A stretch of 64,000 bases of DNA from the NCBI RefSeq assembly GCF_004103715.1, contig NZ_CP035282.1, positions 1,416,673-1,480,672 on the forward strand. The letters run 5' to 3'. Of the stretch, positions 1-64,000 are shown piece by piece. Under the pieces are notes generated by a model that ran no database searches, was not told where the DNA came from, and saw only the letters and a program-made list of their open reading frames with translations. This DNA comes from Acidilutibacter cellobiosedens. GTDB taxonomy: Bacteria > Bacillota > Clostridia > Tissierellales > Acidilutibacteraceae. Each line of letters begins with the position of its first letter. Position 1 is the first letter of the stretch. Both the position numbers and the translations under genes were made by a program.

Positions 1-410
1 ACAATCTGATTTGCATTTAAGAGAATATTTACTGCCTGTTCTATGAGTTTCGGGTCAATAGACTGTAATGAATCATTTAGGACCGATATAGTGGCTTCAA
101 ATACTTTATTGATAATAATAGCTTCATCATCGTTATCGAGAATTTGTGTAGTACCGTAATTTTTTGTTTCCTTAACCACGTCTGTAGCTAATGATATTTT
201 AAGATCATGAAATCCCTTAAAATCAATTTTTTTACAAAAACGAAATATGGTCGAATCCGCTAATTTGAGTTTATCTCCTATTTGGCTTATAGTTGAGTAA
301 ATCAACTCTTGAGGATTATTAAGAATATAATCTGCAATTTTTTTCTCTGTAGGATTAAAATTACTATATTGCGATTTAATTTGAAGAAATGCCTTTGGCG
401 TAGAATTCAT
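1..410 (-). CDS. RpiR/MurR-family transcriptional regulator, N-terminal part (runs off the window)
   Basis: About 136 N-terminal residues of a gene reading leftward out of the window. The ATG at 408-410 follows a good Shine-Dalgarno (AAAGGTGAT on the minus strand). The fragment starts MNSTPKAFLQIKSQYSNF and continues with the helix-turn-helix typical of RpiR regulators, including PTEKKIADYILNNPQEL and a recognition-helix region ADSTIFRFCKKIDFKGFHD. In this family the missing C-terminal half is normally a SIS sugar-phosphate-binding domain. It is divergent from the hydroxyacid dehydrogenase/gnd/PTS operon, so it is the obvious candidate regulator of it, probably sensing a sugar-acid phosphate. 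Family assignment is firm; target and ligand are inferred. Confidence 0.85.
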   Translation of the reverse strand, partial: MNSTPKAFLQIKSQYSNFNPTEKKIADYILNNPQELIYSTISQIGDKLKLADSTIFRFCKKIDFKGFHDLKISLATDVVKETKNYGTTQILDNDDEAIIINKVFEATISVLNDSLQSIDPKLIEQAVNILLNANQI

Positions 411-526
411 AATATCACCTTTTTCGATTAATATTTAACAATTTAATGTTTAATAATATTATATAACAATAGAATTGCCATATCAAAAAGCCTCTAGAAA
501 TCAAAAAAATTTAAATAAAAAAAGTG

Positions 527-564
527 TTGAAAAAAATTTTTCTATATTATATAATATAGAAAAA
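527..564 (+). promoter_or_regulatory. Sigma-A promoter with overlapping 28-bp perfect palindrome (candidate operator)
   Basis: TTGAAA (527-532) and TATAAT (550-555) are separated by exactly 17 bases, a near-consensus vegetative promoter about 120 bases ahead of the hydroxyacid dehydrogenase gene. A perfect 28-bp palindrome (537-564; left arm TTTTTCTATATTAT) is centred at 550/551 and covers the -10 element, where a bound repressor would block RNA polymerase. The divergent RpiR gene makes it the likely ligand of this site. Promoter and palindrome are seen directly; operator function is inferred. Confidence 0.6.
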
Positions 565-678
565 GAAATTCTTTTTATAAAAATATTATCATATGAAAGT
601 TTTTTTTGCAAGGGTTTATACAATTATTTTTAATAAATAGAATCAAAAAAATAGATCAAAGAGAAAGGAGATATAAAG

Positions 679-1668
679 ATGGCTGTAAAAATTGCAATCG
701 TTAACTCAAGCAGCTTTGGGAGGATTTTTCCGGAGCATATGGAAAGATTAAAAAAATTAGGAGAGGTAGACAGATTTGATCTTTCCAAAGATATGGGAGG
801 AAAGGAATTAGCTCAGAAACTTATGGGTTATTCAATTATAATAGCAAGTGTTACGCCTTTATATAATAAAGAATTCTTTGATTATAAGGATAAAACTCTT
901 TTGATTGCCCGTCACGGTATTGGATATAACAACATAGATATAGAAGCCGCCACTAAAAAAGGTACATTTGTTACAAAAGTGGATGCTGTTGTGGAAAGAG
1001 AATCGGTAGCAGAGAACGCTGTTGCTTTATTGATGACCGTTATAAGGCAGACAGCCCTTGCTTCAGAAAAGGCAAAAGAGGGGAAATGGGCTGAAAGAGC
1101 AAAATTTATGGGTTATGAAATAAAAGATAAAACAGTTGGAGTTATAGGTTTCGGAAATATCGGAAGCAGAGTAGGAGAAATATTAAAGAACGGGTTTAAC
1201 GCAAAATTAATAGCTTATGATCCATATCTTACTCGGGAGGAAATAGAAAAAAGAGGGGCTCAATCGGTATCCTTAGAAGAACTTCTTAAGAACTCAGACA
1301 TAATTTCCTTAAATGCTCTTTTAAATGAAAATAGTTACCATATGATGTCCGAAAAGAGTTTTGCTTTGATGAAAAAAGGCGTATTTATCGTAAATGCAGC
1401 AAGAGGAGGACTTATAGACGAAAAGAGCTTGATAAAAGCATTAGATGAAGGAATAATAGGCGGCTTAGGGTTAGACGTAGTTGAAGGAGAACCTATAGAT
1501 GAAACTCATCCGTTATTTGCTTATAAAAATGTGGTGATAACTCCTCATACATCAGCTTATACTTATGAATGTTTAAAAGGCATGGGGGATAAGGTTGTAG
1601 ATGATGCAGAGAAAATTGCAAAGAACGAGAATCCTAATAACGTTGTTAATAAAGAATTATTAAAATAG
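679..1668 (+). CDS. D-isomer-specific 2-hydroxyacid dehydrogenase (candidate 2-ketogluconate-6-phosphate reductase)
   Basis: Cytosolic NAD(P)-dependent oxidoreductase of 329 residues, a full-length member of the D-2-hydroxyacid dehydrogenase family. The nucleotide-binding motif GFGNIG is at 157-162. The catalytic triad is visible: Arg242 in NAARGGLID, Glu271 in EGEPID and His290 in ITPHTSAYT. The ATG follows GAGAAAGGAG. Family members reduce 2-keto acids to D-2-hydroxy acids. Because the next gene is 6-phosphogluconate dehydrogenase and both share an operon with a mannose-family PTS, a plausible role is reduction of 2-keto-6-phosphogluconate to 6-phosphogluconate. Other 2-keto acids cannot be excluded from sequence. 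There is no ACT domain as in many SerA proteins, and the operon does not suggest serine synthesis. Confidence 0.85.
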   Translation: MAVKIAIVNSSSFGRIFPEHMERLKKLGEVDRFDLSKDMGGKELAQKLMGYSIIIASVTPLYNKEFFDYKDKTLLIARHGIGYNNIDIEAATKKGTFVTKVDAVVERESVAENAVALLMTVIRQTALASEKAKEGKWAERAKFMGYEIKDKTVGVIGFGNIGSRVGEILKNGFNAKLIAYDPYLTREEIEKRGAQSVSLEELLKNSDIISLNALLNENSYHMMSEKSFALMKKGVFIVNAARGGLIDEKSLIKALDEGIIGGLGLDVVEGEPIDETHPLFAYKNVVITPHTSAYTYECLKGMGDKVVDDAEKIAKNENPNNVVNKELLK

Positions 1669-1699
1669 TGTAGGAATTTAACGGTAGGGGGAGAAATGA

Positions 1700-3103
1700 A
1701 TGAAAGATATTGGGTTAATTGGATTAGGAGTAATGGGACGAAATCTTTCTTTAAATATTGGAAACAAGGGTTTTAGTGTAGCGGTATTCAATATGACTTC
1801 TCAGAAAACAAAGGATTTTATAGAAAATGAAGTAGGGAAACAGGATATTACGGGTTATTACGATATTAAATCTTTTGTTGAATCTTTGAAAAAACCAAGA
1901 AAAATCTTGCTAATGGTTAAAGCAGGAAAACCAGTGGACAGTGTGATTGAAAAACTTATTCCTTATCTTGATGAGGGAGATCTTATTATGGATGGAGGAA
2001 ACACATACTACCGTGATACTACAAGAAGGATTAACGAATTAAATGAAAAGAAAATACTTTATCTTGGAATAGGAATTTCCGGGGGAGAGGAAGGTGCCCT
2101 TAATGGACCTTCCTTAATGCCCGGGGGTTCGAAGAAAGCTTACGATTTAGTTAAGGACATACTGATTAAGATTGCGGCAGAAACAGAATCCGGACCATGC
2201 TGTACCTATATAGGAAATGATTCGGCAGGACACTTTGTAAAGATGATTCATAACGGTATAGAATACGGAATTATGCAGGCTATGTCCGAAACTTATGATA
2301 TATTGGGGAAGGTATTAAAGCTTTCAGCCGATGAAATAGGAGATATATTTGAAAAATGGAATGAGGGTGAACTCAATTCATTTCTCATGGAAATATCTTA
2401 TAAAATCATGAGACATAAAGATGAAGAAACCGGAAAACCTACAGTGGAATTAATTTTAGATAAGGCAGGTCAAAAGGGAACCGGTAAATGGACTGTTCAA
2501 ACTTCTATAGATATGGGAATACCAGCGGTTTCTTTAAATGCAGCTTTAGAAGGAAGAGTTCTTTCATATTTTAAGGAAGAGAGGCTAAACCTTTCAAAAA
2601 AGGTAGCGAAGGATTATCCTAAGGATTTGTACGATAAAGATAAAATCATAGGAGATTTAGAAAATTCATTGCTTTTTTCAAATCTGATATTATTTTCTCA
2701 AGGGCTTTGGGTTATGTCTGAAGGGTCTAAAGTTAATAATTTTGATATTGATATTTCTGAAGTATTAAAAATATGGAAGGGTGGCTGTATTATAAGGTCA
2801 AAAATGCTTGATTTTATGAGGGCTGTTATTGACGAAGATAAGGAAAATGTAAACCTTTTGAACAATAAGAGAGTTCTGGAATTTCTTATGACAAGATTAG
2901 ATTCTATAAAATATATAACTAATATTGCAAGGAATTTTTATATACCCACCCTCGTTCATAATTCTGCTTTAGATTATTTTTTCAGCATGATCGAAGGAAA
3001 TCTTCCTGCAAATTTCATTCAGGCCCAGAGAGACTTCTTTGGAGCCCACACATATAACAGAATTGATAAGGGAGGAATTATTTTTCATACCAAATGGGAA
3101 TAG
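1700..3103 (+). CDS. gnd: 6-phosphogluconate dehydrogenase, decarboxylating
   Basis: 467 residues, the normal length. It oxidatively decarboxylates 6-phosphogluconate to ribulose 5-phosphate and CO2, reducing NAD(P). The dinucleotide-binding loop GLGVMG lies at 8-13. Substrate motifs GGNTYYRDT (99-107) and GISGGEEGALNGPSLMPGG (125-143) are intact, as are catalytic Lys181 and Glu188 in KMIHNGIEYG. The C-terminal substrate-binding segment QAQRDFFGAHTYNR is present. The ATG at 1700 sits 6 bases after GGGGGAG and 31 bases after the hydroxyacid dehydrogenase stop, so the two are co-transcribed. In this operon it probably serves hexonate catabolism (GntZ-like) rather than the oxidative branch from glucose 6-phosphate. 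No glucose-6-phosphate dehydrogenase or lactonase gene is nearby. Confidence 0.95.
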   Translation: MKDIGLIGLGVMGRNLSLNIGNKGFSVAVFNMTSQKTKDFIENEVGKQDITGYYDIKSFVESLKKPRKILLMVKAGKPVDSVIEKLIPYLDEGDLIMDGGNTYYRDTTRRINELNEKKILYLGIGISGGEEGALNGPSLMPGGSKKAYDLVKDILIKIAAETESGPCCTYIGNDSAGHFVKMIHNGIEYGIMQAMSETYDILGKVLKLSADEIGDIFEKWNEGELNSFLMEISYKIMRHKDEETGKPTVELILDKAGQKGTGKWTVQTSIDMGIPAVSLNAALEGRVLSYFKEERLNLSKKVAKDYPKDLYDKDKIIGDLENSLLFSNLILFSQGLWVMSEGSKVNNFDIDISEVLKIWKGGCIIRSKMLDFMRAVIDEDKENVNLLNNKRVLEFLMTRLDSIKYITNIARNFYIPTLVHNSALDYFFSMIEGNLPANFIQAQRDFFGAHTYNRIDKGGIIFHTKWE

Positions 3104-3114
3104 TTGGTATGAAA
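3083..3114 (+). other. Intercistronic stem-loop with the gnd stop codon in its loop
   Basis: Arms TTTCATACCAA (3083-3093) and TTGGTATGAAA (3104-3114) are perfectly complementary over 11 bp around a 10-base loop that ends with the gnd TAG (3101-3103). No T-tract follows, so it is unlikely to be an intrinsic terminator. It may stabilise or process the mRNA between gnd and the PTS genes. The 3115-3255 remainder holds only AT-rich leader and the IIC ribosome site. Confidence 0.5.
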
Positions 3115-3255
3115 TTTATGACATTCTTATGAAAACGTTATAATGCTTTATTGGGTTAAAATATTTTAATTAATAAAGTTTTAAAATTTGATCGGAAAGG
3201 AGGGTAGGCAAAGAAAATTTAATATAGTTATATTATTAAAAAGGAGGAAATAAAA

Positions 3256-4029
3256 ATGGAACATAGTATTACTGTGGCTCAAGCATTAATAATTGCGCTT
3301 TGGGTTGCTTTGGTTGAATCACGTGCTCTTGGCTATGCAACCTTAAACCTAAGATTTAGTCCTTTGATGACAGGATTGGTTGTAGGGCTTGTTATGGGAG
3401 ATGTTCCTACAGCTATGATTGCTACTGCTTCAATACAGTTAATTTATATGGGAATGATCGCTCCGGGAGGAGCTATGCCAAGTGAACCGGCAGTGGCAAC
3501 TGCAATAGCAGTGCCCGTTGCCATATTGGGAGGCTTAAAACCTACGGAAGCAATAGCTGTAGCAGTGCCTGTAGGACTTTTGGGCAGTTATCTTTACCAA
3601 TTTAGATTTTTCCTTAACACGTTTATCACAAGATTAACGGATAAATATGCAGCTCAATTAAACGACAAAGGCTTAAACTTTTCAATCATAATTTTACCGA
3701 CAATTATTAGTTTTGCATTATTTACACCAGCAATGTTTATAGCTTTATATTATGGAACACCAGTAATTGCGAAGTTTACGGCTACTCTCTCCGGAGGAAG
3801 AATATTCCATATACTTGATGTAATAGGAGGAGGACTTGCCGCATTAGGTATTGCACTTATATTACAAGTAATAGGAAAGAAAAAATACCTTGTATTCTTT
3901 CTTTTAGCATATTTTGTATCCGTTATGTTACAACCTCTTAAAATTAATACAGTAACATTTGCTATTATTGGTACAATAGTAGCATATTTGTATATCTTAG
4001 TTACCGGTGAAAAAACCGAAACAAATTAG
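3256..4029 (+). CDS. PTS mannose/sorbose-family transporter subunit IIC
   Basis: 257-residue, very hydrophobic membrane protein of the mannose-fructose-sorbose PTS family. With IID it forms the membrane channel. Family features include the N-terminal AQALIIALWVALVESRALGY, a run of PTAMIATASIQLIYMGMIAP and the GGAMPSEPAVATAIAVPVA segment. About seven membrane segments can be read. The ATG follows AAGGAGG and the gene is 17 bases from IID. It is closest in type to subunits annotated for sugar acids or unassigned substrates, and the adjacent gnd points to gluconate or a ketogluconate. The family call is firm; the substrate is inferred. Confidence 0.9.
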   Translation: MEHSITVAQALIIALWVALVESRALGYATLNLRFSPLMTGLVVGLVMGDVPTAMIATASIQLIYMGMIAPGGAMPSEPAVATAIAVPVAILGGLKPTEAIAVAVPVGLLGSYLYQFRFFLNTFITRLTDKYAAQLNDKGLNFSIIILPTIISFALFTPAMFIALYYGTPVIAKFTATLSGGRIFHILDVIGGGLAALGIALILQVIGKKKYLVFFLLAYFVSVMLQPLKINTVTFAIIGTIVAYLYILVTGEKTETN

Positions 4030-4046
4030 AAGGAGGCAAAGTTAAG

Positions 4047-4925
4047 ATGGATGATAAAGAGAATACAGTTAAAACAGATGTTACTTTAGCAGACTCTCCT
4101 GAAAAAATTACAGATAAGGATTTGCGAAAGAGTTGGTTCAGATGGTGGTATGCAAATGAGATTCCTCATTCTTATGACAGAATGATAGCGGCTTCTTTAC
4201 TTTGGGCAATAACACCTATTTTGAGAAAATTGTATAAAAAGAAAGAAGATTTAAAGGAAGCCTATATGAGACATACACAATTTTATAATACACAGGCTGT
4301 ATGGGGTGGAGGCACTATTCTCGGTATAACGACTTCTTTGGAAGAGGCAAGAGCTAAAGCATTGGCTGAAGGAAAAGGAGAAGCAGTGAGCGGAGATGTA
4401 ATAAATAGTACTAAAGTTGGTCTTATGGGACCTTTGGCCGGTATCGGAGATGCTATTGATTCAGGTACTGTTCAATATATTTTGATAGCTATTGCTTTGC
4501 CTTGGGCAAAGGGAGGAAGTGCTTTAGGTGCCTTATTTCCTTGGTTGATGTTTGTAGCTGTGACTTATATATATGGTTTTTATTTTACTAAACTTGGTTA
4601 TAAATTGGGCCGTTCTGCTGCTACTGAAATTATCGGCGGAAAGAATATAAGAAAGATTATTGATGGGCTGTCTGTATTAGGTCTTTTTATGATGGGAATA
4701 TTGGCATCTTCTTATGTTAAAGTTAGCAGTTCATTAAAATGGACGATTTCGGGGAAAGAATTTGTTCTTCAAGATATATTTAATTCAATACTTCCGGGAC
4801 TGTTGCCGTTAGTTACTGTATTAGGAGTATATTGGTATTTTAACAAAAAGGGATTAAAGATCACCCAGGCACTTTTGGGACTATCCATAATTTTAGGCGT
4901 ACTCGCCGGGGTAGGTATCCTATAA
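4047..4925 (+). CDS. PTS mannose/sorbose-family transporter subunit IID
   Basis: 292 residues, the usual IID length. It is the second integral membrane subunit and is needed with IIC for translocation. A long cytoplasmic N-terminal half contains the family pattern LRKSWFRWWYANEIPHSYDR, then a helical segment with AYMRHTQFYNTQ, and GLMGPLAGIGDAIDSGTVQ, which is characteristic of IID. Several membrane segments end the protein. The ATG follows AGAAGGAGG. A strong terminator-like hairpin lies just downstream and separates IIC-IID from the IIA and IIB genes of the same transporter. Confidence 0.9.
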   Translation: MDDKENTVKTDVTLADSPEKITDKDLRKSWFRWWYANEIPHSYDRMIAASLLWAITPILRKLYKKKEDLKEAYMRHTQFYNTQAVWGGGTILGITTSLEEARAKALAEGKGEAVSGDVINSTKVGLMGPLAGIGDAIDSGTVQYILIAIALPWAKGGSALGALFPWLMFVAVTYIYGFYFTKLGYKLGRSAATEIIGGKNIRKIIDGLSVLGLFMMGILASSYVKVSSSLKWTISGKEFVLQDIFNSILPGLLPLVTVLGVYWYFNKKGLKITQALLGLSIILGVLAGVGIL

Positions 4926-4944
4926 TATTTAAACTATTATTTAA

Positions 4945-4985
4945 GGATTGTCTCTCTTTTTTAGAGAGGCAATCCGGTTTTTAAA
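4945..4985 (+). terminator. Intrinsic terminator inside the PTS operon (between IID and IIA)
   Basis: GGATTG (4945-4950) pairs with CAATCC (4969-4974) and the stem continues through TCTCTCT/AGAGAGG with one wobble pair, about 13 bp in all with a short T loop, followed by GGTTTTTAAATTTTT. It should end or attenuate transcription from the gnd-IIC-IID segment before IIA. The 159 bases from here to the IIA start (4986-5144) hold no gene and no convincing second promoter. Confidence 0.75.
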
Positions 4986-5144
4986 TTTTTAAATATTTTA
5001 TTAAATCATGTATCATAAATGAGGTCAAGAGTTGAAATCCCTTAACGGGAAATCTCTAAACTAAGAAAATCATAATTTCCCTATAGGTTATAAAAATCTT
5101 ATAAGGAGTTGTTAGAATCACCCTATATAGAAAGAAGGAAAAGT

Positions 5145-5564
5145 ATGAAAAAGAAATTTGTTTTAATCATAACTCATGGTAATTTTGGTATAGAATTATT
5201 GAAAAGTGCCGAAATGATTATGGGCGATCAAGAAGATGCTGCTGCTTTGGGGTTAAGATTAGGAGAGAGTGTAGATGATTTGCGCAACAAAGTGGAAGAG
5301 ATTATTGTTGAAAATCAAAAGGCGGATAAGGATATTATAATTCTTGTAGATATTTTAGGCGGCAGCCCGTCAAATGTATCGTTGTATATGTTAAAAAAAT
5401 ATGGTAACATTGAATTAATAACAGGTGTTAATATGCTTATGCTTATAGAAATATTTCAATCAAGAGAGTCTGAAGAATTGGATAAATTAATAGAAAAAGC
5501 TATAGATTCGACTGTAAACGGAATTAAAAGATATAATTTAAAAGGAAAGGACAGTGATTGTTAA
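5145..5564 (+). CDS. PTS mannose-family phosphocarrier IIA
   Basis: 139-residue cytoplasmic EIIA-Man domain that takes phosphate from HPr and passes it to IIB. The phosphorylatable His11 is in IITHGNFGIELLKSAEMIMG. A later ILVDILGGSPSNVS matches the conserved dimer/active-site loop of the family. The ATG at 5145 is chosen because it follows AGAAGGAAAA; an upstream in-frame TTG at 5109 lacks a well-placed ribosome site. The stop codon overlaps the IIB start by one base (TAATG), so IIA and IIB are translationally coupled. The single-domain IIA fits the four-gene layout with separate IIC, IID, IIA and IIB. Confidence 0.92.
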   Translation: MKKKFVLIITHGNFGIELLKSAEMIMGDQEDAAALGLRLGESVDDLRNKVEEIIVENQKADKDIIILVDILGGSPSNVSLYMLKKYGNIELITGVNMLMLIEIFQSRESEELDKLIEKAIDSTVNGIKRYNLKGKDSDC

Positions 5565-6052
5565 TGGGGCAAATAGTATTGGCAAGGGTAGACGATAGGC
5601 TTATTCATGGTCAGGTAATGACAAAATGGTCTAAGGGGATGAATACTAATGCTTTATTTGTTGTTGATGATGCAACTGCTAAAGACCCATTTATGAAGGA
5701 TATATATACGATGTCAACATCAAATACGGGTATGACAATTAAAGTTTTAAGTATCGATGAAGCAGTGGACTACTGGAATAAAAGTAACTTTGAAGATTAT
5801 AAGGCAATACTGTTATTTAAGTCGATTGCCGGGGCTAAAGAAGCCATAGACAAAGGACTCCCTGTAAAAAGATTAAATCTTGGGGGCATAGCTAAGACTA
5901 AAGATTCTAAGTTTGTGATTCCCAATATAGCAGTGAGACATGAAGATATGGATACTTTAAAGGAAGTTGAAAGCAAAGGCATAGAAGTATTTTTCCAAGT
6001 TGTGCCGGATACTAAGTCAGTCAGTTTAAAAGATGCAATTAAATCATTTTAA
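5564..6052 (+). CDS. PTS mannose-family phosphocarrier IIB
   Basis: 162-residue cytoplasmic EIIB of the mannose-sorbose family, which phosphorylates the sugar during transport. The active-site histidine is His15 in ARVDDRLIHGQV, the family signature. The ATG at 5564 shares its first base with the last base of the IIA stop codon, and its ribosome site AAAGGAAAGG lies inside the IIA coding end. It closes the hexonate-type PTS operon and is followed by a terminator shared with the convergent lipoprotein gene. Confidence 0.92.
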   Translation: MGQIVLARVDDRLIHGQVMTKWSKGMNTNALFVVDDATAKDPFMKDIYTMSTSNTGMTIKVLSIDEAVDYWNKSNFEDYKAILLFKSIAGAKEAIDKGLPVKRLNLGGIAKTKDSKFVIPNIAVRHEDMDTLKEVESKGIEVFFQVVPDTKSVSLKDAIKSF

Positions 6053-6085
6053 ATTATCCTACAATCTTAGAATTTTAATACTTTT

Positions 6086-6120
6086 ATAAGAGAGGTGAGA
6101 GAGCCTCTCTTATGTCATTT
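6086..6120. terminator. Bidirectional terminator between the PTS operon and the lipoprotein gene
   Basis: ATAAGAGAGG (6086-6095) pairs perfectly with CCTCTCTTAT (6104-6113) around an 8-base loop. A T-rich stretch follows on the plus strand and an A/T-rich run on the minus side. It lies between the convergent ends of the IIB gene (6052) and the lipoprotein gene (stop at 6115-6117). Confidence 0.75.
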
Positions 6121-7125
6121 TTTAATATTTTCCATGGCCTCTTTTGCAAAATTGGTATTTACTATCTCGTTATAAGGAGGTCTTTCATCTAATTCGCCCG
6201 CCAATTCCATTATATCCATCAGTTTGTTAAGGCCTTCTTCGGTTAAAACTAAATCAGGTTTCCAGGTATCCTGATCTTTATATCTATTTATTAAAGTAAT
6301 AAGTATATCCCTTTCTGTTTCCGGGAATTGTGATTTTAATGAATCCGCTATCTCCTCTGCCGAATGGTTTTGTACCCATACCATTCCTTTGTATATAGCA
6401 TTTGTAAATTTTTGTACTATTTCAGAATTTTCATCCATATATTTTTTTGTGGTGGAATAGCACGTATATGGAATATATCCTGCTTCCTTTCCGATAGATG
6501 CAACTACATATCCCTTTCCTTCTTTTTCTAAGGAGGCAGCCACAGGTTCAAATAAAGTAACGTAATCTCCTTCTCCCGCTATAAAGGCTCCTCCCATAAC
6601 ATCAAATTGTATATCTGTGCGTACTTCCATATCTGTTCCGGGAGTTAAACCGTTTTGTTTTAATACGTACTCCAATACCATTTCAGGCATTCCGCCTTTT
6701 CTTCCACCAATAAGGGACTTTCCTTTTAATTTTTCAAAGGAAAAATTGTCATCTTTTTCTCGTCCTACAAGAAAAGAGCCATCTTTTTGAGTTAACTGAG
6801 CAAAATTTATCGCTTTATTAGTTTTGCTTTGGTTATAGACATATATTGAAGCTTCCGGCCCCATAAAAGCAATATCGGCTTCTCCGCTGAGAAGGGCAGT
6901 CATACATTTATCCGCGCCTTTTCCGTTGATAAGCTCAATTTTTAAACCTTCTTCCTGAAAGAAATTTTCCGTTATTGCTATATATTGAGGAGTATAAAAT
7001 AGAGAATGAGTAACTTCTATTAATTTTACAGTTTTTAGTTCATCTTTTTTACATCCGCTTAAACTAAAACTTAATATTATTGTAAATACTAATAGAAGAT
7101 AAATGAATTTTGATTTTCTAAACAT
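6115..7125 (-). CDS. ABC transporter substrate-binding lipoprotein, SsuA/THI5-like
   Basis: 336-residue extracytoplasmic binding protein. The N-terminus has a lipoprotein signal peptide with a hydrophobic core and lipobox LSGC, the lipidated residue being Cys25. The mature part reads like the NMT1/THI5/SsuA family: VTHSLFYTPQYIAITENFF, then GADKCMTALLSGEADIAFMG, then FEKLKGKSLIGGRKGGMPE. Such proteins bind sulfonates, nitrate, pyrimidine precursors or other small molecules. No permease or ATPase gene is adjacent, so it is an orphan here and must use a partner elsewhere or act alone. It is transcribed divergently from pgsA. Family confidence is high; the ligand is unknown. Confidence 0.85.
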   Translation of the reverse strand: MFRKSKFIYLLLVFTIILSFSLSGCKKDELKTVKLIEVTHSLFYTPQYIAITENFFQEEGLKIELINGKGADKCMTALLSGEADIAFMGPEASIYVYNQSKTNKAINFAQLTQKDGSFLVGREKDDNFSFEKLKGKSLIGGRKGGMPEMVLEYVLKQNGLTPGTDMEVRTDIQFDVMGGAFIAGEGDYVTLFEPVAASLEKEGKGYVVASIGKEAGYIPYTCYSTTKKYMDENSEIVQKFTNAIYKGMVWVQNHSAEEIADSLKSQFPETERDILITLINRYKDQDTWKPDLVLTEEGLNKLMDIMELAGELDERPPYNEIVNTNFAKEAMENIKK

Positions 7126-7220
7126 TGGATCCCTCCTAAGATAGTTTTAAATATATGCTATTTTATTATATTCAAAGAATTTGTTAAGGGTGACAAAATC
7201 ATTTTGGAAAGGAGTATATT

Positions 7221-7760
7221 ATGAATTTTCCTAACTTATTAACAACTATAAGAATAATTTTAGTACCTTTGTTTATTTATATATTCTTTTCTCCTATGAA
7301 AAATAATATTTTGTACGGAACGATTATTTTGTTTATAATAGGACTTACAGATATTTTAGATGGCTACATTGCCAGAAAGTACAATATGATAACGAAACTG
7401 GGAACTATTTTGGATCCTATAGCAGATAAGATTACGATATTTGGAGTAATTATAAGTTTTATTCACGTAGATTTAATTCCTTATGAGGTTTTTATAATAT
7501 TATTTGTCAAAGAGATATCTCTGGCTTTATGTGGTCTATTAATGTATTATTCGAAGGAGTCTCAACCTCTTTCCGCAAATAAATTTGGCAAGATCGCAAC
7601 TTTTTCTTTTTATGTGGCTGTATTTTCTATACTATTTGACTTCCCTCAAATAGTTTCTCAAGGACTAATAGGATTAACTGTAGTATTAAATATTTTTGCA
7701 TTTTTTAGCTATTTTACTATAATTTATACTTATTATAATAAGGATTATCATGCTAATTAA
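7221..7760 (+). CDS. pgsA: CDP-alcohol phosphatidyltransferase, CDP-diacylglycerol-glycerol-3-phosphate 3-phosphatidyltransferase type
   Basis: 179-residue integral membrane enzyme making phosphatidylglycerol phosphate from CDP-diacylglycerol and glycerol 3-phosphate. The complete CDP-alcohol phosphotransferase signature is visible: Asp44, Asp47, Gly48, Ala51, Arg52, Gly61, Asp65 and Asp69, in the stretch from TDILDGYIAR to LDPIADK. About five to six hydrophobic segments surround it, and the N-terminal MNFPNLLTTIRIILVP is typical of PgsA. Length is as expected. A related CDP-alcohol transferase such as a cardiolipin-synthase-like enzyme is possible but less likely. It stands alone, with no clear terminator downstream. 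Confidence 0.88.
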   Translation: MNFPNLLTTIRIILVPLFIYIFFSPMKNNILYGTIILFIIGLTDILDGYIARKYNMITKLGTILDPIADKITIFGVIISFIHVDLIPYEVFIILFVKEISLALCGLLMYYSKESQPLSANKFGKIATFSFYVAVFSILFDFPQIVSQGLIGLTVVLNIFAFFSYFTIIYTYYNKDYHAN

Positions 7761-7963
7761 AAAATAAATCCCATTTTATAAAACTAATTTTCATAAGAGT
7801 AAAATATAATATTTTTTTATGGTCATAACAAACATATAATACCAAATTATTAAATTTTATCTATTATTAGTCAAAGGTTTACATTAGAAGGAATAAGACT
7901 TTTTATAGGCTATTAAATAGAAGGAATTGTGGAATATTCTGTTGAACATTAATAACTAAATTA

Positions 7964-8006
7964 TCTTAGAATCATGAAAATAAGCTGACCGCAAAATCTT
8001 CTAAGA
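7964..8006 (+). promoter_or_regulatory. Inverted repeat upstream of the sigma-54 promoter (candidate activator site)
   Basis: TCTTAGAA (7964-7971) and TTCTAAGA (7999-8006) are exact inverted repeats 27 bases apart, ending four bases before the -24 element. Sigma-54 activators bind such upstream sites, so this is a possible binding site for the LevR-type protein. Further upstream AGAAGGAAT occurs twice as a direct repeat. The rest of the 7761-8009 gap shows no gene. The same half-site is not seen before the second sigma-54 promoter, which weakens the idea. Confidence 0.3.
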
Positions 8007-8009
8007 CTA

Positions 8010-8026
8010 TGGTATAAATATTGCAT
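8010..8026 (+). promoter_or_regulatory. Sigma-54 (-24/-12) promoter of the PTS regulator gene
   Basis: TGGTATAAATATTGCAT has GG at 8011-8012 and GC at 8023-8024, separated by exactly 10 bases, matching the TGGNNN-N5-TTGCA pattern. The predicted start near 8035 lies 16-17 bases before the chosen ATG of a gene that itself encodes a sigma-54 activator, so the regulator may control its own transcription. Confidence 0.7.
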
Positions 8027-8051
8027 AAATTGTGAAATGGGGAGTGGAATT

Positions 8052-11048
8052 ATGAAAGACCGTTTAGTACAGATAATTAAAACTGAAGATAAGAAAAACC
8101 CTTATACTGATGATCGCTTAGCTGAAATGCTCGATACTCGAAGAGATGCAGTTACGGCCTTAAGAAATGAATTAAGTATCCCAGATTCGAGAGAACGACG
8201 TAAACCTTATTTAGTAGAAGCCATTAGAGAAATAATTTCAAAAAATCCGGAAATATCGAACCGACAACTTACCAAGATTATTAAAGATCGAGGTTTTAAC
8301 GTATCAAAATATTTAATATCTCAAATAGCCCTACAGATTAAAGAAAAAATATTTGATTTGAATTTGGTGATGAGCCATAATGAGCCCTTAGAACATTTAA
8401 ACCTTAAATCGAATTTTAATCTAAAAAATACATTAAAATATCCATCTGAATTGTTGGCCTTTAGTAGAATTATAGGTTTTGATGGAAGTCTGAAATCTCA
8501 GATTCAACAGGCAAAAGCTGCAATATTATATCCTCCTCACGGCCTTCATACTTTGATTTTAGGACCTACCGGAGTTGGAAAAAGTAATCTGGCAGAAGCT
8601 ATGTATGATTATGCACTTGAAATCAAAGCCATTTCTGAAACTGCTCCTTTTATTATTTTCAATTGTGCAGATTATGCTGAAAATCCGCAGCTTCTTTTAT
8701 CACAACTTTTTGGACATGTAAAGGGAGCTTATACCGGAGCCGCTGTCTTAAAAAAAGGATTAGTGGAAAAAGCTGATGGCGGAATATTGTTTTTAGATGA
8801 GGTTCATCGTTTGCCTCCGGAAGGTCAAGAACTGCTTTATTTTTTAATGGATAAGGGAAAATTTCGTCGTATGGGAGAAACTGAGACAGAACGAACAGCA
8901 AATATTTTGATTATAGCAGCAACTACAGAGGATATTGAATCATCTTTACTTTTGACTTTCCGCAGGAGAATACCGATGATCATAGAGCTTCCATCTCTGT
9001 CCGTAAGACCTCTTGATGAAAGATATCATATAATAAAGGCCTTTTTTAATAAAGAAGCAGATAGAATAGGGGTCAAAATAAAGATTATCCAAGAAGCTTT
9101 AAGAGCTCTTTTAATGTATAGTTGCCCAGGAAATATAGGACAACTCAGAAGTGATATTCAAGTTGCTTGTGCAAGAGGTTTTCTGAATTGCATAAGCAGT
9201 CAAAGAGAATATATTGAGGTTGGCTTGTCAGATTTACCTGTTCACGTTCAAAAGGGATTATTAAAAATACAAGAGCGTAATCCGGAAGTTGAGTATTTTA
9301 TCAAAGAAGATTTAATGACAAAACCTAATCAAAGCGAAACTAATATTGAACCTGAGCCTAAAGAAGACCTTTATACATTACCTCGAGAAATTTATGGATA
9401 TATTGAAGAGAGATATCACGAATTAGAGTTACAAGATTTAACTCAAGACGAGATAAACAAGTTAATCGGCGAAGAATTGGAAATAAAATTCCAGCAATTG
9501 ATAAAACGAGTAGAAACCAGTCACCCAACCTTAGCTAAGCAAGATTTAGCCGAGATAGTGGGCCAAAATATAGTTGATATAACAGAGAAAGCAACAAAAA
9601 TTGCAGAAAAGCGGATTGGGGGAATAGATAAGCATCTTTTTTATTGCCTTGCGATACATTTAAGTGCAACTTTTGAACGAATTCAACAGGGAAAGCCAAT
9701 TGTGAATCCTCATCTTGATAAAGTTATGAAGAAATATAAGTTGGAATATAATGTGGCAAAAGAAATGGTCAAACATATTGAGCTTTTATCAGGATATAAA
9801 ATACCACAGGATGAAATCGGTTTTATAGCTATGTATCTTCGAACAATTACGAGTCCGTCAGACGAAAAACGGGGAAGAGTTGGAGTTTTAGTACTTTCTC
9901 ATGGTAGAGTGGCTCAAGGTATGGCAGAAGTGGCAAATCGGCTGTTAGGTGTAAATCATGCAGTAAGTATAGAAATGTCGCTGGATGAAAAACCCGAATC
10001 AGCTCTTCAAAGAACAATCGAAGTTGTATATAAAATCAATGAAGGTAAAGGAGTTTTAATTCTTGTAGATATGGGTTCATTAATCACCTTTGGAGAAATA
10101 ATCACCAAAAAAACGGGGATTCCCACCAAAACCGTTGGCAGAGTGGATACAGTAATGGTTTTGGAAGCTGTCAGACGGGCTATTGTGCCGGACACTAATT
10201 TGAATGAAATCGTAAACAGCATAGATAAAGATAAAATAGTACTTGGAAGATTTGTACCTTCAGAAACTTCAAGAGATAAAAAAGTAATTATTACTTTGTG
10301 CATAACTGGGGAAGGTACGGCTATAAAAATTAAAAGACTTATCGAAAAAATGCTGCCGAATATTAAAGAAAAAGCTGAAATTATTCCAATGGGAGTCGCA
10401 GGAGATGAAGATATATCTACAAAAATGAATAATATTAGAAAACAATATACAGTATCAGCGGTTATTGGAAGCATAGACCCTAAAGATAATTTAGTGCCTT
10501 TTATTTCAGTGGAAGAAATAATAGATGGTAATGCTATAGAAAGGTTGAAAAGTATTGTTTATATGGAATCTCCTTCACAGATGTTAAAAAATGGTGATGT
10601 TATCAAAATCCCTTTTGCTAAAGTAATTCATGAGGAGCTTATAATGGTCAGACCTGATTATTGCAATAAAAATGAGGTGTTAGACGGCCTTGCGGAACTT
10701 TTAATTAAAGGTGGGTTTGCGAAAGAAAAATTTTTGCTTGATGTATATAAAAGAGAAATCATGGAACCAACGTTATTAAAAGAGAAATTTGCGATTCCAC
10801 ACGGAAATCCCCAAAATGTTATAAAGCCGGCTATAGCTATTGCTATATTAAATAATTCAATAATATGGTCGGAAGAAAATGAGGTAGAAAATGTTTTCAT
10901 GATGGCATTAAAAGAGGATTCGACAGATATTTTAAATAATTTTTATAAGTTAATAAAAACTCCCAACTTATCGGAGAAATTGAAAAAATCTCGCAATCCT
11001 CAAGAAGTAAAAAGCATTATTTCAGAGATATTGATATCCTGCCACTAA
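8052..11048 (+). CDS. LevR/ManR-type sigma-54-dependent activator with PTS-regulation domains
   Basis: 998-residue DNA-binding activator. Order of parts: N-terminal helix-turn-helix region (~1-95); AAA+ sigma-54-interaction domain (~136-370) with Walker A GPTGVGKS (171-178), the sigma-54 contact loop GAYTGA (225-230) and Walker B GGILFLDE (243-250); a PRD domain around 510-610 with a candidate phospho-His near 535; an EIIA-Man-like domain with LSHGRVAQG near 615; an EIIB-Gat-like segment with LCITGEGTA near 749; and a C-terminal EIIA-Mtl/Ntr-like domain with AIPHGNP near 915. Phosphorylation of these domains by PTS proteins is known in the family to set activity. The ATG at 8052 follows GGGGAG by 7 bases; an ATG at 8037 has no ribosome site. 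It directly precedes the galactitol-type PTS operon it probably controls. Confidence 0.93.
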   Translation: MKDRLVQIIKTEDKKNPYTDDRLAEMLDTRRDAVTALRNELSIPDSRERRKPYLVEAIREIISKNPEISNRQLTKIIKDRGFNVSKYLISQIALQIKEKIFDLNLVMSHNEPLEHLNLKSNFNLKNTLKYPSELLAFSRIIGFDGSLKSQIQQAKAAILYPPHGLHTLILGPTGVGKSNLAEAMYDYALEIKAISETAPFIIFNCADYAENPQLLLSQLFGHVKGAYTGAAVLKKGLVEKADGGILFLDEVHRLPPEGQELLYFLMDKGKFRRMGETETERTANILIIAATTEDIESSLLLTFRRRIPMIIELPSLSVRPLDERYHIIKAFFNKEADRIGVKIKIIQEALRALLMYSCPGNIGQLRSDIQVACARGFLNCISSQREYIEVGLSDLPVHVQKGLLKIQERNPEVEYFIKEDLMTKPNQSETNIEPEPKEDLYTLPREIYGYIEERYHELELQDLTQDEINKLIGEELEIKFQQLIKRVETSHPTLAKQDLAEIVGQNIVDITEKATKIAEKRIGGIDKHLFYCLAIHLSATFERIQQGKPIVNPHLDKVMKKYKLEYNVAKEMVKHIELLSGYKIPQDEIGFIAMYLRTITSPSDEKRGRVGVLVLSHGRVAQGMAEVANRLLGVNHAVSIEMSLDEKPESALQRTIEVVYKINEGKGVLILVDMGSLITFGEIITKKTGIPTKTVGRVDTVMVLEAVRRAIVPDTNLNEIVNSIDKDKIVLGRFVPSETSRDKKVIITLCITGEGTAIKIKRLIEKMLPNIKEKAEIIPMGVAGDEDISTKMNNIRKQYTVSAVIGSIDPKDNLVPFISVEEIIDGNAIERLKSIVYMESPSQMLKNGDVIKIPFAKVIHEELIMVRPDYCNKNEVLDGLAELLIKGGFAKEKFLLDVYKREIMEPTLLKEKFAIPHGNPQNVIKPAIAIAILNNSIIWSEENEVENVFMMALKEDSTDILNNFYKLIKTPNLSEKLKKSRNPQEVKSIISEILISCH

Positions 11049-11062
11049 AGCTTCCATGAAGG

Positions 11063-11080
11063 TTGGAACGGAATTTGCAT
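11063..11080 (+). promoter_or_regulatory. Sigma-54 (-24/-12) promoter of the galactitol-type PTS operon
   Basis: TTGGAACGGAATTTGCAT carries GG at 11065-11066 and GC at 11077-11078, exactly 10 bases apart, with the TTTGCA -12 block intact. It lies 15 bases after the activator stop and about 90 bases before the IIB start. This is a canonical position for a LevR-controlled PTS promoter. Confidence 0.8.
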
Positions 11081-11169
11081 TTTATAATCGTAGCTGCAGC
11101 TTAAATAGATATTCGAGTTTTAAGGAGGAGATGCATATTAAATTAAATAAACATAAAAGGAGGGAAGTT

Positions 11170-11481
11170 ATGATGAAGGCAAAGAAACAAGTAGTGATTT
11201 TGGTTGCTTGCGGTAGTGGCATTGCTACATCTACTCTTGCGGCAGATGCAATAAAGGATATTTGTGATGAGATAGGCATTGATGCAGTGATAAAAAAGAG
11301 TAATATGAGTGAAATACTAACAAAAGCACAAGATGTGGACGTCGTATTTACAACTAACAAGTATAGTGAGACATTACCTGTACCATCTTTAAGTGTTACC
11401 TCACTTATTACAGGTATTGGTGAGGACGAGATTAGAAAAAAATGTAAAGAATTGTTATCTAAAATAGCGGAAAATGTTTAG
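11170..11481 (+). CDS. PTS galactitol-family IIB
   Basis: 103-residue cytoplasmic EIIB of the galactitol (Gat) family. The phosphocysteine is Cys14 in ILVACGSGIATST, the P-loop-like motif at the end of the first beta strand. It receives phosphate from IIA (16963-17409) and hands it to the sugar bound by IIC. The start is placed at the ATG-ATG pair 11170-11175, behind AAGGAGGG; an earlier in-frame ATG at 11131 sits too close to its own purine-rich stretch. It is the first gene of the operon after the -24/-12 promoter. Confidence 0.9.
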   Translation: MMKAKKQVVILVACGSGIATSTLAADAIKDICDEIGIDAVIKKSNMSEILTKAQDVDVVFTTNKYSETLPVPSLSVTSLITGIGEDEIRKKCKELLSKIAENV

Positions 11482-11526
11482 ATAAAAAATATTAAATATA
11501 CTTTATAGAAAGGAAAGGTGAAAACT

Positions 11527-12825
11527 ATGGAACACTTGGTATCGATTATAAGACAAGTACTAGATATTGGTGCAATTGCTGTTCTTCCGATAATTATTAC
11601 TATTTTAGGATTGTTTTTTAAAATGAATTTTTTCAAAGCATTCAAAAGCGGACTATTATTGGGAATTGGATTTCAAGGGCTTAAATTGGTTATTTCACTA
11701 TTAATAACGACAATAGAACCGGTTACTAATTATTATGCCGCTTCAGCAACGGGATATGCATTTACTACTATAGATGTTGGGTGGCAGACACTTTCTGCAG
11801 CAGCCTGGATGACACCCTTTGCCGCAGTTGTTTTACCGTTAGGTCTTATTGTTAACATAATATTAATTAAGTTTAAAGTTACAAAGACATTCAATATTGA
11901 CATTTGGAATTATTGGCATATATTAATGGCTTCTTCTATTCTTTATTATATATTCTCAAGAGCCGACATGTCAGGAGCCGTTCCATTTGCTATTTGTACT
12001 GTGTTTGCCATGTTGTTGGTAGCTATTATATGTATTGTCGGAGATAAAATTGCTCCGTTCTGGCAAAGAAATTTTGGATATGAGGGAACAACCTGTACGA
12101 CTATGAGTTCAACATTATCAGCAGTTCCCGTTGTCTATGTTTTGAATAAGATAGTAGATATAATTCCCGGAGTTAACAAGGTCGACATCAACTTATCTTG
12201 GATTAACAAGAAATTAGGGCCATTGGGAGATCCTGCTCTTGTAGGTTTTATTGTAGGTTTATTTCTTGCAATTATAACTAGACAAACTCCTACAGTAATA
12301 ATTCAAATAGCGGTTGGAATAGCAGCGGTTATTGTTTTGATGCCAAGAATGGTAGGTCTGCTTATGGAAGGACTAACTCCGATTAGTAAAGCCGCGAAAA
12401 ATTATATGACAAAGCATGTTGGAGAAGATCAGGAATTACTTATTGGTACAGATGCAGCATTTGCTATTGGTGACCAAACTGCCGTTACATTGAGTCTTTT
12501 ATTAATGCCAATTACAATTGCACTCGCATTTATCATTCCAGGAAACAATTATTTCCCGGTAGGCATGTTTGCTTCTATTCCTTATTTTGCAGGAATGATT
12601 AGTATGATGACTGACAGGAACCTTTTCCGCGGATTAATTACAGGAACATTGTATATGGTGTTTATTGTAGTTTCACTCAATTTTATGGCAGATGTCGGTA
12701 CAAGCTTTGTCACTTCAGCAGGTGTGTTAGAACTTGAAAAGGGACTAAAAGTTACTGCTGCATCCCTGGCAAATGTCGTTGATATTTTGATGGTGCTGAT
12801 TGCGAAACTATTCAAAGTATTATAA
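11527..12825 (+). CDS. PTS galactitol-family transporter subunit IIC
   Basis: 432-residue polytopic membrane protein of the EIIC-GAT family. The N-terminus (IIRQVLDIGAIAVLPIIITI), the GYAFTTIDVGWQTLSAAAW segment and the later LLIGTDAAFAIGDQTAVTLS loop are typical. It contains about ten hydrophobic segments. The ATG at 11527 follows AGGAAAGG; an upstream GTG at 11518 abuts that site. Substrates of the family include galactitol, arabitol and other polyols, so the exact one cannot be read from sequence. A 7-bp hairpin (12849-12865) without a strong T-tract lies in the 102-base gap before the next gene. Confidence 0.9.
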   Translation: MEHLVSIIRQVLDIGAIAVLPIIITILGLFFKMNFFKAFKSGLLLGIGFQGLKLVISLLITTIEPVTNYYAASATGYAFTTIDVGWQTLSAAAWMTPFAAVVLPLGLIVNIILIKFKVTKTFNIDIWNYWHILMASSILYYIFSRADMSGAVPFAICTVFAMLLVAIICIVGDKIAPFWQRNFGYEGTTCTTMSSTLSAVPVVYVLNKIVDIIPGVNKVDINLSWINKKLGPLGDPALVGFIVGLFLAIITRQTPTVIIQIAVGIAAVIVLMPRMVGLLMEGLTPISKAAKNYMTKHVGEDQELLIGTDAAFAIGDQTAVTLSLLLMPITIALAFIIPGNNYFPVGMFASIPYFAGMISMMTDRNLFRGLITGTLYMVFIVVSLNFMADVGTSFVTSAGVLELEKGLKVTAASLANVVDILMVLIAKLFKVL

Positions 12826-12927
12826 AAGAAGTTGTATGTAAAAATCATATTAGCATTATGCTAATTAATTTTCAAATAAAATATAAAAAACAAAACTGAT
12901 AAGTATATTAAAGAAAGGGAGAGAACT

Positions 12928-13968
12928 ATGAAAGAAAAAATGAGAATGGCTATTTGGTATGGACCAGAAGATGTAAGAATTGAAGAAAGAGATATGTTTG
13001 ATTTGGAAGATGACGCTGTTATCATGAAGGTAAAAGTATCCTTAACTTGCGGAACGGATGTAAAAACATATAAAAGAGGACATCCAAATTATCGCCCGGG
13101 GATAACTTTCGGTCATGAAGCAGCAGGAATTGTATATAAGAAAGGGAAAAACGTACAAAATTTTGAAATAGGAGATAGAATTGTACCACATAGTGCCGCT
13201 ATGTGTGGTAATTGTTATTACTGTAAGACAGGAAGAAATGACGGATGCTGTGAACATAGAGTCAGGATTATCGGCGGCCATTCGGAATATGTATATATTC
13301 CAGGCGTAATTGTAAGACAAAACCTATTTAAAATTCCTAAGGATGTTAGTTATAAAGCGGCAGCATTAACAGAACCTCTATCATGTGCAATGTATGCCGC
13401 AGATATGACGAAGTTTAGTTATGGAGATTGTGTTGTTGTAATGGGAGCAGGCCCAATTGGGTTAATGATTTCCATGATTGTTAAGAAGATGGGAGCTCAT
13501 GTCATCCAAACTGATTTTTCTCAATCAAGGTTGGAAGTATCGAAAAAACTTGGAATTGATACTACTGTACTTCTTAACAGCGACATGGATGTAGTAGAGA
13601 CTATCAGAGCTCTAACTCCTGAGGGAAGAGGGGCAGATGCTGTAATTGATGCTACCGGACAACCTGTAGCTTGGGAAAACTGTATTAATATCTCTCGAAA
13701 GGGCGGATATATCAACTTGTTTGGAGGGTGTAAGCCGGGCACAACAATCACTATCGATACTGAAAGAATGCATTACGGCGGACTTACCATTGCAGCTTTT
13801 TTCCACACAACACCAAAACATGTTATGATGGCAAATAACATGATTAATCACCACGAAATCCCTGAAGATATTTTTGTAACGGGAGAATATAAATTTGAGG
13901 ATTTAATAGAAGCATTGGAAGCACATGCAAACCAGATAGGTGTGAAAAATGCCCTTATCTATGAATAA
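12928..13968 (+). CDS. Zinc-dependent medium-chain dehydrogenase (polyol-phosphate dehydrogenase candidate)
   Basis: 346-residue cytosolic MDR-family enzyme. Catalytic zinc ligands Cys41 (in CGTD) and His63-Glu64 (in GHE) are present, as are the four structural-zinc cysteines at 93, 96, 99 and 107. The Rossmann fold carries GAGPIG near 171. It belongs with sorbitol, galactitol-phosphate and threonine dehydrogenase-like proteins. Coming straight after a polyol-type IIC gene, it probably oxidises the incoming alditol phosphate to a ketose phosphate. The ATG follows AAAGGGAGAG. A second MDR gene (15881-16942) in the same operon suggests two oxidation steps or two substrates. Confidence 0.88.
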   Translation: MKEKMRMAIWYGPEDVRIEERDMFDLEDDAVIMKVKVSLTCGTDVKTYKRGHPNYRPGITFGHEAAGIVYKKGKNVQNFEIGDRIVPHSAAMCGNCYYCKTGRNDGCCEHRVRIIGGHSEYVYIPGVIVRQNLFKIPKDVSYKAAALTEPLSCAMYAADMTKFSYGDCVVVMGAGPIGLMISMIVKKMGAHVIQTDFSQSRLEVSKKLGIDTTVLLNSDMDVVETIRALTPEGRGADAVIDATGQPVAWENCINISRKGGYINLFGGCKPGTTITIDTERMHYGGLTIAAFFHTTPKHVMMANNMINHHEIPEDIFVTGEYKFEDLIEALEAHANQIGVKNALIYE

Positions 13969-13995
13969 TAAGAAAAGAATGGAGTGACAAATAAA

Positions 13996-14664
13996 ATGAA
14001 AAACAAAATTGAAAAAGCAAAACAAGATGTTATGTGGGGTGTCAAAATGATGGTCGAGAGAGGTTATTCCTTGGGTACGGCCGGAAATATCAGTGCAAGA
14101 GTTGAAGGAGAAGACTTATTCGTTATAACTCCGTCTTCTCGCCCATATAACACCTTAGAATTAAATGATTTATGTTTAATTGATATGAAGGGAAACATAG
14201 TTGATGCGAAATTTAAGCCTTCTGTAGAGGCTACTATGCACAGGTTCATATATTTAGATAGAATAGAAGTTAATGACATTATTCATTCGCACTCCAAATA
14301 CGGAACTTTGGTGAGTTCCATTGAAAATATAAAAGAACTTCCAATCATTGATGTTGAAAGTATTTCCTATTTAGGTGGAGAGGTACCTATTGCGCCTTTT
14401 GCTCCGGCCGGTTCTTTGGAGTTAGCTACAAGTGTAAAAAATTCAATTGGTACAAGTGCGGGAGTGCTTATGGAAAATCATGGTACCATAGGTGTGGGGA
14501 TTACTATGGAAAAAGCTCTTATTGCAAGTGATAATATTGAGCGAACAAGTGAACAATTCTTGTTCCTTCTTGCAACCGGATTAAGAAAAAAAGAAATTCC
14601 GAATGACTATGTTAATAAAGTTAGAGAAATATCAAAAGTCAACCGAAAGATATCTACTAAGTAG
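13996..14664 (+). CDS. Class II aldolase/adducin-family protein, FucA-like
   Basis: 222 residues, the normal length for L-fuculose-1-phosphate aldolase and L-ribulose-5-phosphate 4-epimerase relatives. Zinc ligands His97 and His99 (in IIHSHS) and His162 (in MENHG) are present, with Glu78 in KPSVEATMHR matching the catalytic glutamate of FucA. Aldolases of this group split ketose 1-phosphates into dihydroxyacetone phosphate and an aldehyde. Next to a polyol PTS and dehydrogenases this would be the carbon-cleaving step. The ATG at 13996 is preferred to a GTG at 13984, which overlaps the purine-rich GGAG. Aldolase versus epimerase cannot be settled by motif alone. Confidence 0.85.
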   Translation: MKNKIEKAKQDVMWGVKMMVERGYSLGTAGNISARVEGEDLFVITPSSRPYNTLELNDLCLIDMKGNIVDAKFKPSVEATMHRFIYLDRIEVNDIIHSHSKYGTLVSSIENIKELPIIDVESISYLGGEVPIAPFAPAGSLELATSVKNSIGTSAGVLMENHGTIGVGITMEKALIASDNIERTSEQFLFLLATGLRKKEIPNDYVNKVREISKVNRKISTK

Positions 14665-14680
14665 AAATGGGGAGTAATAT

Positions 14681-15799
14681 ATGATGAAAAAATTTAGGAT
14701 TGTTCCGGATATTTATCAATGTGATACTTTTAATGATTTCTTAGATAGTTTCCCTTTGAATTCTGATGATTTGATAATTACAAATCGTTATATCTATGAT
14801 CCTTTTATTAAAAAATTCAATCTGCCATGTCATTTCGTATATCAGGAAGAACATGGCTCAGGTGAGCCGAGCGACATTATGGTCGATGCAATATTAACGA
14901 ACATAAAGAATATTTCATACAAAAGAGTAATAGGAATTGGCGGCGGGACAGTAATTGATATAGCGAAGGTACTCTCAATTAGAAAATTTGATTGTTGTGA
15001 TGAGATATTTGACGATCCGTCGAAAATAAAAAAAGACAAAAAATTGATTATAATTCCTACAACTTGTGGTACAGGCAGTGAGGTAACCAGATCATCAATT
15101 ATTAGTTCAACGAAGCGCAAAACCAAAATGAGAATGGCGTATGATGCCTACTTTGCTGATATTGCTGTTTTAATACCGGAATTTATCAGCACTCTGCCCT
15201 ATAAGTTCTTTGCATTTAGTTCAATTGATGCATTAATTCATGCTGTAGAATCATATCTTTCTCCGGAAGCAACTCCATATACGGATTTATTTTCGGGAAA
15301 GGCAATCAAGATACTGTTACAATCGTTTGTAACCATCTCTAAAAATGGAGTTGATTCTAGAAGAACTGTTGAGAGGGATGTGTTACTTGCAAGTAATTTT
15401 GCCGGGATATCTTTTGGTAATGCAGGATGTGGTGCTGTCCATGCTCTTGCTTTTCCGCTAAGCGGAAGATATGGAGTTGTGCATGGGGAAAGTAATTACC
15501 AGTTTTTTGTTCAGGTGCTTAAATTGTACTATAAGAAAAAACCTGAAGGCAAAATTTCATATTTAATAGAAATGATTGTAGATATTCTTCAATGCCATAC
15601 TGATCAGGCATTGGAATGTTTGGCCGTTTTACTCAACGATATTTGGAAAATTAAGAGTTTGAGCTGTTTTGGTATGGGAGAAGATGAGATAGAAGAGTTT
15701 TCCAAAGAGGTATATTTAACTTTACAACCGGTTCTTTCTACTAGTTATGTAAAGCTGAGCCAAGATGAATTAGCTGAAATATACAGGAAATTGTTATAA
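14681..15799 (+). CDS. Iron-containing (group III) alcohol dehydrogenase family protein
   Basis: 372 residues, typical for the Fe-ADH/dehydroquinate-synthase-like superfamily. It has the nucleotide loop GIGGGTVIDIAK, the PTTCGTGSEVT segment, metal ligands Asp183 and His187 in SIDALIHAVES, and later histidines in GAVHALAFPLSGRYGVVHGE. It most resembles 4-hydroxybutyrate-dehydrogenase-like members. Following a FucA-like aldolase, it could reduce the released aldehyde, as FucO does in fucose breakdown, and so regenerate NAD+. ATG codons at 14681 and 14684 both follow GGGGAG. The substrate is inferred only. Confidence 0.87.
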   Translation: MMKKFRIVPDIYQCDTFNDFLDSFPLNSDDLIITNRYIYDPFIKKFNLPCHFVYQEEHGSGEPSDIMVDAILTNIKNISYKRVIGIGGGTVIDIAKVLSIRKFDCCDEIFDDPSKIKKDKKLIIIPTTCGTGSEVTRSSIISSTKRKTKMRMAYDAYFADIAVLIPEFISTLPYKFFAFSSIDALIHAVESYLSPEATPYTDLFSGKAIKILLQSFVTISKNGVDSRRTVERDVLLASNFAGISFGNAGCGAVHALAFPLSGRYGVVHGESNYQFFVQVLKLYYKKKPEGKISYLIEMIVDILQCHTDQALECLAVLLNDIWKIKSLSCFGMGEDEIEEFSKEVYLTLQPVLSTSYVKLSQDELAEIYRKLL

Positions 15800-15880
15800 A
15801 TTGAATAATTGTAAGATCAAATTTATAGGATTATTATGGTAGACTTGATTTCATGATTTCAAAAGAAAGGAGTGTCATTT

Positions 15881-16942
15881 TTGAGAGCATTGATGCGACT
15901 ATCCCCAAAAGCAAATGATATGGAGTTGGTCAATACTGAAGAACCTAAAATATTAAAAAGTACTGACGTCAAAGTTAAAGTAGTTTATGCGGGTGTTTGT
16001 GGGGGAACCGATATAAAATTAAAGAAGGTCGATGTTGGCGGACGGTTTGACAAATTAAAACCACCTGTTATTCTTGGACATGAAGCATCTGGATATGCCG
16101 TTGAAGTAGGTACAGATGTAAAGAAAACGAAAATAGGAGATAGAGTTGTATATGAAACAACCGTAGAACCATGCGGTTCATGTAGATATTGTCATTCAGG
16201 CGATTGGAATATGTGCTCACATAGAAAGGGATTAGGTTCAAGTACGAATGGTAGCTTTGCGGATTTTGTTGTAGTTCCGGAACGAAACATAAGAGTTATA
16301 CCCAGTGAACTTTCTCTGAAAACTGCTGTACTTTCAGAACCTATGGCTTGTGCGTATCATATAGTTAGTGAAAGAGGATGTATAAAGGCCGGAGAAAATG
16401 TTGTTATTATTGGTCCGGGTATTATTGGGTTATGCTGTGCTTTAGTTGCATTGTTTTCGGGGGCGAATGTTGTTGTAATTGGTACGGAAAAAAGTAGGGA
16501 AACTCGGTTGAAGATTGCAAAAAAATTTGGATGCCATGTTTTAGTTAATGATGGACATAACTTAAAAGAAAGAGTTCAAGAAATTTTCGATGGAGAATTT
16601 GCAGATTTAGCCATTGATGCTGTTGGTTCTCAAAACTCTTTTAATTCAGGATTAAGCTTAGTCAGAAAAATGGGTCGCGTTGTAATAACAGGTGTTCCCA
16701 GTTTGGATACTGAATTATATACTATAGACATGTCTTATATTTACAGAAATCAGATTTGTATTACTTCCGGCAGAAGTTCAACCCCATCGAGTTGGACAGG
16801 CTCATTGAAGGTTTTGCAGAAATATCACAATCAATTGGAAGAATTGGTTTCACATGTTTATTCGCCTGAGAAATGGAAAGAAGCATTTGAAGCCACCGAG
16901 AAGAAGCAAGCAATTAAGGCCGTAATTGATTTTGAAAAATAG
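15881..16942 (+). CDS. Second zinc-dependent medium-chain dehydrogenase
   Basis: 353-residue MDR enzyme. Zinc site: Cys40 in GVCGGTD and His67-Glu68 in LGHEASG; structural-zinc cysteines at 98, 101, 104 and 112. The Rossmann motif is GPGIIG. The start is taken as TTG at 15881, eight bases after AAGGAG, giving the MRALMRLSP opening usual in the family; a GTG at 15872 overlaps the ribosome site. It is only distantly similar to the first MDR of the operon (12928-13968), so it is not a recent duplicate. It probably oxidises a polyol, polyol phosphate or threonine-like substrate. Confidence 0.87.
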   Translation: MRALMRLSPKANDMELVNTEEPKILKSTDVKVKVVYAGVCGGTDIKLKKVDVGGRFDKLKPPVILGHEASGYAVEVGTDVKKTKIGDRVVYETTVEPCGSCRYCHSGDWNMCSHRKGLGSSTNGSFADFVVVPERNIRVIPSELSLKTAVLSEPMACAYHIVSERGCIKAGENVVIIGPGIIGLCCALVALFSGANVVVIGTEKSRETRLKIAKKFGCHVLVNDGHNLKERVQEIFDGEFADLAIDAVGSQNSFNSGLSLVRKMGRVVITGVPSLDTELYTIDMSYIYRNQICITSGRSSTPSSWTGSLKVLQKYHNQLEELVSHVYSPEKWKEAFEATEKKQAIKAVIDFEK

Positions 16943-16962
16943 ACGTTAGGAGATTAATAATC

Positions 16963-17409
16963 ATGGTAAAAAATATATTGGTAATAGAGTCAAATGCAAA
17001 AACTTCCAAAGAAGCTATAACGGAAGCATTTCAAGAGTTGTATATGAGAGGTTATGTTAAAGAAACCTTTCTGAAAAACTGTCTTGAAAGAGAAAGGGAA
17101 TACCCCACAGGTTTGATGACTGAAATTCCCGTTGCAGTACCTCATACAGATACTAAATATGTCAATGAATCGGCTATTTGTATTGTCCGATTAAAAAATC
17201 CTGTAGTTTTTCGAAACATGGAAGATCCCAGTTCAACGATTAATGCTGAATTTGTATTTAATCTTGCACTAAAAACAGGAGAAGACCATATAAACACATT
17301 AAAAACTGTTGTTAATATTGTACAGGACAATGAGTTCTTGAAGGAAGCAAAGGTTGCCTCTTTAGAGACAGTGAAGTTAAAGATTCTGGAACGCTGGGAT
17401 TCTTTTTAA
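16963..17409 (+). CDS. PTS galactitol/fructose-type IIA
   Basis: 148-residue EIIA of the Mtl/Fru/Gat/Ntr class, completing the transporter whose IIB and IIC are at 11170-12825. The phosphohistidine is His61 in IPVAVPHTDTKYV. The ATG follows TTAGGAG and lies 20 bases after the second MDR stop, so it ends the operon. Placing IIA last, far from IIB-IIC, is unusual compared with the common A-B-C order. After its stop there is only a short GC-rich hairpin (CGGGAA/TTCCCG near 17514) with no good T-tract, so the operon's terminator is unclear. Confidence 0.9.
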   Translation: MVKNILVIESNAKTSKEAITEAFQELYMRGYVKETFLKNCLEREREYPTGLMTEIPVAVPHTDTKYVNESAICIVRLKNPVVFRNMEDPSSTINAEFVFNLALKTGEDHINTLKTVVNIVQDNEFLKEAKVASLETVKLKILERWDSF

Positions 17410-17545
17410 AAGGAATAAGTTTATAGAAAATGTATATAAAAAAGAGATATTTTGTAATAGAAAGGCTTTTATGTTTAAAGGAATAAGAGTGTATTTGTTA
17501 ATCGGGAATTAGCTTTTCCCGGAATTACCTCCAATAAAATTAATG

Positions 17546-17573
17546 TTGACAACAGTACAAAAACTGATATATT
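17546..17573 (+). promoter_or_regulatory. Sigma-A promoter of the valS T-box transcript
   Basis: TTGACA (17546-17551) is followed after 16 bases by TATATT (17568-17573); a TATAAT at 17575-17580 overlaps but would give a 23-base spacer. It stands just ahead of the T-box leader. The 17410-17545 stretch before it contains no gene. Confidence 0.6.
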
Positions 17574-17599
17574 ATATAATATAACGTAATATTAATTAC

Positions 17600-17842
17600 T
17601 TTGACGGAGAAGAGTAGATAAATACTTCTGTACAGAGAGGAAGATCCGAGGGCTGAGAGATTTTCTCATAAAAGGTTTATTGAAGGTAGCTCTTGAGTTT
17701 TCAGATTGAAATGACAGTAAATCTGAACGGGTAATTCCGTTATATAGTTTGTTATAATTAAGAGCCGCAGCATGTTTGGCGGAATTAAGGTGGTACCGCG
17801 TATTAACCCTTCGTCCTTATATTTAAGGATGAAGGGTTTTTA
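17600..17842 (+). ncRNA. T-box leader controlling valS
   Basis: The T-box sequence AAGGTGGTACCGCG lies at 17787-17800 and is followed by a terminator: AACCCTTCGTCCTTA (17805-17819) pairs with TAAGGATGAAGGGTT (17824-17838) with one wobble, then TTTT. The opening GACGGAGAAGAG is typical of stem I. A GTA in GAAGGTAGCTCTT (17686-17688) sits where the specifier codon should be, next to the arm closing stem I, and GUA reads valine. Uncharged tRNA-Val would favour the antiterminator and allow valS expression. Confidence 0.93.
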
Positions 17843-17865
17843 AGTTTTATTAAGGAGGTTAGAAC

Positions 17866-20514
17866 GTGAAAAATAATTTACCAAAAACTTATAATCCGAA
17901 GGAATTTGAAGATAAGCTGTATAGTTTCTGGAATGATAAGGGATATTTCAAAGCTCATGTAAATAAAGATAAGAAATCTTTTTCTATTATGATGCCTCCT
18001 CCTAATGTAACCGGAAATCTTCATTTAGGCCATGCACTGAACGGAACGATTCAGGATATTTTAATCAGATGGAAGAGGATGGAAGGATATGAAGCCTTAT
18101 GGCTTCCGGGAACAGACCATGCCAGTATTTCTACTGAAGCAAAAGTAGTAGATAAATTAAAAAAAGAAGGCAAGAGCAAAGAGAAATTGGGAAGAGAAAA
18201 ATTTCTTGAAGAAGCCTGGAATTGGACTGAAAAATATGGAGGAAATATTAAGGAACAATTTAAAAAGTTAGGAGCTTCCTGTGATTGGAGCAGGGAAAGA
18301 TTTACATTAGATAAAGGACTTAGCGATGCGGTGGAAGAAGTATTTGTAAGGTTATATAATAAAGGTCTTATATACAGAGGAAACAGAATCATCAATTGGT
18401 GTCCTAATTGTAAAACTGCTTTATCGGATGCGGAAGTGGAACATGAAGATACGGAAGGCAAGCTTTGGTATATCAGATATCCCATTAAAGGAGAAAAGGA
18501 GTTTATTACTATTGCAACAACAAGGCCAGAAACGATGCTGGGAGATTTGGCGGTAGCTGTTAATCCTAAAGACGAAAGATATAAGAATTTAATCGGAAAG
18601 ACTCTTATACTTCCACTGGTTAATAAAGAGATACCTATCATTGCTGATGAATATGTTGATATGGACTTTGGCTCGGGAGCTGTGAAGATTACTCCGTCTC
18701 ATGATCCCAACGATTTTGAAGTTGGGTTGAGACATAATTTAGGTCAGTTTAAAATATTTAACGATGATGCGACCATTAATAAAAACGGAGGAAAATACGA
18801 GGGCTTAGATCGATATGAGGCAAGAAATAAGATAATTGAAGACCTTAAATCCGAAGGATATTTAACAGATATAAAGGAACATATGCATAGTGTGGGACAT
18901 TGTGAAAGATGTCATACTATAGTTGAACCTATAATATCAAGGCAGTGGTTTGTGAAAATGGAACCTCTTGCAGAACCTGCTCTTAAGGCCTACGAAGATG
19001 GACAATTTAAGTTCATTCCCGACAGATTCGGCAAAATATACACTAATTGGTTGGAGAATATTAGGGATTGGTGTATTTCGAGACAGCTCTGGTGGGGACA
19101 TAGACTTCCCGTGTATTATTGCAAAGATTGTGGCGAAGTGGTGGTATCAAAGGATAAACCGAAAGAATGTCCCAAATGTAAAAGTAAAAATATATATCAG
19201 GATCCTGATACGTTAGATACATGGTTCTCATCAGCCCTTTGGCCCTTCTCAACTCTCGGATGGCCTGAAGAAACAGAGGATCTGAAGTATTTTTATCCCA
19301 CAGATGTATTGGTTACCGGATACGATATTATTTTCTTCTGGGTTGTAAGAATGGTTTTTTCTGCATTAGAGCAAACGGGGGAGGTTCCATTTGATAATGT
19401 ATTTCTTACAGGTCTTGTAAGAGATTCTCAAGGGAGAAAGATGAGTAAATCCTTGGGAAACGGAATTGATCCTTTAGATGTAATAGACAAATATGGAGCA
19501 GATGCTTTGAGATTTACATTGGTTACCGGAAATAGTCCGGGCAATGATATGAGATTTTATATGGAAAGAGTTGAATCAAGCAGAAATTTTGCCAATAAAT
19601 TGTGGAATGCGACTCGATTTGTTATGATGAATATTGATGAAGATATAAAATCGTATGATTTTGATACTGGAGATTTAGAGGAAGAAGATAAATGGATACT
19701 TTCCAGAAAGAATAATGTGGTAAGAGAGATAACTGAAAACCTTGATAAATATGAACTCGGCATGGCAGCTCAGAAAATATACGATTTTATATGGGATGAG
19801 TTTTGTGATTGGTATATAGAAATAGTGAAGGGAAGATTATATGGAACGGAAAGAAAAACTAAGGAAACTGCCCAGAAGGTTCTGTTAATTGTGTTAAAGG
19901 ATATTTTGAAGATGCTTCATCCTTTTATGCCTTTTATTACCGAAGAAATTTGGAGATATCTTCCCGACGAAGAAAAACCTTTAATTATATCTTCATGGCC
20001 TGTATACCGAGAAAATATTAATTTTCCGGAAGCGGAAAGAAGCATGGAGTATATAATGAATGCTATTAAAGGAATAAGGAATATCAGATCGGAAATGAAT
20101 GTAGAGCCTAAAAGAAGATCAAATATGATATTTGTAACTCAAGATGAAGAAATTAAAAAGGTAATTGATGAGGGCAAGAGATATTTTGTTAATTTGGCTT
20201 TTGCCAATGATATATATATAAGAGATTCCAAAGATGGCTTAGGAGAAGACAATGGAGTAGTGGTTTTGGAAAAATGTGAGATATATTTGCCTATGAGAGA
20301 TTTAATAGATTTTGAAAAAGAGAGAGAAAGACTCGAAAGAGAAAGAGAAAAGTTGGAATCTGAATTGAAAAGAGTGAGAGGCAAGTTGTCCAATAAAGGG
20401 TTTATAGATAAAGCTCCTAAGGAAGTTGTAGAAGCTGAAAGAGAAAAAGAGACGAAGTATAAAGATATGATGGATAAAGTTTTGGAAAGGTTAAATATTA
20501 TTAAAAATAATTAA
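17866..20514 (+). CDS. valS: Valyl-tRNA synthetase
   Basis: 882 residues, the normal length for ValRS. Class I signatures are HLGH (53-56) within [15 protein letters not shown] and KMSKS near residue 525. The editing domain shows [18 protein letters not shown] zinc-binding-like CxxC pair ([12 protein letters not shown]) and a second (YYCKDCGE...CPKCKSK) occur as in many bacterial ValRS. The C-terminal ~65 residues form the usual charged coiled coil. The start is GTG at 17866 after AAGGAGG. It is under the T-box leader and followed by a strong terminator. Confidence 0.98.
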
Positions 20515-20516
20515 TA

Positions 20517-20548
20517 AAAAATCGGTTGATTTTTCAACCGATTTTTTT
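20517..20548 (+). terminator. Terminator after valS
   Basis: AAAATCGGTTGA pairs with TCAACCGATTTT around a TTTT loop, and the T-run continues. It begins two bases after the valS stop and separates valS from the downstream membrane-protein gene. Confidence 0.9.
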
Positions 20549-20613
20549 ATTAATAGATTTAAATTAGAATAATATGGTGGTAGAATATATTTATTAAACA
20601 AGGAGGTGATATT

Positions 20614-22245
20614 ATTAAAAGAGTAATTATTTTTTTTGTTGTAATATTTTTGGTAATAACTTTTATCCATGTTATGTATAATAGTAAATTAAGTGCTGCG
20701 GCTCCATCTCCAAATTGGAGTCGGGAAATATCCATACAGAAAACAAGTTTTAATAGAAACCCCTTAGTATCAGATATTGATGAGAATATTTTATTTTTGG
20801 ATCAGGCATATGGAGATGAAAAAGGCTTAAAGATTAAATTATTTAATAACAAAATGGAGTTATTGAAGGAAGAAAAAGTTTATATTCCTCAATTGGAATT
20901 CAATACTACAAGTTCCCAAGAGGTTTTTTTAGATGGCAAGTATATTTTGTGGAGAGACAATAACAAAAATACAGTTTATAGAGGAGAAATTTCCGATGAC
21001 CTGAAAACAGTGCAGGTAAAGGAAATAATGAATAATGTAGAAAAATTGGATTATTATAGTGACGGGAAGAAAGGAATACTTGCTTTTTTGAAAAAAGATG
21101 GTATGATAAGTATTTGCCGTGGTGACGGGGAAACCATCTTTGACGGAGAAATTTCAGGAAATATTAAGGATTTAAAGGTATATTCTCAAGATGAAAATAT
21201 ATATCTGCAAACAGTAAATTATAATAATAAAACGGGCATTAAGGAATATCGTATCAGCCAATGTAGAGACGGAATCATGTCTGATGCTGTTACCGTTTGG
21301 GAAATTAGCGAAATAGGAATGAAAGTGAGAGACTTTGTCCTCTGCGGTGACGGGGAAAATATTTATTCTTTAATTACAACTCAAGGCAAAGGCGCTAATA
21401 ATTTCGGCTATATCTTAGCAGGATACAATAAGAGTACCGAGAAATCCTTTGAACCCGTTAAGTTTAATGATTATCCAGATATGGGCCTTGGATATTTTTA
21501 CAGCAATCCCGTAGTGATAGGAGAAAACGAAAATGGGATTGAAATATTAGTCGGAGGAACTACTTATTTAGATCTTTACAGCAGAGAAAAAACTAATATC
21601 GTAAAAGTGGGGCTAAACAGGAAAGGAATAAATAAAACCGAACTTATATCTAAAACAAAAGGATTATCAATAAAGCCAAGCTATGTAAAAGGAAAAGATG
21701 GAGAAGTATGCTTCTGGCTTGAACCGGATGAAGGAAAATATTTTAAAGTTATGGCAGCTACTACGGATAAAAGTGTACTGTTGAGTACTACTAAAATAAA
21801 TTCCAATGATGTAAAGGAAGCCTTAGGAAAAGAAGTTCCTTCCCTTACAAGCTATCTATTGCTTATTTCTTTTGCAGGAAGGTTTTTACCTTTGTTACCT
21901 GTTCTTGGATGGCTGATATATATATTTTCCATTAATGAAAGAATTGAGAAGAGTGGTTATAAGTATCTTATAATAGGAATATTCATATATTTATTTTTTC
22001 AAATTATAACTATAAATAGTTTTTATAAACCTGAGGCCGTTTTGTATATGCCTAAATTGTTGACTTTTACAGGCAGTAAAATTATAATTCCTACAGTATT
22101 TTCACTGGTGGGTCTTTGTGCGGTAATCATGTCGAGAAAAAAGGACAGAATAAAACAGCCTTATAAACAATATATTTTGTTTCTGACCTTTGCTTATATA
22201 TTAATGAATTATTTGTATACTCCTTATTTATTTATTAATAATTGA
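20614..22245 (+). CDS. Membrane-anchored protein of unknown function, apparent ATT start
   Basis: I do not recognise the family. From the ATT at 20614 the product has 543 residues and opens with KRVIIFFVVIFLVITF, a classic signal anchor. A large extracytoplasmic region follows whose many short beta-like stretches could be a propeller, and three or four hydrophobic segments fill the last ~140 residues (LLLISFAGRFLPLLPVLGW onward). The near-perfect ribosome site AGGAGG (20601-20606) is 7 bases from ATT 20614, and there is no ATG, GTG or TTG at the right spacing. A downstream TTG at 20650 would cut the signal anchor and has no ribosome site. The gene lies 36 bases ahead of folC, probably in the same transcript. 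Confidence 0.7.
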   Translation: MKRVIIFFVVIFLVITFIHVMYNSKLSAAAPSPNWSREISIQKTSFNRNPLVSDIDENILFLDQAYGDEKGLKIKLFNNKMELLKEEKVYIPQLEFNTTSSQEVFLDGKYILWRDNNKNTVYRGEISDDLKTVQVKEIMNNVEKLDYYSDGKKGILAFLKKDGMISICRGDGETIFDGEISGNIKDLKVYSQDENIYLQTVNYNNKTGIKEYRISQCRDGIMSDAVTVWEISEIGMKVRDFVLCGDGENIYSLITTQGKGANNFGYILAGYNKSTEKSFEPVKFNDYPDMGLGYFYSNPVVIGENENGIEILVGGTTYLDLYSREKTNIVKVGLNRKGINKTELISKTKGLSIKPSYVKGKDGEVCFWLEPDEGKYFKVMAATTDKSVLLSTTKINSNDVKEALGKEVPSLTSYLLLISFAGRFLPLLPVLGWLIYIFSINERIEKSGYKYLIIGIFIYLFFQIITINSFYKPEAVLYMPKLLTFTGSKIIIPTVFSLVGLCAVIMSRKKDRIKQPYKQYILFLTFAYILMNYLYTPYLFINN

Positions 22246-22281
22246 TAGAAAAGGGATGGAAAATAGGAGGTTATATTTAAA

Positions 22282-23574
22282 ATGAACTATAGTAAAGCTT
22301 TGGAGTATATAAGGAGCGTTGAAAGGTTTGGTTCCAAATTAGGTCTTGATTCTACAAGACGGCTTTTAGAACTTTTAGGTAACCCTCATAAAGGTTTGAA
22401 ATATGTTCATATTGCGGGAACCAACGGAAAGGGTTCCGTTGTATCCTACATTGGGAATATGCTCATGGAAACGGGTTGTAAAGTGGGAGTTTATACTTCT
22501 CCTTATTTGGAGGTTTTTAATGATAGAATTCAAATAAATAACAAAAATATCTCCGATGAGGATTTGACGCAAGTCATAGAACAAGTTAAGGAAAAATCAG
22601 ACTATATGATTAAATATGAAGGCATTCGTCCCACAAGCTTTGAGATTATAACCGCTGCCGCGTTTTTATATTTTAGCAATATGAAGGTAGATTATGTGGT
22701 ATTAGAAGTAGGCTTAGGCGGAAGAATTGATTCAACTAATGTGATAGAAAGCTCTTTGGCATCGGTCATCACTACTATCGATATGGATCATATGGATATA
22801 TTGGGAGATACTTTAGGAAAAATTGCATATGAAAAAGCAGGTATCATAAAAGAGGGAGGATTAGTTATATCATATCCCCAAAAAGAAGAGGCATTAAATG
22901 TAATTAAAAAAGTAGCTCAGGATAAAAATGCGGAACTCATATTGTGTTCCGAAGACAATGTGTCTATAAAAAGTACAAATGATGAAGGTGCTGTGTTTGA
23001 TTATAATTACTCAGGTCACTTTTTTAAGGATCTAAATATTTCATTGCTGGGAAGGTACCAAGTTTTTAATGCATCTTTGGCTTTGACAACGATAGTCACA
23101 TTGAGAGACAGGAAATTTTTAGAGATAGGTGATGAACAAATAAGGAGAGGGCTTAAGAATACAAAATGGAAAGGAAGAATGGAAGTCTTAAGAAGAAATC
23201 CCATTTTTCTTATTGATGGAGCTCATAATCCTCAAGGTGCTTTGTCTTTAAGAGAGTCAATAAAACTATTTAAATATAAGAGGCTTATATTGGGCATAGG
23301 AATACTTAAAGATAAGGATGTGGACAGTGTAATAAAAGATTTGGTTCCGATGGCTGATATGATAATAATTACGGAACCCAACGGTGTGAGAAAGATGGAA
23401 GCAGAGGAATTAGCTGAAAAAATAAGAAATTATAGTAGCAATATATATGTTGAAAAAGATATTCATAAGGCTGTAGATTATTCACTGAAAGTTGCAAATC
23501 CCGATGATATGATATTATTTTCAGGTTCTTTATATTTAGTAGGAGATGTTAGGACAATTATTATGAATATGTAG
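22282..23574 (+). CDS. folC: Folylpolyglutamate synthase/dihydrofolate synthase
   Basis: 430 residues, a Mur-ligase-fold enzyme that adds glutamate to folates and may also make dihydrofolate from dihydropteroate. The ATP-binding P-loop is HIAGTNGKGSV (43-53). Further family marks are GLGGRIDSTNV, the TTIDMDHMDILGDT segment and the C-terminal IDGAHNPQGA. Position after valS is common in Firmicutes, here with the membrane-protein gene inserted between. The ATG follows AGGAGG. No folate-biosynthesis genes are next to it. Confidence 0.95.
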   Translation: MNYSKALEYIRSVERFGSKLGLDSTRRLLELLGNPHKGLKYVHIAGTNGKGSVVSYIGNMLMETGCKVGVYTSPYLEVFNDRIQINNKNISDEDLTQVIEQVKEKSDYMIKYEGIRPTSFEIITAAAFLYFSNMKVDYVVLEVGLGGRIDSTNVIESSLASVITTIDMDHMDILGDTLGKIAYEKAGIIKEGGLVISYPQKEEALNVIKKVAQDKNAELILCSEDNVSIKSTNDEGAVFDYNYSGHFFKDLNISLLGRYQVFNASLALTTIVTLRDRKFLEIGDEQIRRGLKNTKWKGRMEVLRRNPIFLIDGAHNPQGALSLRESIKLFKYKRLILGIGILKDKDVDSVIKDLVPMADMIIITEPNGVRKMEAEELAEKIRNYSSNIYVEKDIHKAVDYSLKVANPDDMILFSGSLYLVGDVRTIIMNM

Positions 23575-23585
23575 TTCTTTTTTTA

Positions 23586-23626
23586 CCTCCTCTGGAGTAA
23601 ATATTATTAATATATTCCGGAGGAGG
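23586..23626 (+). promoter_or_regulatory. Hairpin sequestering the ribosome-binding site of the 73-residue protein gene
   Basis: CCTCCTCTGGA (23586-23596) pairs with TCCGGAGGAGG (23616-23626) over 11 bp with one G-T wobble and a 19-base AT-rich loop. The 3' arm contains GGAGG (23622-23626), the Shine-Dalgarno, nine bases before the ATG at 23636. ATTATTATT, not a T-tract, follows the stem, so it is not a folC terminator. It may tune translation by temperature, a ligand or ribosome traffic. Confidence 0.6.
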
Positions 23627-23635
23627 ATTATTATT

Positions 23636-23857
23636 ATGAGGATAATAAAATTCAATCCTTATACCAGGTTTAAAGATGAGGAACTTATAAGAAAATTTTT
23701 TGATGAAACAGAAAATCTTAAATATTTAGTATCTTTAGGTTGTGAAGAAGATTATAGAGATGGGATCATGAGAGTAAATAATTTGATAATAGAAATAAAA
23801 AGAAGAAATTTAAAGGCCGATAAACGGGAATCCATGATGAAAATCATTAAAAAGTAG
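23636..23857 (+). CDS. Small conserved-looking protein of unknown function (73 aa)
   Basis: 73 residues, charged and without a signal or membrane segment, starting MRIIKFNPYTRFKDEELI and ending in a lysine-rich helix. It has the amphipathic look of a small regulatory or sporulation protein, but I do not recognise a family. It follows folC by 61 bases. Its ribosome site is strong in sequence yet lies inside an 11-bp stem, so expression is probably controlled at translation. Coding character (A-rich, codon use like neighbours, clean ribosome site) supports a real gene. Confidence 0.7.
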   Translation: MRIIKFNPYTRFKDEELIRKFFDETENLKYLVSLGCEEDYRDGIMRVNNLIIEIKRRNLKADKRESMMKIIKK

Positions 23858-23928
23858 ATACTTGATTTTATCACCGAAATCCATAAATAAGCATAAATTG
23901 TTATATAAATGTGGATGGAGGTGAAATA

Positions 23929-24858
23929 TTGAAAAAAAAAGGAATATTGATAGTTGCTAATACAGGTGATGATTCTTTAACAATAGTAGATTTTAGAAAA
24001 AAATTGAAGGTGGAAACAGTTTCCCTTTTATCCTTTGTTAATTTAGAAAAGGAATTATATTTAGATGGTTTTTATATAGGACCTTATGAGATGAGCATGA
24101 GTAGTGAAGAAAATAAGATTTATATTGTAAATGCATACAACAATACCGTATTTAAAATGGATATGGATAAAAGAAAAATTGAAGATGTAGTGGTGGTAGG
24201 AAGTTTTCCTACATCAATAAAAACCTTTGAAGGATATATATTTATATCTAATACGGACTCAAATTCTGTTTCAATATTGGATGAAAAAAATTTTCAGTTG
24301 ATTCAAAATGTTCCTGTAGGAGAAAAACCAGTTGATATAGAAATCGATAGAGATACAAAAAAAATACTTGTAGCTAATTCTAATAGCTACAGTATAGACG
24401 TAATAGATATAAATAGTGAAGGGGAAGGAAAGATTAAATTGGATAAAAATCCGATTAAAATATTCATCGAAAAAGGATACATGTATGTTTTGTCCTATAT
24501 TAACAATGGAATTATAAATCAAAGCAATATTTCAATTATAAATCTTCACGACAGACAAATAGTTAAAAGTATCAATCTAAAAGGTATATTTAATAATATG
24601 ATAATGATTAATAAAAAATTCATATATCTAACAAATATTGACGATGGTTTTTTATATAAGTTAGATATTAAAGAGGATAGAATATTGACTAAAAATTTTC
24701 TTAAAGGCATGCCTAATAAAATACTTTGGGATAAGGATAAAATGTTATTTATAACTAATATATCGGAAAATATATTAACGATTTTTGACATTGATAAGGA
24801 TAAAATATATATGAATATAAATACGGGAAAAGAACCAAACGGTCTATTATTATTATGA
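23929..24858 (+). CDS. YncE-like beta-propeller protein
   Basis: 309 residues. Repeats of about 40-45 residues resemble YVTN/cytochrome-d1-type propeller blades: ILIVANTGDDSLTIVD, KIYIVNAYNNTVFKMD, YIFISNTDSNSVSILD, KILVANSNSYSIDVID and, near the end, MLFITNISENILTIFD. No signal peptide is seen, so it appears cytosolic, and the function is unknown. The TTG at 23929 is chosen because GGAGGTG ends five bases before it; the GTG at 23911 precedes that site. It converges with the DUF4364 gene with only two bases between the stops. Confidence 0.8.
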   Translation: MKKKGILIVANTGDDSLTIVDFRKKLKVETVSLLSFVNLEKELYLDGFYIGPYEMSMSSEENKIYIVNAYNNTVFKMDMDKRKIEDVVVVGSFPTSIKTFEGYIFISNTDSNSVSILDEKNFQLIQNVPVGEKPVDIEIDRDTKKILVANSNSYSIDVIDINSEGEGKIKLDKNPIKIFIEKGYMYVLSYINNGIINQSNISIINLHDRQIVKSINLKGIFNNMIMINKKFIYLTNIDDGFLYKLDIKEDRILTKNFLKGMPNKILWDKDKMLFITNISENILTIFDIDKDKIYMNINTGKEPNGLLLL

Positions 24859-24860
24859 TG

Positions 24861-25394
24861 TTACCTTAGCTTTATGATGCTGTCTAAGATATCCTGATAT
24901 ATTGAGTCAGGATTTTTTTTCCAATTATCGCATATTAACTTTGCTTGATTTATATTTGCAACATTTAAATCAATATTAAATAGAGTAGTATCCCCTTCAA
25001 CCAATTTCAAGGTTACAACATATTCCTTATCGTTTTTTTTAATATAGCTGCCTCTTATCTGCTTTTCTCTCATTATTTCTATCTTTTTTATTTTTAACTT
25101 TTTATCGATATCGTCTTTTATATCCTTTGGAATTCTGTTATCAAAGTATTCTAAAGTTAATTTACCTTTATTTAAAAGAATATAATAATTCTTTTCATTT
25201 TCATCGGAATATTTTAAAAAGTTTGTTTCTACTAATTCACTTAAAAATTGTTGCACGAGAAAAAAATTCATATAATTATTATCCAGGACAAATTCCGTTA
25301 TCTCTGCATTTGTAAGAGGTTTGGGGGATTTGTCTATTATATATAAAAGAAGAAGTTTATTTTGAGCAAGTTCTTCGCTATTATCAACAAACAT
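24861..25394 (-). CDS. DUF4364-family protein
   Basis: 177 residues, matching the clostridial DUF4364 family by its opening ELAQNKLLLLYIIDKSPKPLTNAEITEFVLDN-type winged-helix region and the later YVVTLKLVEGDTTLFNIDLNV segment (quoted in parts). The N-terminal half looks like a winged helix, so a DNA-binding or regulatory role is possible but unproven. The ATG at 25394 follows AAGAAGGTG on the minus strand; a GTG at 25403 overlaps that site. It is divergent from the pdaB-like gene across 135 bases with AT-rich promoter-like sequence. Confidence 0.8.
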   Translation of the reverse strand: MFVDNSEELAQNKLLLLYIIDKSPKPLTNAEITEFVLDNNYMNFFLVQQFLSELVETNFLKYSDENEKNYYILLNKGKLTLEYFDNRIPKDIKDDIDKKLKIKKIEIMREKQIRGSYIKKNDKEYVVTLKLVEGDTTLFNIDLNVANINQAKLICDNWKKNPDSIYQDILDSIIKLR

Positions 25395-25529
25395 TTCAAT
25401 CACCTTCTTAGTATGAACTAATTAAATTATATCATATCATGTATAAAAGAGAAGTAGCAATTCATAAAGTGTTATATATAAAAACATTTGTGAATAAATT
25501 GTATTAGTAGATATAAGGGAGGAGATATT

Positions 25530-26315
25530 TTGAAGACATTTAAAGCGAAAGGAGATAACATTTTAAAAGGAGCAGTAATGATTGGAGTTTTAATTATATC
25601 GATTATTTATACCAGTATTACATATAATATCAACGTAAGGGAAGCTTTTTCTAATATTAGGGAATTGCCTATTTACAGTGTAGAAAGAAACGATAAAAAA
25701 ATATCGATAACGTTCGACGCGGCTTGGGGAATAGACTCTACAAGAACTATATTGGATATATTGGATAAATATAATATAAAATCTACATTTTTTCTTGTGG
25801 GATTCTGGGTAGAAAAATATCCTGAACTTGTAGAAGAAATAAGCAGCAGAGGACATGATATAGGAAATCATTCTACCAATCATCCATATATGACAAAATT
25901 ATCGGAAGAACAAATGATACAGGAGTTAAGTAAAACAGGGGATCAAATTAAAGAGATTTCTGGGAAAAAACCGATATTGTTCAGGCCTCCATTTGGAGAT
26001 TATAATGACACGGTAATAAGAGTCTGCAGAGAAAACGGTTATTATCCTATACAGTGGGATGTGGATTCTTTGGATTGGAAAGAATTGGGAGTACAACCTG
26101 TAGTAGATAGAGTGACAAGAAATGTGAGAAGTGGATCTATAGTGTTGTTTCATAACAACGCAAAATATGTAGCTGAGTATTTACCCATAGTAATAGAAAA
26201 GTTACAAAAGGACGGATATGAAATAATACCCGTTTCTCAATTGATATATAAGGATAATTATTATATTGATAATACGGGAAGACAAATAAAAACAGAAAGT
26301 AATAAAACTGACTGA
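25530..26315 (+). CDS. pdaB: PdaB-like polysaccharide deacetylase (sporulation type)
   Basis: 261 residues. One N-terminal membrane anchor (~13-33) is followed by a NodB/CE4 domain (~57-240). Motif 1 is TFDAAWG with Asp63, where most CE4 enzymes have TFDDG; this substitution is usual in PdaB-type proteins. Motif 2 HSTNH gives His114 and His118 as metal ligands, motif 3 is RPPFGDYN, and a late FHNNA supplies a histidine. PdaB acts on cortex or cell wall during sporulation in Bacillus. The TTG start follows GGGAGGAG. The sporulation role is by family. Confidence 0.82.
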   Translation: MKTFKAKGDNILKGAVMIGVLIISIIYTSITYNINVREAFSNIRELPIYSVERNDKKISITFDAAWGIDSTRTILDILDKYNIKSTFFLVGFWVEKYPELVEEISSRGHDIGNHSTNHPYMTKLSEEQMIQELSKTGDQIKEISGKKPILFRPPFGDYNDTVIRVCRENGYYPIQWDVDSLDWKELGVQPVVDRVTRNVRSGSIVLFHNNAKYVAEYLPIVIEKLQKDGYEIIPVSQLIYKDNYYIDNTGRQIKTESNKTD

Positions 26316-26332
26316 TAAAGAGGAGGAAAAAC

Positions 26333-26974
26333 ATGGGATTACAAAAGATAAGTTTTATTGGGGTTTTAGGGAATGAGGAAGATAATGCCGTTTTTTATTT
26401 AATTGAGGAAATATTTTTTAACGGAGGTTATCATATTATCTATGAGAACGATGATGGAAAGATATTGTTTTTAAAATCTAAGGAGGATATACAAATCGGA
26501 TTAATGAATATAACTTCCGAGACATTGGAAGCAATTAATAATTTACATTTAAAATTTGATTTGATTGTTCACACTAATTTAAGCGGAAAATGGGCAGAGA
26601 ATAAATATTTAAAAGAATTCTTTTCGAATATTTCCAATATAGTTATTTTTAACAGTGATGATAATAACAGCATCGAATTACTTAAAGGAAATAATAAGGC
26701 TGTGATTATAACTTATGGTCTCAATAATAAATCCACTATTACTGCTTCCAGCTTAAATATTGATAATATGGTTCAATTTAATTATTGTATTCAAAGAAAA
26801 ATAATAAATTTTTTTGGGACAGTTATTGATGGATTGGAGTTTCCCGCAAAGTTGAATTTTATTGAAGAAAATAGTGTATATAATGGAATGGCCTCCATTT
26901 CTACGGGAATATATTATGGTATCCCTATAGAAACAATCAAAAAAGCTATAGAAAAAGTCAAAGAAGTACATTGA
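26333..26974 (+). CDS. Mur-ligase-like protein without a functional P-loop
   Basis: 213 residues. The middle segment KAVIITYGLNNKSTITASSLNID resembles the end of the central domain of MurE/MurF-like ligases (the usual ITYG...ADITA pattern), and FDLIVHTNLSGKWAENKYLKEFF matches the segment before it. The N-terminal GVLGNEEDNAVFYLIEEIF aligns with where GTNGKTT should be, but the lysine and threonines of the P-loop are missing, and the C-terminal ligase domain is absent. It is probably not an active ligase, and may be a regulatory or structural relative. The ATG follows GAGGAGG, 17 bases after the pdaB-like stop, suggesting co-expression. Confidence 0.6.
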   Translation: MGLQKISFIGVLGNEEDNAVFYLIEEIFFNGGYHIIYENDDGKILFLKSKEDIQIGLMNITSETLEAINNLHLKFDLIVHTNLSGKWAENKYLKEFFSNISNIVIFNSDDNNSIELLKGNNKAVIITYGLNNKSTITASSLNIDNMVQFNYCIQRKIINFFGTVIDGLEFPAKLNFIEENSVYNGMASISTGIYYGIPIETIKKAIEKVKEVH

Positions 26975-27139
26975 AAACAATTAATTGAAATTTTCGTCTG
27001 AGTTGTTAAGAAGGATTTTTAAGTTATATGTCAAATATAGAAATTATAAAAATTTTATTTTAGTAATCATATTGTATGTTTTAAATGAATAAATATAGAT
27101 TGTACTAAAAACATAAGAATAAGGGGGAATTGGGGAAAT

Positions 27140-27805
27140 ATGGTGGATAAGGTTATTGAAACAAATATAGTCAAGGTAATAGGGAAAGTTAAAACTGAAA
27201 TGAAATTTAGTCACGAAATGTATGGAGAAGGTTTTTACTCTTTTGAGTTGGAAGTGCCGAGATTGAGTGATTTTGCTGATGTACTGCCAATCACTATTTC
27301 CGAAAGGCTTTTTGTAAACATGGATTTTTCGGTTGGCACTTATGTTGTCATTGATGGTCAGCTTAGATCATACAATCGCTACATAAATAATTCCAACAAG
27401 CTTATGTTGACAATTTTTGCAAGGGATATTTATATTCCGCAAGAGGATGAAATGGAAGAATTAATGAAAAAGCCCAACGAGATATTTATTGACGGATATA
27501 TATGCAAACAGCCGGTGTACAGAACAACTCCTTTTGGAAGAGAAATATCCGACCTATTGATCGCTGTTAACAGGCCTTATAATAAGTCTGACTATATTCC
27601 TTGCATTTCCTGGGGAAGGAATGCAAGGTTTTGTGAAAAGCTTCTTATAGGGGATCATATTAAGGTATGGGGAAGAATTCAAAGCAGAAATTATCAGAAA
27701 AAACTTTCTAATGGAGAAGCGGAAGTAAAAGTTGCTTATGAAGTATCCGTCTCTAAGTTGGAGTATGTAAAAGATGATAATAATAGAACAAAGGATTACG
27801 ATTAA
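27140..27805 (+). CDS. Tandem OB-fold single-stranded-DNA-binding-like protein
   Basis: 221 residues in two similar halves (~5-98 and ~108-211), each with the SSB-type OB-fold pattern. The first has VKVIGKVKTE and FELEVPRLSDFADVLPITIS; the second has IFIDGYICKQPVYRTTPFGREISDLLIAV and IPCISWGRNARFCEKLLIGD (parts of one segment). In standard SSB the corresponding strands are ...GRLTRDPELR... and ...WGKQAE..., so the second half is closer to SSB. There is no acidic C-terminal tail of the DDDIPF type, although the end is Asp-rich (KDDNNRTKDYD). It may bind single-stranded DNA in a specialised role. Confidence 0.7.
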   Translation: MVDKVIETNIVKVIGKVKTEMKFSHEMYGEGFYSFELEVPRLSDFADVLPITISERLFVNMDFSVGTYVVIDGQLRSYNRYINNSNKLMLTIFARDIYIPQEDEMEELMKKPNEIFIDGYICKQPVYRTTPFGREISDLLIAVNRPYNKSDYIPCISWGRNARFCEKLLIGDHIKVWGRIQSRNYQKKLSNGEAEVKVAYEVSVSKLEYVKDDNNRTKDYD

Positions 27806-27858
27806 AGAAAAATTGATTTATAATATAAGGAGAAAAACAAAAGATTAGAGGTGGTCAA

Positions 27859-27981
27859 ATGCATTGGGACGTTACAAAATATGTAATTCTTTTTATAATT
27901 GCAATCAGCATACAATATACTTTGAATAAAATATTATATGAACTTAAAGAAATAAAGAAAAATTTAATAAAAAAAATGTAG
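27859..27981 (+). CDS. Tiny single-membrane-segment peptide (40 aa)
   Basis: Reads MHWDVTKYVILFIIAISIQY and continues with a charged helix ending EIKKNLIKKM. A hydrophobic segment (~8-22) is followed by a lysine-rich tail, so a type of membrane peptide with a cytosolic end is likely. AGAGGTGG is well placed ahead of the ATG. It sits between the OB-fold gene and hpt in the same direction, 23 bases from the hpt start. Function unknown; holin-like or membrane-protein modulator are only guesses. Confidence 0.55.
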   Translation: MHWDVTKYVILFIIAISIQYTLNKILYELKEIKKNLIKKM

Positions 27982-28004
27982 TTTAATGGAAGGAGGGAAA
28001 TATC

Positions 28005-28538
28005 TTGAAAAAGAACGAAAGAAAAAAGATCTTATTTACGGATGAAGAAATTCAACGTAGAAATAGGGAACTGGGAGATATTATTTCTAATGATTATATG
28101 GGAAAGGACTTAGTAATTATTTCTTTATTGAGAGGAAGTTTTATATTTACGTCTGACTTGGTCAGAAATATAAAAATTCCCGTTGAGATTGACTTTATGA
28201 CTACTTCCAGTTATGGAAATGAGAAGGAATCTACAGGAAATGTTGAAATTATTTCTCGTATCAGATCCGATATAAAGGAAAGAGACGTATTGGTAGTTGA
28301 TGACATAATGGATACAGGACTGACCATGAAGTATGTTATAGATTATTTAAAAGGTCATTCTCCAAATTCCATAAAAACCTGTGTTTTTTTAAATAAACCC
28401 AGTAGAAGAAAAATAGATTTAAAGCCTGATTATATTGGCTTTGATATACCGGATATATTTATAGTGGGCTATGGCCTTAATTATGGGAATTATTACAGAA
28501 ATATGCCTTATATTTTTACATTTGAGGAAGACAATTAA
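28005..28538 (+). CDS. hpt: Hypoxanthine-guanine phosphoribosyltransferase
   Basis: 177 residues, the usual length. It salvages hypoxanthine and guanine with PRPP to IMP and GMP. The PRPP-binding loop is VLVVDDIMDTGLTM, and the N-terminal ...LVIISLLRGSFIFTSDLVR and FMTTSSYG segments match the family. The start is TTG at 28005 after AAGGAGGG. The usual tilS/ftsH neighbours are not adjacent here. A strong two-way terminator follows, shared with the convergent dap operon. Confidence 0.96.
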   Translation: MKKNERKKILFTDEEIQRRNRELGDIISNDYMGKDLVIISLLRGSFIFTSDLVRNIKIPVEIDFMTTSSYGNEKESTGNVEIISRIRSDIKERDVLVVDDIMDTGLTMKYVIDYLKGHSPNSIKTCVFLNKPSRRKIDLKPDYIGFDIPDIFIVGYGLNYGNYYRNMPYIFTFEEDN

Positions 28539-28545
28539 TCAGAAT

Positions 28546-28582
28546 AAAATATGCCTTGCAGAAAACCTGCAAGGCATATTTT
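28546..28582. terminator. Bidirectional terminator between hpt and the dap operon
   Basis: AAAATATGCCTTGCAG (28546-28561) pairs perfectly with CTGCAAGGCATATTTT (28567-28582), a 16-bp stem with a 5-base loop. The A- and T-ends make it work in both directions. It abuts the dapH stop. Confidence 0.92.
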
Positions 28583-29300
28583 ATTCTCTTATTTCCTTTA
28601 CTATAGCAGTTTTATTTTTTGTTTTATTGTCTTTTTCCTTTATAAATTTAGCAGGTATCCCCGCAACAACACTGTTTGGAGGGACATCCATTGTAACAAC
28701 AGAACCTGCCGCAACAACAGAACCTTTTCCTACTCTGACGCCTTCCAAGACAACAGCATTTGCTCCAATTAAAACTTCATCTTCGATTATAACAGGAGTC
28801 TTATTGGGAGGTTCCAACAATCCTGCAATTACAGCTCCGGCACCCACATGAACATTTTTACCGATCTGAGCTCTGGAGCCTATCACCGTGTTCATGTCTA
28901 TCATAGTATAATCGCCAATTACAGCTCCTATATTTATTACGGCTCCCATCATTATTACGGCCTTGTTTCCTATATGAACCATGTCTCTGATTATAGCTCC
29001 CGGTTCAATTCTTGCATTGATATCTTTTATATCCAATAGTGGAATTGCTGAATTCCTTTGATTATTTTCAATGTAATATTCGTAAATATTACTACCGTTC
29101 TTTTCAAGGAGATCTTTAAAGTCTGCCCATTCTCCGATTAATATTGTGAGATCGTTATTTCCAAAATGTTTAAATTTGGATAAATCCATATTATCTATAT
29201 TACCTCTGACATACGCCTTTATCGGAGTAGTTTTTTGTGAGTTTTTCAAATATTGGGCTATCTTATAGGGATCATCCAAGAAATCTTTATCATTAGTCAT
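28581..29300 (-). CDS. dapH: Tetrahydrodipicolinate N-acetyltransferase
   Basis: 239 residues. It acetylates tetrahydrodipicolinate in the acetylase branch of diaminopimelate/lysine synthesis, making peptidoglycan precursor and, in spore formers, feeding the shared dipicolinate precursor. The N-terminal DapH domain contains [11 protein letters not shown] and [10 protein letters not shown]; the second half is a left-handed beta helix of hexapeptide repeats such as [20 protein letters not shown] and [20 protein letters not shown]. It is the last gene of asd-dapA-dapB-dapH, starting 3 bases after the dapB stop; its ribosome site GGGAG lies within the end of dapB. Confidence 0.95.
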
Positions 29301-29303
29301 TAA

Positions 29304-30080
29304 TTAATTCTCCCTTCCTGTAAAGTTTTTAAGCATATCATCCATAGTATAAAATCCTGCGCTTTTTTTATATATGAATTTGGCAGCTTTAATAGCCCCT
29401 TGAGCAAAAACTATTTTAGATAATGCTCGATGCTTTATTTCCACTTCTTCATCCTCTCCAAGGAATAAAACTGAATGTTCTCCTACTATTGTTCCCCCTC
29501 GGATGGAATGAATTCCAATTTCATTTTTTTGTCGTTTCTCTGCTCTTTCATGTCTGTTAAAAACATATTTCTTAGGCTCATTAAATGATTTATTTATTTC
29601 GTTAGCGATCATATAAGCTGTGCCGCTTGGAGAATCAATTTTTTTGTTATGGTGCATTTCCACTATCTCTATATCAAAACTGTCACCTAAAAAAGAAGCA
29701 GCTTTTTTTGCAAGAGACAAGAGCAAATTTATTCCCAAAGACATATTTGCAGAATAAAATATGGGAATCTTTTTTGCGGCTTCCTTTATATTTTTAAAAT
29801 TTTCATCAGACAATCCTGTGGTTCCAATAACTAACGGAACGTTATTTATCAAGCCGAATTTTAAAAGAGAATCTAAACTTGAAGGGTGAGAAAAATCTAT
29901 AACCATATCTACAGCATCTTTAAATTTAAAAATATCATCATATAATTTAAAATCTGAAAAACATTCTCTGCAGTGTTTGCTTATTCCACCGACAAGTTCC
30001 ATTTCATTATCCTTAGTTATTTCATTAGAAAGCACAGTACCCATTTTGCCTGAATACCCATTTATAAGGGTTTTAATCAT
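29304..30080 (-). CDS. dapB: 4-hydroxy-tetrahydrodipicolinate reductase
   Basis: 258 residues, standard for DapB. It reduces the DapA product with NAD(P)H. The dinucleotide loop GYSGKMG is at 8-14, and the catalytic and substrate motif EMHHNKKIDSPSGTA is complete. The GLSDENFKNI stretch after VVIGTTG is also typical. The ATG has AGGAGGTAAATAA upstream on the minus strand. It is 12 bases downstream of dapA, within the same operon. Confidence 0.96.
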   Translation of the reverse strand: MIKTLINGYSGKMGTVLSNEITKDNEMELVGGISKHCRECFSDFKLYDDIFKFKDAVDMVIDFSHPSSLDSLLKFGLINNVPLVIGTTGLSDENFKNIKEAAKKIPIFYSANMSLGINLLLSLAKKAASFLGDSFDIEIVEMHHNKKIDSPSGTAYMIANEINKSFNEPKKYVFNRHERAEKRQKNEIGIHSIRGGTIVGEHSVLFLGEDEEVEIKHRALSKIVFAQGAIKAAKFIYKKSAGFYTMDDMLKNFTGREN

Positions 30081-30092
30081 TTTATTTACCTC

Positions 30093-30968
30093 CTATATCT
30101 TTAATCCATAGGATTTCATTTCAGCCATAAGAATTTTTTTGTTCGATTCTACCATAGAAGTGAGAGGAAGTCTTAAAGGACCTACATCCATTCCCAGTAA
30201 ATTCATAGCTTCCTTTATAGGAATTGGATTTGTCTCAATGAATAAAGCGTCAATTAAAGGTTTCATATTTAATTGAAGGTCTTTAGCTTTTTTGAGATTG
30301 CCGTTAAGATAAGAGGACACCATATCATGAGTATCTCTCGGAAGGATATTTGCAACAACGGAGATCACGCCTAATCCTCCTAAGGATAGAAGAGGTACAA
30401 CCATATCATCATTTCCCGAATAGATACAAAAATTATTTTTGCACAGCCTTGCTATTTCAGCTACTTGAGCGATATTTCCGCTGGCTTCTTTTACTCCTCT
30501 TATATTTGGATGCTCTGAAAGCTCGGCTAAAGTCTTCGGCAAAATATTAAGGCCTGTTCTGCTGGGGACATTGTATATTATTATTGGAATATTTACTTCC
30601 TGTGCAATAGCTAAATAGTGTTCTTTCAGCCCTTTTTGAGTAGTTTTATTATAGTAAGGGGTTACGATAAGTAATCCGTCGGCTCCAACTTTTTGAGCAT
30701 ATTTACTTAATTCGATACAGTGAGCCGTATTGTTGGAACCGGTTCCTGCGATAACGGGAATTCTTTTATTTATTTTTTCAACAGTAAATTTTATGAGTTC
30801 TTTTTTTTCTTCATCTGAAAGAGTTGCAGATTCTCCTGTAGTACCGCATACAATTATGGCATCTGTTTTTTCTTTAACATGCCATTCAAGTAACTCTTCA
30901 AATTTGTCATAGTTTATTTTTCCATCTTTAAATGGTGTAATAATTGCTACTCCTGAACCTTTAAACAT
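30093..30968 (-). CDS. dapA: 4-hydroxy-tetrahydrodipicolinate synthase
   Basis: 291 residues. It condenses pyruvate with aspartate semialdehyde. Schiff-base Lys160 (GVKEASGN) and catalytic Tyr132 ([10 protein letters not shown]) are present, with the substrate loop [10 protein letters not shown] at 41-50. The aldolase barrel is full length. The ATG is preceded by AGGGGGGAAATTT on the minus strand. It sits 11 bases after asd. In spore formers the DapA product line also supplies dipicolinic acid. Confidence 0.97.
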
Positions 30969-30979
30969 AAATTTCCCCC

Positions 30980-31975
30980 CTAAAATTGATTTTTAATTAA
31001 AAGCTCTGCAATCTGAACCGTATTTGTGGCAGCTCCTTTTCTTATATTATCTGCTACAATCCATAAGTTAACCCCTGATTTTACACTGAAATCCCTTCTT
31101 ATTCTTCCAACATAAACCTCATCGGTACCTTCTGCAATTATAGGCATAGGATATATATTTTCTTTAGGATTATCCATTAATATGATTCCTTTTGCCTTTC
31201 TTAAAACATTGACTAATTCTTCTAATTCAAAGTCCTTATCAAATTCTACATTGGCAGAAACCGAATGGCTGTACATTACAGGTACTCTTACAGTAGTAGC
31301 GGTAATATTTAAATCATTTCTATGAAGTATTTTTCTCGTTTCATAAATCATCTTCAGTTCTTCCTTTGTATAACCTGTATCAGTAAATTCATCAATATGA
31401 GGAAGACAATTAAAAGCAATGGGATAAGGATATTTTTTAGGCGGAATATTTTTTAATCCATTCTCTAAATCCTTTACCCCACCTACTCCTGAACCCGAAA
31501 CTGCTTGATAAGTTGAAAATATAATTCTTTTTATATGATAAGCATCATCTAAAGGTTTTAACGGAACCACAGATTGAATTGTTGAACAATTTGGATTTGA
31601 TATAATATAATCATGTTTCAATACATCCTCAGGATTTACTTCGGGGACTACTAAAGGAACATCATCATATAGTCTCCAAGTGCTGCTATTATCAATTACT
31701 ACTATCTTTTTACTTTTTGCTATAGGTGCAAATTTTTTGCTTATTTCTCCTCCCGCAGAAAATAGTGCTATATCTATAGGTTTGTTAAAAGAATCTTCAT
31801 TTAATTCTTCTACAACATATTCTTTTGATCTAAATAATATTTTTTCTCCCTTTGACTTACTTGAAGCAAATAAATATAAGTGGTCAATGGGAAAATTTTT
31901 TTCTTCCAATATCTTCAAAAATGTTCTTCCTACCATGCCTGTTGCACCGACTATTCCTATATTATAATTTTTCAT
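30980..31975 (-). CDS. asd: Aspartate-semialdehyde dehydrogenase
   Basis: 331 residues. It makes aspartate semialdehyde from aspartyl phosphate with NADPH. The NADP loop [10 protein letters not shown] is at 10-19, the nucleophile is Cys130 in SNPNCST, and a catalytic histidine lies in the later RVPVMYSHS segment. It is the first gene of the minus-strand operon, behind GAGGTGAG. No aspartokinase is in the operon and no lysine riboswitch-sized leader fits in the 142-base gap to the divergent CPBP gene, so control is probably by a simple promoter there. Confidence 0.96.
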
Positions 31976-32117
31976 AAACTCACCTCTATATTTTGGTTAT
32001 TTATACTATTATATTATAATATATTATATTGATTTATGTGATATAAGTAAATAGGAATTGATAAAAGTGAAAAAAAAAGATACAATTTAAAAGAAAGAAT
32101 TTTATGGAGGTAAGAAT

Positions 32118-33029
32118 ATGAATGCTAATAGCAAACCAAGAATATACCAAGTAAATGTTTTTTATCTTTTAGTAGCTTTTCTCCTTATCTTTGCAGGTTC
32201 ATATGTACAAAAAAGAGAAATCTATTCGGGACTTGTAATTACTGAGTTTTTATTAATACTACTTCCTACGGTCTTATTTTTATTGATTAAAAAATCTAAT
32301 TTTAAAAAGGTATTAAGGCTTAATAAATTATCTCTTAAACAGATATTATTTATACCGTTAATAGTTATTTTTTCTTATCCTGTAGGAACTTTTTTAAATT
32401 ACATAGTAGTTGCTATTTTGAGTAGATTTGGAGAAATAAATACAGCTGCTGTGCCACTTCCAGATAATATCAGACAGTTGATCATTAGCTTTTTTATTAT
32501 TGCGCTTTCTCCGGGAATATGTGAAGAAGTAATGTTTCGAGGAGTTATGATGTCATCTTATGAAAGATTTGGGAAGGCAAAGGCAATATTAATTTCAGCA
32601 TTGTTATTTGGATTGTTTCATTTTAATATTCAAAATTTTTTAGGACCGGTATTTTTGGGAATAATTTTCGGTATTATTGTAAATAAAACGAATTCTATTT
32701 ATTCTTCAATTATTGCCCATACTACTAATAATACTATTGCATTATTAATCGGGTACTTTTTTTCTGATGGCACTAAAAACATTGGAGAAGAATCTTTAAG
32801 TGCTTTAAAGGGTTATAATTTGGTAATTCCAGGAGTTACTTTAGGAATAGCGGCTCTTTTAATGGGATTGATAGCTTTAAGATTTATAAGAGCATTACCT
32901 GAGGAAAATGAGGATTTGTATTTAGGAGAATTGTTTACTAACAGCAGAGTAAGAGTTATTGAGTGGTTACCACTTATTGTAGTTTTAATATTTTTTGTAA
33001 TATTTAATTATAAGATTGTGTTTTTTTAG
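32118..33029 (+). CDS. CPBP-family intramembrane metalloprotease
   Basis: 303 residues with about eight hydrophobic segments. The CAAX/CPBP (Abi) motifs are clear: Glu136-Glu137 with Arg141 in CEEVMFRG, then FGLFHFN, and a later SIIAHTTNN with a histidine and asparagine. Such proteases lie in the membrane and act on membrane or lipidated substrates, sometimes linked to bacteriocin immunity or maturation. The ATG follows ATGGAGG. A cytoplasmic tail after ALRFIRALPEENED precedes one last hydrophobic segment. Target unknown. Confidence 0.88.
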   Translation: MNANSKPRIYQVNVFYLLVAFLLIFAGSYVQKREIYSGLVITEFLLILLPTVLFLLIKKSNFKKVLRLNKLSLKQILFIPLIVIFSYPVGTFLNYIVVAILSRFGEINTAAVPLPDNIRQLIISFFIIALSPGICEEVMFRGVMMSSYERFGKAKAILISALLFGLFHFNIQNFLGPVFLGIIFGIIVNKTNSIYSSIIAHTTNNTIALLIGYFFSDGTKNIGEESLSALKGYNLVIPGVTLGIAALLMGLIALRFIRALPEENEDLYLGELFTNSRVRVIEWLPLIVVLIFFVIFNYKIVFF

Positions 33030-33057
33030 GATATTTTTCTTTTTCCCTGCCATACTA
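33028..33057 (+). promoter_or_regulatory. Candidate sigma-G promoter of the spore-protein gene
   Basis: CATACTA (33051-33057) matches the sigma-G -10 consensus and AGGATA (33028-33033) is a four-of-six match to the -35, 17 bases upstream. Forespore sigma-G is the known driver of SASP genes. The predicted start would fall very near the ribosome site (33063-33070), which leaves a short leader and some doubt. Confidence 0.45.
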
Positions 33058-33075
33058 AAAGTAGGAGGGGTGATA

Positions 33076-33285
33076 ATGAATAAAAAGAAAGATGAAAATA
33101 AGGAAAACCATGTAATAGATGAAGAAAAGCTAAAGTATGAAATAGCCAAGGAGTTGGGACTTATTGAAAAGATAAACAGAGTCGGCTGGGCAGGACTTAC
33201 GGCAAAGGAATCGGGGAAAATAGGCGGAATTATTACAGCTATGAAAAAACAGAAGAAAAACAAATCTGACCTTGAATCAAAATGA
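33076..33285 (+). CDS. Small acid-soluble spore protein, alpha/beta type (divergent clostridial form)
   Basis: 69 residues. The segment KLKYEIAKELGLIEKI and the GLTAKESGKIGGIITAMKK end match alpha/beta-type SASP signatures, including the GPR protease-cleavage-like ELGL region. These proteins coat and protect spore DNA. The ATG at 33076 follows AGGAGGGG. The N-terminal ~20 residues are lysine- and glutamate-rich, as in divergent clostridial members. This is direct evidence that the organism makes endospores. Confidence 0.85.
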   Translation: MNKKKDENKENHVIDEEKLKYEIAKELGLIEKINRVGWAGLTAKESGKIGGIITAMKKQKKNKSDLESK

Positions 33286-33322
33286 TTTTTTGATTAAAAT
33301 AGTATTAAAGGGGGCATTTTGT

Positions 33323-34069
33323 ATGGTAGAAAAATACTATATTGAAAAAGCCATTAAATTAATAAAAGAATCAAGAAAGACTTTTGTTTTGACAGGAGCA
33401 GGGGTATCTACTGAAAGTGGAATTCCAGATTTCAGAAGCCCTCAAACGGGACTTTGGGAAAAAGTAGACCCAATGGAAGCTTTGTCTACTACCGTGTTAT
33501 ATAATAATCCAAGGAAGTTTTATAAAGAAGGATTTAAAATGTTATTAGGAATGACCGGTGCAGAACCTAATAAAGCTCACTTAGCGTTGGCAGAAATGGA
33601 GAGAAAAGGATATATAAAAGGAATAGTAACCCAAAACATTGATAATCTCCACCAGAAGGCAGGTTCAAAATATGTATTGGAAGTTCACGGAAATACAAGA
33701 GAGGGAAGCTGTTTAAACTGTAAAAATAAAGTGAAATTAGATGTAATTAATAACAAGGTAAATAAAGGAGAAATTCCTCCCAGATGTGATGCATGCGGAG
33801 GAATACTAAGACCTGACGTAGTATTTTTTGGAGATATGCTTCCTGAGGATTTTAGCATTGCTCAGGAAGAGGTAGGTACTTCGGATTTGCTCATTGTGGT
33901 TGGTTCAAGTCTTGTAGTTTCTCCTGTAAATTATCTTCCTCAATTGGTTAAAAAATTGATTATAATAAATATAGGTTCTACGCCTTTTGATAGAAGAGCC
34001 GATCTTTGTATTCAAGGGAAAGCAGGAGAAGTTTTGGATGAGATATTAAAGGGTTTGGACAAGGAGTAA
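33323..34069 (+). CDS. Sir2-family NAD-dependent protein deacylase (sirtuin)
   Basis: 248 residues. NAD-site motifs TGAGVSTESGIPDFRS and TQNIDNLHQ are intact, the catalytic His lies in VHGNTREG, and the zinc finger has two CxxC pairs (CLNC and CDAC). It removes acyl groups from lysines, consuming NAD. The ATG at 33323 follows AAAGGGGG by 8 bases; an upstream in-frame ATG at 33272 overlaps the SASP gene and has no ribosome site. It is followed 8 bases later by a methyltransferase gene. Confidence 0.95.
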   Translation: MVEKYYIEKAIKLIKESRKTFVLTGAGVSTESGIPDFRSPQTGLWEKVDPMEALSTTVLYNNPRKFYKEGFKMLLGMTGAEPNKAHLALAEMERKGYIKGIVTQNIDNLHQKAGSKYVLEVHGNTREGSCLNCKNKVKLDVINNKVNKGEIPPRCDACGGILRPDVVFFGDMLPEDFSIAQEEVGTSDLLIVVGSSLVVSPVNYLPQLVKKLIIINIGSTPFDRRADLCIQGKAGEVLDEILKGLDKE

Positions 34070-34077
34070 TGGGCTAA

Positions 34078-34812
34078 ATGTATAATAAGTTTGCACAGTA
34101 TTATGATGAATTAATGGATGATGTGGAATATGAAAAATGGTATCTATATATTGAAGAAATTTTAAAAAAGGAAAATGTCAATGGGGAAGATGTATTGGAG
34201 ATGGCCTGTGGAACAGGGAATATGACCAAATATTTTGTGAAGAAGGGGTATAAGGTTATTTCTTTTGATTCCTCAGAGGACATGCTTTCCATTGTATATA
34301 ATAAGTTGCATAAATATTCCAATCTAAAAATTTTAAATCAAAATATGATTGATTTTAATATTAATAAAAAATTTGATATAGTTATCTGTGTATGTGATGG
34401 AATAAATTATATTTTGGATGAAAATGATCTGCAGAGAATTTTTATATCCGTAAATTCTCATTTAAAAAGTGGAGGAGTTTTTATATTTGATATTAATTCT
34501 TTCTATAAGTTAAAAGAGATTGTCGGAAATAATATTTTTGTGGAAGACAGAAAGGATATATATTATATATGGCAGAATTATTTCGATGAAAAGTCAAATA
34601 TAGCTCAATTTGATTTGACTTTTTTTGCGAAAGAAAAGGATAAATATATTAGATTTGATGAAGAACATTTTGAAAGAGCCTATTCTGTTTCAGAAATATC
34701 AAACCTTTTGAATAAGGCCGGTTTTGAGAAAGTTAAATGCTATGAGCATCCTACGTTTTCTTTTCCTGATGAGAAGAGCGAGAGAATTAATTTCGTTGCT
34801 GGGAAGATATAG
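34078..34812 (+). CDS. Class I SAM-dependent methyltransferase
   Basis: 244 residues with the SAM-binding motif VLEMACGTGNMTKYF near residue 40 and the acidic loop SFDSSEDML. A Methyltransf_25/11-type domain fills the first ~130 residues. The substrate is not evident. The start follows AAGGAGTAATGGGCTAA, overlapping the sirtuin gene's end region, so the two are coupled. Together with the sirtuin it is a common pair of unknown partnership in clostridia. Confidence 0.85.
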   Translation: MYNKFAQYYDELMDDVEYEKWYLYIEEILKKENVNGEDVLEMACGTGNMTKYFVKKGYKVISFDSSEDMLSIVYNKLHKYSNLKILNQNMIDFNINKKFDIVICVCDGINYILDENDLQRIFISVNSHLKSGGVFIFDINSFYKLKEIVGNNIFVEDRKDIYYIWQNYFDEKSNIAQFDLTFFAKEKDKYIRFDEEHFERAYSVSEISNLLNKAGFEKVKCYEHPTFSFPDEKSERINFVAGKI

Positions 34813-34864
34813 TTTTATAGCAGTTCTAAACAGGAATATTTTAATCGACTTGAGGGAATATTAT

Positions 34865-34893
34865 TTGACAAGGATGCATAATTATGATAGACT
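34865..34893 (+). promoter_or_regulatory. Promoter of the cold-shock gene
   Basis: TTGACA (34865-34870) and TAGACT (34888-34893) are 17 bases apart, about 65 bases before the cold-shock ATG. The short leader between carries no evident hairpin of the long cspA type. Confidence 0.55.
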
Positions 34894-34959
34894 AATAAAA
34901 GTAGATGACGTACATAGCAGATTCATCTATTAATAGTTTATATTGGAGGAATGTTTTAA

Positions 34960-35160
34960 ATGGTTAAAGGTACAGTTAAATGGTTTAATGCAACAAAGGG
35001 ATACGGTTTCATATCCACTGAAGATGGAGAAGATGTATTTGTTCATTATTCAGCAATAACACAAGATGGTTTCAAGACATTAGAAGAAGGTCAAAAAGTT
35101 GAATTTGAAATAGTTCAAGGAGAAAAAGGCCCTCAAGCTACAAATGTTACAAAACTATAA
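34960..35160 (+). CDS. Cold-shock protein, CspA family
   Basis: 66-residue single cold-shock domain. RNP1-type KGYGFIS and RNP2-type VFVHYSAI are both present, with the standard [16 protein letters not shown] opening. It binds single-stranded nucleic acid and acts as an RNA chaperone. The ATG follows TGGAGGA. A separate terminator follows before hslO. Confidence 0.97.
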
Positions 35161-35208
35161 GAAAAAAAACTAAAATTTATATATAGTTTTTAACCGTAGC
35201 CAATTTTT

Positions 35209-35236
35209 AGCCCCTCATGTAAATAAGGGGCTTTAA
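35209..35236 (+). terminator. Terminator after the cold-shock gene
   Basis: AGCCCCT (35209-35215) pairs with AGGGGCT (35226-35232) around a 10-base loop, then TTAATTATG. The T-tract is short, so readthrough into hslO is possible. Confidence 0.6.
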
Positions 35237-35261
35237 TTATGTGTATAAGGAGAAAAATAAA

Positions 35262-36134
35262 ATGGATTATATGATAAGAGGAATTGATAAAAAAGGTCTT
35301 ATTCGATTTTTTGTTGCAGTAACTACAGATACGGTTGAAAAGGCAAGAGAAATTCATAATACCACTCCTGTCGTTTCTGCCGCTTTAGGAAGAACTTTGA
35401 CTGCATGCAGCATTATGGGGGTAATGATGAAGGGAGAAGGAGAAAGCATTTCTCTTCAAATAAGAGGAGACGGACCTATTGGAAATATAGTATCTGTAGC
35501 TAATCCAAAGGGAGATGTAAAAGGATACGTAAAAAATCCGGATATTGATTTGCCTCTTAAAGCCAACGGAAAACTTAATGTGGGAGGGGCAGTAGGGAAA
35601 AACGGGAGAATAACCGTTGTTAAAGATTTGGGACTTAAAGATCCTTATATAGGACAATCTAATTTAGTGTCAGGAGAAATAGCCGAGGATGTTGCCAATT
35701 ATTTTTTCTATTCTGAACAACAGCCTTCTGCAGTTAATCTGGGAGTAATGATAGATAGGGATATGACGGTAAAGGCTTCCGGAGGATATATAGTGCAGCC
35801 TCTTCCCGATGCGGATGAAGATGACATCAGTAGATTGGAAGAAAATATAAAGAGATCAGAGCCCGTATCTTCCCTTGTGAACAGAGGCCTTACTCCTGAG
35901 GAAATAGCTGAAACGGTTTTTAAAGGCTTTGAATTGGAGATACTTGAAAGTATCAAGGTTGAATATAAATGTGATTGTAGTAGAGAAAAAATAGAAAGCG
36001 CATTGCTAAGTTTGGATGAGAAAGAAATAGAGAGTATGATTGAAGAAGATAACGGGGCGGAAGTAGTATGTTATTTTTGTAACTCAAAATATAATTTTTC
36101 AAAAGAGGATTTGGAAACCCTAATTAACTCTTGA
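35262..36134 (+). CDS. hslO: Redox-regulated chaperone Hsp33
   Basis: 290 residues. The N-terminal Hsp33 fold is followed by the C-terminal zinc/redox switch with four cysteines: CDC in YKCDCSREKI and CYFC in VVCYFCNSKY. Oxidation releases zinc and activates holdase function. The ATG at 35262 follows AAGGAG; a GTG at 35241 upstream overlaps that site. It is followed at once by a tRNA promoter that overlaps its stop codon. Confidence 0.96.
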   Translation: MDYMIRGIDKKGLIRFFVAVTTDTVEKAREIHNTTPVVSAALGRTLTACSIMGVMMKGEGESISLQIRGDGPIGNIVSVANPKGDVKGYVKNPDIDLPLKANGKLNVGGAVGKNGRITVVKDLGLKDPYIGQSNLVSGEIAEDVANYFFYSEQQPSAVNLGVMIDRDMTVKASGGYIVQPLPDADEDDISRLEENIKRSEPVSSLVNRGLTPEEIAETVFKGFELEILESIKVEYKCDCSREKIESALLSLDEKEIESMIEEDNGAEVVCYFCNSKYNFSKEDLETLINS

Positions 36135-36159
36135 CACCAAAATGAATTTCATATATATT
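36131..36159 (+). promoter_or_regulatory. Promoter of the tRNA-Phe/tRNA-Gly pair
   Basis: TTGACA (36131-36136) overlaps the hslO stop codon and is followed after 17 bases by TATATT (36154-36159), 16 bases ahead of tRNA-Phe. Confidence 0.7.
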
Positions 36160-36175
36160 ATATGATATAACTGTT

Positions 36176-36251
36176 GCCCAGATAGCTCAGTAGGTAGAGC
36201 AGAGGACTGAAAATCCTCGTGTCGGTGGTTCGATTCCGCCTTTGGGCACCA
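36176..36251 (+). tRNA. tRNA-Phe (GAA)
   Basis: A full cloverleaf: acceptor GCCCAGA/TTTGGGC, anticodon loop CTGAAAA with anticodon GAA, T arm GGTTCGATT, and the CCA end encoded (36249-36251). The acceptor stem has a G-T pair at position 6. Confidence 0.97.
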
Positions 36252-36257
36252 TATAAT

Positions 36258-36329
36258 GCGGGAGTGGCTCAGTGGTAGAGCATCGCCTTGCCAAGGCGAG
36301 GGTCGCGAGTTCGAATCTCGTCTTCCGCT
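36258..36329 (+). tRNA. tRNA-Gly (GCC)
   Basis: Acceptor GCGGGAG pairs with CTTCCGC, the anticodon loop TTGCCAA gives GCC, and the T loop is TTCGAAT. The discriminator is T and CCA is not encoded, unlike the tRNA-Phe six bases upstream. Confidence 0.97.
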
Positions 36330-36331
36330 CT

Positions 36332-36373
36332 AAAAAGACATAGCTTCCCACTAAGAGGAAGCTATGTCTTTTT
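36332..36373 (+). terminator. Terminator of the tRNA pair
   Basis: AAAAAGACATAGCTTCC pairs with GGAAGCTATGTCTTTTT, a perfect 17-bp stem around an 8-base loop, ending in a T-run. Confidence 0.93.
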
Positions 36374-36466
36374 GGTAAAAAACAATATGATACTATGGAT
36401 TCAAAGGTGATTGTATCGTGCGAACAGAAATTTGTTTGAATAAAAATAGTAAGGATAGAGATTACT

Positions 36467-36955
36467 ATGAAAATACTTATATTTGGTATTGTTGCAAGTG
36501 GAAAAACAACTTTAGCAAGAAAATTATCGAAAGAATTAAGCATCCCCTATTATGAGGGAGATTGTATTGCCTGGGGATTTCCAAATGAAAAGAGATATAA
36601 ACGTTCTAATGAAGAACAAAAAGAAATCATTGATAAGATAAATGAAAATGGCGCATGGATTGTAGAGGGAACTTACAGAGAAAGTCAAAAAGTCTTGTAT
36701 GATTTAGCAGATAAGATTATCTTTTTAGATACACCTTTATATATTAGAAGATACAGAATAATTTCTAGATTTATCAAACAAAAAGTCGGATATGAAAAAA
36801 GCAACTATAAACCGACCTATGACATGCTAAAACATATGTTTATATGGACAAATGATTTTGAGAAAAATCGTAATGTTCACGAAGATAGGCTCATGGATTA
36901 TGAAAATAAGCTTCTTTGGATAAAGTCCGTAAATGAACTAAAGGGAAAACTGTAA
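36467..36955 (+). CDS. P-loop ATPase/kinase-like protein (adenylate-kinase-related, 'DNA topology modulation' type)
   Basis: 162 residues with Walker A GIVASGKTT (7-15) and a lid-like region (RRYRIISRFIKQK). Members of this AAA_17/FlaR-like group are annotated as topology-modulation or small kinases without firm function. A later IIFLDTPLY strand fits the family. The ribosome site is weak (GGATAGAG). It begins the accessory stretch after the tRNA pair, where remnants and repeats cluster, so recent acquisition is likely. Confidence 0.78.
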   Translation: MKILIFGIVASGKTTLARKLSKELSIPYYEGDCIAWGFPNEKRYKRSNEEQKEIIDKINENGAWIVEGTYRESQKVLYDLADKIIFLDTPLYIRRYRIISRFIKQKVGYEKSNYKPTYDMLKHMFIWTNDFEKNRNVHEDRLMDYENKLLWIKSVNELKGKL

Positions 36956-37126
36956 ACTCCAATATATCGTGAGATTATAAGAATAATCTCTCCTGCATCT
37001 ATTAAAAGCATCATAAACAATGGTGATGTTTTGAAGATTGAACAAAAATACTGGGTATTTCTTATGTAAACACATGGGGTTTCAGTGTATGGATGGTTAT
37101 CATACTATTAATTAACCATTGCTTAG

Positions 37127-37213
37127 ACATTGATACATCAGGAGGAATTGAAAGCTAACTGGCAACTTTTATTAAACGGTGAAGGATTTTTTAAGATTGA
37201 ACCATTAAGATAG
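37127..37213 (+). pseudogene. C-terminal remnant of a DUF4160-like protein
   Basis: A 28-codon open stretch reading THREE-part pattern IHQEELKANW, then LLLNGEGFF, then KIEPLR before TAG, resembling the end of DUF4160 proteins (HEEELLENWELA...KIEPL). A stop codon (TAG at 37124-37126) closes it upstream and no start is present. The DUF4160 assignment is from memory of the family. The 36956-37126 stretch also holds a 33-codon open piece (36968-37069) containing IISPASIKSIINNGDVLKIE that I cannot place. Confidence 0.4.
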
Positions 37214-37229
37214 ACACGGAGGTTATTTT

Positions 37230-37796
37230 ATGACAGAAATATATTTTATCAGGCATGCGGAATCTGATAATTCCGTCTATGATGATTATAGCCGTCCCTT
37301 AACAGAAAAGGGAATGAGAGATCGGATTTTAGTCACTAAATTTTTGAACTCTAAAAGAATAGATGCTGTATTTTCAAGTCCGTATAAAAGGGCAATTGAT
37401 ACTGTGAAGGACTTCGCAGGAAAGAATCACTTGAAAATTCAATTTATAGATGAGTTTAAGGAAAGACACGTAGGCAGATGGGTAGATAACTTTACGGATT
37501 TTTCTAAAAAACAGTGGAATGATTTTCATTATAAATTGAATGAAGGCGAATCATTACAAGAAGTACAGAGCAGAAATATAAATGCTTTAAAGCGTATATT
37601 GACTGATTATGAAGGCAAGAATATTGTAATTGGTACTCATGGAACTGCCTTAAGTACAATTATAAATTATTACGACTCATCTTTCGGTTATAATGAGTTT
37701 AATAATATTATAAAATTAATGCCTTGGATTGTGAGATTCACTTTTGATGGTAAATTTTGCAAAGAAATAGAAAAGATCAATGTCTTTGTATATTAA
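37230..37796 (+). CDS. Histidine phosphatase (phosphoglycerate mutase-like) family protein
   Basis: 188 residues. The catalytic RHAES (8-12) carries the phosphohistidine, a second arginine pair lies in SSPYKRAIDT, and a later histidine in GTHGTALST completes the active site. Such enzymes hydrolyse phosphate from sugars or other small molecules. The ATG follows ACGGAGG. It lies in the accessory region between remnants, without evident partners. Confidence 0.87.
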   Translation: MTEIYFIRHAESDNSVYDDYSRPLTEKGMRDRILVTKFLNSKRIDAVFSSPYKRAIDTVKDFAGKNHLKIQFIDEFKERHVGRWVDNFTDFSKKQWNDFHYKLNEGESLQEVQSRNINALKRILTDYEGKNIVIGTHGTALSTIINYYDSSFGYNEFNNIIKLMPWIVRFTFDGKFCKEIEKINVFVY

Positions 37797-37805
37797 GAGC
37801 ATATG

Positions 37806-37937
37806 TTAATAAAACCACATCCTTGCTCTATCTTCAATATCTGATTTTTTTAAATTTACTTTATAATTGAGAAGATATATGAATAATGAAGTGATAAATA
37901 CCGCTTTTTGCCACAAGAAGCCTATTACGTTAGTGTA
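37806..37937 (-). pseudogene. C-terminal remnant of a membrane protein
   Basis: On the minus strand a 43-codon open stretch reads IGFLWQKAVFITSLFIYLL (one membrane helix) and then KSDIEDRARMWFY before TAA. It has no start and is cut off upstream by an in-frame stop, about 14 bases from the 95-bp repeat at 37951. It looks like the tail of a real membrane protein truncated near the repeat. I do not recognise the parent family. Confidence 0.4.
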
Positions 37938-37950
37938 AAATTACAGCAGG

Positions 37951-38045
37951 GAAATAGAATATATTTCCATATATAGTTGAAAAGAAGATATCATCCTATT
38001 AAAATATAAGTTGAAACACCAATAAATTAAGAAAGGATGATATCT
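37951..38045 (+). repeat. Dispersed ~95-bp repeat, copy A
   Basis: Closely matches 47698-47794. Shared blocks include TTTCCATATATAGTTGAAAA, GAAGATATCATCCTATTAAA and AAAGGATGATATCT. Inside, AGATATCATCCT and AGGATGATATCT are inverted repeats able to form a 12-bp stem around ~35 bases. No protein is encoded. It may be a MITE-like or REP-like element. The remaining bases up to 38180 hold only the leader of the two-component operon. Confidence 0.75.
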
Positions 38046-38180
38046 ATATATTTTTTCCCTACAGTAACTTGACTCTATCGTTTTATTACCCATGCTTGAA
38101 TATTTTATTTTTTAAAAATATAATATTTGTAAAAGAGACAGATAATGGTTTGTACGAAACTTAAGAGATGGGTGGAGATA

Positions 38181-38876
38181 ATGAACAAAAAAATTTTAAT
38201 TATTGATGATGATAAAGAGTTATGCCGATTATTAAAAAAGTGTATGGAAAATGAAGGTTTGTCTGTTCAAATTGCCTATACCGGACCAGAAGGGTTAAAG
38301 CTTGAAGTGAATAATTACCATATTATTGTTTTAGATATCATGCTGCCTGAAATGAATGGATTTGATGTATTGACCGAAATTCGTAAAAGAAGTTCTGTTC
38401 CTGTATTGATGCTGACTGCAAAGGATAGCGAAGTGGATAAAGTATCAGGTCTTAGGTTAGGTGCTGATGACTATCTGACTAAGCCTTTCAGTATCAATGA
38501 ATTTATGGCAAGAGTACAGTCCCTTATTCGCCGTTATACTATCTTAAATAATCGCAGTTATCCTGAAGAAAAATGTTTATACTTTAAAGGGCTTACAATT
38601 AACCCTAAAAGCAGAACGGTAATGGTAGATAAAAATATAGTTGGGTTAACAGGAAAAGAATTTGACCTATTGTATTTTTTAGCTTCCCACAAAGGACAGG
38701 TTTTTACGAAAAAACAGATTTATAATCAAGTCTGGAGTAATGATTACTCTTTTGATGACAGCAATATTATGGCTTATATAAGTAAGCTCAGAAAAAAGGT
38801 TGAAAGGAATGCAGATATGCCTATTTATATCCAAACCGTGTGGGGAGTAGGCTATCGTTTTAATCAAGAGGTATGA
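38181..38876 (+). CDS. OmpR-family response regulator
   Basis: 231 residues. The receiver domain has the acidic pair Asp10-Asp11, phospho-acceptor Asp52 (IIVLDIMLPEMNG) and a conserved lysine in LTKPFS; the C-terminal half is a winged helix (GLTGKEFDLLYFLASHKGQV and VWGVGYRF). The ATG at 38181 follows GGTGGAGAT; an upstream in-frame ATG at 38145 is unlikely. Its stop overlaps the kinase gene region, and it presumably regulates the adjacent ABC transporter. Confidence 0.94.
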   Translation: MNKKILIIDDDKELCRLLKKCMENEGLSVQIAYTGPEGLKLEVNNYHIIVLDIMLPEMNGFDVLTEIRKRSSVPVLMLTAKDSEVDKVSGLRLGADDYLTKPFSINEFMARVQSLIRRYTILNNRSYPEEKCLYFKGLTINPKSRTVMVDKNIVGLTGKEFDLLYFLASHKGQVFTKKQIYNQVWSNDYSFDDSNIMAYISKLRKKVERNADMPIYIQTVWGVGYRFNQEV

Positions 38877-38878
38877 CA

Positions 38879-39808
38879 ATGAATATAACAAGTATTTTGA
38901 CTATATTGGTCTTTGTTCTTGGAATATCTGTTTTTATCATGGCAAATTATATAGTAAACATAAAAAAGAGCTTATCTAAGATGATAATAGTTTTAAATGA
39001 TATAAAAAAGGGAAATCGAAATAGAAAAGTTCTTATAAGTGATAATAATTCCGCATCAGATATCGGATATAAAATAAATGAAATATTGGATGATTATAGA
39101 TCAAAAATTATCGAACTTGAAGAAGGAGAGGAAACTTATAAACGAATGCTTATAGGTTTTTCTCATGATGTCAGAACTCCCCTTACTTCTTTAGTCGGGT
39201 ATTTGGATGCTATTCATAATAAAGTAGTCCATGGAAAGGAAAAAGATGATTATCTGGAAATTGCTCGAGATAAAGCATATAATCTAAAGGATTTTGTGGA
39301 ACTGTTATTTGAATGGTTTAAACTTGATGCTAAAGAAATGGCATTTCACTTTGAAGATGTTGATATTAATGAACTAACGAGGAGTGCATTAACAGATTGG
39401 GTACCCATATTTGACGAAAGGGGAATTAAATTTTATATAGACATTCAAGATAAGGAATTTATTGTTTCAGCAGATGTTAATGCATATATGCGAATTATTA
39501 ATAATATTATTCAAAATGCGGTATTACATAGCAGGTGCAGTAAGGTAAATATTGAAGTCTTACAAAAAGACGATGAGGCTGTTATCATGATTTCCGATAA
39601 CGGAAAGGGAATAGCTCGGAAGGATTTGCCTCATGTGTTTGATCGGCTCTATAAATGTGATGAATCGCGTTCTGCTGGAGGAAATGGGTTAGGACTTGCC
39701 ATTGTAAAAGAACTTGTTGAGATTCATCATGGAAGGATTGAAGTGGAAAGTATTTTAAATGAGGGAACGACCTTTACCATTACTATACCGATAAGAAAAG
39801 CTTTGTGA
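38879..39808 (+). CDS. Sensor histidine kinase (one membrane segment, no extracellular sensor domain)
   Basis: 309 residues. A single membrane helix (~5-27) is followed by a short linker, the H-box with His96 (GFSHDVRTPLTSL), the N-box (NNIIQNAVLHS), DNGKGI and GGNGLGLAIV. There is no extracellular domain, as in kinases that sense peptide antibiotics through a partner transporter. The ATG at 38879 is preferred, 7 bases after AAGAGG; ATG 38873 overlaps the response-regulator stop. Expected partner: the LanFEG-like transporter downstream. Confidence 0.92.
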   Translation: MNITSILTILVFVLGISVFIMANYIVNIKKSLSKMIIVLNDIKKGNRNRKVLISDNNSASDIGYKINEILDDYRSKIIELEEGEETYKRMLIGFSHDVRTPLTSLVGYLDAIHNKVVHGKEKDDYLEIARDKAYNLKDFVELLFEWFKLDAKEMAFHFEDVDINELTRSALTDWVPIFDERGIKFYIDIQDKEFIVSADVNAYMRIINNIIQNAVLHSRCSKVNIEVLQKDDEAVIMISDNGKGIARKDLPHVFDRLYKCDESRSAGGNGLGLAIVKELVEIHHGRIEVESILNEGTTFTITIPIRKAL

Positions 39809-39927
39809 GAAATTACAGGGCTTTTTTAAATTAATTAAAAAACAAGAGAAAAACAAGATTTTTGCAAAGTTCTAGCAAGATTTATTTTTTATAATGGAAT
39901 TATCAACTAAGCAGGGAGGTTATTAAA

Positions 39928-40851
39928 GTGAAAAATTTAATAATAGAAACAAAAAAGCTTAATAAGAAATATGGAAAACAAATTGTAGTAAACAATGTTG
40001 ATCTTCATATTGAACAGGGAGAAATTTACGGATTACTTGGAAGAAACGGGGCTGGGAAAACTACTATAATGAAAATGATTTTAGGCCTTGTTTCCATTAC
40101 ATCCGGAGAAATCAATGTGTTTGGGCAGAAACTAAAAGGTAATGAACAGCAGATTTATCCGCGAATAGGAGCTATTATTGAGACCCCGGGATTTTATCCG
40201 AATCTTACCGGAACTGAGAATCTTAGAATTTTTGCCAAATTAAGAGGAATGACAAGAAAAGACTGCATCAAGCATGCATTGGATTTAGTGGGGCTCTCCT
40301 ATAATGACAAAAAACTTTTTCTTGAATATTCTCTCGGTATGAAACAACGTCTCGGTATTGCCAATGCTGTTATGCATGAACCCGAACTTTTGATTCTGGA
40401 CGAGCCGACTAACGGGCTTGATCCCATAGGTATTGTTGAAATGCGGGAATTTATTAGAGATTTATGTAAAAAAAACGGTATTACCATTTTAATTTCAAGT
40501 CATATTTTGACTGAAATTGAACAACTCGCAGACACCATAGGTATTATAGACCACGGTATTTTATTAGAAGAAAGCAGTTATAAAGATTTACAGAAAAAGA
40601 ATAGAAAATATATCCTTTTAAAAGTATCATCAACTTCAAATGCAATTAGAGTGTTAGAGCAAAAAATGGGGATTCATGACTATGAAGTGGAAAATGACAC
40701 GATGTTAAGGATTTATGAAATAGACAGAAACATGGGCGAGATAAACAAGTTGCTTATAACAAATAATATTGAAGTCCTTAGTTCACAGTTTTGCAGCGAT
40801 ACATTAGAGGATTATTTTAAGAATATTACAGGTGGTGAAGGTATTGTTTAA
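39928..40851 (+). CDS. ABC transporter ATP-binding protein (BcrA/LanF-like)
   Basis: 307 residues. Walker A is GRNGAGKTT with Lys44, the signature is SLGMKQRLGIA (LGMKQ in place of LSGGQ, usual in BcrA-like proteins), Walker B is LLILDEPTNGLDP, and the switch is SSHIL. The GTG start follows GGGAGGT. A C-terminal ~80-residue extension is typical. It pairs with the two permeases that follow, and such trios protect against lantibiotics or bacitracin-like peptides. The peptide substrate is unknown. Confidence 0.93.
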   Translation: MKNLIIETKKLNKKYGKQIVVNNVDLHIEQGEIYGLLGRNGAGKTTIMKMILGLVSITSGEINVFGQKLKGNEQQIYPRIGAIIETPGFYPNLTGTENLRIFAKLRGMTRKDCIKHALDLVGLSYNDKKLFLEYSLGMKQRLGIANAVMHEPELLILDEPTNGLDPIGIVEMREFIRDLCKKNGITILISSHILTEIEQLADTIGIIDHGILLEESSYKDLQKKNRKYILLKVSSTSNAIRVLEQKMGIHDYEVENDTMLRIYEIDRNMGEINKLLITNNIEVLSSQFCSDTLEDYFKNITGGEGIV

Positions 40852-41578
40852 ATTAATTCAGGTAGAATTCATGAAACTGAAACGAAAAAAATTTATAATT
40901 TTGATATTGATCTCTGCTTTCACTATGCCGCTTATTTCGGTACTTTATTATTTAGGTGGTGGCCCTATCCGTAATTTCAGCGGTTTTTCCATATGGGGAG
41001 CACTTTCGTATACCGAATGGATTATTTTGCCGTTCATATTGGGAATAGTGAGTACGATGATTTTATTTGATGATAGACAAAACGATACCCTCAAACAAAT
41101 TTGGATAGCTCCGGTGTCCAAATCAAAATATTTGTTTTCTAAATTGTTAATTTTAATTTTGTTTTCTGTTTTATATATGTTTTTAACTGCTGTTTCAACT
41201 ATAGGAGGAGGAGTTTTGATTGGTTTTAAAGACATTAACAATATCACTTTAGGTTTTCTTTTTAAAAAATCAATGCAGATAGGAATATTGACTCCTCTTG
41301 CAATACTGCCAATAACCGTCTTGGAAATTGCGTCAAAGAATAATTATATTTTTCCCATTTGTGCAACCATTGTATATGTTTTTTTGGGTTTTATTTTAAT
41401 TGGTTTTACAATGGAATACCATCCCCTTTCTATTGTAACAGCTATGATTATTCATGATATACCTACAGTAGAAACAAAGGAAGCCATTAATCTTAGAAAT
41501 TGTTATATTAATTTTACTGGTCTTTCTGTTATATCTTTTGTACTTTCTGTCATTTTACTAAAAAAACAGGACTATTAA
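40844..41578 (+). CDS. ABC-2-type permease (LanE/BcrB-like), first of two
   Basis: 244 residues with six hydrophobic segments. The TTG at 40844 lies 8 bases after AGGTGG within the end of the ATPase gene; GTG codons at 40832 and 40835 have no ribosome site. The N-terminal FKLIQVEFMKLKRKKFIIL is the usual basic start of lantibiotic-immunity permeases. Together with the next permease it should form the membrane part of the transporter. Confidence 0.85.
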   Translation: MFKLIQVEFMKLKRKKFIILILISAFTMPLISVLYYLGGGPIRNFSGFSIWGALSYTEWIILPFILGIVSTMILFDDRQNDTLKQIWIAPVSKSKYLFSKLLILILFSVLYMFLTAVSTIGGGVLIGFKDINNITLGFLFKKSMQIGILTPLAILPITVLEIASKNNYIFPICATIVYVFLGFILIGFTMEYHPLSIVTAMIIHDIPTVETKEAINLRNCYINFTGLSVISFVLSVILLKKQDY

Positions 41579-41591
41579 ATGGAGGTTAACT

Positions 41592-42326
41592 ATGAAATCA
41601 TTGATTCAAACGGAATTTCTTAAATTCAAGCGTTCCAGAATTTTGTATATATCCATATTCGGAGTATTGATTATTTCTGCGACTGTTCTTTTGCAAGGCC
41701 AGCATATTTTTTATGGAGAAAAATATGCCGATAAATCCGGTTGGCTGATAACGGCGGCTCTTTCTCTGGGCAGTTTTTATATTCTGCCACCACTTTTTGC
41801 TTTAATAGGCAGTTACAGTATCAGCAGGGAATATCAGGACGGAACTATGAAGGAGCTTGCAATTATCCCTGTAAGGGGTAAAGAACTGATAGTATCAAAA
41901 CTGATTGTTTCATTTACTTTCTGTATTTTTTTAACATTACTATTATTTGTTTTGGAACTTTTTACAGAAGTTATATTATATACCAATAAATTAACGATTT
42001 TAGAGATGATAGGATATTTAAAGCAATATTTCCTTCAGGGGATCGCTTTGTTTTTTGCAATTACTCCCCTTATTGCCATAGTTACTATTTTTCGAAAAGG
42101 TTACTGGCTTTCTGTTATATTTGCAATGATTTATTCGTTTGCCGGAGTCTTTACATCTCAGTCCCAAATGTTTAAATCAATCTATCCTATTTCGGCTTCA
42201 TTTTGTTTTTCCGGTTTTTATGATGTATCAGGTATGCAATTTATGATTGCTTGTATTAGCTTAATTATTTCACTTCTTATTGCAGGAATTATTTTAAGAT
42301 CTGCAAGAGTTTATAGAATGGAATAA
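41592..42326 (+). CDS. ABC-2-type permease (LanG/BcrB-like), second of two
   Basis: 244 residues and about six hydrophobic segments, opening with LIQTEFLKFKRSRILYISI, much like its neighbour. It starts with ATG 13 bases after the first permease stop, behind ATGGAGG. Two non-identical permeases after one ATPase is the LanF-E-G layout. No bacteriocin precursor or modification gene is nearby, so this is an immunity or resistance unit only. Confidence 0.87.
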   Translation: MKSLIQTEFLKFKRSRILYISIFGVLIISATVLLQGQHIFYGEKYADKSGWLITAALSLGSFYILPPLFALIGSYSISREYQDGTMKELAIIPVRGKELIVSKLIVSFTFCIFLTLLLFVLELFTEVILYTNKLTILEMIGYLKQYFLQGIALFFAITPLIAIVTIFRKGYWLSVIFAMIYSFAGVFTSQSQMFKSIYPISASFCFSGFYDVSGMQFMIACISLIISLLIAGIILRSARVYRME

Positions 42327-42445
42327 AATTATAAAGGTTTTAATTTAATAGGTAGTTAGTTAGGATATTTTTGAATAAAAATTAATTATGATGAATAGGA
42401 AAGTTATAATTTACCTTAATGTTAACTTAACTTTAACCGGATTTC

Positions 42446-42490
42446 AAAAAAGGCCTCTTTAATATTGACAGAAGCCTTTTTTTCATTTTT
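42446..42490 (+). terminator. Terminator after the ABC transporter operon
   Basis: AAAAAAGGC and GCCTTTTTTT pair around an AT-rich loop, and the T-run continues with CATTTTTTT. It ends the two-component/transporter operon. The rest of the 42327-42602 gap has no gene. Confidence 0.7.
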
Positions 42491-42602
42491 TTATCTTAAT
42501 ATTTTCATAAATACTCTTTCACTAATTAAATATATATATTATAATGTTTGGTGAGTTTTACAATTAAATAGTTATTTAAAATAGTAATATTTGGGAGGCA
42601 TT

Positions 42603-43724
42603 ATGGCTTTGAATATTCTAATAACAACTGCACCTTTCGGAAATGGTCATAAAATGGTAGCTATAGCTTTAAAAAATGCTTTCGTAAATAAGGGTTATAA
42701 TAATGTCTTTATAGTTGATTTATTTACAGAAGCACATCCTGCAATAACAGAGGCCATAAAAAGAGCATACATAAGAAGTTACGATTTTGGAAAGGCATAT
42801 TCCAGATTATATTACGGCTCGGAAAAATTTGCGGATAAAAGTATAATTGAACCGTACAGGAATTTTGGATATAAAAGATTAAGCGAAATAGCTATAAAAT
42901 TCAAACCTAACGTAATAATAAATACTTTCCCAATGCTGACACCTCTTAAAATTAAAAATGAAGCAAATGAGAACATCCCTGTTTTTAATATTGTTACGGA
43001 TTTTTATGTTCACAAACTATGGATCAGTGAAGGAATAGACAAGTTTTATATAGCTACAAATGAGCTCAGAGAAGATCTGAAAAAAATGAACATTTCGATG
43101 GAAAAAGTCATTGTATCCGGCATTCCAATAAGAAAAGAATTTGAAGAGACAAACAATATTTTAAAGGTCTACAGAAAATACAATTTCAAAAAAGGGGGAA
43201 AAATAGTTTTAATAAATTCAGGAGCCTTTGGAGTTCTTAAGGATATCAAGAAAGTATGTGCGGAGTTATGTAAGAATAGAATGATTCAAGTGGCAGTAAT
43301 ATGTGGGAACAACAAAATGCAGAGAATGAGACTTGAGTCTTTGGGGTTAAGAAACCTGAAAGTTTTTGGTTTTGTTGAAAATATTGACGAACTTTATAAA
43401 ATATCTTACTGTATGATTACAAAGTCAGGAGGCATAACTTTGAGTGAAGCACTGGCCGTACAGATTCCTTTGATTATCGTTAAGCCTGTTCCCGGGCAGG
43501 AAAAGGAAAACGCATTGTATTTTGAGAGAAAAGGTGCAGCCATAATTGCAAACAATTGGTACCAGATTGTGAAGAGTACCCTTGAACTTATTAATAATAC
43601 TGACCTAATGAATACCATGAAAGAAAACATGGGAAAGATGTATATTAAATCGTCTTCAGAGAAAATTGTTGACGATGTAGTTGAAAGTATAAAAAGTAAA
43701 GAGATCATGCAAATATTAGGGTAG
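42603..43724 (+). CDS. Glycosyltransferase of the MGDG synthase/UgtP family
   Basis: 373 residues. The N-terminal MGDG-synthase domain opens NILITTAPFGNGHKMVAIAL and the C-terminal GT28 half has TKSGGITLSEALAVQIPLI with the conserved GG/EA pattern. Members glucosylate diacylglycerol to make glycolipid anchors in Firmicutes. The ATG at 42603 follows GGGAGGC; an upstream TTG at 42591 lies before that site. It is probably co-transcribed with the HAD phosphatase that follows 15 bases later. Substrate is inferred. Confidence 0.85.
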   Translation: MALNILITTAPFGNGHKMVAIALKNAFVNKGYNNVFIVDLFTEAHPAITEAIKRAYIRSYDFGKAYSRLYYGSEKFADKSIIEPYRNFGYKRLSEIAIKFKPNVIINTFPMLTPLKIKNEANENIPVFNIVTDFYVHKLWISEGIDKFYIATNELREDLKKMNISMEKVIVSGIPIRKEFEETNNILKVYRKYNFKKGGKIVLINSGAFGVLKDIKKVCAELCKNRMIQVAVICGNNKMQRMRLESLGLRNLKVFGFVENIDELYKISYCMITKSGGITLSEALAVQIPLIIVKPVPGQEKENALYFERKGAAIIANNWYQIVKSTLELINNTDLMNTMKENMGKMYIKSSSEKIVDDVVESIKSKEIMQILG

Positions 43725-43739
43725 GTGTAACAATGTAAA

Positions 43740-44417
43740 ATGGACAAAGAGAGGATGATAAAAATAGAAAGTTTTGATACGGTAATATTTGATATGGATG
43801 GAACAACTTTGAATACCATTGAAGACCTTTCCGACAGTGTAAATTTTATATTGACTAAATATGGATATCCCAATAGGACATTGGAAGAAATAAAAAGCTT
43901 TGTTGGAAACGGAGTTGCGAATCTTATTGAGCGTTCTATACCAGATGGACGCAACAATCCCAATTTTGAGAATTGCCTCAGTGAGTATAAAGATTATTAT
44001 AGAGATAATATGCAAAATAAGACCGCACCTTATGATGGAATAATAGAACTTTTAAGAGAACTGCGCAAGAGAAACTATAAGCTTGCGATAGTATCTAATA
44101 AATTTGATAAAGCTGCTAAGGAACTTAATACTAAATATTTTGGCGGCTGCATTGATGTTGCAATTGGGGAATCGGAAAATGTAAAAAAGAAACCTGCTCC
44201 GGATGGTGTCTTTAAAGCCTTGAAGGAGTTGAATTCAACTCCGAAGAAAGCAGTATACGTAGGAGATTCGGAAGTAGATGTAAAAACAGCTCAAAATGCC
44301 GGCTTGATTTGTATAGGAGTTACATGGGGATTTAGAGACAGAAAGGTATTGGAAAAAATGGGAGCGGATTTTATTATTGATAAACCGGAAGAACTATTTA
44401 ATATATTAAAAGGTTAA
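43740..44417 (+). CDS. HAD-family phosphatase (phosphoglycolate phosphatase-like)
   Basis: 225 residues. HAD motif I is FDMDGTTLNT, motif II is SNKFDK, the lysine of motif III is in KKKPAPDG, and motif IV is GDSEVDVKTAQNAG. The cap domain is inserted after motif I as in Gph/PGP-type enzymes. A second start (ATG 43755) is possible, since neither has a strong ribosome site. The natural substrate is not evident, perhaps phosphoglycolate or a sugar phosphate. Confidence 0.88.
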   Translation: MDKERMIKIESFDTVIFDMDGTTLNTIEDLSDSVNFILTKYGYPNRTLEEIKSFVGNGVANLIERSIPDGRNNPNFENCLSEYKDYYRDNMQNKTAPYDGIIELLRELRKRNYKLAIVSNKFDKAAKELNTKYFGGCIDVAIGESENVKKKPAPDGVFKALKELNSTPKKAVYVGDSEVDVKTAQNAGLICIGVTWGFRDRKVLEKMGADFIIDKPEELFNILKG

Positions 44418-44431
44418 GTGTAATTCACTTT

Positions 44432-44490
44432 AAAAAATAGCTTATGCTGTTTCTTATAAGATTAACAGTTTAAGTTATTTTTTATTTTTT
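44432..44490 (+). terminator. Terminator after the HAD phosphatase gene
   Basis: A long imperfect stem: AAAAAATAG-CTTA-CTGTT (44432-44451) with AACAG-TAAG-TTATTTTTT (44464-44483), interrupted by two-base internal loops, then more Ts. Confidence 0.75.
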
Positions 44491-44517
44491 CACATTTGTT
44501 TAAAAATGTTGTATAAT
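44489..44517 (+). promoter_or_regulatory. Promoter of the DUF6873-like gene
   Basis: TTCACA (44489-44494) and TATAAT (44512-44517) are 17 bases apart, 51 bases before the ATG at 44569. Confidence 0.6.
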
Positions 44518-44568
44518 AAATAGAAATCTTTTCTATATAAAATAAAGGAAAACAATGGAGAAAAATTA

Positions 44569-45303
44569 ATGAATAATCCTTTTATACCTTTAAAAAAAGC
44601 TAAATTGGTTATTGTAGACGGAAGAATAGACAAGGATTCATTTGAAAAACTGGAAGAAATGGGTTTAAAAGTTATTCCAACAACATGTTGTAAAGAAATT
44701 CATCCTTCTGTTGCTTTTCATCCTGATATGGTTATTCATCCGGTTAATCCTGAAACTTTAGTGATTGCTCCAAATGTTTTTGAATATTATGAGAAGGTTT
44801 TATATGGAATGGGTATTAAATTAATTAAAGGAGAAAAGTGGTTGAATATAAAATATCCTAATGACATAGCATACAATGTATTAAGAATTTCCAAATATGC
44901 TTTACATAATTTTAAATATATCGATAAAAAGCTTCTATTTTATTTAAAAAAGGAAAAGTTGGAATTTATTAATATAAATCAAGGATATTCTAAATGTTCT
45001 ACAGCGATAATTGATGAAAAAGCTATAATTACTTCAGATTATCCTATATATAAAAAAATGTCAGAATTAGGCATTGATTCTCTTCTAATCCGGCAAGGAG
45101 CTATTGAACTTTTGGGATTTAATTATGGCTTTATCGGAGGATGCTGCGGAAATATATCTAAGAATGAAATTATTTTTTATGGCAATGTGTTTCGCCATCC
45201 TGATGGAGAAAAAATAATGAAATTTTTAAATAAATATAATAAAAATGTTTATTTTTTAACAGAAAAGAATTTGGTTGATATAGGTACAATAATTAGCTTA
45301 TGA
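44569..45303 (+). CDS. DUF6873-like (GME-fold) protein of unknown function
   Basis: 244 residues without a membrane segment. It opens NPFIPLKKAKLVIVDGRIDK and contains HPDMVIHPVNPETLVIAPN, LKFININQGYSKC-like text (ININQGYSKCSTAIID) and NYGFIGGCCGNIS. This agrees with my memory of the DUF6873 family, whose guanidine-modifying-enzyme-like fold has Asp/His/Cys residues; here candidates are His in HPDM and the CC pair. The catalytic role is not known. It starts 46 bases upstream of nothing notable and is separate from ytxC by 78 bases. Confidence 0.7.
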   Translation: MNNPFIPLKKAKLVIVDGRIDKDSFEKLEEMGLKVIPTTCCKEIHPSVAFHPDMVIHPVNPETLVIAPNVFEYYEKVLYGMGIKLIKGEKWLNIKYPNDIAYNVLRISKYALHNFKYIDKKLLFYLKKEKLEFININQGYSKCSTAIIDEKAIITSDYPIYKKMSELGIDSLLIRQGAIELLGFNYGFIGGCCGNISKNEIIFYGNVFRHPDGEKIMKFLNKYNKNVYFLTEKNLVDIGTIISL

Positions 45304-45381
45304 TGCAAATATAGTTATCTTAAATATAGAATATAGGAAGTTTTAAAACACATAATATTATTACCGTGAAGGAGTGATAAT

Positions 45382-46239
45382 ATGGAATTATTAACCATAA
45401 GTTATGATAAAAATATGGATAAAGTCAGGGAATCCATATATAGTTATAAATATAAAGAAAAAATTAATATTGTAGAAGAAGAAAAAGGAAACAGATGTTT
45501 TTTCAAATTTTTAACAGATGAAAAAATTTCAGCCAGAAAAAAAATGAGTATATATGAGGAATTATCTCATGTAATACTGAATTTAATATTAGAAGTTTGT
45601 ATTAAAGATATGTTTTTTAAAGAGATATTTAAAAATTGCAGTGATTTCAGCAGAAGTGAAAAGATTGAAATCGGAGAAATAGGTTATAAGGTATTAACAG
45701 AAAATGAAAATTTTAATAGTGAAAAAAACATGATTTTTAATGAAGTCCTTAATTATGTCAAATCCAATACGGAAATTGCCATTGACGGTTTTCTGATATT
45801 TAAATTAAGATGGATGAGTAATTTTCTCCAGGGATTAATAGAAAAAAGTAAGGACAGTTTTACGCAAGAAAAAGAATATAGAGAATTTATTAAGATATTA
45901 CAATATTTTGTTGATATTCAAGAACCTAAAATGGAAATAATAAATGTATTGATTACAAAGGATGACTATAAACTATTCGATAAGGATAACAAGGTTGTTG
46001 ATAACAATTTTTTCAGTGATATTATAGGCGAATTGAATAATGAAAATATAAGTAAAGATGATATTCTGATAAGCTCATTAATAGTTATCGCACCTAAAAA
46101 ATTAATTCTTCATGTAGATGAGAAAGCAAAGAACAGGGAGATAGTTGAAATCATTAAAAATGTTTTTTCCGAAAGGATTTTATTCTGTACCGGCTGTAAC
46201 CTATGCAGTATCAATTTTTCACTAAAAAAAGGAAAATAA
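45382..46239 (+). CDS. ytxC: YtxC-family sporulation-associated protein
   Basis: 285 residues, soluble and acidic-lysine rich. KMSIYEELSHVILNLILEVCIKD and the NYVKSNTEIAIDGFLIFKLR stretch (quoted as parts) fit the YtxC family, and the end contains CTGCNLC. In Bacillus and many clostridia ytxC lies just upstream of thrS. Here hisS, a repeat and an ABC exporter lie between them, which suggests insertion. Function in sporulation is only by family. Confidence 0.82.
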   Translation: MELLTISYDKNMDKVRESIYSYKYKEKINIVEEEKGNRCFFKFLTDEKISARKKMSIYEELSHVILNLILEVCIKDMFFKEIFKNCSDFSRSEKIEIGEIGYKVLTENENFNSEKNMIFNEVLNYVKSNTEIAIDGFLIFKLRWMSNFLQGLIEKSKDSFTQEKEYREFIKILQYFVDIQEPKMEIINVLITKDDYKLFDKDNKVVDNNFFSDIIGELNNENISKDDILISSLIVIAPKKLILHVDEKAKNREIVEIIKNVFSERILFCTGCNLCSINFSLKKGK

Positions 46240-46332
46240 ATATTTAAATATATATTTATTACTTTTTATTAAAATTAAAGTATGTTATTATAAAATAATA
46301 GTGTATTAATTTTTATTGAGGGAGGAAATATT

Positions 46333-47646
46333 ATGGATGTACAAATAATTAAACCTTCTATTCTTCCGGGATTTATGGAGCTTTTACCCGGAGATCAGAT
46401 TTTATTTAATGACATGATGGACAGGATAAGAAATAATTATGAAAAATTTGGATTTCTTCCAATAGATACCCCTATAATTGAAAAATCGGAAGTCCTTTTG
46501 GCAAAAGGCGGAGGAGAAACTGAAAAACAGATATACAGATTTCAAAGAGGAGATAATGATCTTTCTTTGAGATTTGATTTGACCGTTCCCTTAGCGAGAT
46601 ATGTTGCCCAGCATTTTTCTGAAATCAGTTTTCCCTTTAGAAGATACCAGATAGGAAAAGTATACAGAGGAGAAAGAAACCAGAAGGGAAGATTCAGAGA
46701 ATTTTACCAATGCGATATAGATATAATAGGAAATGAAAACTTAAGTATAATCAATGATGCGGAAATCCCAAGTGTTATTTATTCCACATTTAAAGAGTTG
46801 GGATTTGACGATTTTACTATAAAGATTAATAACAGAAAGGTATTGAGCGGATTTTTTCAATGGTTGAAAATCAAAGACAGCAAGGCGGTATTAAGAATTA
46901 TTGATAAATTGGACAAAATCGGGATGTCAGGAGTCGGAGAAGAATTATCGGAATTAGGATTAAATGAAAACATCATAGAGAAGATAAAGAAGTTTATGAG
47001 TATTAAGAGTTCAAATGAGGAAATTCTCGATAATTTGAAATCTTTAAATATTGATAACGACATTTTCAAGTCAGGATTTGAGGAATTAAACTTTGTAGCA
47101 AAATACATAAAGGATTTTGGAGTTCCCGAAAAAAATTATGTTTTGGATTTAAGTATTGCAAGAGGATTGGACTATTATACGGGAACAGTCTATGAAACTT
47201 TTTTAAATGATTATCCCAAACTTGGGTCCATATGTTCCGGAGGAAGATACGATAATCTTGCGGCTCACTATACAAAACGAAGCCTTCCTGGGGTTGGAAT
47301 ATCCATTGGACTCAGCAGATTATTTTCTCAGCTTATGGAAGAAAAAATAATTGAAAATAAGAAGAACTTTTTAACCAAAGTTTTGATTATTCCAATGGAT
47401 GATTGCCTTAAAGAGGGTATAGAAGTTGCCACAATCTTAAGAAAGGAAAATATTTATACTCAGGTATATACTGAAGAAGGAAAAATCGGTAAAAAATTTA
47501 ATTATGCCGACAAATTAAATATACCTTATGTAATAATCATTGGTTCCCAAGAGGTAAAGGATAAGGCGGTAACCATAAAAAACATCAACTCCGGAAATCA
47601 GGAAACTATGGAATTAAGCGAAGCTTTAAAGATATTGAAAAACTGA
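46333..47646 (+). CDS. hisS: Histidyl-tRNA synthetase
   Basis: 437 residues, class II. Motif 2 is in RRYQIGKVYRGERNQKGRFR, the His-binding loop in GLDYYTGTVYE, and the end has an anticodon-binding domain (VLIIPMDDCLKEG onward). The N-terminal LPGFMELLPGDQILFNDM matches HisRS. The presence of the C-terminal anticodon domain argues against HisZ. The ATG follows GAGGGAGG. No T-box precedes it. Copy B of the 95-bp repeat begins about 50 bases after its stop. Confidence 0.92.
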   Translation: MDVQIIKPSILPGFMELLPGDQILFNDMMDRIRNNYEKFGFLPIDTPIIEKSEVLLAKGGGETEKQIYRFQRGDNDLSLRFDLTVPLARYVAQHFSEISFPFRRYQIGKVYRGERNQKGRFREFYQCDIDIIGNENLSIINDAEIPSVIYSTFKELGFDDFTIKINNRKVLSGFFQWLKIKDSKAVLRIIDKLDKIGMSGVGEELSELGLNENIIEKIKKFMSIKSSNEEILDNLKSLNIDNDIFKSGFEELNFVAKYIKDFGVPEKNYVLDLSIARGLDYYTGTVYETFLNDYPKLGSICSGGRYDNLAAHYTKRSLPGVGISIGLSRLFSQLMEEKIIENKKNFLTKVLIIPMDDCLKEGIEVATILRKENIYTQVYTEEGKIGKKFNYADKLNIPYVIIIGSQEVKDKAVTIKNINSGNQETMELSEALKILKN

Positions 47647-47697
47647 GAGGAGAAGGATTTTCATTAGATAGGTATGTGAAATTTGTTTTTATAGTAA

Positions 47698-47794
47698 GAA
47701 AATAGAATATGTTTCCATATATAGTTGAAAAGAAGATATCATCCTATTAAATATATGTTGTCAAAACAAATAAATTAAAGAAAGGATGATATCT
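47698..47794 (+). repeat. Dispersed ~95-bp repeat, copy B
   Basis: Nearly identical to copy A at 37951-38045, with small indels in the central third. It keeps the GATATCATCC/GGATGATATC inverted repeat, and a short T-run follows. It sits in the 344-base gap between hisS and the ABC exporter. The rest of that gap contains only a 22-codon minus-strand open stretch (47851-47919) with a good ribosome site, which I do not count as a gene. Confidence 0.75.
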
Positions 47795-47990
47795 TTTTAT
47801 GTATAATAGTGTACAATTAGTTTTTGTTCTGAATATTTTTGGAACAAAATTTAAATTCTATAATAATATGTCGAATTCAAACTTGTATAATCTTGGATTC
47901 TTAATTGGTATATTTTCATGGTCATCCCCTCCCTCATTTATAGCATACCGAAATTATAAAAGAACATAGAAAGATAGGAGATTTTTTGAT

Positions 47991-49769
47991 ATGAAAAAAG
48001 CAATTCAAAACAACCTCTACATGTTGAGGTTTATGTGGAAATATTGTAAATCCAATGTAATATTGAGGTTGCTGTCAACGCTTACTGCTCCTGTTCAACC
48101 ATTTATTTTTATAATTACCATGAAATTGGCGATTGATGGTATTTCCGAAAAACGGGATTTGAAATATCTTCTCACCATTATTCTTACTGCCTTTTTAGTG
48201 GGGGCGGTTTCTGCTATTTTTAATTCATGGGTTAATAGCAGCAGCACAAAGGCGCAACCAAAAATATCAAAGGGTATTCAAGACGAATTACTGAAAAAGT
48301 CCTTAACATTAGACTTTGCATGTTATGATGATGCTGAGTATTATGATAAATATGTTAGAGCAATGCAAGAAGCCGAAAGCAGAGCTATTGAAGTTCTTGA
48401 TTCCTTAGTAGAAATCCTTTCAAGTATTGTTGCATTATTAATGATAGTGTCGCTTATTATTGCATTAAATCCCATTGTTATTTTGATTTGCGTAGCGGTA
48501 CTTGGGATAAATATATTTTTGAACGCAAAAAGAAATAAGATCGTCTTCAAACGAGATATGGAGATTACTCGTCCTCAAAGAGAAGGGGCATATTATAAGA
48601 AAATGTTTTATGAACCCCAGTATGCCCAAGAGTTACGATTAGGCAAACTGGGACGGCTAATGAATAAAAAATTTATTTCTTCAATGGACAGAGTTCTAAC
48701 TGTTGTAGAAAAATATTGCGGAAGATTTGTTTTTTTTGATAGTGCCTTTAGTATTGTTGGGTTCGGTCTTATGTCTTCTGTAATGGCATTTGCCTCTTGG
48801 CAAATTACTAAAGGGAATTTGAGCATTGGCGATTTTGCAGCTTTGCTCAATGGTGCTCAACAATTATTAGAAAGATTATTTGCTTTGTTTGGTCAGTTTC
48901 CTCGATTGTTTCAAAATAGCATGTATATTGAGAATCTTCGAAAAATCCTTGATTACAGCCCAGTAATTGCATCTGACAATGGAGGCATTGAAATTGATAG
49001 ATTACAAAATAATATAAAAATAAATGGGATTTCGTTTACTTATCCGGGGAAAGACAAGCCTGTATTAAAAAATATTAATATGGAAATTCGTCACGGGTCT
49101 AAGACAGCCATTGTTGGATATAATGGTGTTGGGAAATCGACTTTAGTAAAATTACTGCTTCGTTTTTACGATCCCGACAAGGGTAATATTAAGATTGATA
49201 ATATTGACTATAGAGAAACTAACGTGGATTCGCTTAGAAATAAATTCGGTGTGCTTTTCCAAAACTATAAATGTTATGCTTTAACCGTTGCGGAAAATGT
49301 ACTCTTAGACGATTATATGGACAAGTCAGTTGAAGAAAAAGTTGTTTCATCTTTAAAATACAGCGGAATATATGAAAAGATTGCGGGATTGGAAAAAGGA
49401 ATAAACACAAACTTATCACGTGAATTTGACAGTGACGGCATGCCTTTGTCTGGTGGTGAAGAGCAAAAAATTGCTATTGCAAGGGCTTTTGTGGAGGATA
49501 AAGACATTCTGATTTTAGATGAACCGTCAAGTGCTCTTGATCCGTTAGCTGAATACGATATTAATCAGAAAATAATGTCACTTGCCGACAATAAAACTGT
49601 AATCTTTATTTCTCATAGGTTATCCACAGTTCGGATGGCGGATATGATTTATATGATGGATAATGGGAAAATCATTGAGTCAGGAACACATGATGAGTTG
49701 ATGAAGCGAGGGGGCAAATATTGTGAAATGTTTACAAAACAAGCAGAGAAATATATGCTGGAATTTTGA
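47991..49769 (+). CDS. ABC transporter, fused permease and ATPase (exporter type)
   Basis: 592 residues. A six-helix transmembrane domain (~1-310) is joined to an ATPase (~335-590) with Walker A GYNGVGKSTL, signature LSGGEEQKIA, Walker B ILILDEPSS and switch FISHRLST. This layout is of the MsbA/peptide-exporter kind, as a half-transporter homodimer. The cargo is unknown. The ATG follows TAGGAG. It lies between hisS and the thrS T-box with no partner, so it may be an insertion. Confidence 0.92.
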   Translation: MKKAIQNNLYMLRFMWKYCKSNVILRLLSTLTAPVQPFIFIITMKLAIDGISEKRDLKYLLTIILTAFLVGAVSAIFNSWVNSSSTKAQPKISKGIQDELLKKSLTLDFACYDDAEYYDKYVRAMQEAESRAIEVLDSLVEILSSIVALLMIVSLIIALNPIVILICVAVLGINIFLNAKRNKIVFKRDMEITRPQREGAYYKKMFYEPQYAQELRLGKLGRLMNKKFISSMDRVLTVVEKYCGRFVFFDSAFSIVGFGLMSSVMAFASWQITKGNLSIGDFAALLNGAQQLLERLFALFGQFPRLFQNSMYIENLRKILDYSPVIASDNGGIEIDRLQNNIKINGISFTYPGKDKPVLKNINMEIRHGSKTAIVGYNGVGKSTLVKLLLRFYDPDKGNIKIDNIDYRETNVDSLRNKFGVLFQNYKCYALTVAENVLLDDYMDKSVEEKVVSSLKYSGIYEKIAGLEKGINTNLSREFDSDGMPLSGGEEQKIAIARAFVEDKDILILDEPSSALDPLAEYDINQKIMSLADNKTVIFISHRLSTVRMADMIYMMDNGKIIESGTHDELMKRGGKYCEMFTKQAEKYMLEF

Positions 49770-49879
49770 CTCCACCCTACCTTTTAACAAAATTAGCCAC
49801 TTGCTTAAGAATGGTAATGTTGATTTAGTAATTACAATTCAATTTTAGAAAGGGTCAGTCAACAAATTTTTAAAATTTA

Positions 49880-49908
49880 TTGACAACATCAAAATATATT
49901 GATATAAT
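49880..49908 (+). promoter_or_regulatory. Sigma-A promoter of the thrS T-box transcript
   Basis: TTGACA (49880-49885) and TATAAT (49903-49908) are 17 bases apart, a consensus promoter just ahead of the leader. The 49770-49879 stretch holds no gene, only a short open piece ending at a TAG. Confidence 0.85.
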
Positions 49909-49929
49909 TAGATATTAATACAATATTAA

Positions 49930-50170
49930 AAAACTGCGAAGAGAAGAGTAGGTTAGTTTTTATTTCAGAGAGGGATTGTTGTGGCTGAAAGCAATCCTAA
50001 TTAAGAATTAGCCGAATACCAGCTTGGAGTTGTATCTTAACCTTTAGGTGAAAGATGTCCGCTGATTACAGCGTTATGAAAAAATGAGAATTAATTAGGG
50101 TGGAACCACGTGAGTAGCCTCTCGTCCCTTAAGGTATTTATATCTTGAGGACGGGAGGCTTTTATATTTC
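49930..50170 (+). ncRNA. T-box leader controlling thrS
   Basis: The T-box AATTAGGGTGGAACCACG is followed by a terminator, AGCCTCTCGTCC (50116-50127) with GGACGGGAGGCT (50149-50160), then a T-run. The leader opens with the stem-I-like GCGAAGAGAAGAGTAGG. An ACC at 50018-50020 lies where the specifier codon is expected and would read threonine. Low charging of tRNA-Thr should switch on thrS. Confidence 0.92.
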
Positions 50171-50189
50171 AAATAAGGAGGAATAAAAG

Positions 50190-52100
50190 ATGAGTAAAAT
50201 TAAAATTATATTTCCGGATAATTCCGTCAGAGAATATGAAAAGGGAATTAAGATTTATGATATAGCAAAGGATATAAGTGAAGGACTTGCAAGAACAGCA
50301 GTAGGAGCAAAATTAAATGATAAAATTTTGGGACTTGGTGATTCCGCTGAGGAAGGCGGCAAAATAAAGATTTTAAAGTTTGACGATAAGGAGGGAAAGA
50401 AGATATTTTGGCATACCACTTCTCATATTATGGCTCAAGCGGTTAAAAGATTATTCCCTGATACGAAATTAGCTATAGGGCCTGCAATAGACGATGGATT
50501 TTATTATGATTTGGATACGGAACACAGATTTACTCCGGAGGATCTGAAAAAAATAGAGGAGGAAATGGCCCGTATAGTTAAAGAAGGTTATGAATTAAAA
50601 AGATTCGTACTTCCGAGAGATGAAGCCCTTCAATATTTTAAAGAAAAAGAAGAACCTTATAAGGTTGAATTAATCGAAGATCTGCCTGAAGATGCCGTAA
50701 TATCTTTTTATAAACAGGGCGAATTTACGGATCTCTGTGCGGGGCCTCATTTATTAAATGTCAAAAGGGTAAAGGCAATCAAACTTTTAAGTATAGCTGG
50801 TGCTTACTGGCGGGGAAATGAAAACAATAAAATGCTTCAAAGAATATATGGAATAAGTTTCGAGAAGAAAAAGAATTTGGACGAATACTTGGTGCTGTTG
50901 GAAGAAGCTAAAAAGAGAGATCACAGAAAACTTGGAAAGGAATTGGGATTGTTCAGTATGCATGAAGAAGGGCCGGGATTTCCTTTCTTTCATCCCAAGG
51001 GAATGGTATTAAGAAATATTCTTGAAGAATTTTGGAGGGAAGAACATATAAAAAGAGGATACGGAGAAGTAAAAACTCCGATTATACTGAATGAGGAATT
51101 ATGGCATAGGTCGGGACACTGGGATCATTATAAAGAAAATATGTATTTTACTAAAATAGATAATGAAGATTATGCTATAAAACCTATGAATTGTCCCGGA
51201 GCAATGCTTATATATAAGTCAAATATGTTCAGCTACAGAGACCTTCCCCTAAGATGGGCTGAGTTGGGCTTGGTTCATAGACATGAATTATCGGGAACTC
51301 TTCATGGACTCATGAGGGTCAGAAGCTTTACTCAGGATGATGCTCATTTATTCATGCTTCCGAGTCAGGTAAAAGAAGAATTAATAGGAGTAATTGATTT
51401 TGCCAGCTATATGTATAACATATTTGGATTTAAATACCATGTAGAACTTTCAACGAGACCGGAAAATTCCATGGGAACCGAAGAACAGTGGGAATTGGCA
51501 ACTAACAATTTGATAGAAGCTCTGAAGGAAAAGAAAATAAATTATATAATTAATGAGGGAGACGGAGCTTTTTACGGGCCCAAAATAGATTTTCATCTTC
51601 AGGATGCAATAGGAAGAACTTGGCAGTGCGGAACTATTCAGTTGGATTTTCAAATGCCTGAAAGATTTGATTTAACTTATATAGATAAAGATAATGAAAA
51701 GAAAAGGCCTGTAATGATTCACAGAACTATATTTGGGAGTATTGAAAGATTTATAGGCATATTAATAGAACATTATGCAGGAAAATTTCCTTTATGGTTA
51801 TCTCCGGTTCAGGTTATCCTACTTCCCATATCGGATAAATTTAATGATTATGCTTATGAGTTGAAAAAGGAAATGATTGATAAGAACATAAGGGTTGATA
51901 TAGATGACAGAGCAGAAAAAATAGGATATAAAATCAGGGAAGCTCAACTTCAAAAAGTTCCTTATATGTTGGTCTTAGGGGAAAAGGAAGTAGAGAACAA
52001 TGATGTTTCCGTAAGAGCAAGAGAAGAAGGAGATTTAGGAAGAATGGAAATTGAAGATTTCATTGGGAAGGTAATTGAAGAAGTAAAAAATAAGAAATAA
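50190..52100 (+). CDS. thrS: Threonyl-tRNA synthetase
   Basis: 636 residues in the usual order: TGS domain (1-60), editing domain, class II catalytic core and anticodon domain. The zinc-site cysteine lies in MNCPGAM and its histidine partner in HRHELSGTLHGLMRVR; FTQDDAHLF is typical. The ATG follows AAGGAGG. It is controlled by the T-box leader and ends at a very strong terminator shared with the ftsH-like gene. Confidence 0.98.
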   Translation: MSKIKIIFPDNSVREYEKGIKIYDIAKDISEGLARTAVGAKLNDKILGLGDSAEEGGKIKILKFDDKEGKKIFWHTTSHIMAQAVKRLFPDTKLAIGPAIDDGFYYDLDTEHRFTPEDLKKIEEEMARIVKEGYELKRFVLPRDEALQYFKEKEEPYKVELIEDLPEDAVISFYKQGEFTDLCAGPHLLNVKRVKAIKLLSIAGAYWRGNENNKMLQRIYGISFEKKKNLDEYLVLLEEAKKRDHRKLGKELGLFSMHEEGPGFPFFHPKGMVLRNILEEFWREEHIKRGYGEVKTPIILNEELWHRSGHWDHYKENMYFTKIDNEDYAIKPMNCPGAMLIYKSNMFSYRDLPLRWAELGLVHRHELSGTLHGLMRVRSFTQDDAHLFMLPSQVKEELIGVIDFASYMYNIFGFKYHVELSTRPENSMGTEEQWELATNNLIEALKEKKINYIINEGDGAFYGPKIDFHLQDAIGRTWQCGTIQLDFQMPERFDLTYIDKDNEKKRPVMIHRTIFGSIERFIGILIEHYAGKFPLWLSPVQVILLPISDKFNDYAYELKKEMIDKNIRVDIDDRAEKIGYKIREAQLQKVPYMLVLGEKEVENNDVSVRAREEGDLGRMEIEDFIGKVIEEVKNKK

Positions 52101-52104
52101 CATT

Positions 52105-52158
52105 AAGACAAAAAATTCCGATAGTTGTTTATAAACAACTATCGGAATTTTTTGTCTT
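52105..52158. terminator. Strong bidirectional terminator between thrS and the ftsH-like gene
   Basis: Arms 52105-52129 and 52134-52158 are perfectly complementary over 25 bp around a 4-base loop. A/T runs on both sides let it work both ways. It ends 3 bases before the ftsH-like stop codon region. Confidence 0.95.
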
Positions 52159-52160
52159 AA

Positions 52161-53711
52161 TTAAGTTGCCGTATTTGAGGAAAGTTCATATTGCTTTAAT
52201 ATTTCATCTAATTCTTCACTTGTGAGGGTTTCCTTTTTCATTAACTCATCAGCGACAACCGTAAGTATCATCTTGTTTTCGTCTAATATCCTTAAAGCGC
52301 TTTCAAAACATTTATCAAGTATTTTTTTGATCTCTTTTCTTATTACTTCATAATTGTATTTAATGTAGTAGTCTTCTATCGTAATGTTTCCGAAAGAGCT
52401 CATTCCGTAGCTGCACACCATTTCTCTGGCGATTTCCGTTGCCTTGTTTAAATCATCCTTTGCTCCCGTTGTTATTTCATTGAAAACTAATTGTTCTGCA
52501 GCCCTTCCCCCGAGAAGTACAATTATCTTATTGGTAAGTTCCTTTTTTGTAAGAAGATATCTTTCTTCATCGGGAAATTTAAGTACATATCCCAAAGCCT
52601 GACCTCTCGGGACTATTGATATTTTTTGAATCATATCTGATTTTAAGATTTTACCTACCAGAGCGTGACCAGATTCATGAACTGAGACGGTTTTTTTTTC
52701 TTTGAAAAGTATAGATGGATTTTTTACTTCTAATCCTGCCACTACTCTTTCTATTGCCTGATTAAAGTCATTAATGAATATCTTATTTTTATTGTTTCTG
52801 ACTGCAATTATTGCTGCTTCATTAGCAATATTCGCAAGTTCGGCTCCTGACAATCCGGTAGTTTTTTGTGCTATGGATTTGATATTCACAGCAGAATCTA
52901 AAGGTTTGTTCTTTGTATGAACCTCTAATATTTTTTCCCTTGCGTTTATATTTGGATTCCCTACATATATATGTCTGTCAAATCTTCCCGGGCGAAGAAG
53001 AGCCTCATCCAAAAGATCTATTCTGTTAGTGGCTCCGACTATTATAACGGTTTCTGATGTGTTGAAACCGTCCATTTCAACCAAAAGTTGATTAAGAGTC
53101 TGATCCTTTTCATTGTTGGAATCTAAATTTCTTTTTGCACCTATTGCATCGATTTCATCAATGAATATGATACTCGGAGCTTCTTTTTTTGCTCTTTCAA
53201 ATAAAGTTCTTACTCTTTTTGCGCCTACCCCTACATATTTCTCGACAAATTCAGACCCGCTTGAATACAAAAAGGTTGAATTTGTCTCTCCTGCCACTGC
53301 TTTGGCAAGGAGAGTTTTCCCTGTACCCGGAGGGCCGTAAAATAATATTCCCTTAGGAATTTTCGCACCCATTTTAATATATTTATGGGGGTTGTTAAGA
53401 AAATCAATTGTTTCTTGAAGTTCTTCTTTTATCTCTTCAAGTCCGGCGACATCTTTAAAGGATATGGTTGATTTATCTTTTTCCTTGTTTTCATCTTTTT
53501 CACTAGCTATGGATAAAGTAACCAATTGGCGCTTTGAATTTATATTCATTCGGTATACAAAAAAAATCGATGTGATTGCCCATATAAATATTTTATCCGT
53601 GACAGTAAAACCCTTTAGGAAATCTAAAGGGAAAAATATATCAACCACCAGAAGCGAAGATAATGTTAAACCAAAGATAAAGATAGATAAAAGTATTTTC
53701 TTCTTATGCAA
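52161..53711 (-). CDS. FtsH-family AAA+ metalloprotease with a very short extracytoplasmic loop
   Basis: 516 residues. Two membrane segments (~6-27 and ~40-56) are separated by only about a dozen residues; usual FtsH has ~75 there. The AAA+ domain has Walker A GPPGTGKT (126-133), IIFIDEIDAIG and the second region of homology NRIDLLDEALLRPGRFD. The peptidase has HESGH (~344-348) and the later acidic ligand in GAKDDLNKAT. A TTG at 53711 follows AAAGGTGGGG by about 7 bases and gives the natural HKKKILL start; the ATG at 53753 has no such site. It is probably a specialised paralogue rather than the cell's main FtsH. Confidence 0.88.
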   Translation of the reverse strand: MHKKKILLSIFIFGLTLSSLLVVDIFFPLDFLKGFTVTDKIFIWAITSIFFVYRMNINSKRQLVTLSIASEKDENKEKDKSTISFKDVAGLEEIKEELQETIDFLNNPHKYIKMGAKIPKGILFYGPPGTGKTLLAKAVAGETNSTFLYSSGSEFVEKYVGVGAKRVRTLFERAKKEAPSIIFIDEIDAIGAKRNLDSNNEKDQTLNQLLVEMDGFNTSETVIIVGATNRIDLLDEALLRPGRFDRHIYVGNPNINAREKILEVHTKNKPLDSAVNIKSIAQKTTGLSGAELANIANEAAIIAVRNNKNKIFINDFNQAIERVVAGLEVKNPSILFKEKKTVSVHESGHALVGKILKSDMIQKISIVPRGQALGYVLKFPDEERYLLTKKELTNKIIVLLGGRAAEQLVFNEITTGAKDDLNKATEIAREMVCSYGMSSFGNITIEDYYIKYNYEVIRKEIKKILDKCFESALRILDENKMILTVVADELMKKETLTSEELDEILKQYELSSNTAT

Positions 53712-53825
53712 TTTATCCCCACCTTTTCTAATTACTAATAATAGTTTAACCATTTAATTCATTTATATAAAAATTTATAACTAAAAAATATTGATAATTA
53801 TAAACTTTTTTTGAAATTCGAAAAC

Positions 53826-53854
53826 TTGACAATATATAATTTTTAGCTTATAAT
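53826..53854 (+). promoter_or_regulatory. Sigma-A promoter of the infC operon
   Basis: TTGACA (53826-53831), 17 bases, then TATAAT (53849-53854). It precedes the infC leader RNA and faces away from the ftsH-like gene. Confidence 0.85.
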
Positions 53855-53884
53855 AATTTATGAAATTAATAGAAAATTAAGCAG

Positions 53885-54016
53885 AAGTATCCGCTTCTCA
53901 CCTTATAGCTGGGGCTCATAAGGTTAAATATTTTAGATAGTTATTGGTTTGACAAATTATTTTTGTCTGATTGTTGGAAAAAGAAGCGGGTATTTTTGCC
54001 CGCTTTTTATTTTTTA
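53885..54016 (+). ncRNA. infC-rpmI-rplT leader (L20-leader-like RNA with terminator)
   Basis: A terminator forms from AAGCGGG (53984-53990) and CCCGCTT (53999-54005), then a T-run. CCGCTTCT (53891-53898) is an exact complement of AGAAGCGG (53982-53989), so an alternative antiterminator pairing exists. A hairpin ACCTTAT/ATAAGGT (53900-53924) lies between. In Bacillus, L20 binds such a leader to shut off its own operon. Confidence 0.82.
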
Positions 54017-54035
54017 TACTGGGAGGTGTAGTAAT

Positions 54036-54545
54036 ATAAAAGAGCTTCAAATTAATGAAGAAATCAGAGAGGGAGAAGTAAGACTCATTGATAGCGATGG
54101 GGCGCAGTTAGGAATAGTTCCCGTAAGAAAGGCTTTGGAAATAGCTTATGAAAAGAAATTGGATTTGGTCAATGTAGCTCCAAATGCAAAACCGCCGGTT
54201 TGTAGAATAATGGATTATGGAAAATATAAATATGAATTGGCAAAAAAAGAAAAAGAGGCAAGAAAAAATCAAAAAGTTATTAATGTAAAGGAGATACGAC
54301 TTACTCCAAGCATTGAAACTCATGATCTCCATGTCAAGGCAAAGAGAGCCATGGAATTTTTACAGAGTGGAGATAAAGTAAAGGTAAGTATAAGATTCAG
54401 AGGCAGAGAATTAGGGCATACTGATATTGGAAAAGAAGTATTGGATAAATTTACTAATCTAGTCAGTGAATCTGGTTCTGTGGAAAAGGAGCCGAAATTT
54501 GAAGGGAAAAGCATGGTGATGTATTTCGGCCCTAAGTCAGAATAG
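54036..54545 (+). CDS. infC: Translation initiation factor IF-3, apparent ATA start
   Basis: About 169 residues, the normal length. It keeps 30S subunits free and rejects non-canonical starts. The body reads LQINEEIREGEVRLIDSDG, then PPVCRIMDYGKYKYE and the C-domain IRLTPSIETHDLHVKAKRA. The start is placed at ATA 54036, 9 bases after GGAGG, because no ATG, GTG or TTG is near and the usual IF3 start falls here. Rare start codons (AUU in many bacteria) allow IF3 to repress itself. An in-frame ATG far upstream would add residues never seen in IF3. Confidence 0.9.
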   Translation: MKELQINEEIREGEVRLIDSDGAQLGIVPVRKALEIAYEKKLDLVNVAPNAKPPVCRIMDYGKYKYELAKKEKEARKNQKVINVKEIRLTPSIETHDLHVKAKRAMEFLQSGDKVKVSIRFRGRELGHTDIGKEVLDKFTNLVSESGSVEKEPKFEGKSMVMYFGPKSE

Positions 54546-54562
54546 TTAAGGAGGTAATTTAG

Positions 54563-54757
54563 ATGCCAAAAATAAAAACTCATAGGGGAGCGGCAAAAAG
54601 GTTTAAAAAGACAGGTTCAGGGAAGATAAGAAGATTTAAAGCATACAAAAGTCATAAGACCGGGAAGAAATCTCCAAAGAGAGTTAGAAATTTGAGAAAA
54701 GGTACTTTAATCAGTGAAGCGGATTTAAAGAGAATGTCTAAAGTACTGCCATATTAG
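54563..54757 (+). CDS. rpmI: Ribosomal protein L35
   Basis: 64 residues, basic, with the family opening [21 protein letters not shown] 50S subunit protein. The ribosome site context TTAAGGAGGTAATTTA is repeated exactly ahead of rplT. Middle gene of infC-rpmI-rplT. Confidence 0.98.
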
Positions 54758-54792
54758 TTGATAAAACATTGGAGTTTAAGGAGGTAATTTAA

Positions 54793-55143
54793 ATGGCAAG
54801 GATAAAAAGAGGAGTTAATGCCAAAAAAAATCATAAAAAAGTATTGAAACAAGCCAAAGGATATTATGGTTCCAAAAGTAAATTATATAAAGTTGCCAAT
54901 CAAGCTGTAATGAAATCATTGAGTTATGCTTATGTGGGCAGAAAGTTAAAAAAGAGGGATTTCAGAAAACTTTGGATAGCAAGGATTAATGCGGCTGCAA
55001 GACTTAACGGGATGAATTATAGTACATTTATTAGTGGTCTTAAAAAAGCAAATGTTGAAATCAATAGAAAGATGTTGTCTGAAATGGCAATCAGCGATCC
55101 GAAGAGTTTCTCCGAATTGATAGATATTGCCAAAAATAATTAA
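54793..55143 (+). CDS. rplT: Ribosomal protein L20
   Basis: 116 residues, with [19 protein letters not shown] at the start and the conserved [19 protein letters not shown] stretch. It is needed early in 50S assembly and, in Firmicutes, represses this operon through the leader RNA. The ATG follows AAGGAGG. Last gene of the operon, with a terminator at its end. Confidence 0.98.
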
Positions 55144-55178
55144 AGCAAGGTTCCGATAGCGGAACTTTGCTTTAATTA
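55142..55178 (+). terminator. Terminator after rplT
   Basis: AAAGCAAGGTTCCG pairs with CGGAACTTTGCTTT (one mismatch/wobble) around ATAG. The T-tract is short (TTTAATTAT). Confidence 0.75.
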
Positions 55179-55210
55179 TGATTAAACTTTCGGACAGGAA
55201 GGAAAATTAG

Positions 55211-56005
55211 ATGAATCATGTGGTTAGCAGTCTTTCAAACCCAATTGTAAAGGAAATAAAAAAACTTTATAAGAGAAAATACAGGTGGCAGAAAAAGCTG
55301 TTTATTGTGGAAGGAATTAAAATAATAGAAGAGTGTATAAAAGAAAAATGGAATATTAAGTATATTATTATAAGAGAGGATTTTCCCTTAAAATTTGAAG
55401 TCAGTAGATTGATAGATTGTATTGATGATAATAATATAATAGTTGTGAATGAAAAGGTGTTCAATGAAATTACGGATATGGAAAATCCTCAGGGAATATT
55501 AGGTGTAATTGAATTTAATCTCTCCGACATGGAATTTCTTTTTAAAGTGAAAGATAAATTTTTTATAATAATAGATGAATTGCAGGATCCGGGCAATATG
55601 GGAACCATAATAAGAGCAGGAGATGCTTTTGGTGTCAACGGAATAATAATTACCCAGGGCTGTGTTGATATCTATAGTCCCAAGGTTGTTCGTTCTACCA
55701 TGGGTTCGATTTTTCATGTTCCCATTGTTTTTGCTGATGATAAATTAAAATTAATAAAAGATTTGAAAGAGAAGAAAGTGGCTGTATATGCTACGTCTCT
55801 TAGGGGAAATATACATATTAATCGGGTGAATTTTAGAAGAGATTTTGCCTTAATTATAGGAAATGAATCTAATGGAGTTACGGAAGATTTTTTAAGGACT
55901 GCAGACAGTTTAATCAAGATTCCGATGAAGGGTAAGGCGGAATCCCTTAATGTGGCCATAGCTTCTTCCATAATTATGTATGAAGTTCTCAGACAAAGAG
56001 GCTAA
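55211..56005 (+). CDS. TrmH/SpoU-family RNA 2'-O-methyltransferase
   Basis: 264 residues. An N-terminal substrate-binding domain (VKEIKKLYKRKYR and FIVEGIKIIEE) is followed by the SPOUT knot with motifs NMGTIIRAGDAFG, LIIGNESNGV and IPMKGKAESLNVAIA. It methylates 2'-OH in rRNA or tRNA. Its position between rplT and pheS, as for ysgA in Bacillus, points to an rRNA target. The ATG follows AGGAAGG, and the gene is separate from pheS by ~120 bases. Confidence 0.92.
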   Translation: MNHVVSSLSNPIVKEIKKLYKRKYRWQKKLFIVEGIKIIEECIKEKWNIKYIIIREDFPLKFEVSRLIDCIDDNNIIVVNEKVFNEITDMENPQGILGVIEFNLSDMEFLFKVKDKFFIIIDELQDPGNMGTIIRAGDAFGVNGIIITQGCVDIYSPKVVRSTMGSIFHVPIVFADDKLKLIKDLKEKKVAVYATSLRGNIHINRVNFRRDFALIIGNESNGVTEDFLRTADSLIKIPMKGKAESLNVAIASSIIMYEVLRQRG

Positions 56006-56127
56006 TATTTCTTGTATTTAACAAATTTAAGTGCTATAATTTAATAAATCAGATTCTTAAATATTGACCTTCGCTAATTTTTGATGGTCTTATTTTTTAT
56101 ATAACAGGATGGAAAGGAGTTCTACAT

Positions 56128-57150
56128 ATGAAGGATAAACTTAACAGGATAAAAGAAGAAGCCATTAATGAAATTTTTAGAGTGAAATCTATAGAAGAAT
56201 TGGAACAGATAAGAGTAAGGTTTTTGGGTAAAAAGGGCGAATTAACTTTGATTTTGAGAGAGATGGGGAAACTATCGCCGGAAGAAAGGCCTATAATAGG
56301 TCAGTTGGCCAATGATACAAGGAATGAAATAGAAAGAGAACTTTCCTCAAAGAAAGAAAAAATCAATTCACAACTTGAAAACAAAAAATTTAATAAAGAA
56401 AAGATAGACATAACCATGCCGGGTAAAAAAATAAAATTAGGACACAGGCATCCTTTAATACAGACTATAGAGGAACTGGAAAATTTATTTATCGATATGG
56501 GATTTACCGTAGTTGATGGCCCTGAAATAGAAACCGTTGAAAATAATTTTGACGCTTTAAATTCCCCGGAAGATCATCCTTCCAGGGATTTAACCGATAC
56601 TTTTTATATTACCGATAAGATACTCTTAAGAAGCCAAACATCTCCTGTACAGATTAGAACGATGAAAAAAACTAAACCTCCTATAAGAATTGTTTCTGCA
56701 GGAAGAACTTTTAGATTTGACGATGTGGATGATACTCATTCCCCAATGTTTCATCAGCTTGAAGGATTGGTTGTAGATGAAGGAATAACTATAACCAATT
56801 TAATGGACACAATAGATGTATTCATTAAAGAATTATTTGGAAATGATATGAAGACCAGATTCAGACCTCATTATTTTCCATTTACCGAACCCAGCGCCGA
56901 AGTTGATGTGTCATGTTTTCAGTGTAAAGGAAAGGGATGTGATGCATGCGGAGGAACAGGATGGAGTATGGAACTTTTGGGCTGCGGGATGGTTCATCCG
57001 AAGGTGTTGGAAAACTGTGGCATAGATTCGGAAAAATATTCGGGATTTGCTTTTGGACTGGGAGTAGATAGGATTGCCATGGTTAAATATGGTATTGACA
57101 ATATAAGGCTTTTATTTGACAATGATATGAGATTTTTAGAACAATTCTAA
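56128..57150 (+). CDS. pheS: Phenylalanyl-tRNA synthetase alpha subunit
   Basis: 340 residues, class II. An N-terminal coiled coil is followed by the core with HPLIQTIEELENLF, a substrate motif RTFRFDDVDDTHSPMFHQ and GLGVDRIAMVKYG at the end. A four-cysteine cluster (CFQCKGKGCDACGGTGW) occurs near 258-275, common in Firmicute PheS. The ATG follows AAAGGAG. It forms an alpha2-beta2 enzyme with PheT, 18 bases downstream. No T-box is seen in the 122-base upstream gap. Confidence 0.97.
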   Translation: MKDKLNRIKEEAINEIFRVKSIEELEQIRVRFLGKKGELTLILREMGKLSPEERPIIGQLANDTRNEIERELSSKKEKINSQLENKKFNKEKIDITMPGKKIKLGHRHPLIQTIEELENLFIDMGFTVVDGPEIETVENNFDALNSPEDHPSRDLTDTFYITDKILLRSQTSPVQIRTMKKTKPPIRIVSAGRTFRFDDVDDTHSPMFHQLEGLVVDEGITITNLMDTIDVFIKELFGNDMKTRFRPHYFPFTEPSAEVDVSCFQCKGKGCDACGGTGWSMELLGCGMVHPKVLENCGIDSEKYSGFAFGLGVDRIAMVKYGIDNIRLLFDNDMRFLEQF

Positions 57151-57168
57151 GTATGAGGAGGAAATAAT

Positions 57169-59568
57169 ATGCTATTACCTGTTAAATGGTTGAAGGAATA
57201 TGTAGATATAGATGAAGAAGTAAAAACGCTATCGGATAAACTTAATTTGTCCGGCTCCCATGTAGAATCCATTATTTCTTTAGATAGAGGAATTAAAAAA
57301 GTAGTAGTAGGTAAGATTTTAAACATAGAAAAGCACCCAAATGCGGACAGATTATCAATTACCAAAATAGATGTGGGAGGAGAAGTCTTACAGATTGTTA
57401 CAGGCGCGAATAATATCAAAATAGGAGATTATGTGCCTGTTGCCCTTATAGGAGCAAGACTTTCAAAAGGCGTCAAGATTGGCAAGGGTAAACTCCGGGG
57501 AGTTGAATCCGATGGAATGTTATGTTCGCTGAAGGAGTTGGGGTTTGAAGACAGCATAATTCCCAAGGCTCAGAGAGACGGAATATTTATATTGGACAAA
57601 GAATACCCCTTGGGAGAAGATATAAATAAAATATTGAATTTATTCGGTGAAGTAATTGAATTTGAAATAACACCCAACAGACCTGATTGTTTAAGTATTA
57701 TAGGAATGGCAAGAGAGGTTTGTGCGACCTTTGGGAAAAAATTGAATTATCCGCCGGAAGAAATTAATGAAGAGTTTGACAATATCGAAAATTATATCAA
57801 TAACGTAAAAATAGTAGATAATGATTTATGTTCGAGATATTATGGAAAAGTAATCAAAGACGTAAAAATTCAAAGTTCGCCCTTATGGCTTCAGTTAAGG
57901 TTAATGGAAGCCGGTGTGAGACCTATAAATAACATAGTAGATATTACCAATTATGTAATGCTGGAATACGGAGTCCCTCTTCATGCTTTTGACTTAAGTA
58001 AAATAGCGGGTAGAGAGATATATATCAGAAGAGCTGTTGAAGGAGAAAAGATTACAACCTTGGATGGTGCCGAAAGAAATCTTGAGCCATCGGATTTGGT
58101 CATAGCGGATGGGAAGAAACCTGTGGCGATTGCAGGAATAATGGGTGGATTTGATACGGAGATAACCGAAAGTACCAATACCATATTTATAGAATCGGCT
58201 CAGTTTAATAAAAGAAATATCAGGCTTACTTCTAAAAGATTAGGATTGAGAACGGAAGCTTCAAGTAGATTTGAAAGAGGAGTAGACCCCAACTTATGCG
58301 AGATGGCTTGCAGAAGGGTATGCAGATTGGCGGAACTCATAGGAGTAGGTAAAATAATTGAAAACCACATAGATGAATATGAGAAAAAGAAAGAAAAACG
58401 GGTTATTTATTTGAGGCCAGAAAGAGTGAACAAGATTTTAGGTTCTGATATTAAGACGGATAATATGATAGAAATATTGAAGAACCTGGAATTGGAAGTT
58501 GAGTTTTCGGAAGGCAGATTAAAAGTTTTGGTTCCTACTTTCAGAGATGATTTGAAAATAGAAGTTGATTTAATAGAGGAAATAGGACGTATATATGGCT
58601 TTCACAATATGAAACCTGCACATTTAAAAGGAATATTGACGAAGGGCGGAAAATCATATAAAAATGCCGCTGAAGATAAATCCAAGGAAATATTAAAGGG
58701 TTTGGGACTAAATGAAATAACTACATATTCTTTTGTCAGCCCGAAATGTTTTGATAAGATTAATCTTCATGAAGATAGCATTAAGAGAAGATATATAAAA
58801 CTTATAAATCCTCTCGGAGAAGATTATAGTGTTATGAGAACTACTCTTATTCCAAATATGATGGAAGTATTATCCGGAAATTTCAATTATGGCGTAGACA
58901 GAGCTTATGCTTATGAAATCGGAAATATTTTTATTCCGACGGAATTTCCTATAAAGGATAAACTGCCATTGGAGAAAAGGACTTTATGTATAGGAATGTA
59001 TGGGGAAGTGGATTTTTATACTATTAAAGGTATTGTGGAAGAATTTTTAGCCAATGTAGGAATTAAAGGCTGCGATTATCTGAGGGAAGAAAATTATCCT
59101 ACATTCCACCCCGGAAGAACTGCCAACATAATATATAATAATAAGGTCCTCGGAGTATTAGGAGAAATTCATCCTGATGTGGCTAAAAATTATGACATAA
59201 AGGAAAGAACATATATTTGTGAGTTGGATTTTGATTCAATTGTTGAAGAGGCAGTTTTTGAGAGGAAATATAAGGCTTTACCTAAATATCCTGCTGTAGA
59301 AAGAGACATCGCCGTTGTTATAAATAAGGATATTTTAGTAGGGGATATAGAAAAGGTAATATGGGAGAATGGAAAGGACATAATAGAAGAAGTTAATTTG
59401 TTTGATGTTTACACGGGAGATCAAATACTGAAGGATAAAAAAAGTGTTGCTTTTTCAATAGTCTATAGATCCGATAAGAAAACTCTTACAGATGATGAAG
59501 TGAGCAGAGTGCACAATAATATTATTGAAAAGATAGAAGATACCTTTGATGCAAAATTGAGAAGTTAG
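57169..59568 (+). CDS. pheT: Phenylalanyl-tRNA synthetase beta subunit
   Basis: 799 residues, the expected size. The N-terminal tRNA-binding (EMAP-like) domain is at ~40-150, then B3/B4 editing (LGLRTEASSRFERGVDP region), B5, and the C-terminal FDX-ACB domain (~705-799; YPAVERDIAVVI). The ATG follows GAGGAGG. It is co-transcribed with pheS. Confidence 0.97.
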   Translation: MLLPVKWLKEYVDIDEEVKTLSDKLNLSGSHVESIISLDRGIKKVVVGKILNIEKHPNADRLSITKIDVGGEVLQIVTGANNIKIGDYVPVALIGARLSKGVKIGKGKLRGVESDGMLCSLKELGFEDSIIPKAQRDGIFILDKEYPLGEDINKILNLFGEVIEFEITPNRPDCLSIIGMAREVCATFGKKLNYPPEEINEEFDNIENYINNVKIVDNDLCSRYYGKVIKDVKIQSSPLWLQLRLMEAGVRPINNIVDITNYVMLEYGVPLHAFDLSKIAGREIYIRRAVEGEKITTLDGAERNLEPSDLVIADGKKPVAIAGIMGGFDTEITESTNTIFIESAQFNKRNIRLTSKRLGLRTEASSRFERGVDPNLCEMACRRVCRLAELIGVGKIIENHIDEYEKKKEKRVIYLRPERVNKILGSDIKTDNMIEILKNLELEVEFSEGRLKVLVPTFRDDLKIEVDLIEEIGRIYGFHNMKPAHLKGILTKGGKSYKNAAEDKSKEILKGLGLNEITTYSFVSPKCFDKINLHEDSIKRRYIKLINPLGEDYSVMRTTLIPNMMEVLSGNFNYGVDRAYAYEIGNIFIPTEFPIKDKLPLEKRTLCIGMYGEVDFYTIKGIVEEFLANVGIKGCDYLREENYPTFHPGRTANIIYNNKVLGVLGEIHPDVAKNYDIKERTYICELDFDSIVEEAVFERKYKALPKYPAVERDIAVVINKDILVGDIEKVIWENGKDIIEEVNLFDVYTGDQILKDKKSVAFSIVYRSDKKTLTDDEVSRVHNNIIEKIEDTFDAKLRS

Positions 59569-59619
59569 GGAGTAGCTTTTTTTCTGTATAAGTATAAAAT
59601 TTGAGGAGATGATTAAGTT

Positions 59620-60189
59620 ATGACGGATAAAAAAAAGGTGGATGTAACAATTGACGGTCGTAACTTTACCGTGGTAGGCAGCGAATCGGAAGATTATATC
59701 AAAAAAATAGCTCAATATGTAGACAATACAATTAAAAATGTTTTTCATAACAATATGAGATTGAGCAACCATATGGCAGCTATTTTAGCGGCATTTAATA
59801 TTGCAGATGAATATTGTAAAGTTAATCAGAAATTAAAGAGTTTGGAAAAAGAAGTGGTAGGACCTATCGGGAATTATGAGAATGTCAGCAAGGAATTAGA
59901 AAATTCAAGAGCTAAAATAAAGGAATTAGAAGAGCAGTTGAACAACAATAAGGAAGAATTTGACAAAGCAAAAGAGGATCAAGAAAGAGAAAATAAAAAT
60001 TCCAAGAAATATGAAAAACTTTTGGAATTAAAGGAAAAGGAATTAAAAGAGAAGGAAGATATGGTAAAAGAGCTTCAAAATAAATTGTACGAAAATCAAA
60101 TGGAGTTGGTTCAGGTTAAAAAGGAATTAGATGAGTCCATTAAATATTTTGATTCTGAGAAGGGAATATTTTCAAAGGAGGAAATATAG
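59620..60189 (+). CDS. zapA: Cell division protein ZapA with an extended coiled coil
   Basis: 189 residues. The ZapA domain fills the first ~95 (VDVTIDGRNFTVVGSESEDY and NHMAAILAAFNIADEY) and binds FtsZ filaments. A ~90-residue lysine- and glutamate-rich coiled coil follows, making the protein longer than the ~85-110 residues of most ZapA. The ATG follows GAGGAGA. It lies between pheT and the U32 peptidase, a usual place in clostridia. Confidence 0.92.
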   Translation: MTDKKKVDVTIDGRNFTVVGSESEDYIKKIAQYVDNTIKNVFHNNMRLSNHMAAILAAFNIADEYCKVNQKLKSLEKEVVGPIGNYENVSKELENSRAKIKELEEQLNNNKEEFDKAKEDQERENKNSKKYEKLLELKEKELKEKEDMVKELQNKLYENQMELVQVKKELDESIKYFDSEKGIFSKEEI

Positions 60190-60194
60190 AATTA

Positions 60195-62615
60195 GTGAAT
60201 AAGAAGAATAGGAATACGGAATTGTTGGCTCCTGTTGGGAATATGGAATCCCTATATGCTGCAATTCAAAACGGTGCTGATGCAGTATATCTGGGAGGAA
60301 AGCTTTTCAGCGCCAGACAAAGTGCTCCCAATTTTGATTATGAGGAATTGAAGGCTGCTATTACCTATGCTCATATCAGAAATGTGAAAGTTTATGTGAC
60401 AGTTAATATTCTCATTGCCGACAGTGAAATGAAAGATGCCTTAAACTATGTAAAATTTCTTTATGAAAATGATATAGACGGTATTATTGTTCAGGATTTG
60501 GGTTTGGCCTACGGCATAAAAGACATATTTCCCGAACTTCATCTTCACGGAAGCACCCAAATGACCGTTATAAACAGAGAAGGAGCTCTATTTCTGGAAA
60601 AGCTGGGCTTTAATCGAGTTGTCCTTGGGAGGGAAGTTTCTCTGAAGGAAATAAAATCCATTTCATCAACGACTCATATAGAGCTGGAGGAATTCGTTCA
60701 CGGAGCTTTATGTGTCTGTTATTCCGGGCAATGTCTTATGAGCAGCATTATAGGCGGGAGAAGCGGAAACAGAGGCAGATGTGCCCAACCCTGCAGGATG
60801 CCTTATACAATAATGAAGATCGGAAATGGAAGTATTCAAGAAATAAAAATGGAAGGAAAATATCTTTTAAGTCCCAAGGATTTAAATACTATAGATTATT
60901 TGGATAAAATAATAAACAGCGGCGTTGCATCTTTAAAAGTGGAAGGCCGGATGAAGAGACCGGAATATGTGGCTGTTATCATAGAAAAATACAGAAAGGC
61001 ATTGGATTATGGCGTAAAATCCATTACTGATCAAGACAGAGAAGATATTTTAGAGATATTTAACAGAGGATTTACAAAGGGATATGTATTAGGTGATTTC
61101 GGCAAAAACTTTATTTCTTATGATAGGCCGGATAACAGAGGTGTATTAATAGGGAAAGTTGCTAAATGGGACAAGATGTATATGTATATTAAGTTGTTTG
61201 ATAAGGTGGAAAAAGGAGACGGACTTGAGTTCCAATTGGATTCAGGAAGGTATGTAGGAATTATTGTTAATTTTTCTAAGGACAGAGAAGAATTGCTGAG
61301 GATAAAAAGAATAAAGGGAGTAAAGAAAAAATCCGAAGTTTATAAGACTTCCGATTTTATGCTGATTGGGAAAGCCAGAGAATCCTTTCAGGAAGAGAGA
61401 AAAAAATTTCCTATAAATATGAATTTGAATATTTCTGTCGGTGATAAGATTAAACTATCAATAGACGATGGCAAATATAAAGTGGACGTTTACAGCGACG
61501 GCGTTGTACAAAGAGCCGAGAATATAAGTTTAACCACGGACAAGGTAGTTAATCAGATGGATAGGCTTCAAAATACACCTTATTATATAAAAGATATAAA
61601 GATGAACTTTGAAGGACAAGGATTTTTTCCTATGGGAGGATTGAATAAACTAAGAAGAGACGGAATCCAAGAACTAAATGAAAAAAGAGAACTTTTAAAT
61701 TTCAGATCTGAAATTACAGATGAAGAATATGGTGAGAAACTTGAAAAGCTGATGAGTTTTAATAAGCCCAAATCAAAAAAACAGAGAATGAGTGTGAGGG
61801 TTTCAAGTATTGATCAGTTTAAACATATAAATTTGAATAAATTAGACAGAATATATATTGGGTTTAGTGAAGACATTGAAGACATATTCAAAGAAATAAA
61901 AAAATCAGGTAAAGAGGGATTTTTATATACGGATAAGATAGTCGGAGAAGAAGGACTAAAGGACTTGGGAAAGAATATCGAACTCCTTCAAGGACTGATT
62001 GATGGTGTATCCGTATCGAATATCGGGACTCTTAAATATGTTCAAAAATATAATATAGACATTCACGGAGATATAGGGTTAAACGTTTTTAACAGCCTTA
62101 CTGCCAAACTTTTAAAAGATTCCGGAGTGAAAAGCATAACGTTATCTCCGGAATTGGATATTAAGGGTATAGACGAGATATGCCGAAGAAGTTCCTTGGA
62201 CTTTGAGCTGTCCGTTTATGGCTACTATCCTCTGATGGTACTAAAGCACTGTCCCATGGCTTTAATTAAAAAATGCGATAATGATAAAAGTTGTTCAAAC
62301 TGTAGATTCAAAAGAGGATATGGATTGAAGGACAGAAAGGGAAAGATATTTCAGATGATAAGGAACAATAAGGTGACTGAGATATATAATACAGTTCCGT
62401 TGATGCTTAGTGAGGAGGTAGGTGGAATTTTTAAATCTGGAGTAAATATGATAAGAGTTGATTTTACTGTTGAAAAAGAAAATATTTCTCGTATTCAAGA
62501 TGCTTTTTTTAGTATTTCTAAGAATTTGACCGATAAAGAGGATGTCTTGCATACTATAGCCGATTTAAAAAGAAACGGAATCACAAAAGGGCATTTGCAT
62601 CGAGGTATTCTATAA
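60195..62615 (+). CDS. U32-family peptidase-like protein (with DUF3656-type C-terminus)
   Basis: 806 residues. The N-terminal U32 region begins TELLAPVGNMESLYAAIQNG and has the signature EEFVHGALCVCYSGQC with further cysteines in GRCAQPCRMPY, which are thought to bind a cluster in related proteins involved in RNA hydroxylation. The second half continues into a DUF3656-like region, and a second U32-like segment near the end holds HCPMALIKKC and CSNCRF. The start is GTG 60195, 12 bases after GGAGG, slightly far. Peptidase activity has been doubted for this family. Confidence 0.9.
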   Translation: MNKKNRNTELLAPVGNMESLYAAIQNGADAVYLGGKLFSARQSAPNFDYEELKAAITYAHIRNVKVYVTVNILIADSEMKDALNYVKFLYENDIDGIIVQDLGLAYGIKDIFPELHLHGSTQMTVINREGALFLEKLGFNRVVLGREVSLKEIKSISSTTHIELEEFVHGALCVCYSGQCLMSSIIGGRSGNRGRCAQPCRMPYTIMKIGNGSIQEIKMEGKYLLSPKDLNTIDYLDKIINSGVASLKVEGRMKRPEYVAVIIEKYRKALDYGVKSITDQDREDILEIFNRGFTKGYVLGDFGKNFISYDRPDNRGVLIGKVAKWDKMYMYIKLFDKVEKGDGLEFQLDSGRYVGIIVNFSKDREELLRIKRIKGVKKKSEVYKTSDFMLIGKARESFQEERKKFPINMNLNISVGDKIKLSIDDGKYKVDVYSDGVVQRAENISLTTDKVVNQMDRLQNTPYYIKDIKMNFEGQGFFPMGGLNKLRRDGIQELNEKRELLNFRSEITDEEYGEKLEKLMSFNKPKSKKQRMSVRVSSIDQFKHINLNKLDRIYIGFSEDIEDIFKEIKKSGKEGFLYTDKIVGEEGLKDLGKNIELLQGLIDGVSVSNIGTLKYVQKYNIDIHGDIGLNVFNSLTAKLLKDSGVKSITLSPELDIKGIDEICRRSSLDFELSVYGYYPLMVLKHCPMALIKKCDNDKSCSNCRFKRGYGLKDRKGKIFQMIRNNKVTEIYNTVPLMLSEEVGGIFKSGVNMIRVDFTVEKENISRIQDAFFSISKNLTDKEDVLHTIADLKRNGITKGHLHRGIL

Positions 62616-62628
62616 TAGAGGTGATTTT

Positions 62629-64000
62629 ATGAATGAAAAGACCTTAAGAGTGTTGGAATATAACAAAATAATTGATATCTTAAAAGATAATACGGAATCC
62701 TCATTAGGAAAAGAGCTTGTATCACAGATAAAGCCTCTGACAGATATAGATGAAATAGAAAATAGGCAGAAGGAAACAGAAGAGGCTTTGGAACTTATAA
62801 TCAAGAGAGGTACTCCTCCTCTTTACGGAATACATGATGTAAGGGGAGAAATCAAAAGAGCGGAAATCGGAGGTACCTTAGGTCCGGGAAGTCTTCTTAA
62901 GATTTCGGATTCTTTAAGAGTTGTGAGAAGTTTAAAGAATTATTTGAAAGAGACAAGGGAAGATAAAAACGGGAATTATCCCGTCGTTGGAAATTTGATA
63001 AATGAATTGAGCGTATTTGAGTATATTGAAGAAAGTATTAATAATGCAATTATAAGTGAAGAAGAAATATCGGATAATGCAAGTCCAGCTCTTAGAAGCA
63101 TAAGAAGAAAGATAAATATGAAAAACGACAGCATAAGAGATAAATTAAATTCAATTATCAGTTCATCCAATAATAAAAAGTATCTTCAGGACAGCATAGT
63201 TACCATAAGGGAAGGAAGATATGTAGTTCCTGTCAAACAGGAAAACAGAGGAAATTTTCCCGGGCTAGTTCATGATCAATCTTCCAGTGGTGCGACTTTA
63301 TTTGTAGAACCTATGGCTGTAGTAGAATTAAATAATGAACTGAAGGAATTGAAAATTGAAGAACAGCATGAAATAGAGAGAATTTTGATTGAGCTTACCA
63401 ATATGGTAAGGGAAAGAAGTAACGAGATAAGGAATAATCAAAAAATACTTCAAAGATTGGATTTTATATTTGCTAAAGGGAAAATTGCCGTTAATATGGA
63501 TGGAACAAAGCCTATTCTTAATGACAGAGGGTATATAAATATTAAAAAGGGAAGGCATCCTCTTCTTGATAAGAAAAAAGTTGTTCCGATAGATATATAT
63601 ATAGGAGATGATTTCAGAACTCTTGTAATTACCGGGCCTAATACCGGGGGGAAAACAGTTACTCTTAAAACAGTAGGTCTTTTATGTTTAATGGCCCAAT
63701 CTGGTCTTCATATACCGGCAGATCATAATTCTGAAGTGGGAGTATTTAATAAGATATTTGCCGATATTGGAGATGAACAGAGCATTGAACAGAACTTAAG
63801 TACTTTTTCGTCTCATATGACAAATATCGTAGAGATATTAAAAAATGTGGAAGAAAAAAACTTGGTTCTCTTTGATGAACTGGGAGCCGGTACAGATCCT
63901 GTAGAAGGAGCGGCATTGGCAATGTCAATACTCGATTATCTGTATAATATAAAAGTGAGAACTATAGCAACTACTCACTATAGTCAATTGAAAATATATG
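62629..64000 (+). CDS. mutS2: MutS2 (Smr-type endonuclease/ribosome-rescue ATPase), 5' part
   Basis: The first 457 residues of a MutS2, cut by the window end. The opening EKTLRVLEYNKIIDILKDN and the MutS core with Walker A GPNTGGKT (~336-343), VFADIGDEQSIEQNLSTFSS-like text and LVLFDELGAGTDPVEG are characteristic. It lacks the mismatch-recognition domain of MutS1. The Smr domain expected at the C-terminus is outside. It is linked to ribosome collision sensing and recombination control. The ATG follows AGAGGTGA. Confidence 0.95.
   Translation, partial: MNEKTLRVLEYNKIIDILKDNTESSLGKELVSQIKPLTDIDEIENRQKETEEALELIIKRGTPPLYGIHDVRGEIKRAEIGGTLGPGSLLKISDSLRVVRSLKNYLKETREDKNGNYPVVGNLINELSVFEYIEESINNAIISEEEISDNASPALRSIRRKINMKNDSIRDKLNSIISSSNNKKYLQDSIVTIREGRYVVPVKQENRGNFPGLVHDQSSSGATLFVEPMAVVELNNELKELKIEEQHEIERILIELTNMVRERSNEIRNNQKILQRLDFIFAKGKIAVNMDGTKPILNDRGYINIKKGRHPLLDKKKVVPIDIYIGDDFRTLVITGPNTGGKTVTLKTVGLLCLMAQSGLHIPADHNSEVGVFNKIFADIGDEQSIEQNLSTFSSHMTNIVEILKNVEEKNLVLFDELGAGTDPVEGAALAMSILDYLYNIKVRTIATTHYSQLKIY

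Follow-up and report, generated by a model that had tools for sequence, protein, structure and literature searches.

A putative sigma-54-controlled polyol PTS operon of Acidilutibacter cellobiosedens, with an aldolase-superfamily protein and dehydrogenases that recur in a second operon

Genes at positions 8010-17409 of a 64,000-nucleotide stretch of the Acidilutibacter cellobiosedens genome (the window) combine a galactitol-family (Gat) phosphotransferase system (PTS) with two zinc dehydrogenases (ZnDH1, ZnDH2), a class II aldolase-superfamily protein (the aldolase) and an iron-type alcohol dehydrogenase (Fe-ADH), which raises the question of what substrate they would take up and by what chemistry it would be broken down. 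The original prediction had listed this set under a LevR-type activator, and Pfam domains were found for all of its members. Eight genes lie on one strand (+) in the following order (Pfam domains and ORF calls), with two promoter candidates:

8010-8025, +, weak sigma-54 (-24/-12) candidate TGGTATAAATATTGCA, upstream of the activator gene, 2 mismatches
8037-11048, +, activator, LevR/DagR-type, sigma-54-dependent, 1003 aa (Sigma54_activat, PRD, EIIA-man, EIIA_2)
11064-11079, +, sigma-54 (-24/-12) promoter candidate TGGAACGGAATTTGCA, found by motif search in the 121 bases that separate activator and IIB
11170-11481, +, PTS galactitol-family IIB (PTS_IIB)
11527-12825 (ATG; ORF listed from GTG 11518), +, PTS galactitol-family IIC (EIIC-GAT)
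12928-13968, +, ZnDH1, putative polyol-phosphate dehydrogenase (ADH_N/ADH_zinc_N)
13996-14664 (ATG; ORF listed from GTG 13984), +, class II aldolase-superfamily protein (Aldolase_II)
14681-15799, +, iron-type alcohol dehydrogenase (Fe-ADH), putative kin of a 4-hydroxybutyrate-dehydrogenase-like group
15881-16942 (TTG; ORF listed from GTG 15872), +, ZnDH2 (ADH_N/ADH_zinc_N)
16963-17409, +, PTS galactitol-family IIA, last gene (PTS_EIIA_2)

The likely starts of IIC, the aldolase and ZnDH2 were chosen by eye from the sequence and the ribosome-binding sites. With these starts the intergenic gaps from IIB through IIA measure 16-102 bases, and a terminator search that returned 10 sites placed none in these gaps on the + strand; co-transcription of the IIB-to-IIA genes is likely from this spacing. 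The next gene downstream is valS. The transporter has the make-up of a Gat PTS (EIIC-GAT, lactose/galactitol-type IIB and EIIA_2-type IIA, each as a separate gene), and none of its proteins reached a galactitol-equivalog cut-off among the NCBIfam models (IIC scored 281 bits against TIGR00827, cut-off 542). ZnDH1 and ZnDH2 are only 29% identical.

Sigma-54 control, as predicted for this locus, is consistent with the activator, with the promoter candidate behind it and with a sigma-54 gene encoded in the genome. The activator joins an AAA+ sigma-54 interaction domain to PRD and EII-like domains, its loop reads GAYTGA in translation (i.e., GAFTGA-like), and its best NCBIfam model is DagR (488 bits, cut-off 1400). 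The search that found TGGAACGGAATTTGCA returned 16 sites on both strands of the 3.74-Mb genome, 6 of them copies of a single 16-mer, against 4 with the reversed control; from these 16 we calculate that about 0.0003 sites would be expected in the activator/IIB gap on the + strand. With 2 mismatches allowed, the window holds 20 sites where 14.7 would be expected, a number that 9 of 100 shuffles also reach; the motif is thus not enriched, and the evidence is the position of the site and not the motif count. In five of the six loci examined where a LevR-type gene precedes PTS genes, a comparable site stands behind the activator gene, a comparison made with a looser pattern. No convincing common activator element emerged from the direct and inverted repeats ahead of the sigma-54 sites, and a search of the window allowing up to 3 mismatches found no copy of the inverted repeat seen in loci L093 and L094.

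The entry half of the operon closely resembles the AtlR regulon of pentitol catabolism in Clostridiales, which Table 1 of Nie et al. (2019, PMC6615313) lists as atlEFG and atlD-tkt-rpi-araD-manB; we read AtlR as one of the four PRD-containing groups of that paper and atlEFG as the PTS. Both systems have a sigma-54 activator and promoter adjoining transport and dehydrogenase genes, and the AtlR targets include a gene of the araD type. In contrast to the AtlR targets in that table, no tkt, rpi, rpe or manB was found by Pfam in the operon (8-17.4 kb) or in the eight ORFs analysed at 0.7-7.8 kb, and the operon has in addition an Fe-ADH and another, dissimilar zinc dehydrogenase; it is therefore not filed as an AtlR operon. 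The arabitol operon atlABCD of Bacillus methanolicus (PMC6685057) likewise has a galactitol-like PTS, the alditol-phosphate dehydrogenase AtlD and a second, galactitol-1-phosphate-dehydrogenase-like gene, but its regulator is of the BglG type, and the cluster rows of Table 3 in that paper, one of them a "hypothetical" gene, include no class II aldolase or Fe-ADH. The claim that no standard pathway has exactly this gene set thus stands for the full set within the scope of the searches, and less so for the entry half, given the regulons tabulated in PMC6615313. From both published systems the locus could also be read as an ordinary AtlR-type pentitol operon, in which the two zinc dehydrogenases would make pentulose 5-phosphates, the aldolase would be an AraD-like 4-epimerase, the pentose phosphate enzymes would be encoded elsewhere and the Fe-ADH would serve redox balance. 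The lack of tkt, rpi and rpe in the operon and in these eight ORFs, with valS directly downstream, weighs against this reading, as do the aldolase residues described below, and we consider it rather unlikely.

What sets the operon apart lies at its end, and part of it recurs elsewhere in the same genome:

~2.059-2.069 Mb (G000:C1), paralogous operon in which three of the enzymes recur

The new observation is that the aldolase (73% identical between the copies), the Fe-ADH (64%) and ZnDH2 (63%) are repeated in this second sigma-54/PTS operon, which further holds a mannose-type PTS, an FbaA/GatY-like aldolase, a D-2-hydroxyacid dehydrogenase and an SDR, and has its own sigma-54 site and a divergent LevR-type activator. 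That site and the weak candidate TGGTATAAATATTGCA both contain ATAAATATTGC. Since they recur together, the three enzymes form a unit, to which ZnDH2 belongs with the other two; and because the second PTS is of the mannose type, the trio could also act on something other than an alditol phosphate.

The predicted model of the aldolase is confident (mean pLDDT 93.7), its nearest solved folds are DrdA and FucA, and DrdA is also its nearest solved sequence. Residues E78, H97, H99 and H162 are conserved without exception in the 10 class II aldolases aligned and match Glu73, His92, His94 and His155, the metal set of FucA; the FucA/DrdA metal residues are thus kept. AraD epimerases presumably carry Asp where this protein has E78, and the position of their Asp120, again on our assumption of the AraD residues, is Ser in a hand alignment. 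The Glu therefore counts against the aldolase being an epimerase, the outcome that was to overturn the original prediction, and argues on residues against the AtlR-type reading. That reading does gain from the best NCBIfam model, a subfamily named L-ribulose-5-phosphate 4-epimerase, at 129.7 bits (cut-off 251); TIGR00760 (AraD) scored 58 bits (cut-off 389). Glu at the E78 position also occurs in superfamily members that act as decarboxylases or dehydratases. In DrdA the equivalent Glu is the acid/base, as described in PMC6079011.

The fucose-like half of the original prediction fared less well. Taken exactly along fucose lines, the route would convert L-fucitol or another deoxyalditol by FucA-like cleavage to dihydroxyacetone phosphate (DHAP) and lactaldehyde, followed by FucO-like reduction to 1,2-propanediol. 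L-fucose catabolism uses the class II aldolase FucA and the iron-type dehydrogenase FucO and is entered via an isomerase and a kinase. The operon shares the logic of a class II aldolase with an iron-type dehydrogenase, and the superfamilies and nearest folds match (FucA and DrdA for the aldolase, FucO at the top of the Fe-ADH fold list), but neither enzyme is close by sequence and entry would be via the PTS. The aldolase reached 92 bits against TIGR01086 (fucA, cut-off 400) and lies far under all FucA model cut-offs; Tyr113 is replaced by V120 (L in the paralog), and the phosphate loop (T43-G44/S71-S72) is partly missing, with G44 changed to S and S72 to V (positions counted by hand), these FucA roles being presumed. 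Fuculose-1-phosphate-like chemistry is therefore only a candidate, and with these three replacements the protein may or may not cleave a ketose 1-phosphate of the DHAP type; of the predicted FucA-type aldolase, the superfamily, the metal residues and the Glu stand. DrdA of the 5-deoxyribose/DHAP shunt (PMC6079011) shares the catalytic Glu and the metal histidines, but it is 26-27% identical, the operon aldolase has no equivalent of Tyr113, and the shunt, as that paper outlines it, is entered by a kinase and an isomerase.

By sequence the Fe-ADH is much closer to Cvir-Hbd2 (PDB 30sm; E 1e-101) than to FucO (~1e-18), although FucO ranks first in the fold search, as it does for any enzyme of that fold; against TIGR02638 (lactaldehyde reductase) it scored 115.6 bits (cut-off 523). 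It has 23 matches outside its own genome, 20 of which were aligned, placed in a tree and read in context (L026, L103 and L104 were omitted); identity to these 20 is 41-49%, and the metal ligands are kept in all 22 aligned sequences. In a midpoint-rooted tree, with the root on one very distant outgroup (branch 6.13, a placement that the tool called unsure), a fork with support 99/95 places the window enzyme and its paralog together with 14 relatives and leaves the other six outside; two deeper forks lack full support (84/81 and 82/83), and if the root sits on the long branch of the two operon copies, these would be a sister group and not nested. Among the contexts of the relatives (stretches of about 9-17 kb, some ending at contig ends), 15 of 20 carry at least one of a CoA-transferase, an HpaB-type (dehydratase-like) protein and a GABA-type aminotransferase, names for which none reached a curated NCBIfam cut-off. 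The Fe-ADH thus appears to group with enzymes that mostly stand beside 4-hydroxybutyrate-type genes, a label drawn from the PDB molecule name and the neighbour genes and with no curated cut-off reached, and not nearest to FucO, contrary to the fucose-like role predicted for it. On the PDB ranking by sequence, the tree and these contexts the fucitol/FucO reading was lowered, and we regard it as very improbable.

These relatives could instead point to a carboxylated aldehyde rather than a sugar-derived one. The polyol or sugar would then first be oxidised to an acid, the superfamily protein would be an OtnC-like decarboxylase or a retro-aldolase that yields a semialdehyde, and the Fe-ADH would reduce this to a hydroxyacid. 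Besides the grouping of the Fe-ADH, the third NCBIfam model of the aldolase, OxoTetrPhDc (3-oxo-tetronate 4-phosphate decarboxylase; 103 bits, cut-off 250), and the D-2-hydroxyacid dehydrogenase of the paralogous operon speak for it. However, the Fe-ADH and its paralog differ at 11 positions where 20 of 20 aligned relatives agree (including N137, G151, S257, Y258, R350, N354 and N355), some of them presumably near the substrate, judging by FucO numbering; losses such as N137, R350, N354 and N355 would fit an abandoned carboxylate-binding site. The operon, moreover, has no aldehyde-to-acid dehydrogenase by Pfam, and we give this reading a slim chance. A true 4-hydroxybutyrate dehydrogenase was also considered, since the genome carries a single 4-hydroxybutyryl-CoA-dehydratase-like gene of the HpaB type (L114) and no Fe-ADH of the operon type beyond the two operon copies (E<=1e-60); it now seems less likely, though not improbable enough to discard, because both copies have lost residues invariant in all 20 relatives. 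The context differs as well, the window enzyme being encoded in a sugar operon.

Close relatives of the aldolase were not found outside its own genome among the 391 genomes of the class (1 of 391 at E<=1e-40, the genome itself), the 249 of the order or the 398 of the phylum (1 of 398), sets that overlap and include the own genome; at the profile level (E<=1e-45) 2 of 249 order genomes were positive. The second, G489, has a 43% identical aldolase in a similar operon whose activator is 61% identical over 795 residues. A scan of genome contigs, which reaches close relatives only, gave one 30% relative, and tblastn against 72,556 plasmid records gave none at 1e-25. The ZnDH1 type occurs in 2 of 211 genomes searched, and the Fe-ADH in 16 of 150 and 8 of 196, own genome included. 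The counterparts of ZnDH1 in G489 (49% identical) and L085 (45%) each sit in a Gat-PTS operon that also encodes a class II aldolase; in L053, as in L085, such an aldolase is joined by a Gat PTS and a ZnDH1-like dehydrogenase in a similar operon. An AtlR-like locus (L090) has a LevR-type activator, a Gat PTS and two zinc dehydrogenases with transketolase-, RpiB- and Rpe-like ORFs, recognised from sequence without a domain search. The ZnDH1 relative of G116 lies at a contig end, with no PTS genes within the 9 kb read, and a class II aldolase occurs in only 4 of 11 stretches around Gat IIC genes.

Taken as a whole, we propose that the substrate induces this operon and that it serves to break down a polyol, or a closely related sugar, by Gat-family uptake, cleavage and reduction, a reading whose chance we put a little short of even. 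The polyol may be fucitol, a pentitol or a tetritol, the candidates first named. The PTS and its phosphorylation state would signal the substrate to the activator, which with sigma-54 would switch on the genes from IIB to IIA; ZnDH1 would oxidise the imported alditol phosphate to a ketose phosphate, which the aldolase would split by a retro-aldol reaction into a triose phosphate and a short aldehyde, and the Fe-ADH, reshaped from a 4-hydroxybutyrate-dehydrogenase-like ancestor, would reduce the aldehyde and re-oxidise the cofactor. ZnDH2 would act with the aldolase and the Fe-ADH, perhaps in a second oxidation or in a reduction/epimerisation. In outline, an AtlR-like pentitol entry would have its pentose-phosphate exit swapped for carbon-carbon cleavage and aldehyde reduction. 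It counts against the proposal that one zinc dehydrogenase would suffice and the operon has two; of the route first predicted, the polyol-type PTS operon, the aldolase superfamily and the aldolase-type Glu are retained, whereas the likeness to FucO and FucA is not, and the second zinc dehydrogenase is left over. More tentatively, and possible rather than probable, the trio may be an undescribed cassette whose members would split one common phosphate derived from a sugar or polyol and reduce the aldehyde set free. The cassette would have been inserted into at least two sigma-54 PTS operons of the genome (galactitol- and mannose-type), its reductase reshaped from a 4-hydroxybutyrate-dehydrogenase-like enzyme of amino-acid fermentation.

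The known part of this locus is thus an entry half like that of AtlR pentitol regulons, and the unusual part is the trio of aldolase, Fe-ADH and ZnDH2 at the end of the operon. Should the substrate be a common pentitol, the operon would be an ordinary variant of AtlR-type catabolism. If the proposal is true, a carbon-carbon-cleaving exit would be added to the known sigma-54/PTS polyol systems and a fermentation enzyme would have been recruited into sugar breakdown; the trio would be a compact three-protein set that, assayed together, would define a new catabolic step, and the pair of paralogous operons would offer a built-in test, with one cassette and two transporters.

The operon at 8010-17409 of the window contains every gene named in the original prediction, all on the + strand of a 3.74-Mb genome assembled as one contig, of which the window covers G000:C1:1416673-1480672, with the following layout:

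8010-8025, just 5' of the activator gene: a weaker -24/-12 site
within 8010-17409, + strand, first gene: LevR/DagR-type sigma-54 activator, 1003 residues
11064-11079, + strand, gap between activator and IIB: sigma-54 (-24/-12) site TGGAACGGAATTTGCA
+ strand, downstream of the activator: PTS IIB and IIC, galactitol (Gat) family
+ strand, between IIC and the aldolase: zinc dehydrogenase ZnDH1
+ strand, between ZnDH1 and the Fe-ADH: class II aldolase-superfamily protein
+ strand, between the aldolase and ZnDH2: iron-type alcohol dehydrogenase (Fe-ADH)
+ strand, between the Fe-ADH and IIA: zinc dehydrogenase ZnDH2
+ strand, last gene within 8010-17409: PTS IIA, galactitol family
17592-17821: T-box leader preceding valS, the next gene after the operon

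With the preferred gene starts, the intergenic gaps from IIB to IIA measure 16-102 bases, and of the 10 terminator-like sites found, none is on the + strand within these gaps. ZnDH2 is 29% identical to ZnDH1. By eye, the residue that follows strand two of the nucleotide fold is Asp in ZnDH1 and Thr in ZnDH2, a difference that may bear on NAD versus NADP use. Upstream, a separate group at 679-6052 encodes a D-2-hydroxyacid dehydrogenase, a 6-phosphogluconate dehydrogenase and a mannose/sorbose-type PTS (IIC, IID, IIA, IIB), possibly a PTS sugar-acid locus, with an RpiR-type-regulator-like ORF near it at the window edge (by eye). A lone NMT1/THI5-like substrate-binding protein gene follows at 6115-7125 (- strand), and no ABC transporter parts are among the listed ORFs adjoining it.

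The argument for sigma-54 control is one of site position, not site count: the window is not enriched in -24/-12 sites (20 observed vs 14.7 expected). The sigma-54 gene is present in the genome, where the -24/-12 pattern with one mismatch matched 16 sites vs 4 for the reversed pattern; 6 of the 16 are the identical 16-mer TGCCACGATACTTGCT, which suggests a repeated element, not promoters. With a looser pattern, a similar site was found directly 3' of the activator gene in five of six loci with a LevR-type gene before PTS genes (the window and the fetched stretches L053, L091, L093 and L094; not L090), and in two loci with other gene orders (L034 and the paralogous operon described next) it precedes the first gene of the operon. 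A search for an upstream activator element near the sigma-54 sites found none.

The paralogous operon (in stretch L032) lies on the minus strand of the same contig at ~2.059-2.069 Mb. A Tdh-like zinc dehydrogenase is followed there by an FbaA/GatY-like aldolase, then by the genes of a mannose-type PTS (IIA, recognised through likeness to the window's EIIA-man, a fused IIC-IID, and IIB), a D-2-hydroxyacid dehydrogenase, a class II aldolase, ZnDH2, Fe-ADH and, last, an SDR. This operon, too, carries a sigma-54 site, and a LevR-type activator gene is oriented divergently to it. Identity to the window copies is 73% for the aldolase, 64% for Fe-ADH and 63% for ZnDH2, and no close counterpart of ZnDH1 was found in this operon (best 31%). 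The order of the trio is aldolase-FeADH-ZnDH2 in the window vs aldolase-ZnDH2-FeADH in the paralogous operon. Since the trio is shared by a Gat-PTS and a mannose-type-PTS operon, it is a unit paired with two different transporters. Downstream of the paralogous operon, type I CRISPR-Cas-like ORFs occur (L032 685-7472), with transposase-like ORFs between (by eye).

The original prediction had read the operon as a fucose-like route, in which an alditol phosphate is oxidised to a ketose phosphate, a FucA-type aldolase (FucA being that of the L-fucose pathway) releases dihydroxyacetone phosphate and an aldehyde, and Fe-ADH reduces the latter. This outline is plausible, but the analogies to FucA and to FucO, the lactaldehyde reductase of that pathway, are unsupported at the family level. 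Among ten class II aldolases aligned, E78, H97, H99 and H162 are invariant and correspond in the window protein to the FucA metal set. FucA Tyr113 is replaced by V120 in the window aldolase and by Leu in the paralog, and G44 and S72 by Ser and Val in the window protein, three positions that presumably have functional roles in FucA. The structure model is confident (mean pLDDT 93.7) and has DrdA, the 5-deoxyribose/DHAP-shunt aldolase, and FucA as its closest folds. E78 corresponds to DrdA Glu76, catalytic according to the DrdA study (PMC6079011). No NCBIfam model matched at cut-off. Most probably the protein is a lyase that depends on a metal and belongs to the class II aldolase superfamily.

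For Fe-ADH, the best solved relative by sequence is 'Cvir-Hbd2' (30sm, E 1e-101), a name that we read as 4-hydroxybutyrate dehydrogenase and for which no open-licence literature was found; the next solved relative scores 1e-30 and FucO ~1e-18. In a Foldseek search FucO was the top match and 30sm was not among the best 50 matches listed; we take this first rank to reflect the general Fe-ADH fold. Twenty relatives from other genomes (41-49% identity; three further matches were left out) were aligned, and 15 of them have one or more of three genes nearby, for a CoA-transferase, an HpaB-type protein and a GABA-type aminotransferase (5 have none), HpaB-type in 13 (one a fragment) and CoA-transferase in 13, the names coming from best NCBIfam models (butyryl-CoA:acetate CoA-transferase, GABA transaminase), all below cut-off. 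The HpaB-type family includes 4-hydroxybutyryl-CoA dehydratase. PTS EII genes, ZnDH1, ZnDH2 and the window-type aldolase were absent beside all 20 in the stretches read.

In the tree, the window Fe-ADH and its paralog form a clade (100/100) on a long branch (0.87), joined to 14 of the 20 relatives at 99/95, with the other six outside. The two copies are likely nested in the 4-hydroxybutyrate-type group, though not firmly, because a single, very distant outgroup places the root. The two copies differ at 11 positions common to all 20 relatives (N137R, G151R, Y216F, S257A, Y258F, Y330F, Q348L, R350P/S, L351V, N354T, N355S), of which Cvir-Hbd2 retains N137, R350, N354 and N355 in its alignment; D183, H187, H254 and H268, the metal ligands, are unchanged throughout the 22 sequences. 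The window Fe-ADH also has Arg36, where 17 of the 20 relatives have an acidic residue. The 11 substitutions, with the metal ligands kept, are what recruitment with a change of substrate would look like, and we infer that the changed residues contact the substrate. Elsewhere in the genome, stretch L114 (5633-12144; G000:C1 ~1.153-1.159 Mb) holds an HpaB-type, 4-hydroxybutyryl-CoA-dehydratase-like gene, whose neighbours resemble 2-oxoacid oxidoreductase, thiolase, 3-hydroxyacyl-CoA dehydrogenase and crotonase. Within the 18 kb read there, neither an Fe-ADH nor a CoA-transferase like those of the relatives gave a match.

Related operons were found in other genomes. One genome of the same order, G489, encodes an activator (61% identity, orthologous-looking), IIA, a zinc dehydrogenase, IIC, IIB, ZnDH1 (49%) and the aldolase (43%), with Fe-ADH and ZnDH2 absent from the 13 kb read. 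G350 (L085) has a BglG-type regulator, ZnDH1 (45%), IIB, IIC, a class II aldolase and IIA. G301 (L090) combines a LevR-type activator with a Gat PTS and a pair of zinc dehydrogenases, of which one is 37-40% identical to the two ZnDH2 copies, and its next four ORFs resemble transketolase halves, RpiB and Rpe (recognised from sequence alone). A ZnDH1 relative in G116 lies at a contig end, with PTS genes absent from the 9 kb read. Class II aldolases occur in 4 of 11 stretches around Gat IIC genes (L085, L086, L087, L092) and are absent from seven; L033 and L034, both in the own genome and found via their aldolases, also carry Gat PTS genes. This mixed survey makes Gat PTS, zinc dehydrogenase and class II aldolase a recurrent, not universal theme, from which Fe-ADH and ZnDH2 set the window operon apart. 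Two near-alike, IS-transposase-like ORFs of 484 residues (L034 4835-6289, L092 9972-11426; by eye) lie inside or beside other Gat-PTS loci of the own genome, and the ZnDH1-like ORF adjoining the one in L092 (294 codons) looks truncated by eye.

Searches with the aldolase matched 1 of 391 genomes of the class (E<=1e-40), 2 of 249 of the order (E<=1e-45) and 1 of 398 of the phylum, in overlapping sets, the own genome, sole sampled member of its family, included each time; the full gene set is therefore rare among the genomes sampled. By title and opening of the abstract, none of the open-licence papers retrieved describes an operon that unites PTS, class II aldolase and Fe-ADH in a polyol route, nor one with 4-hydroxybutyrate dehydrogenase in a PTS context. 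A Clostridiales sigma-54 study assigns atlEFG and atlD-tkt-rpi-araD-manB to the AtlR regulon of pentitol catabolism (PMC6615313), and an arabitol operon is outlined as a Gat-like PTS with two dehydrogenase genes (PMC6685057). The entry half of the window operon resembles the AtlR regulon, and the operon is best read as AtlR-like uptake of a polyol through a PTS, coupled to a rare cassette for cleavage and reduction.
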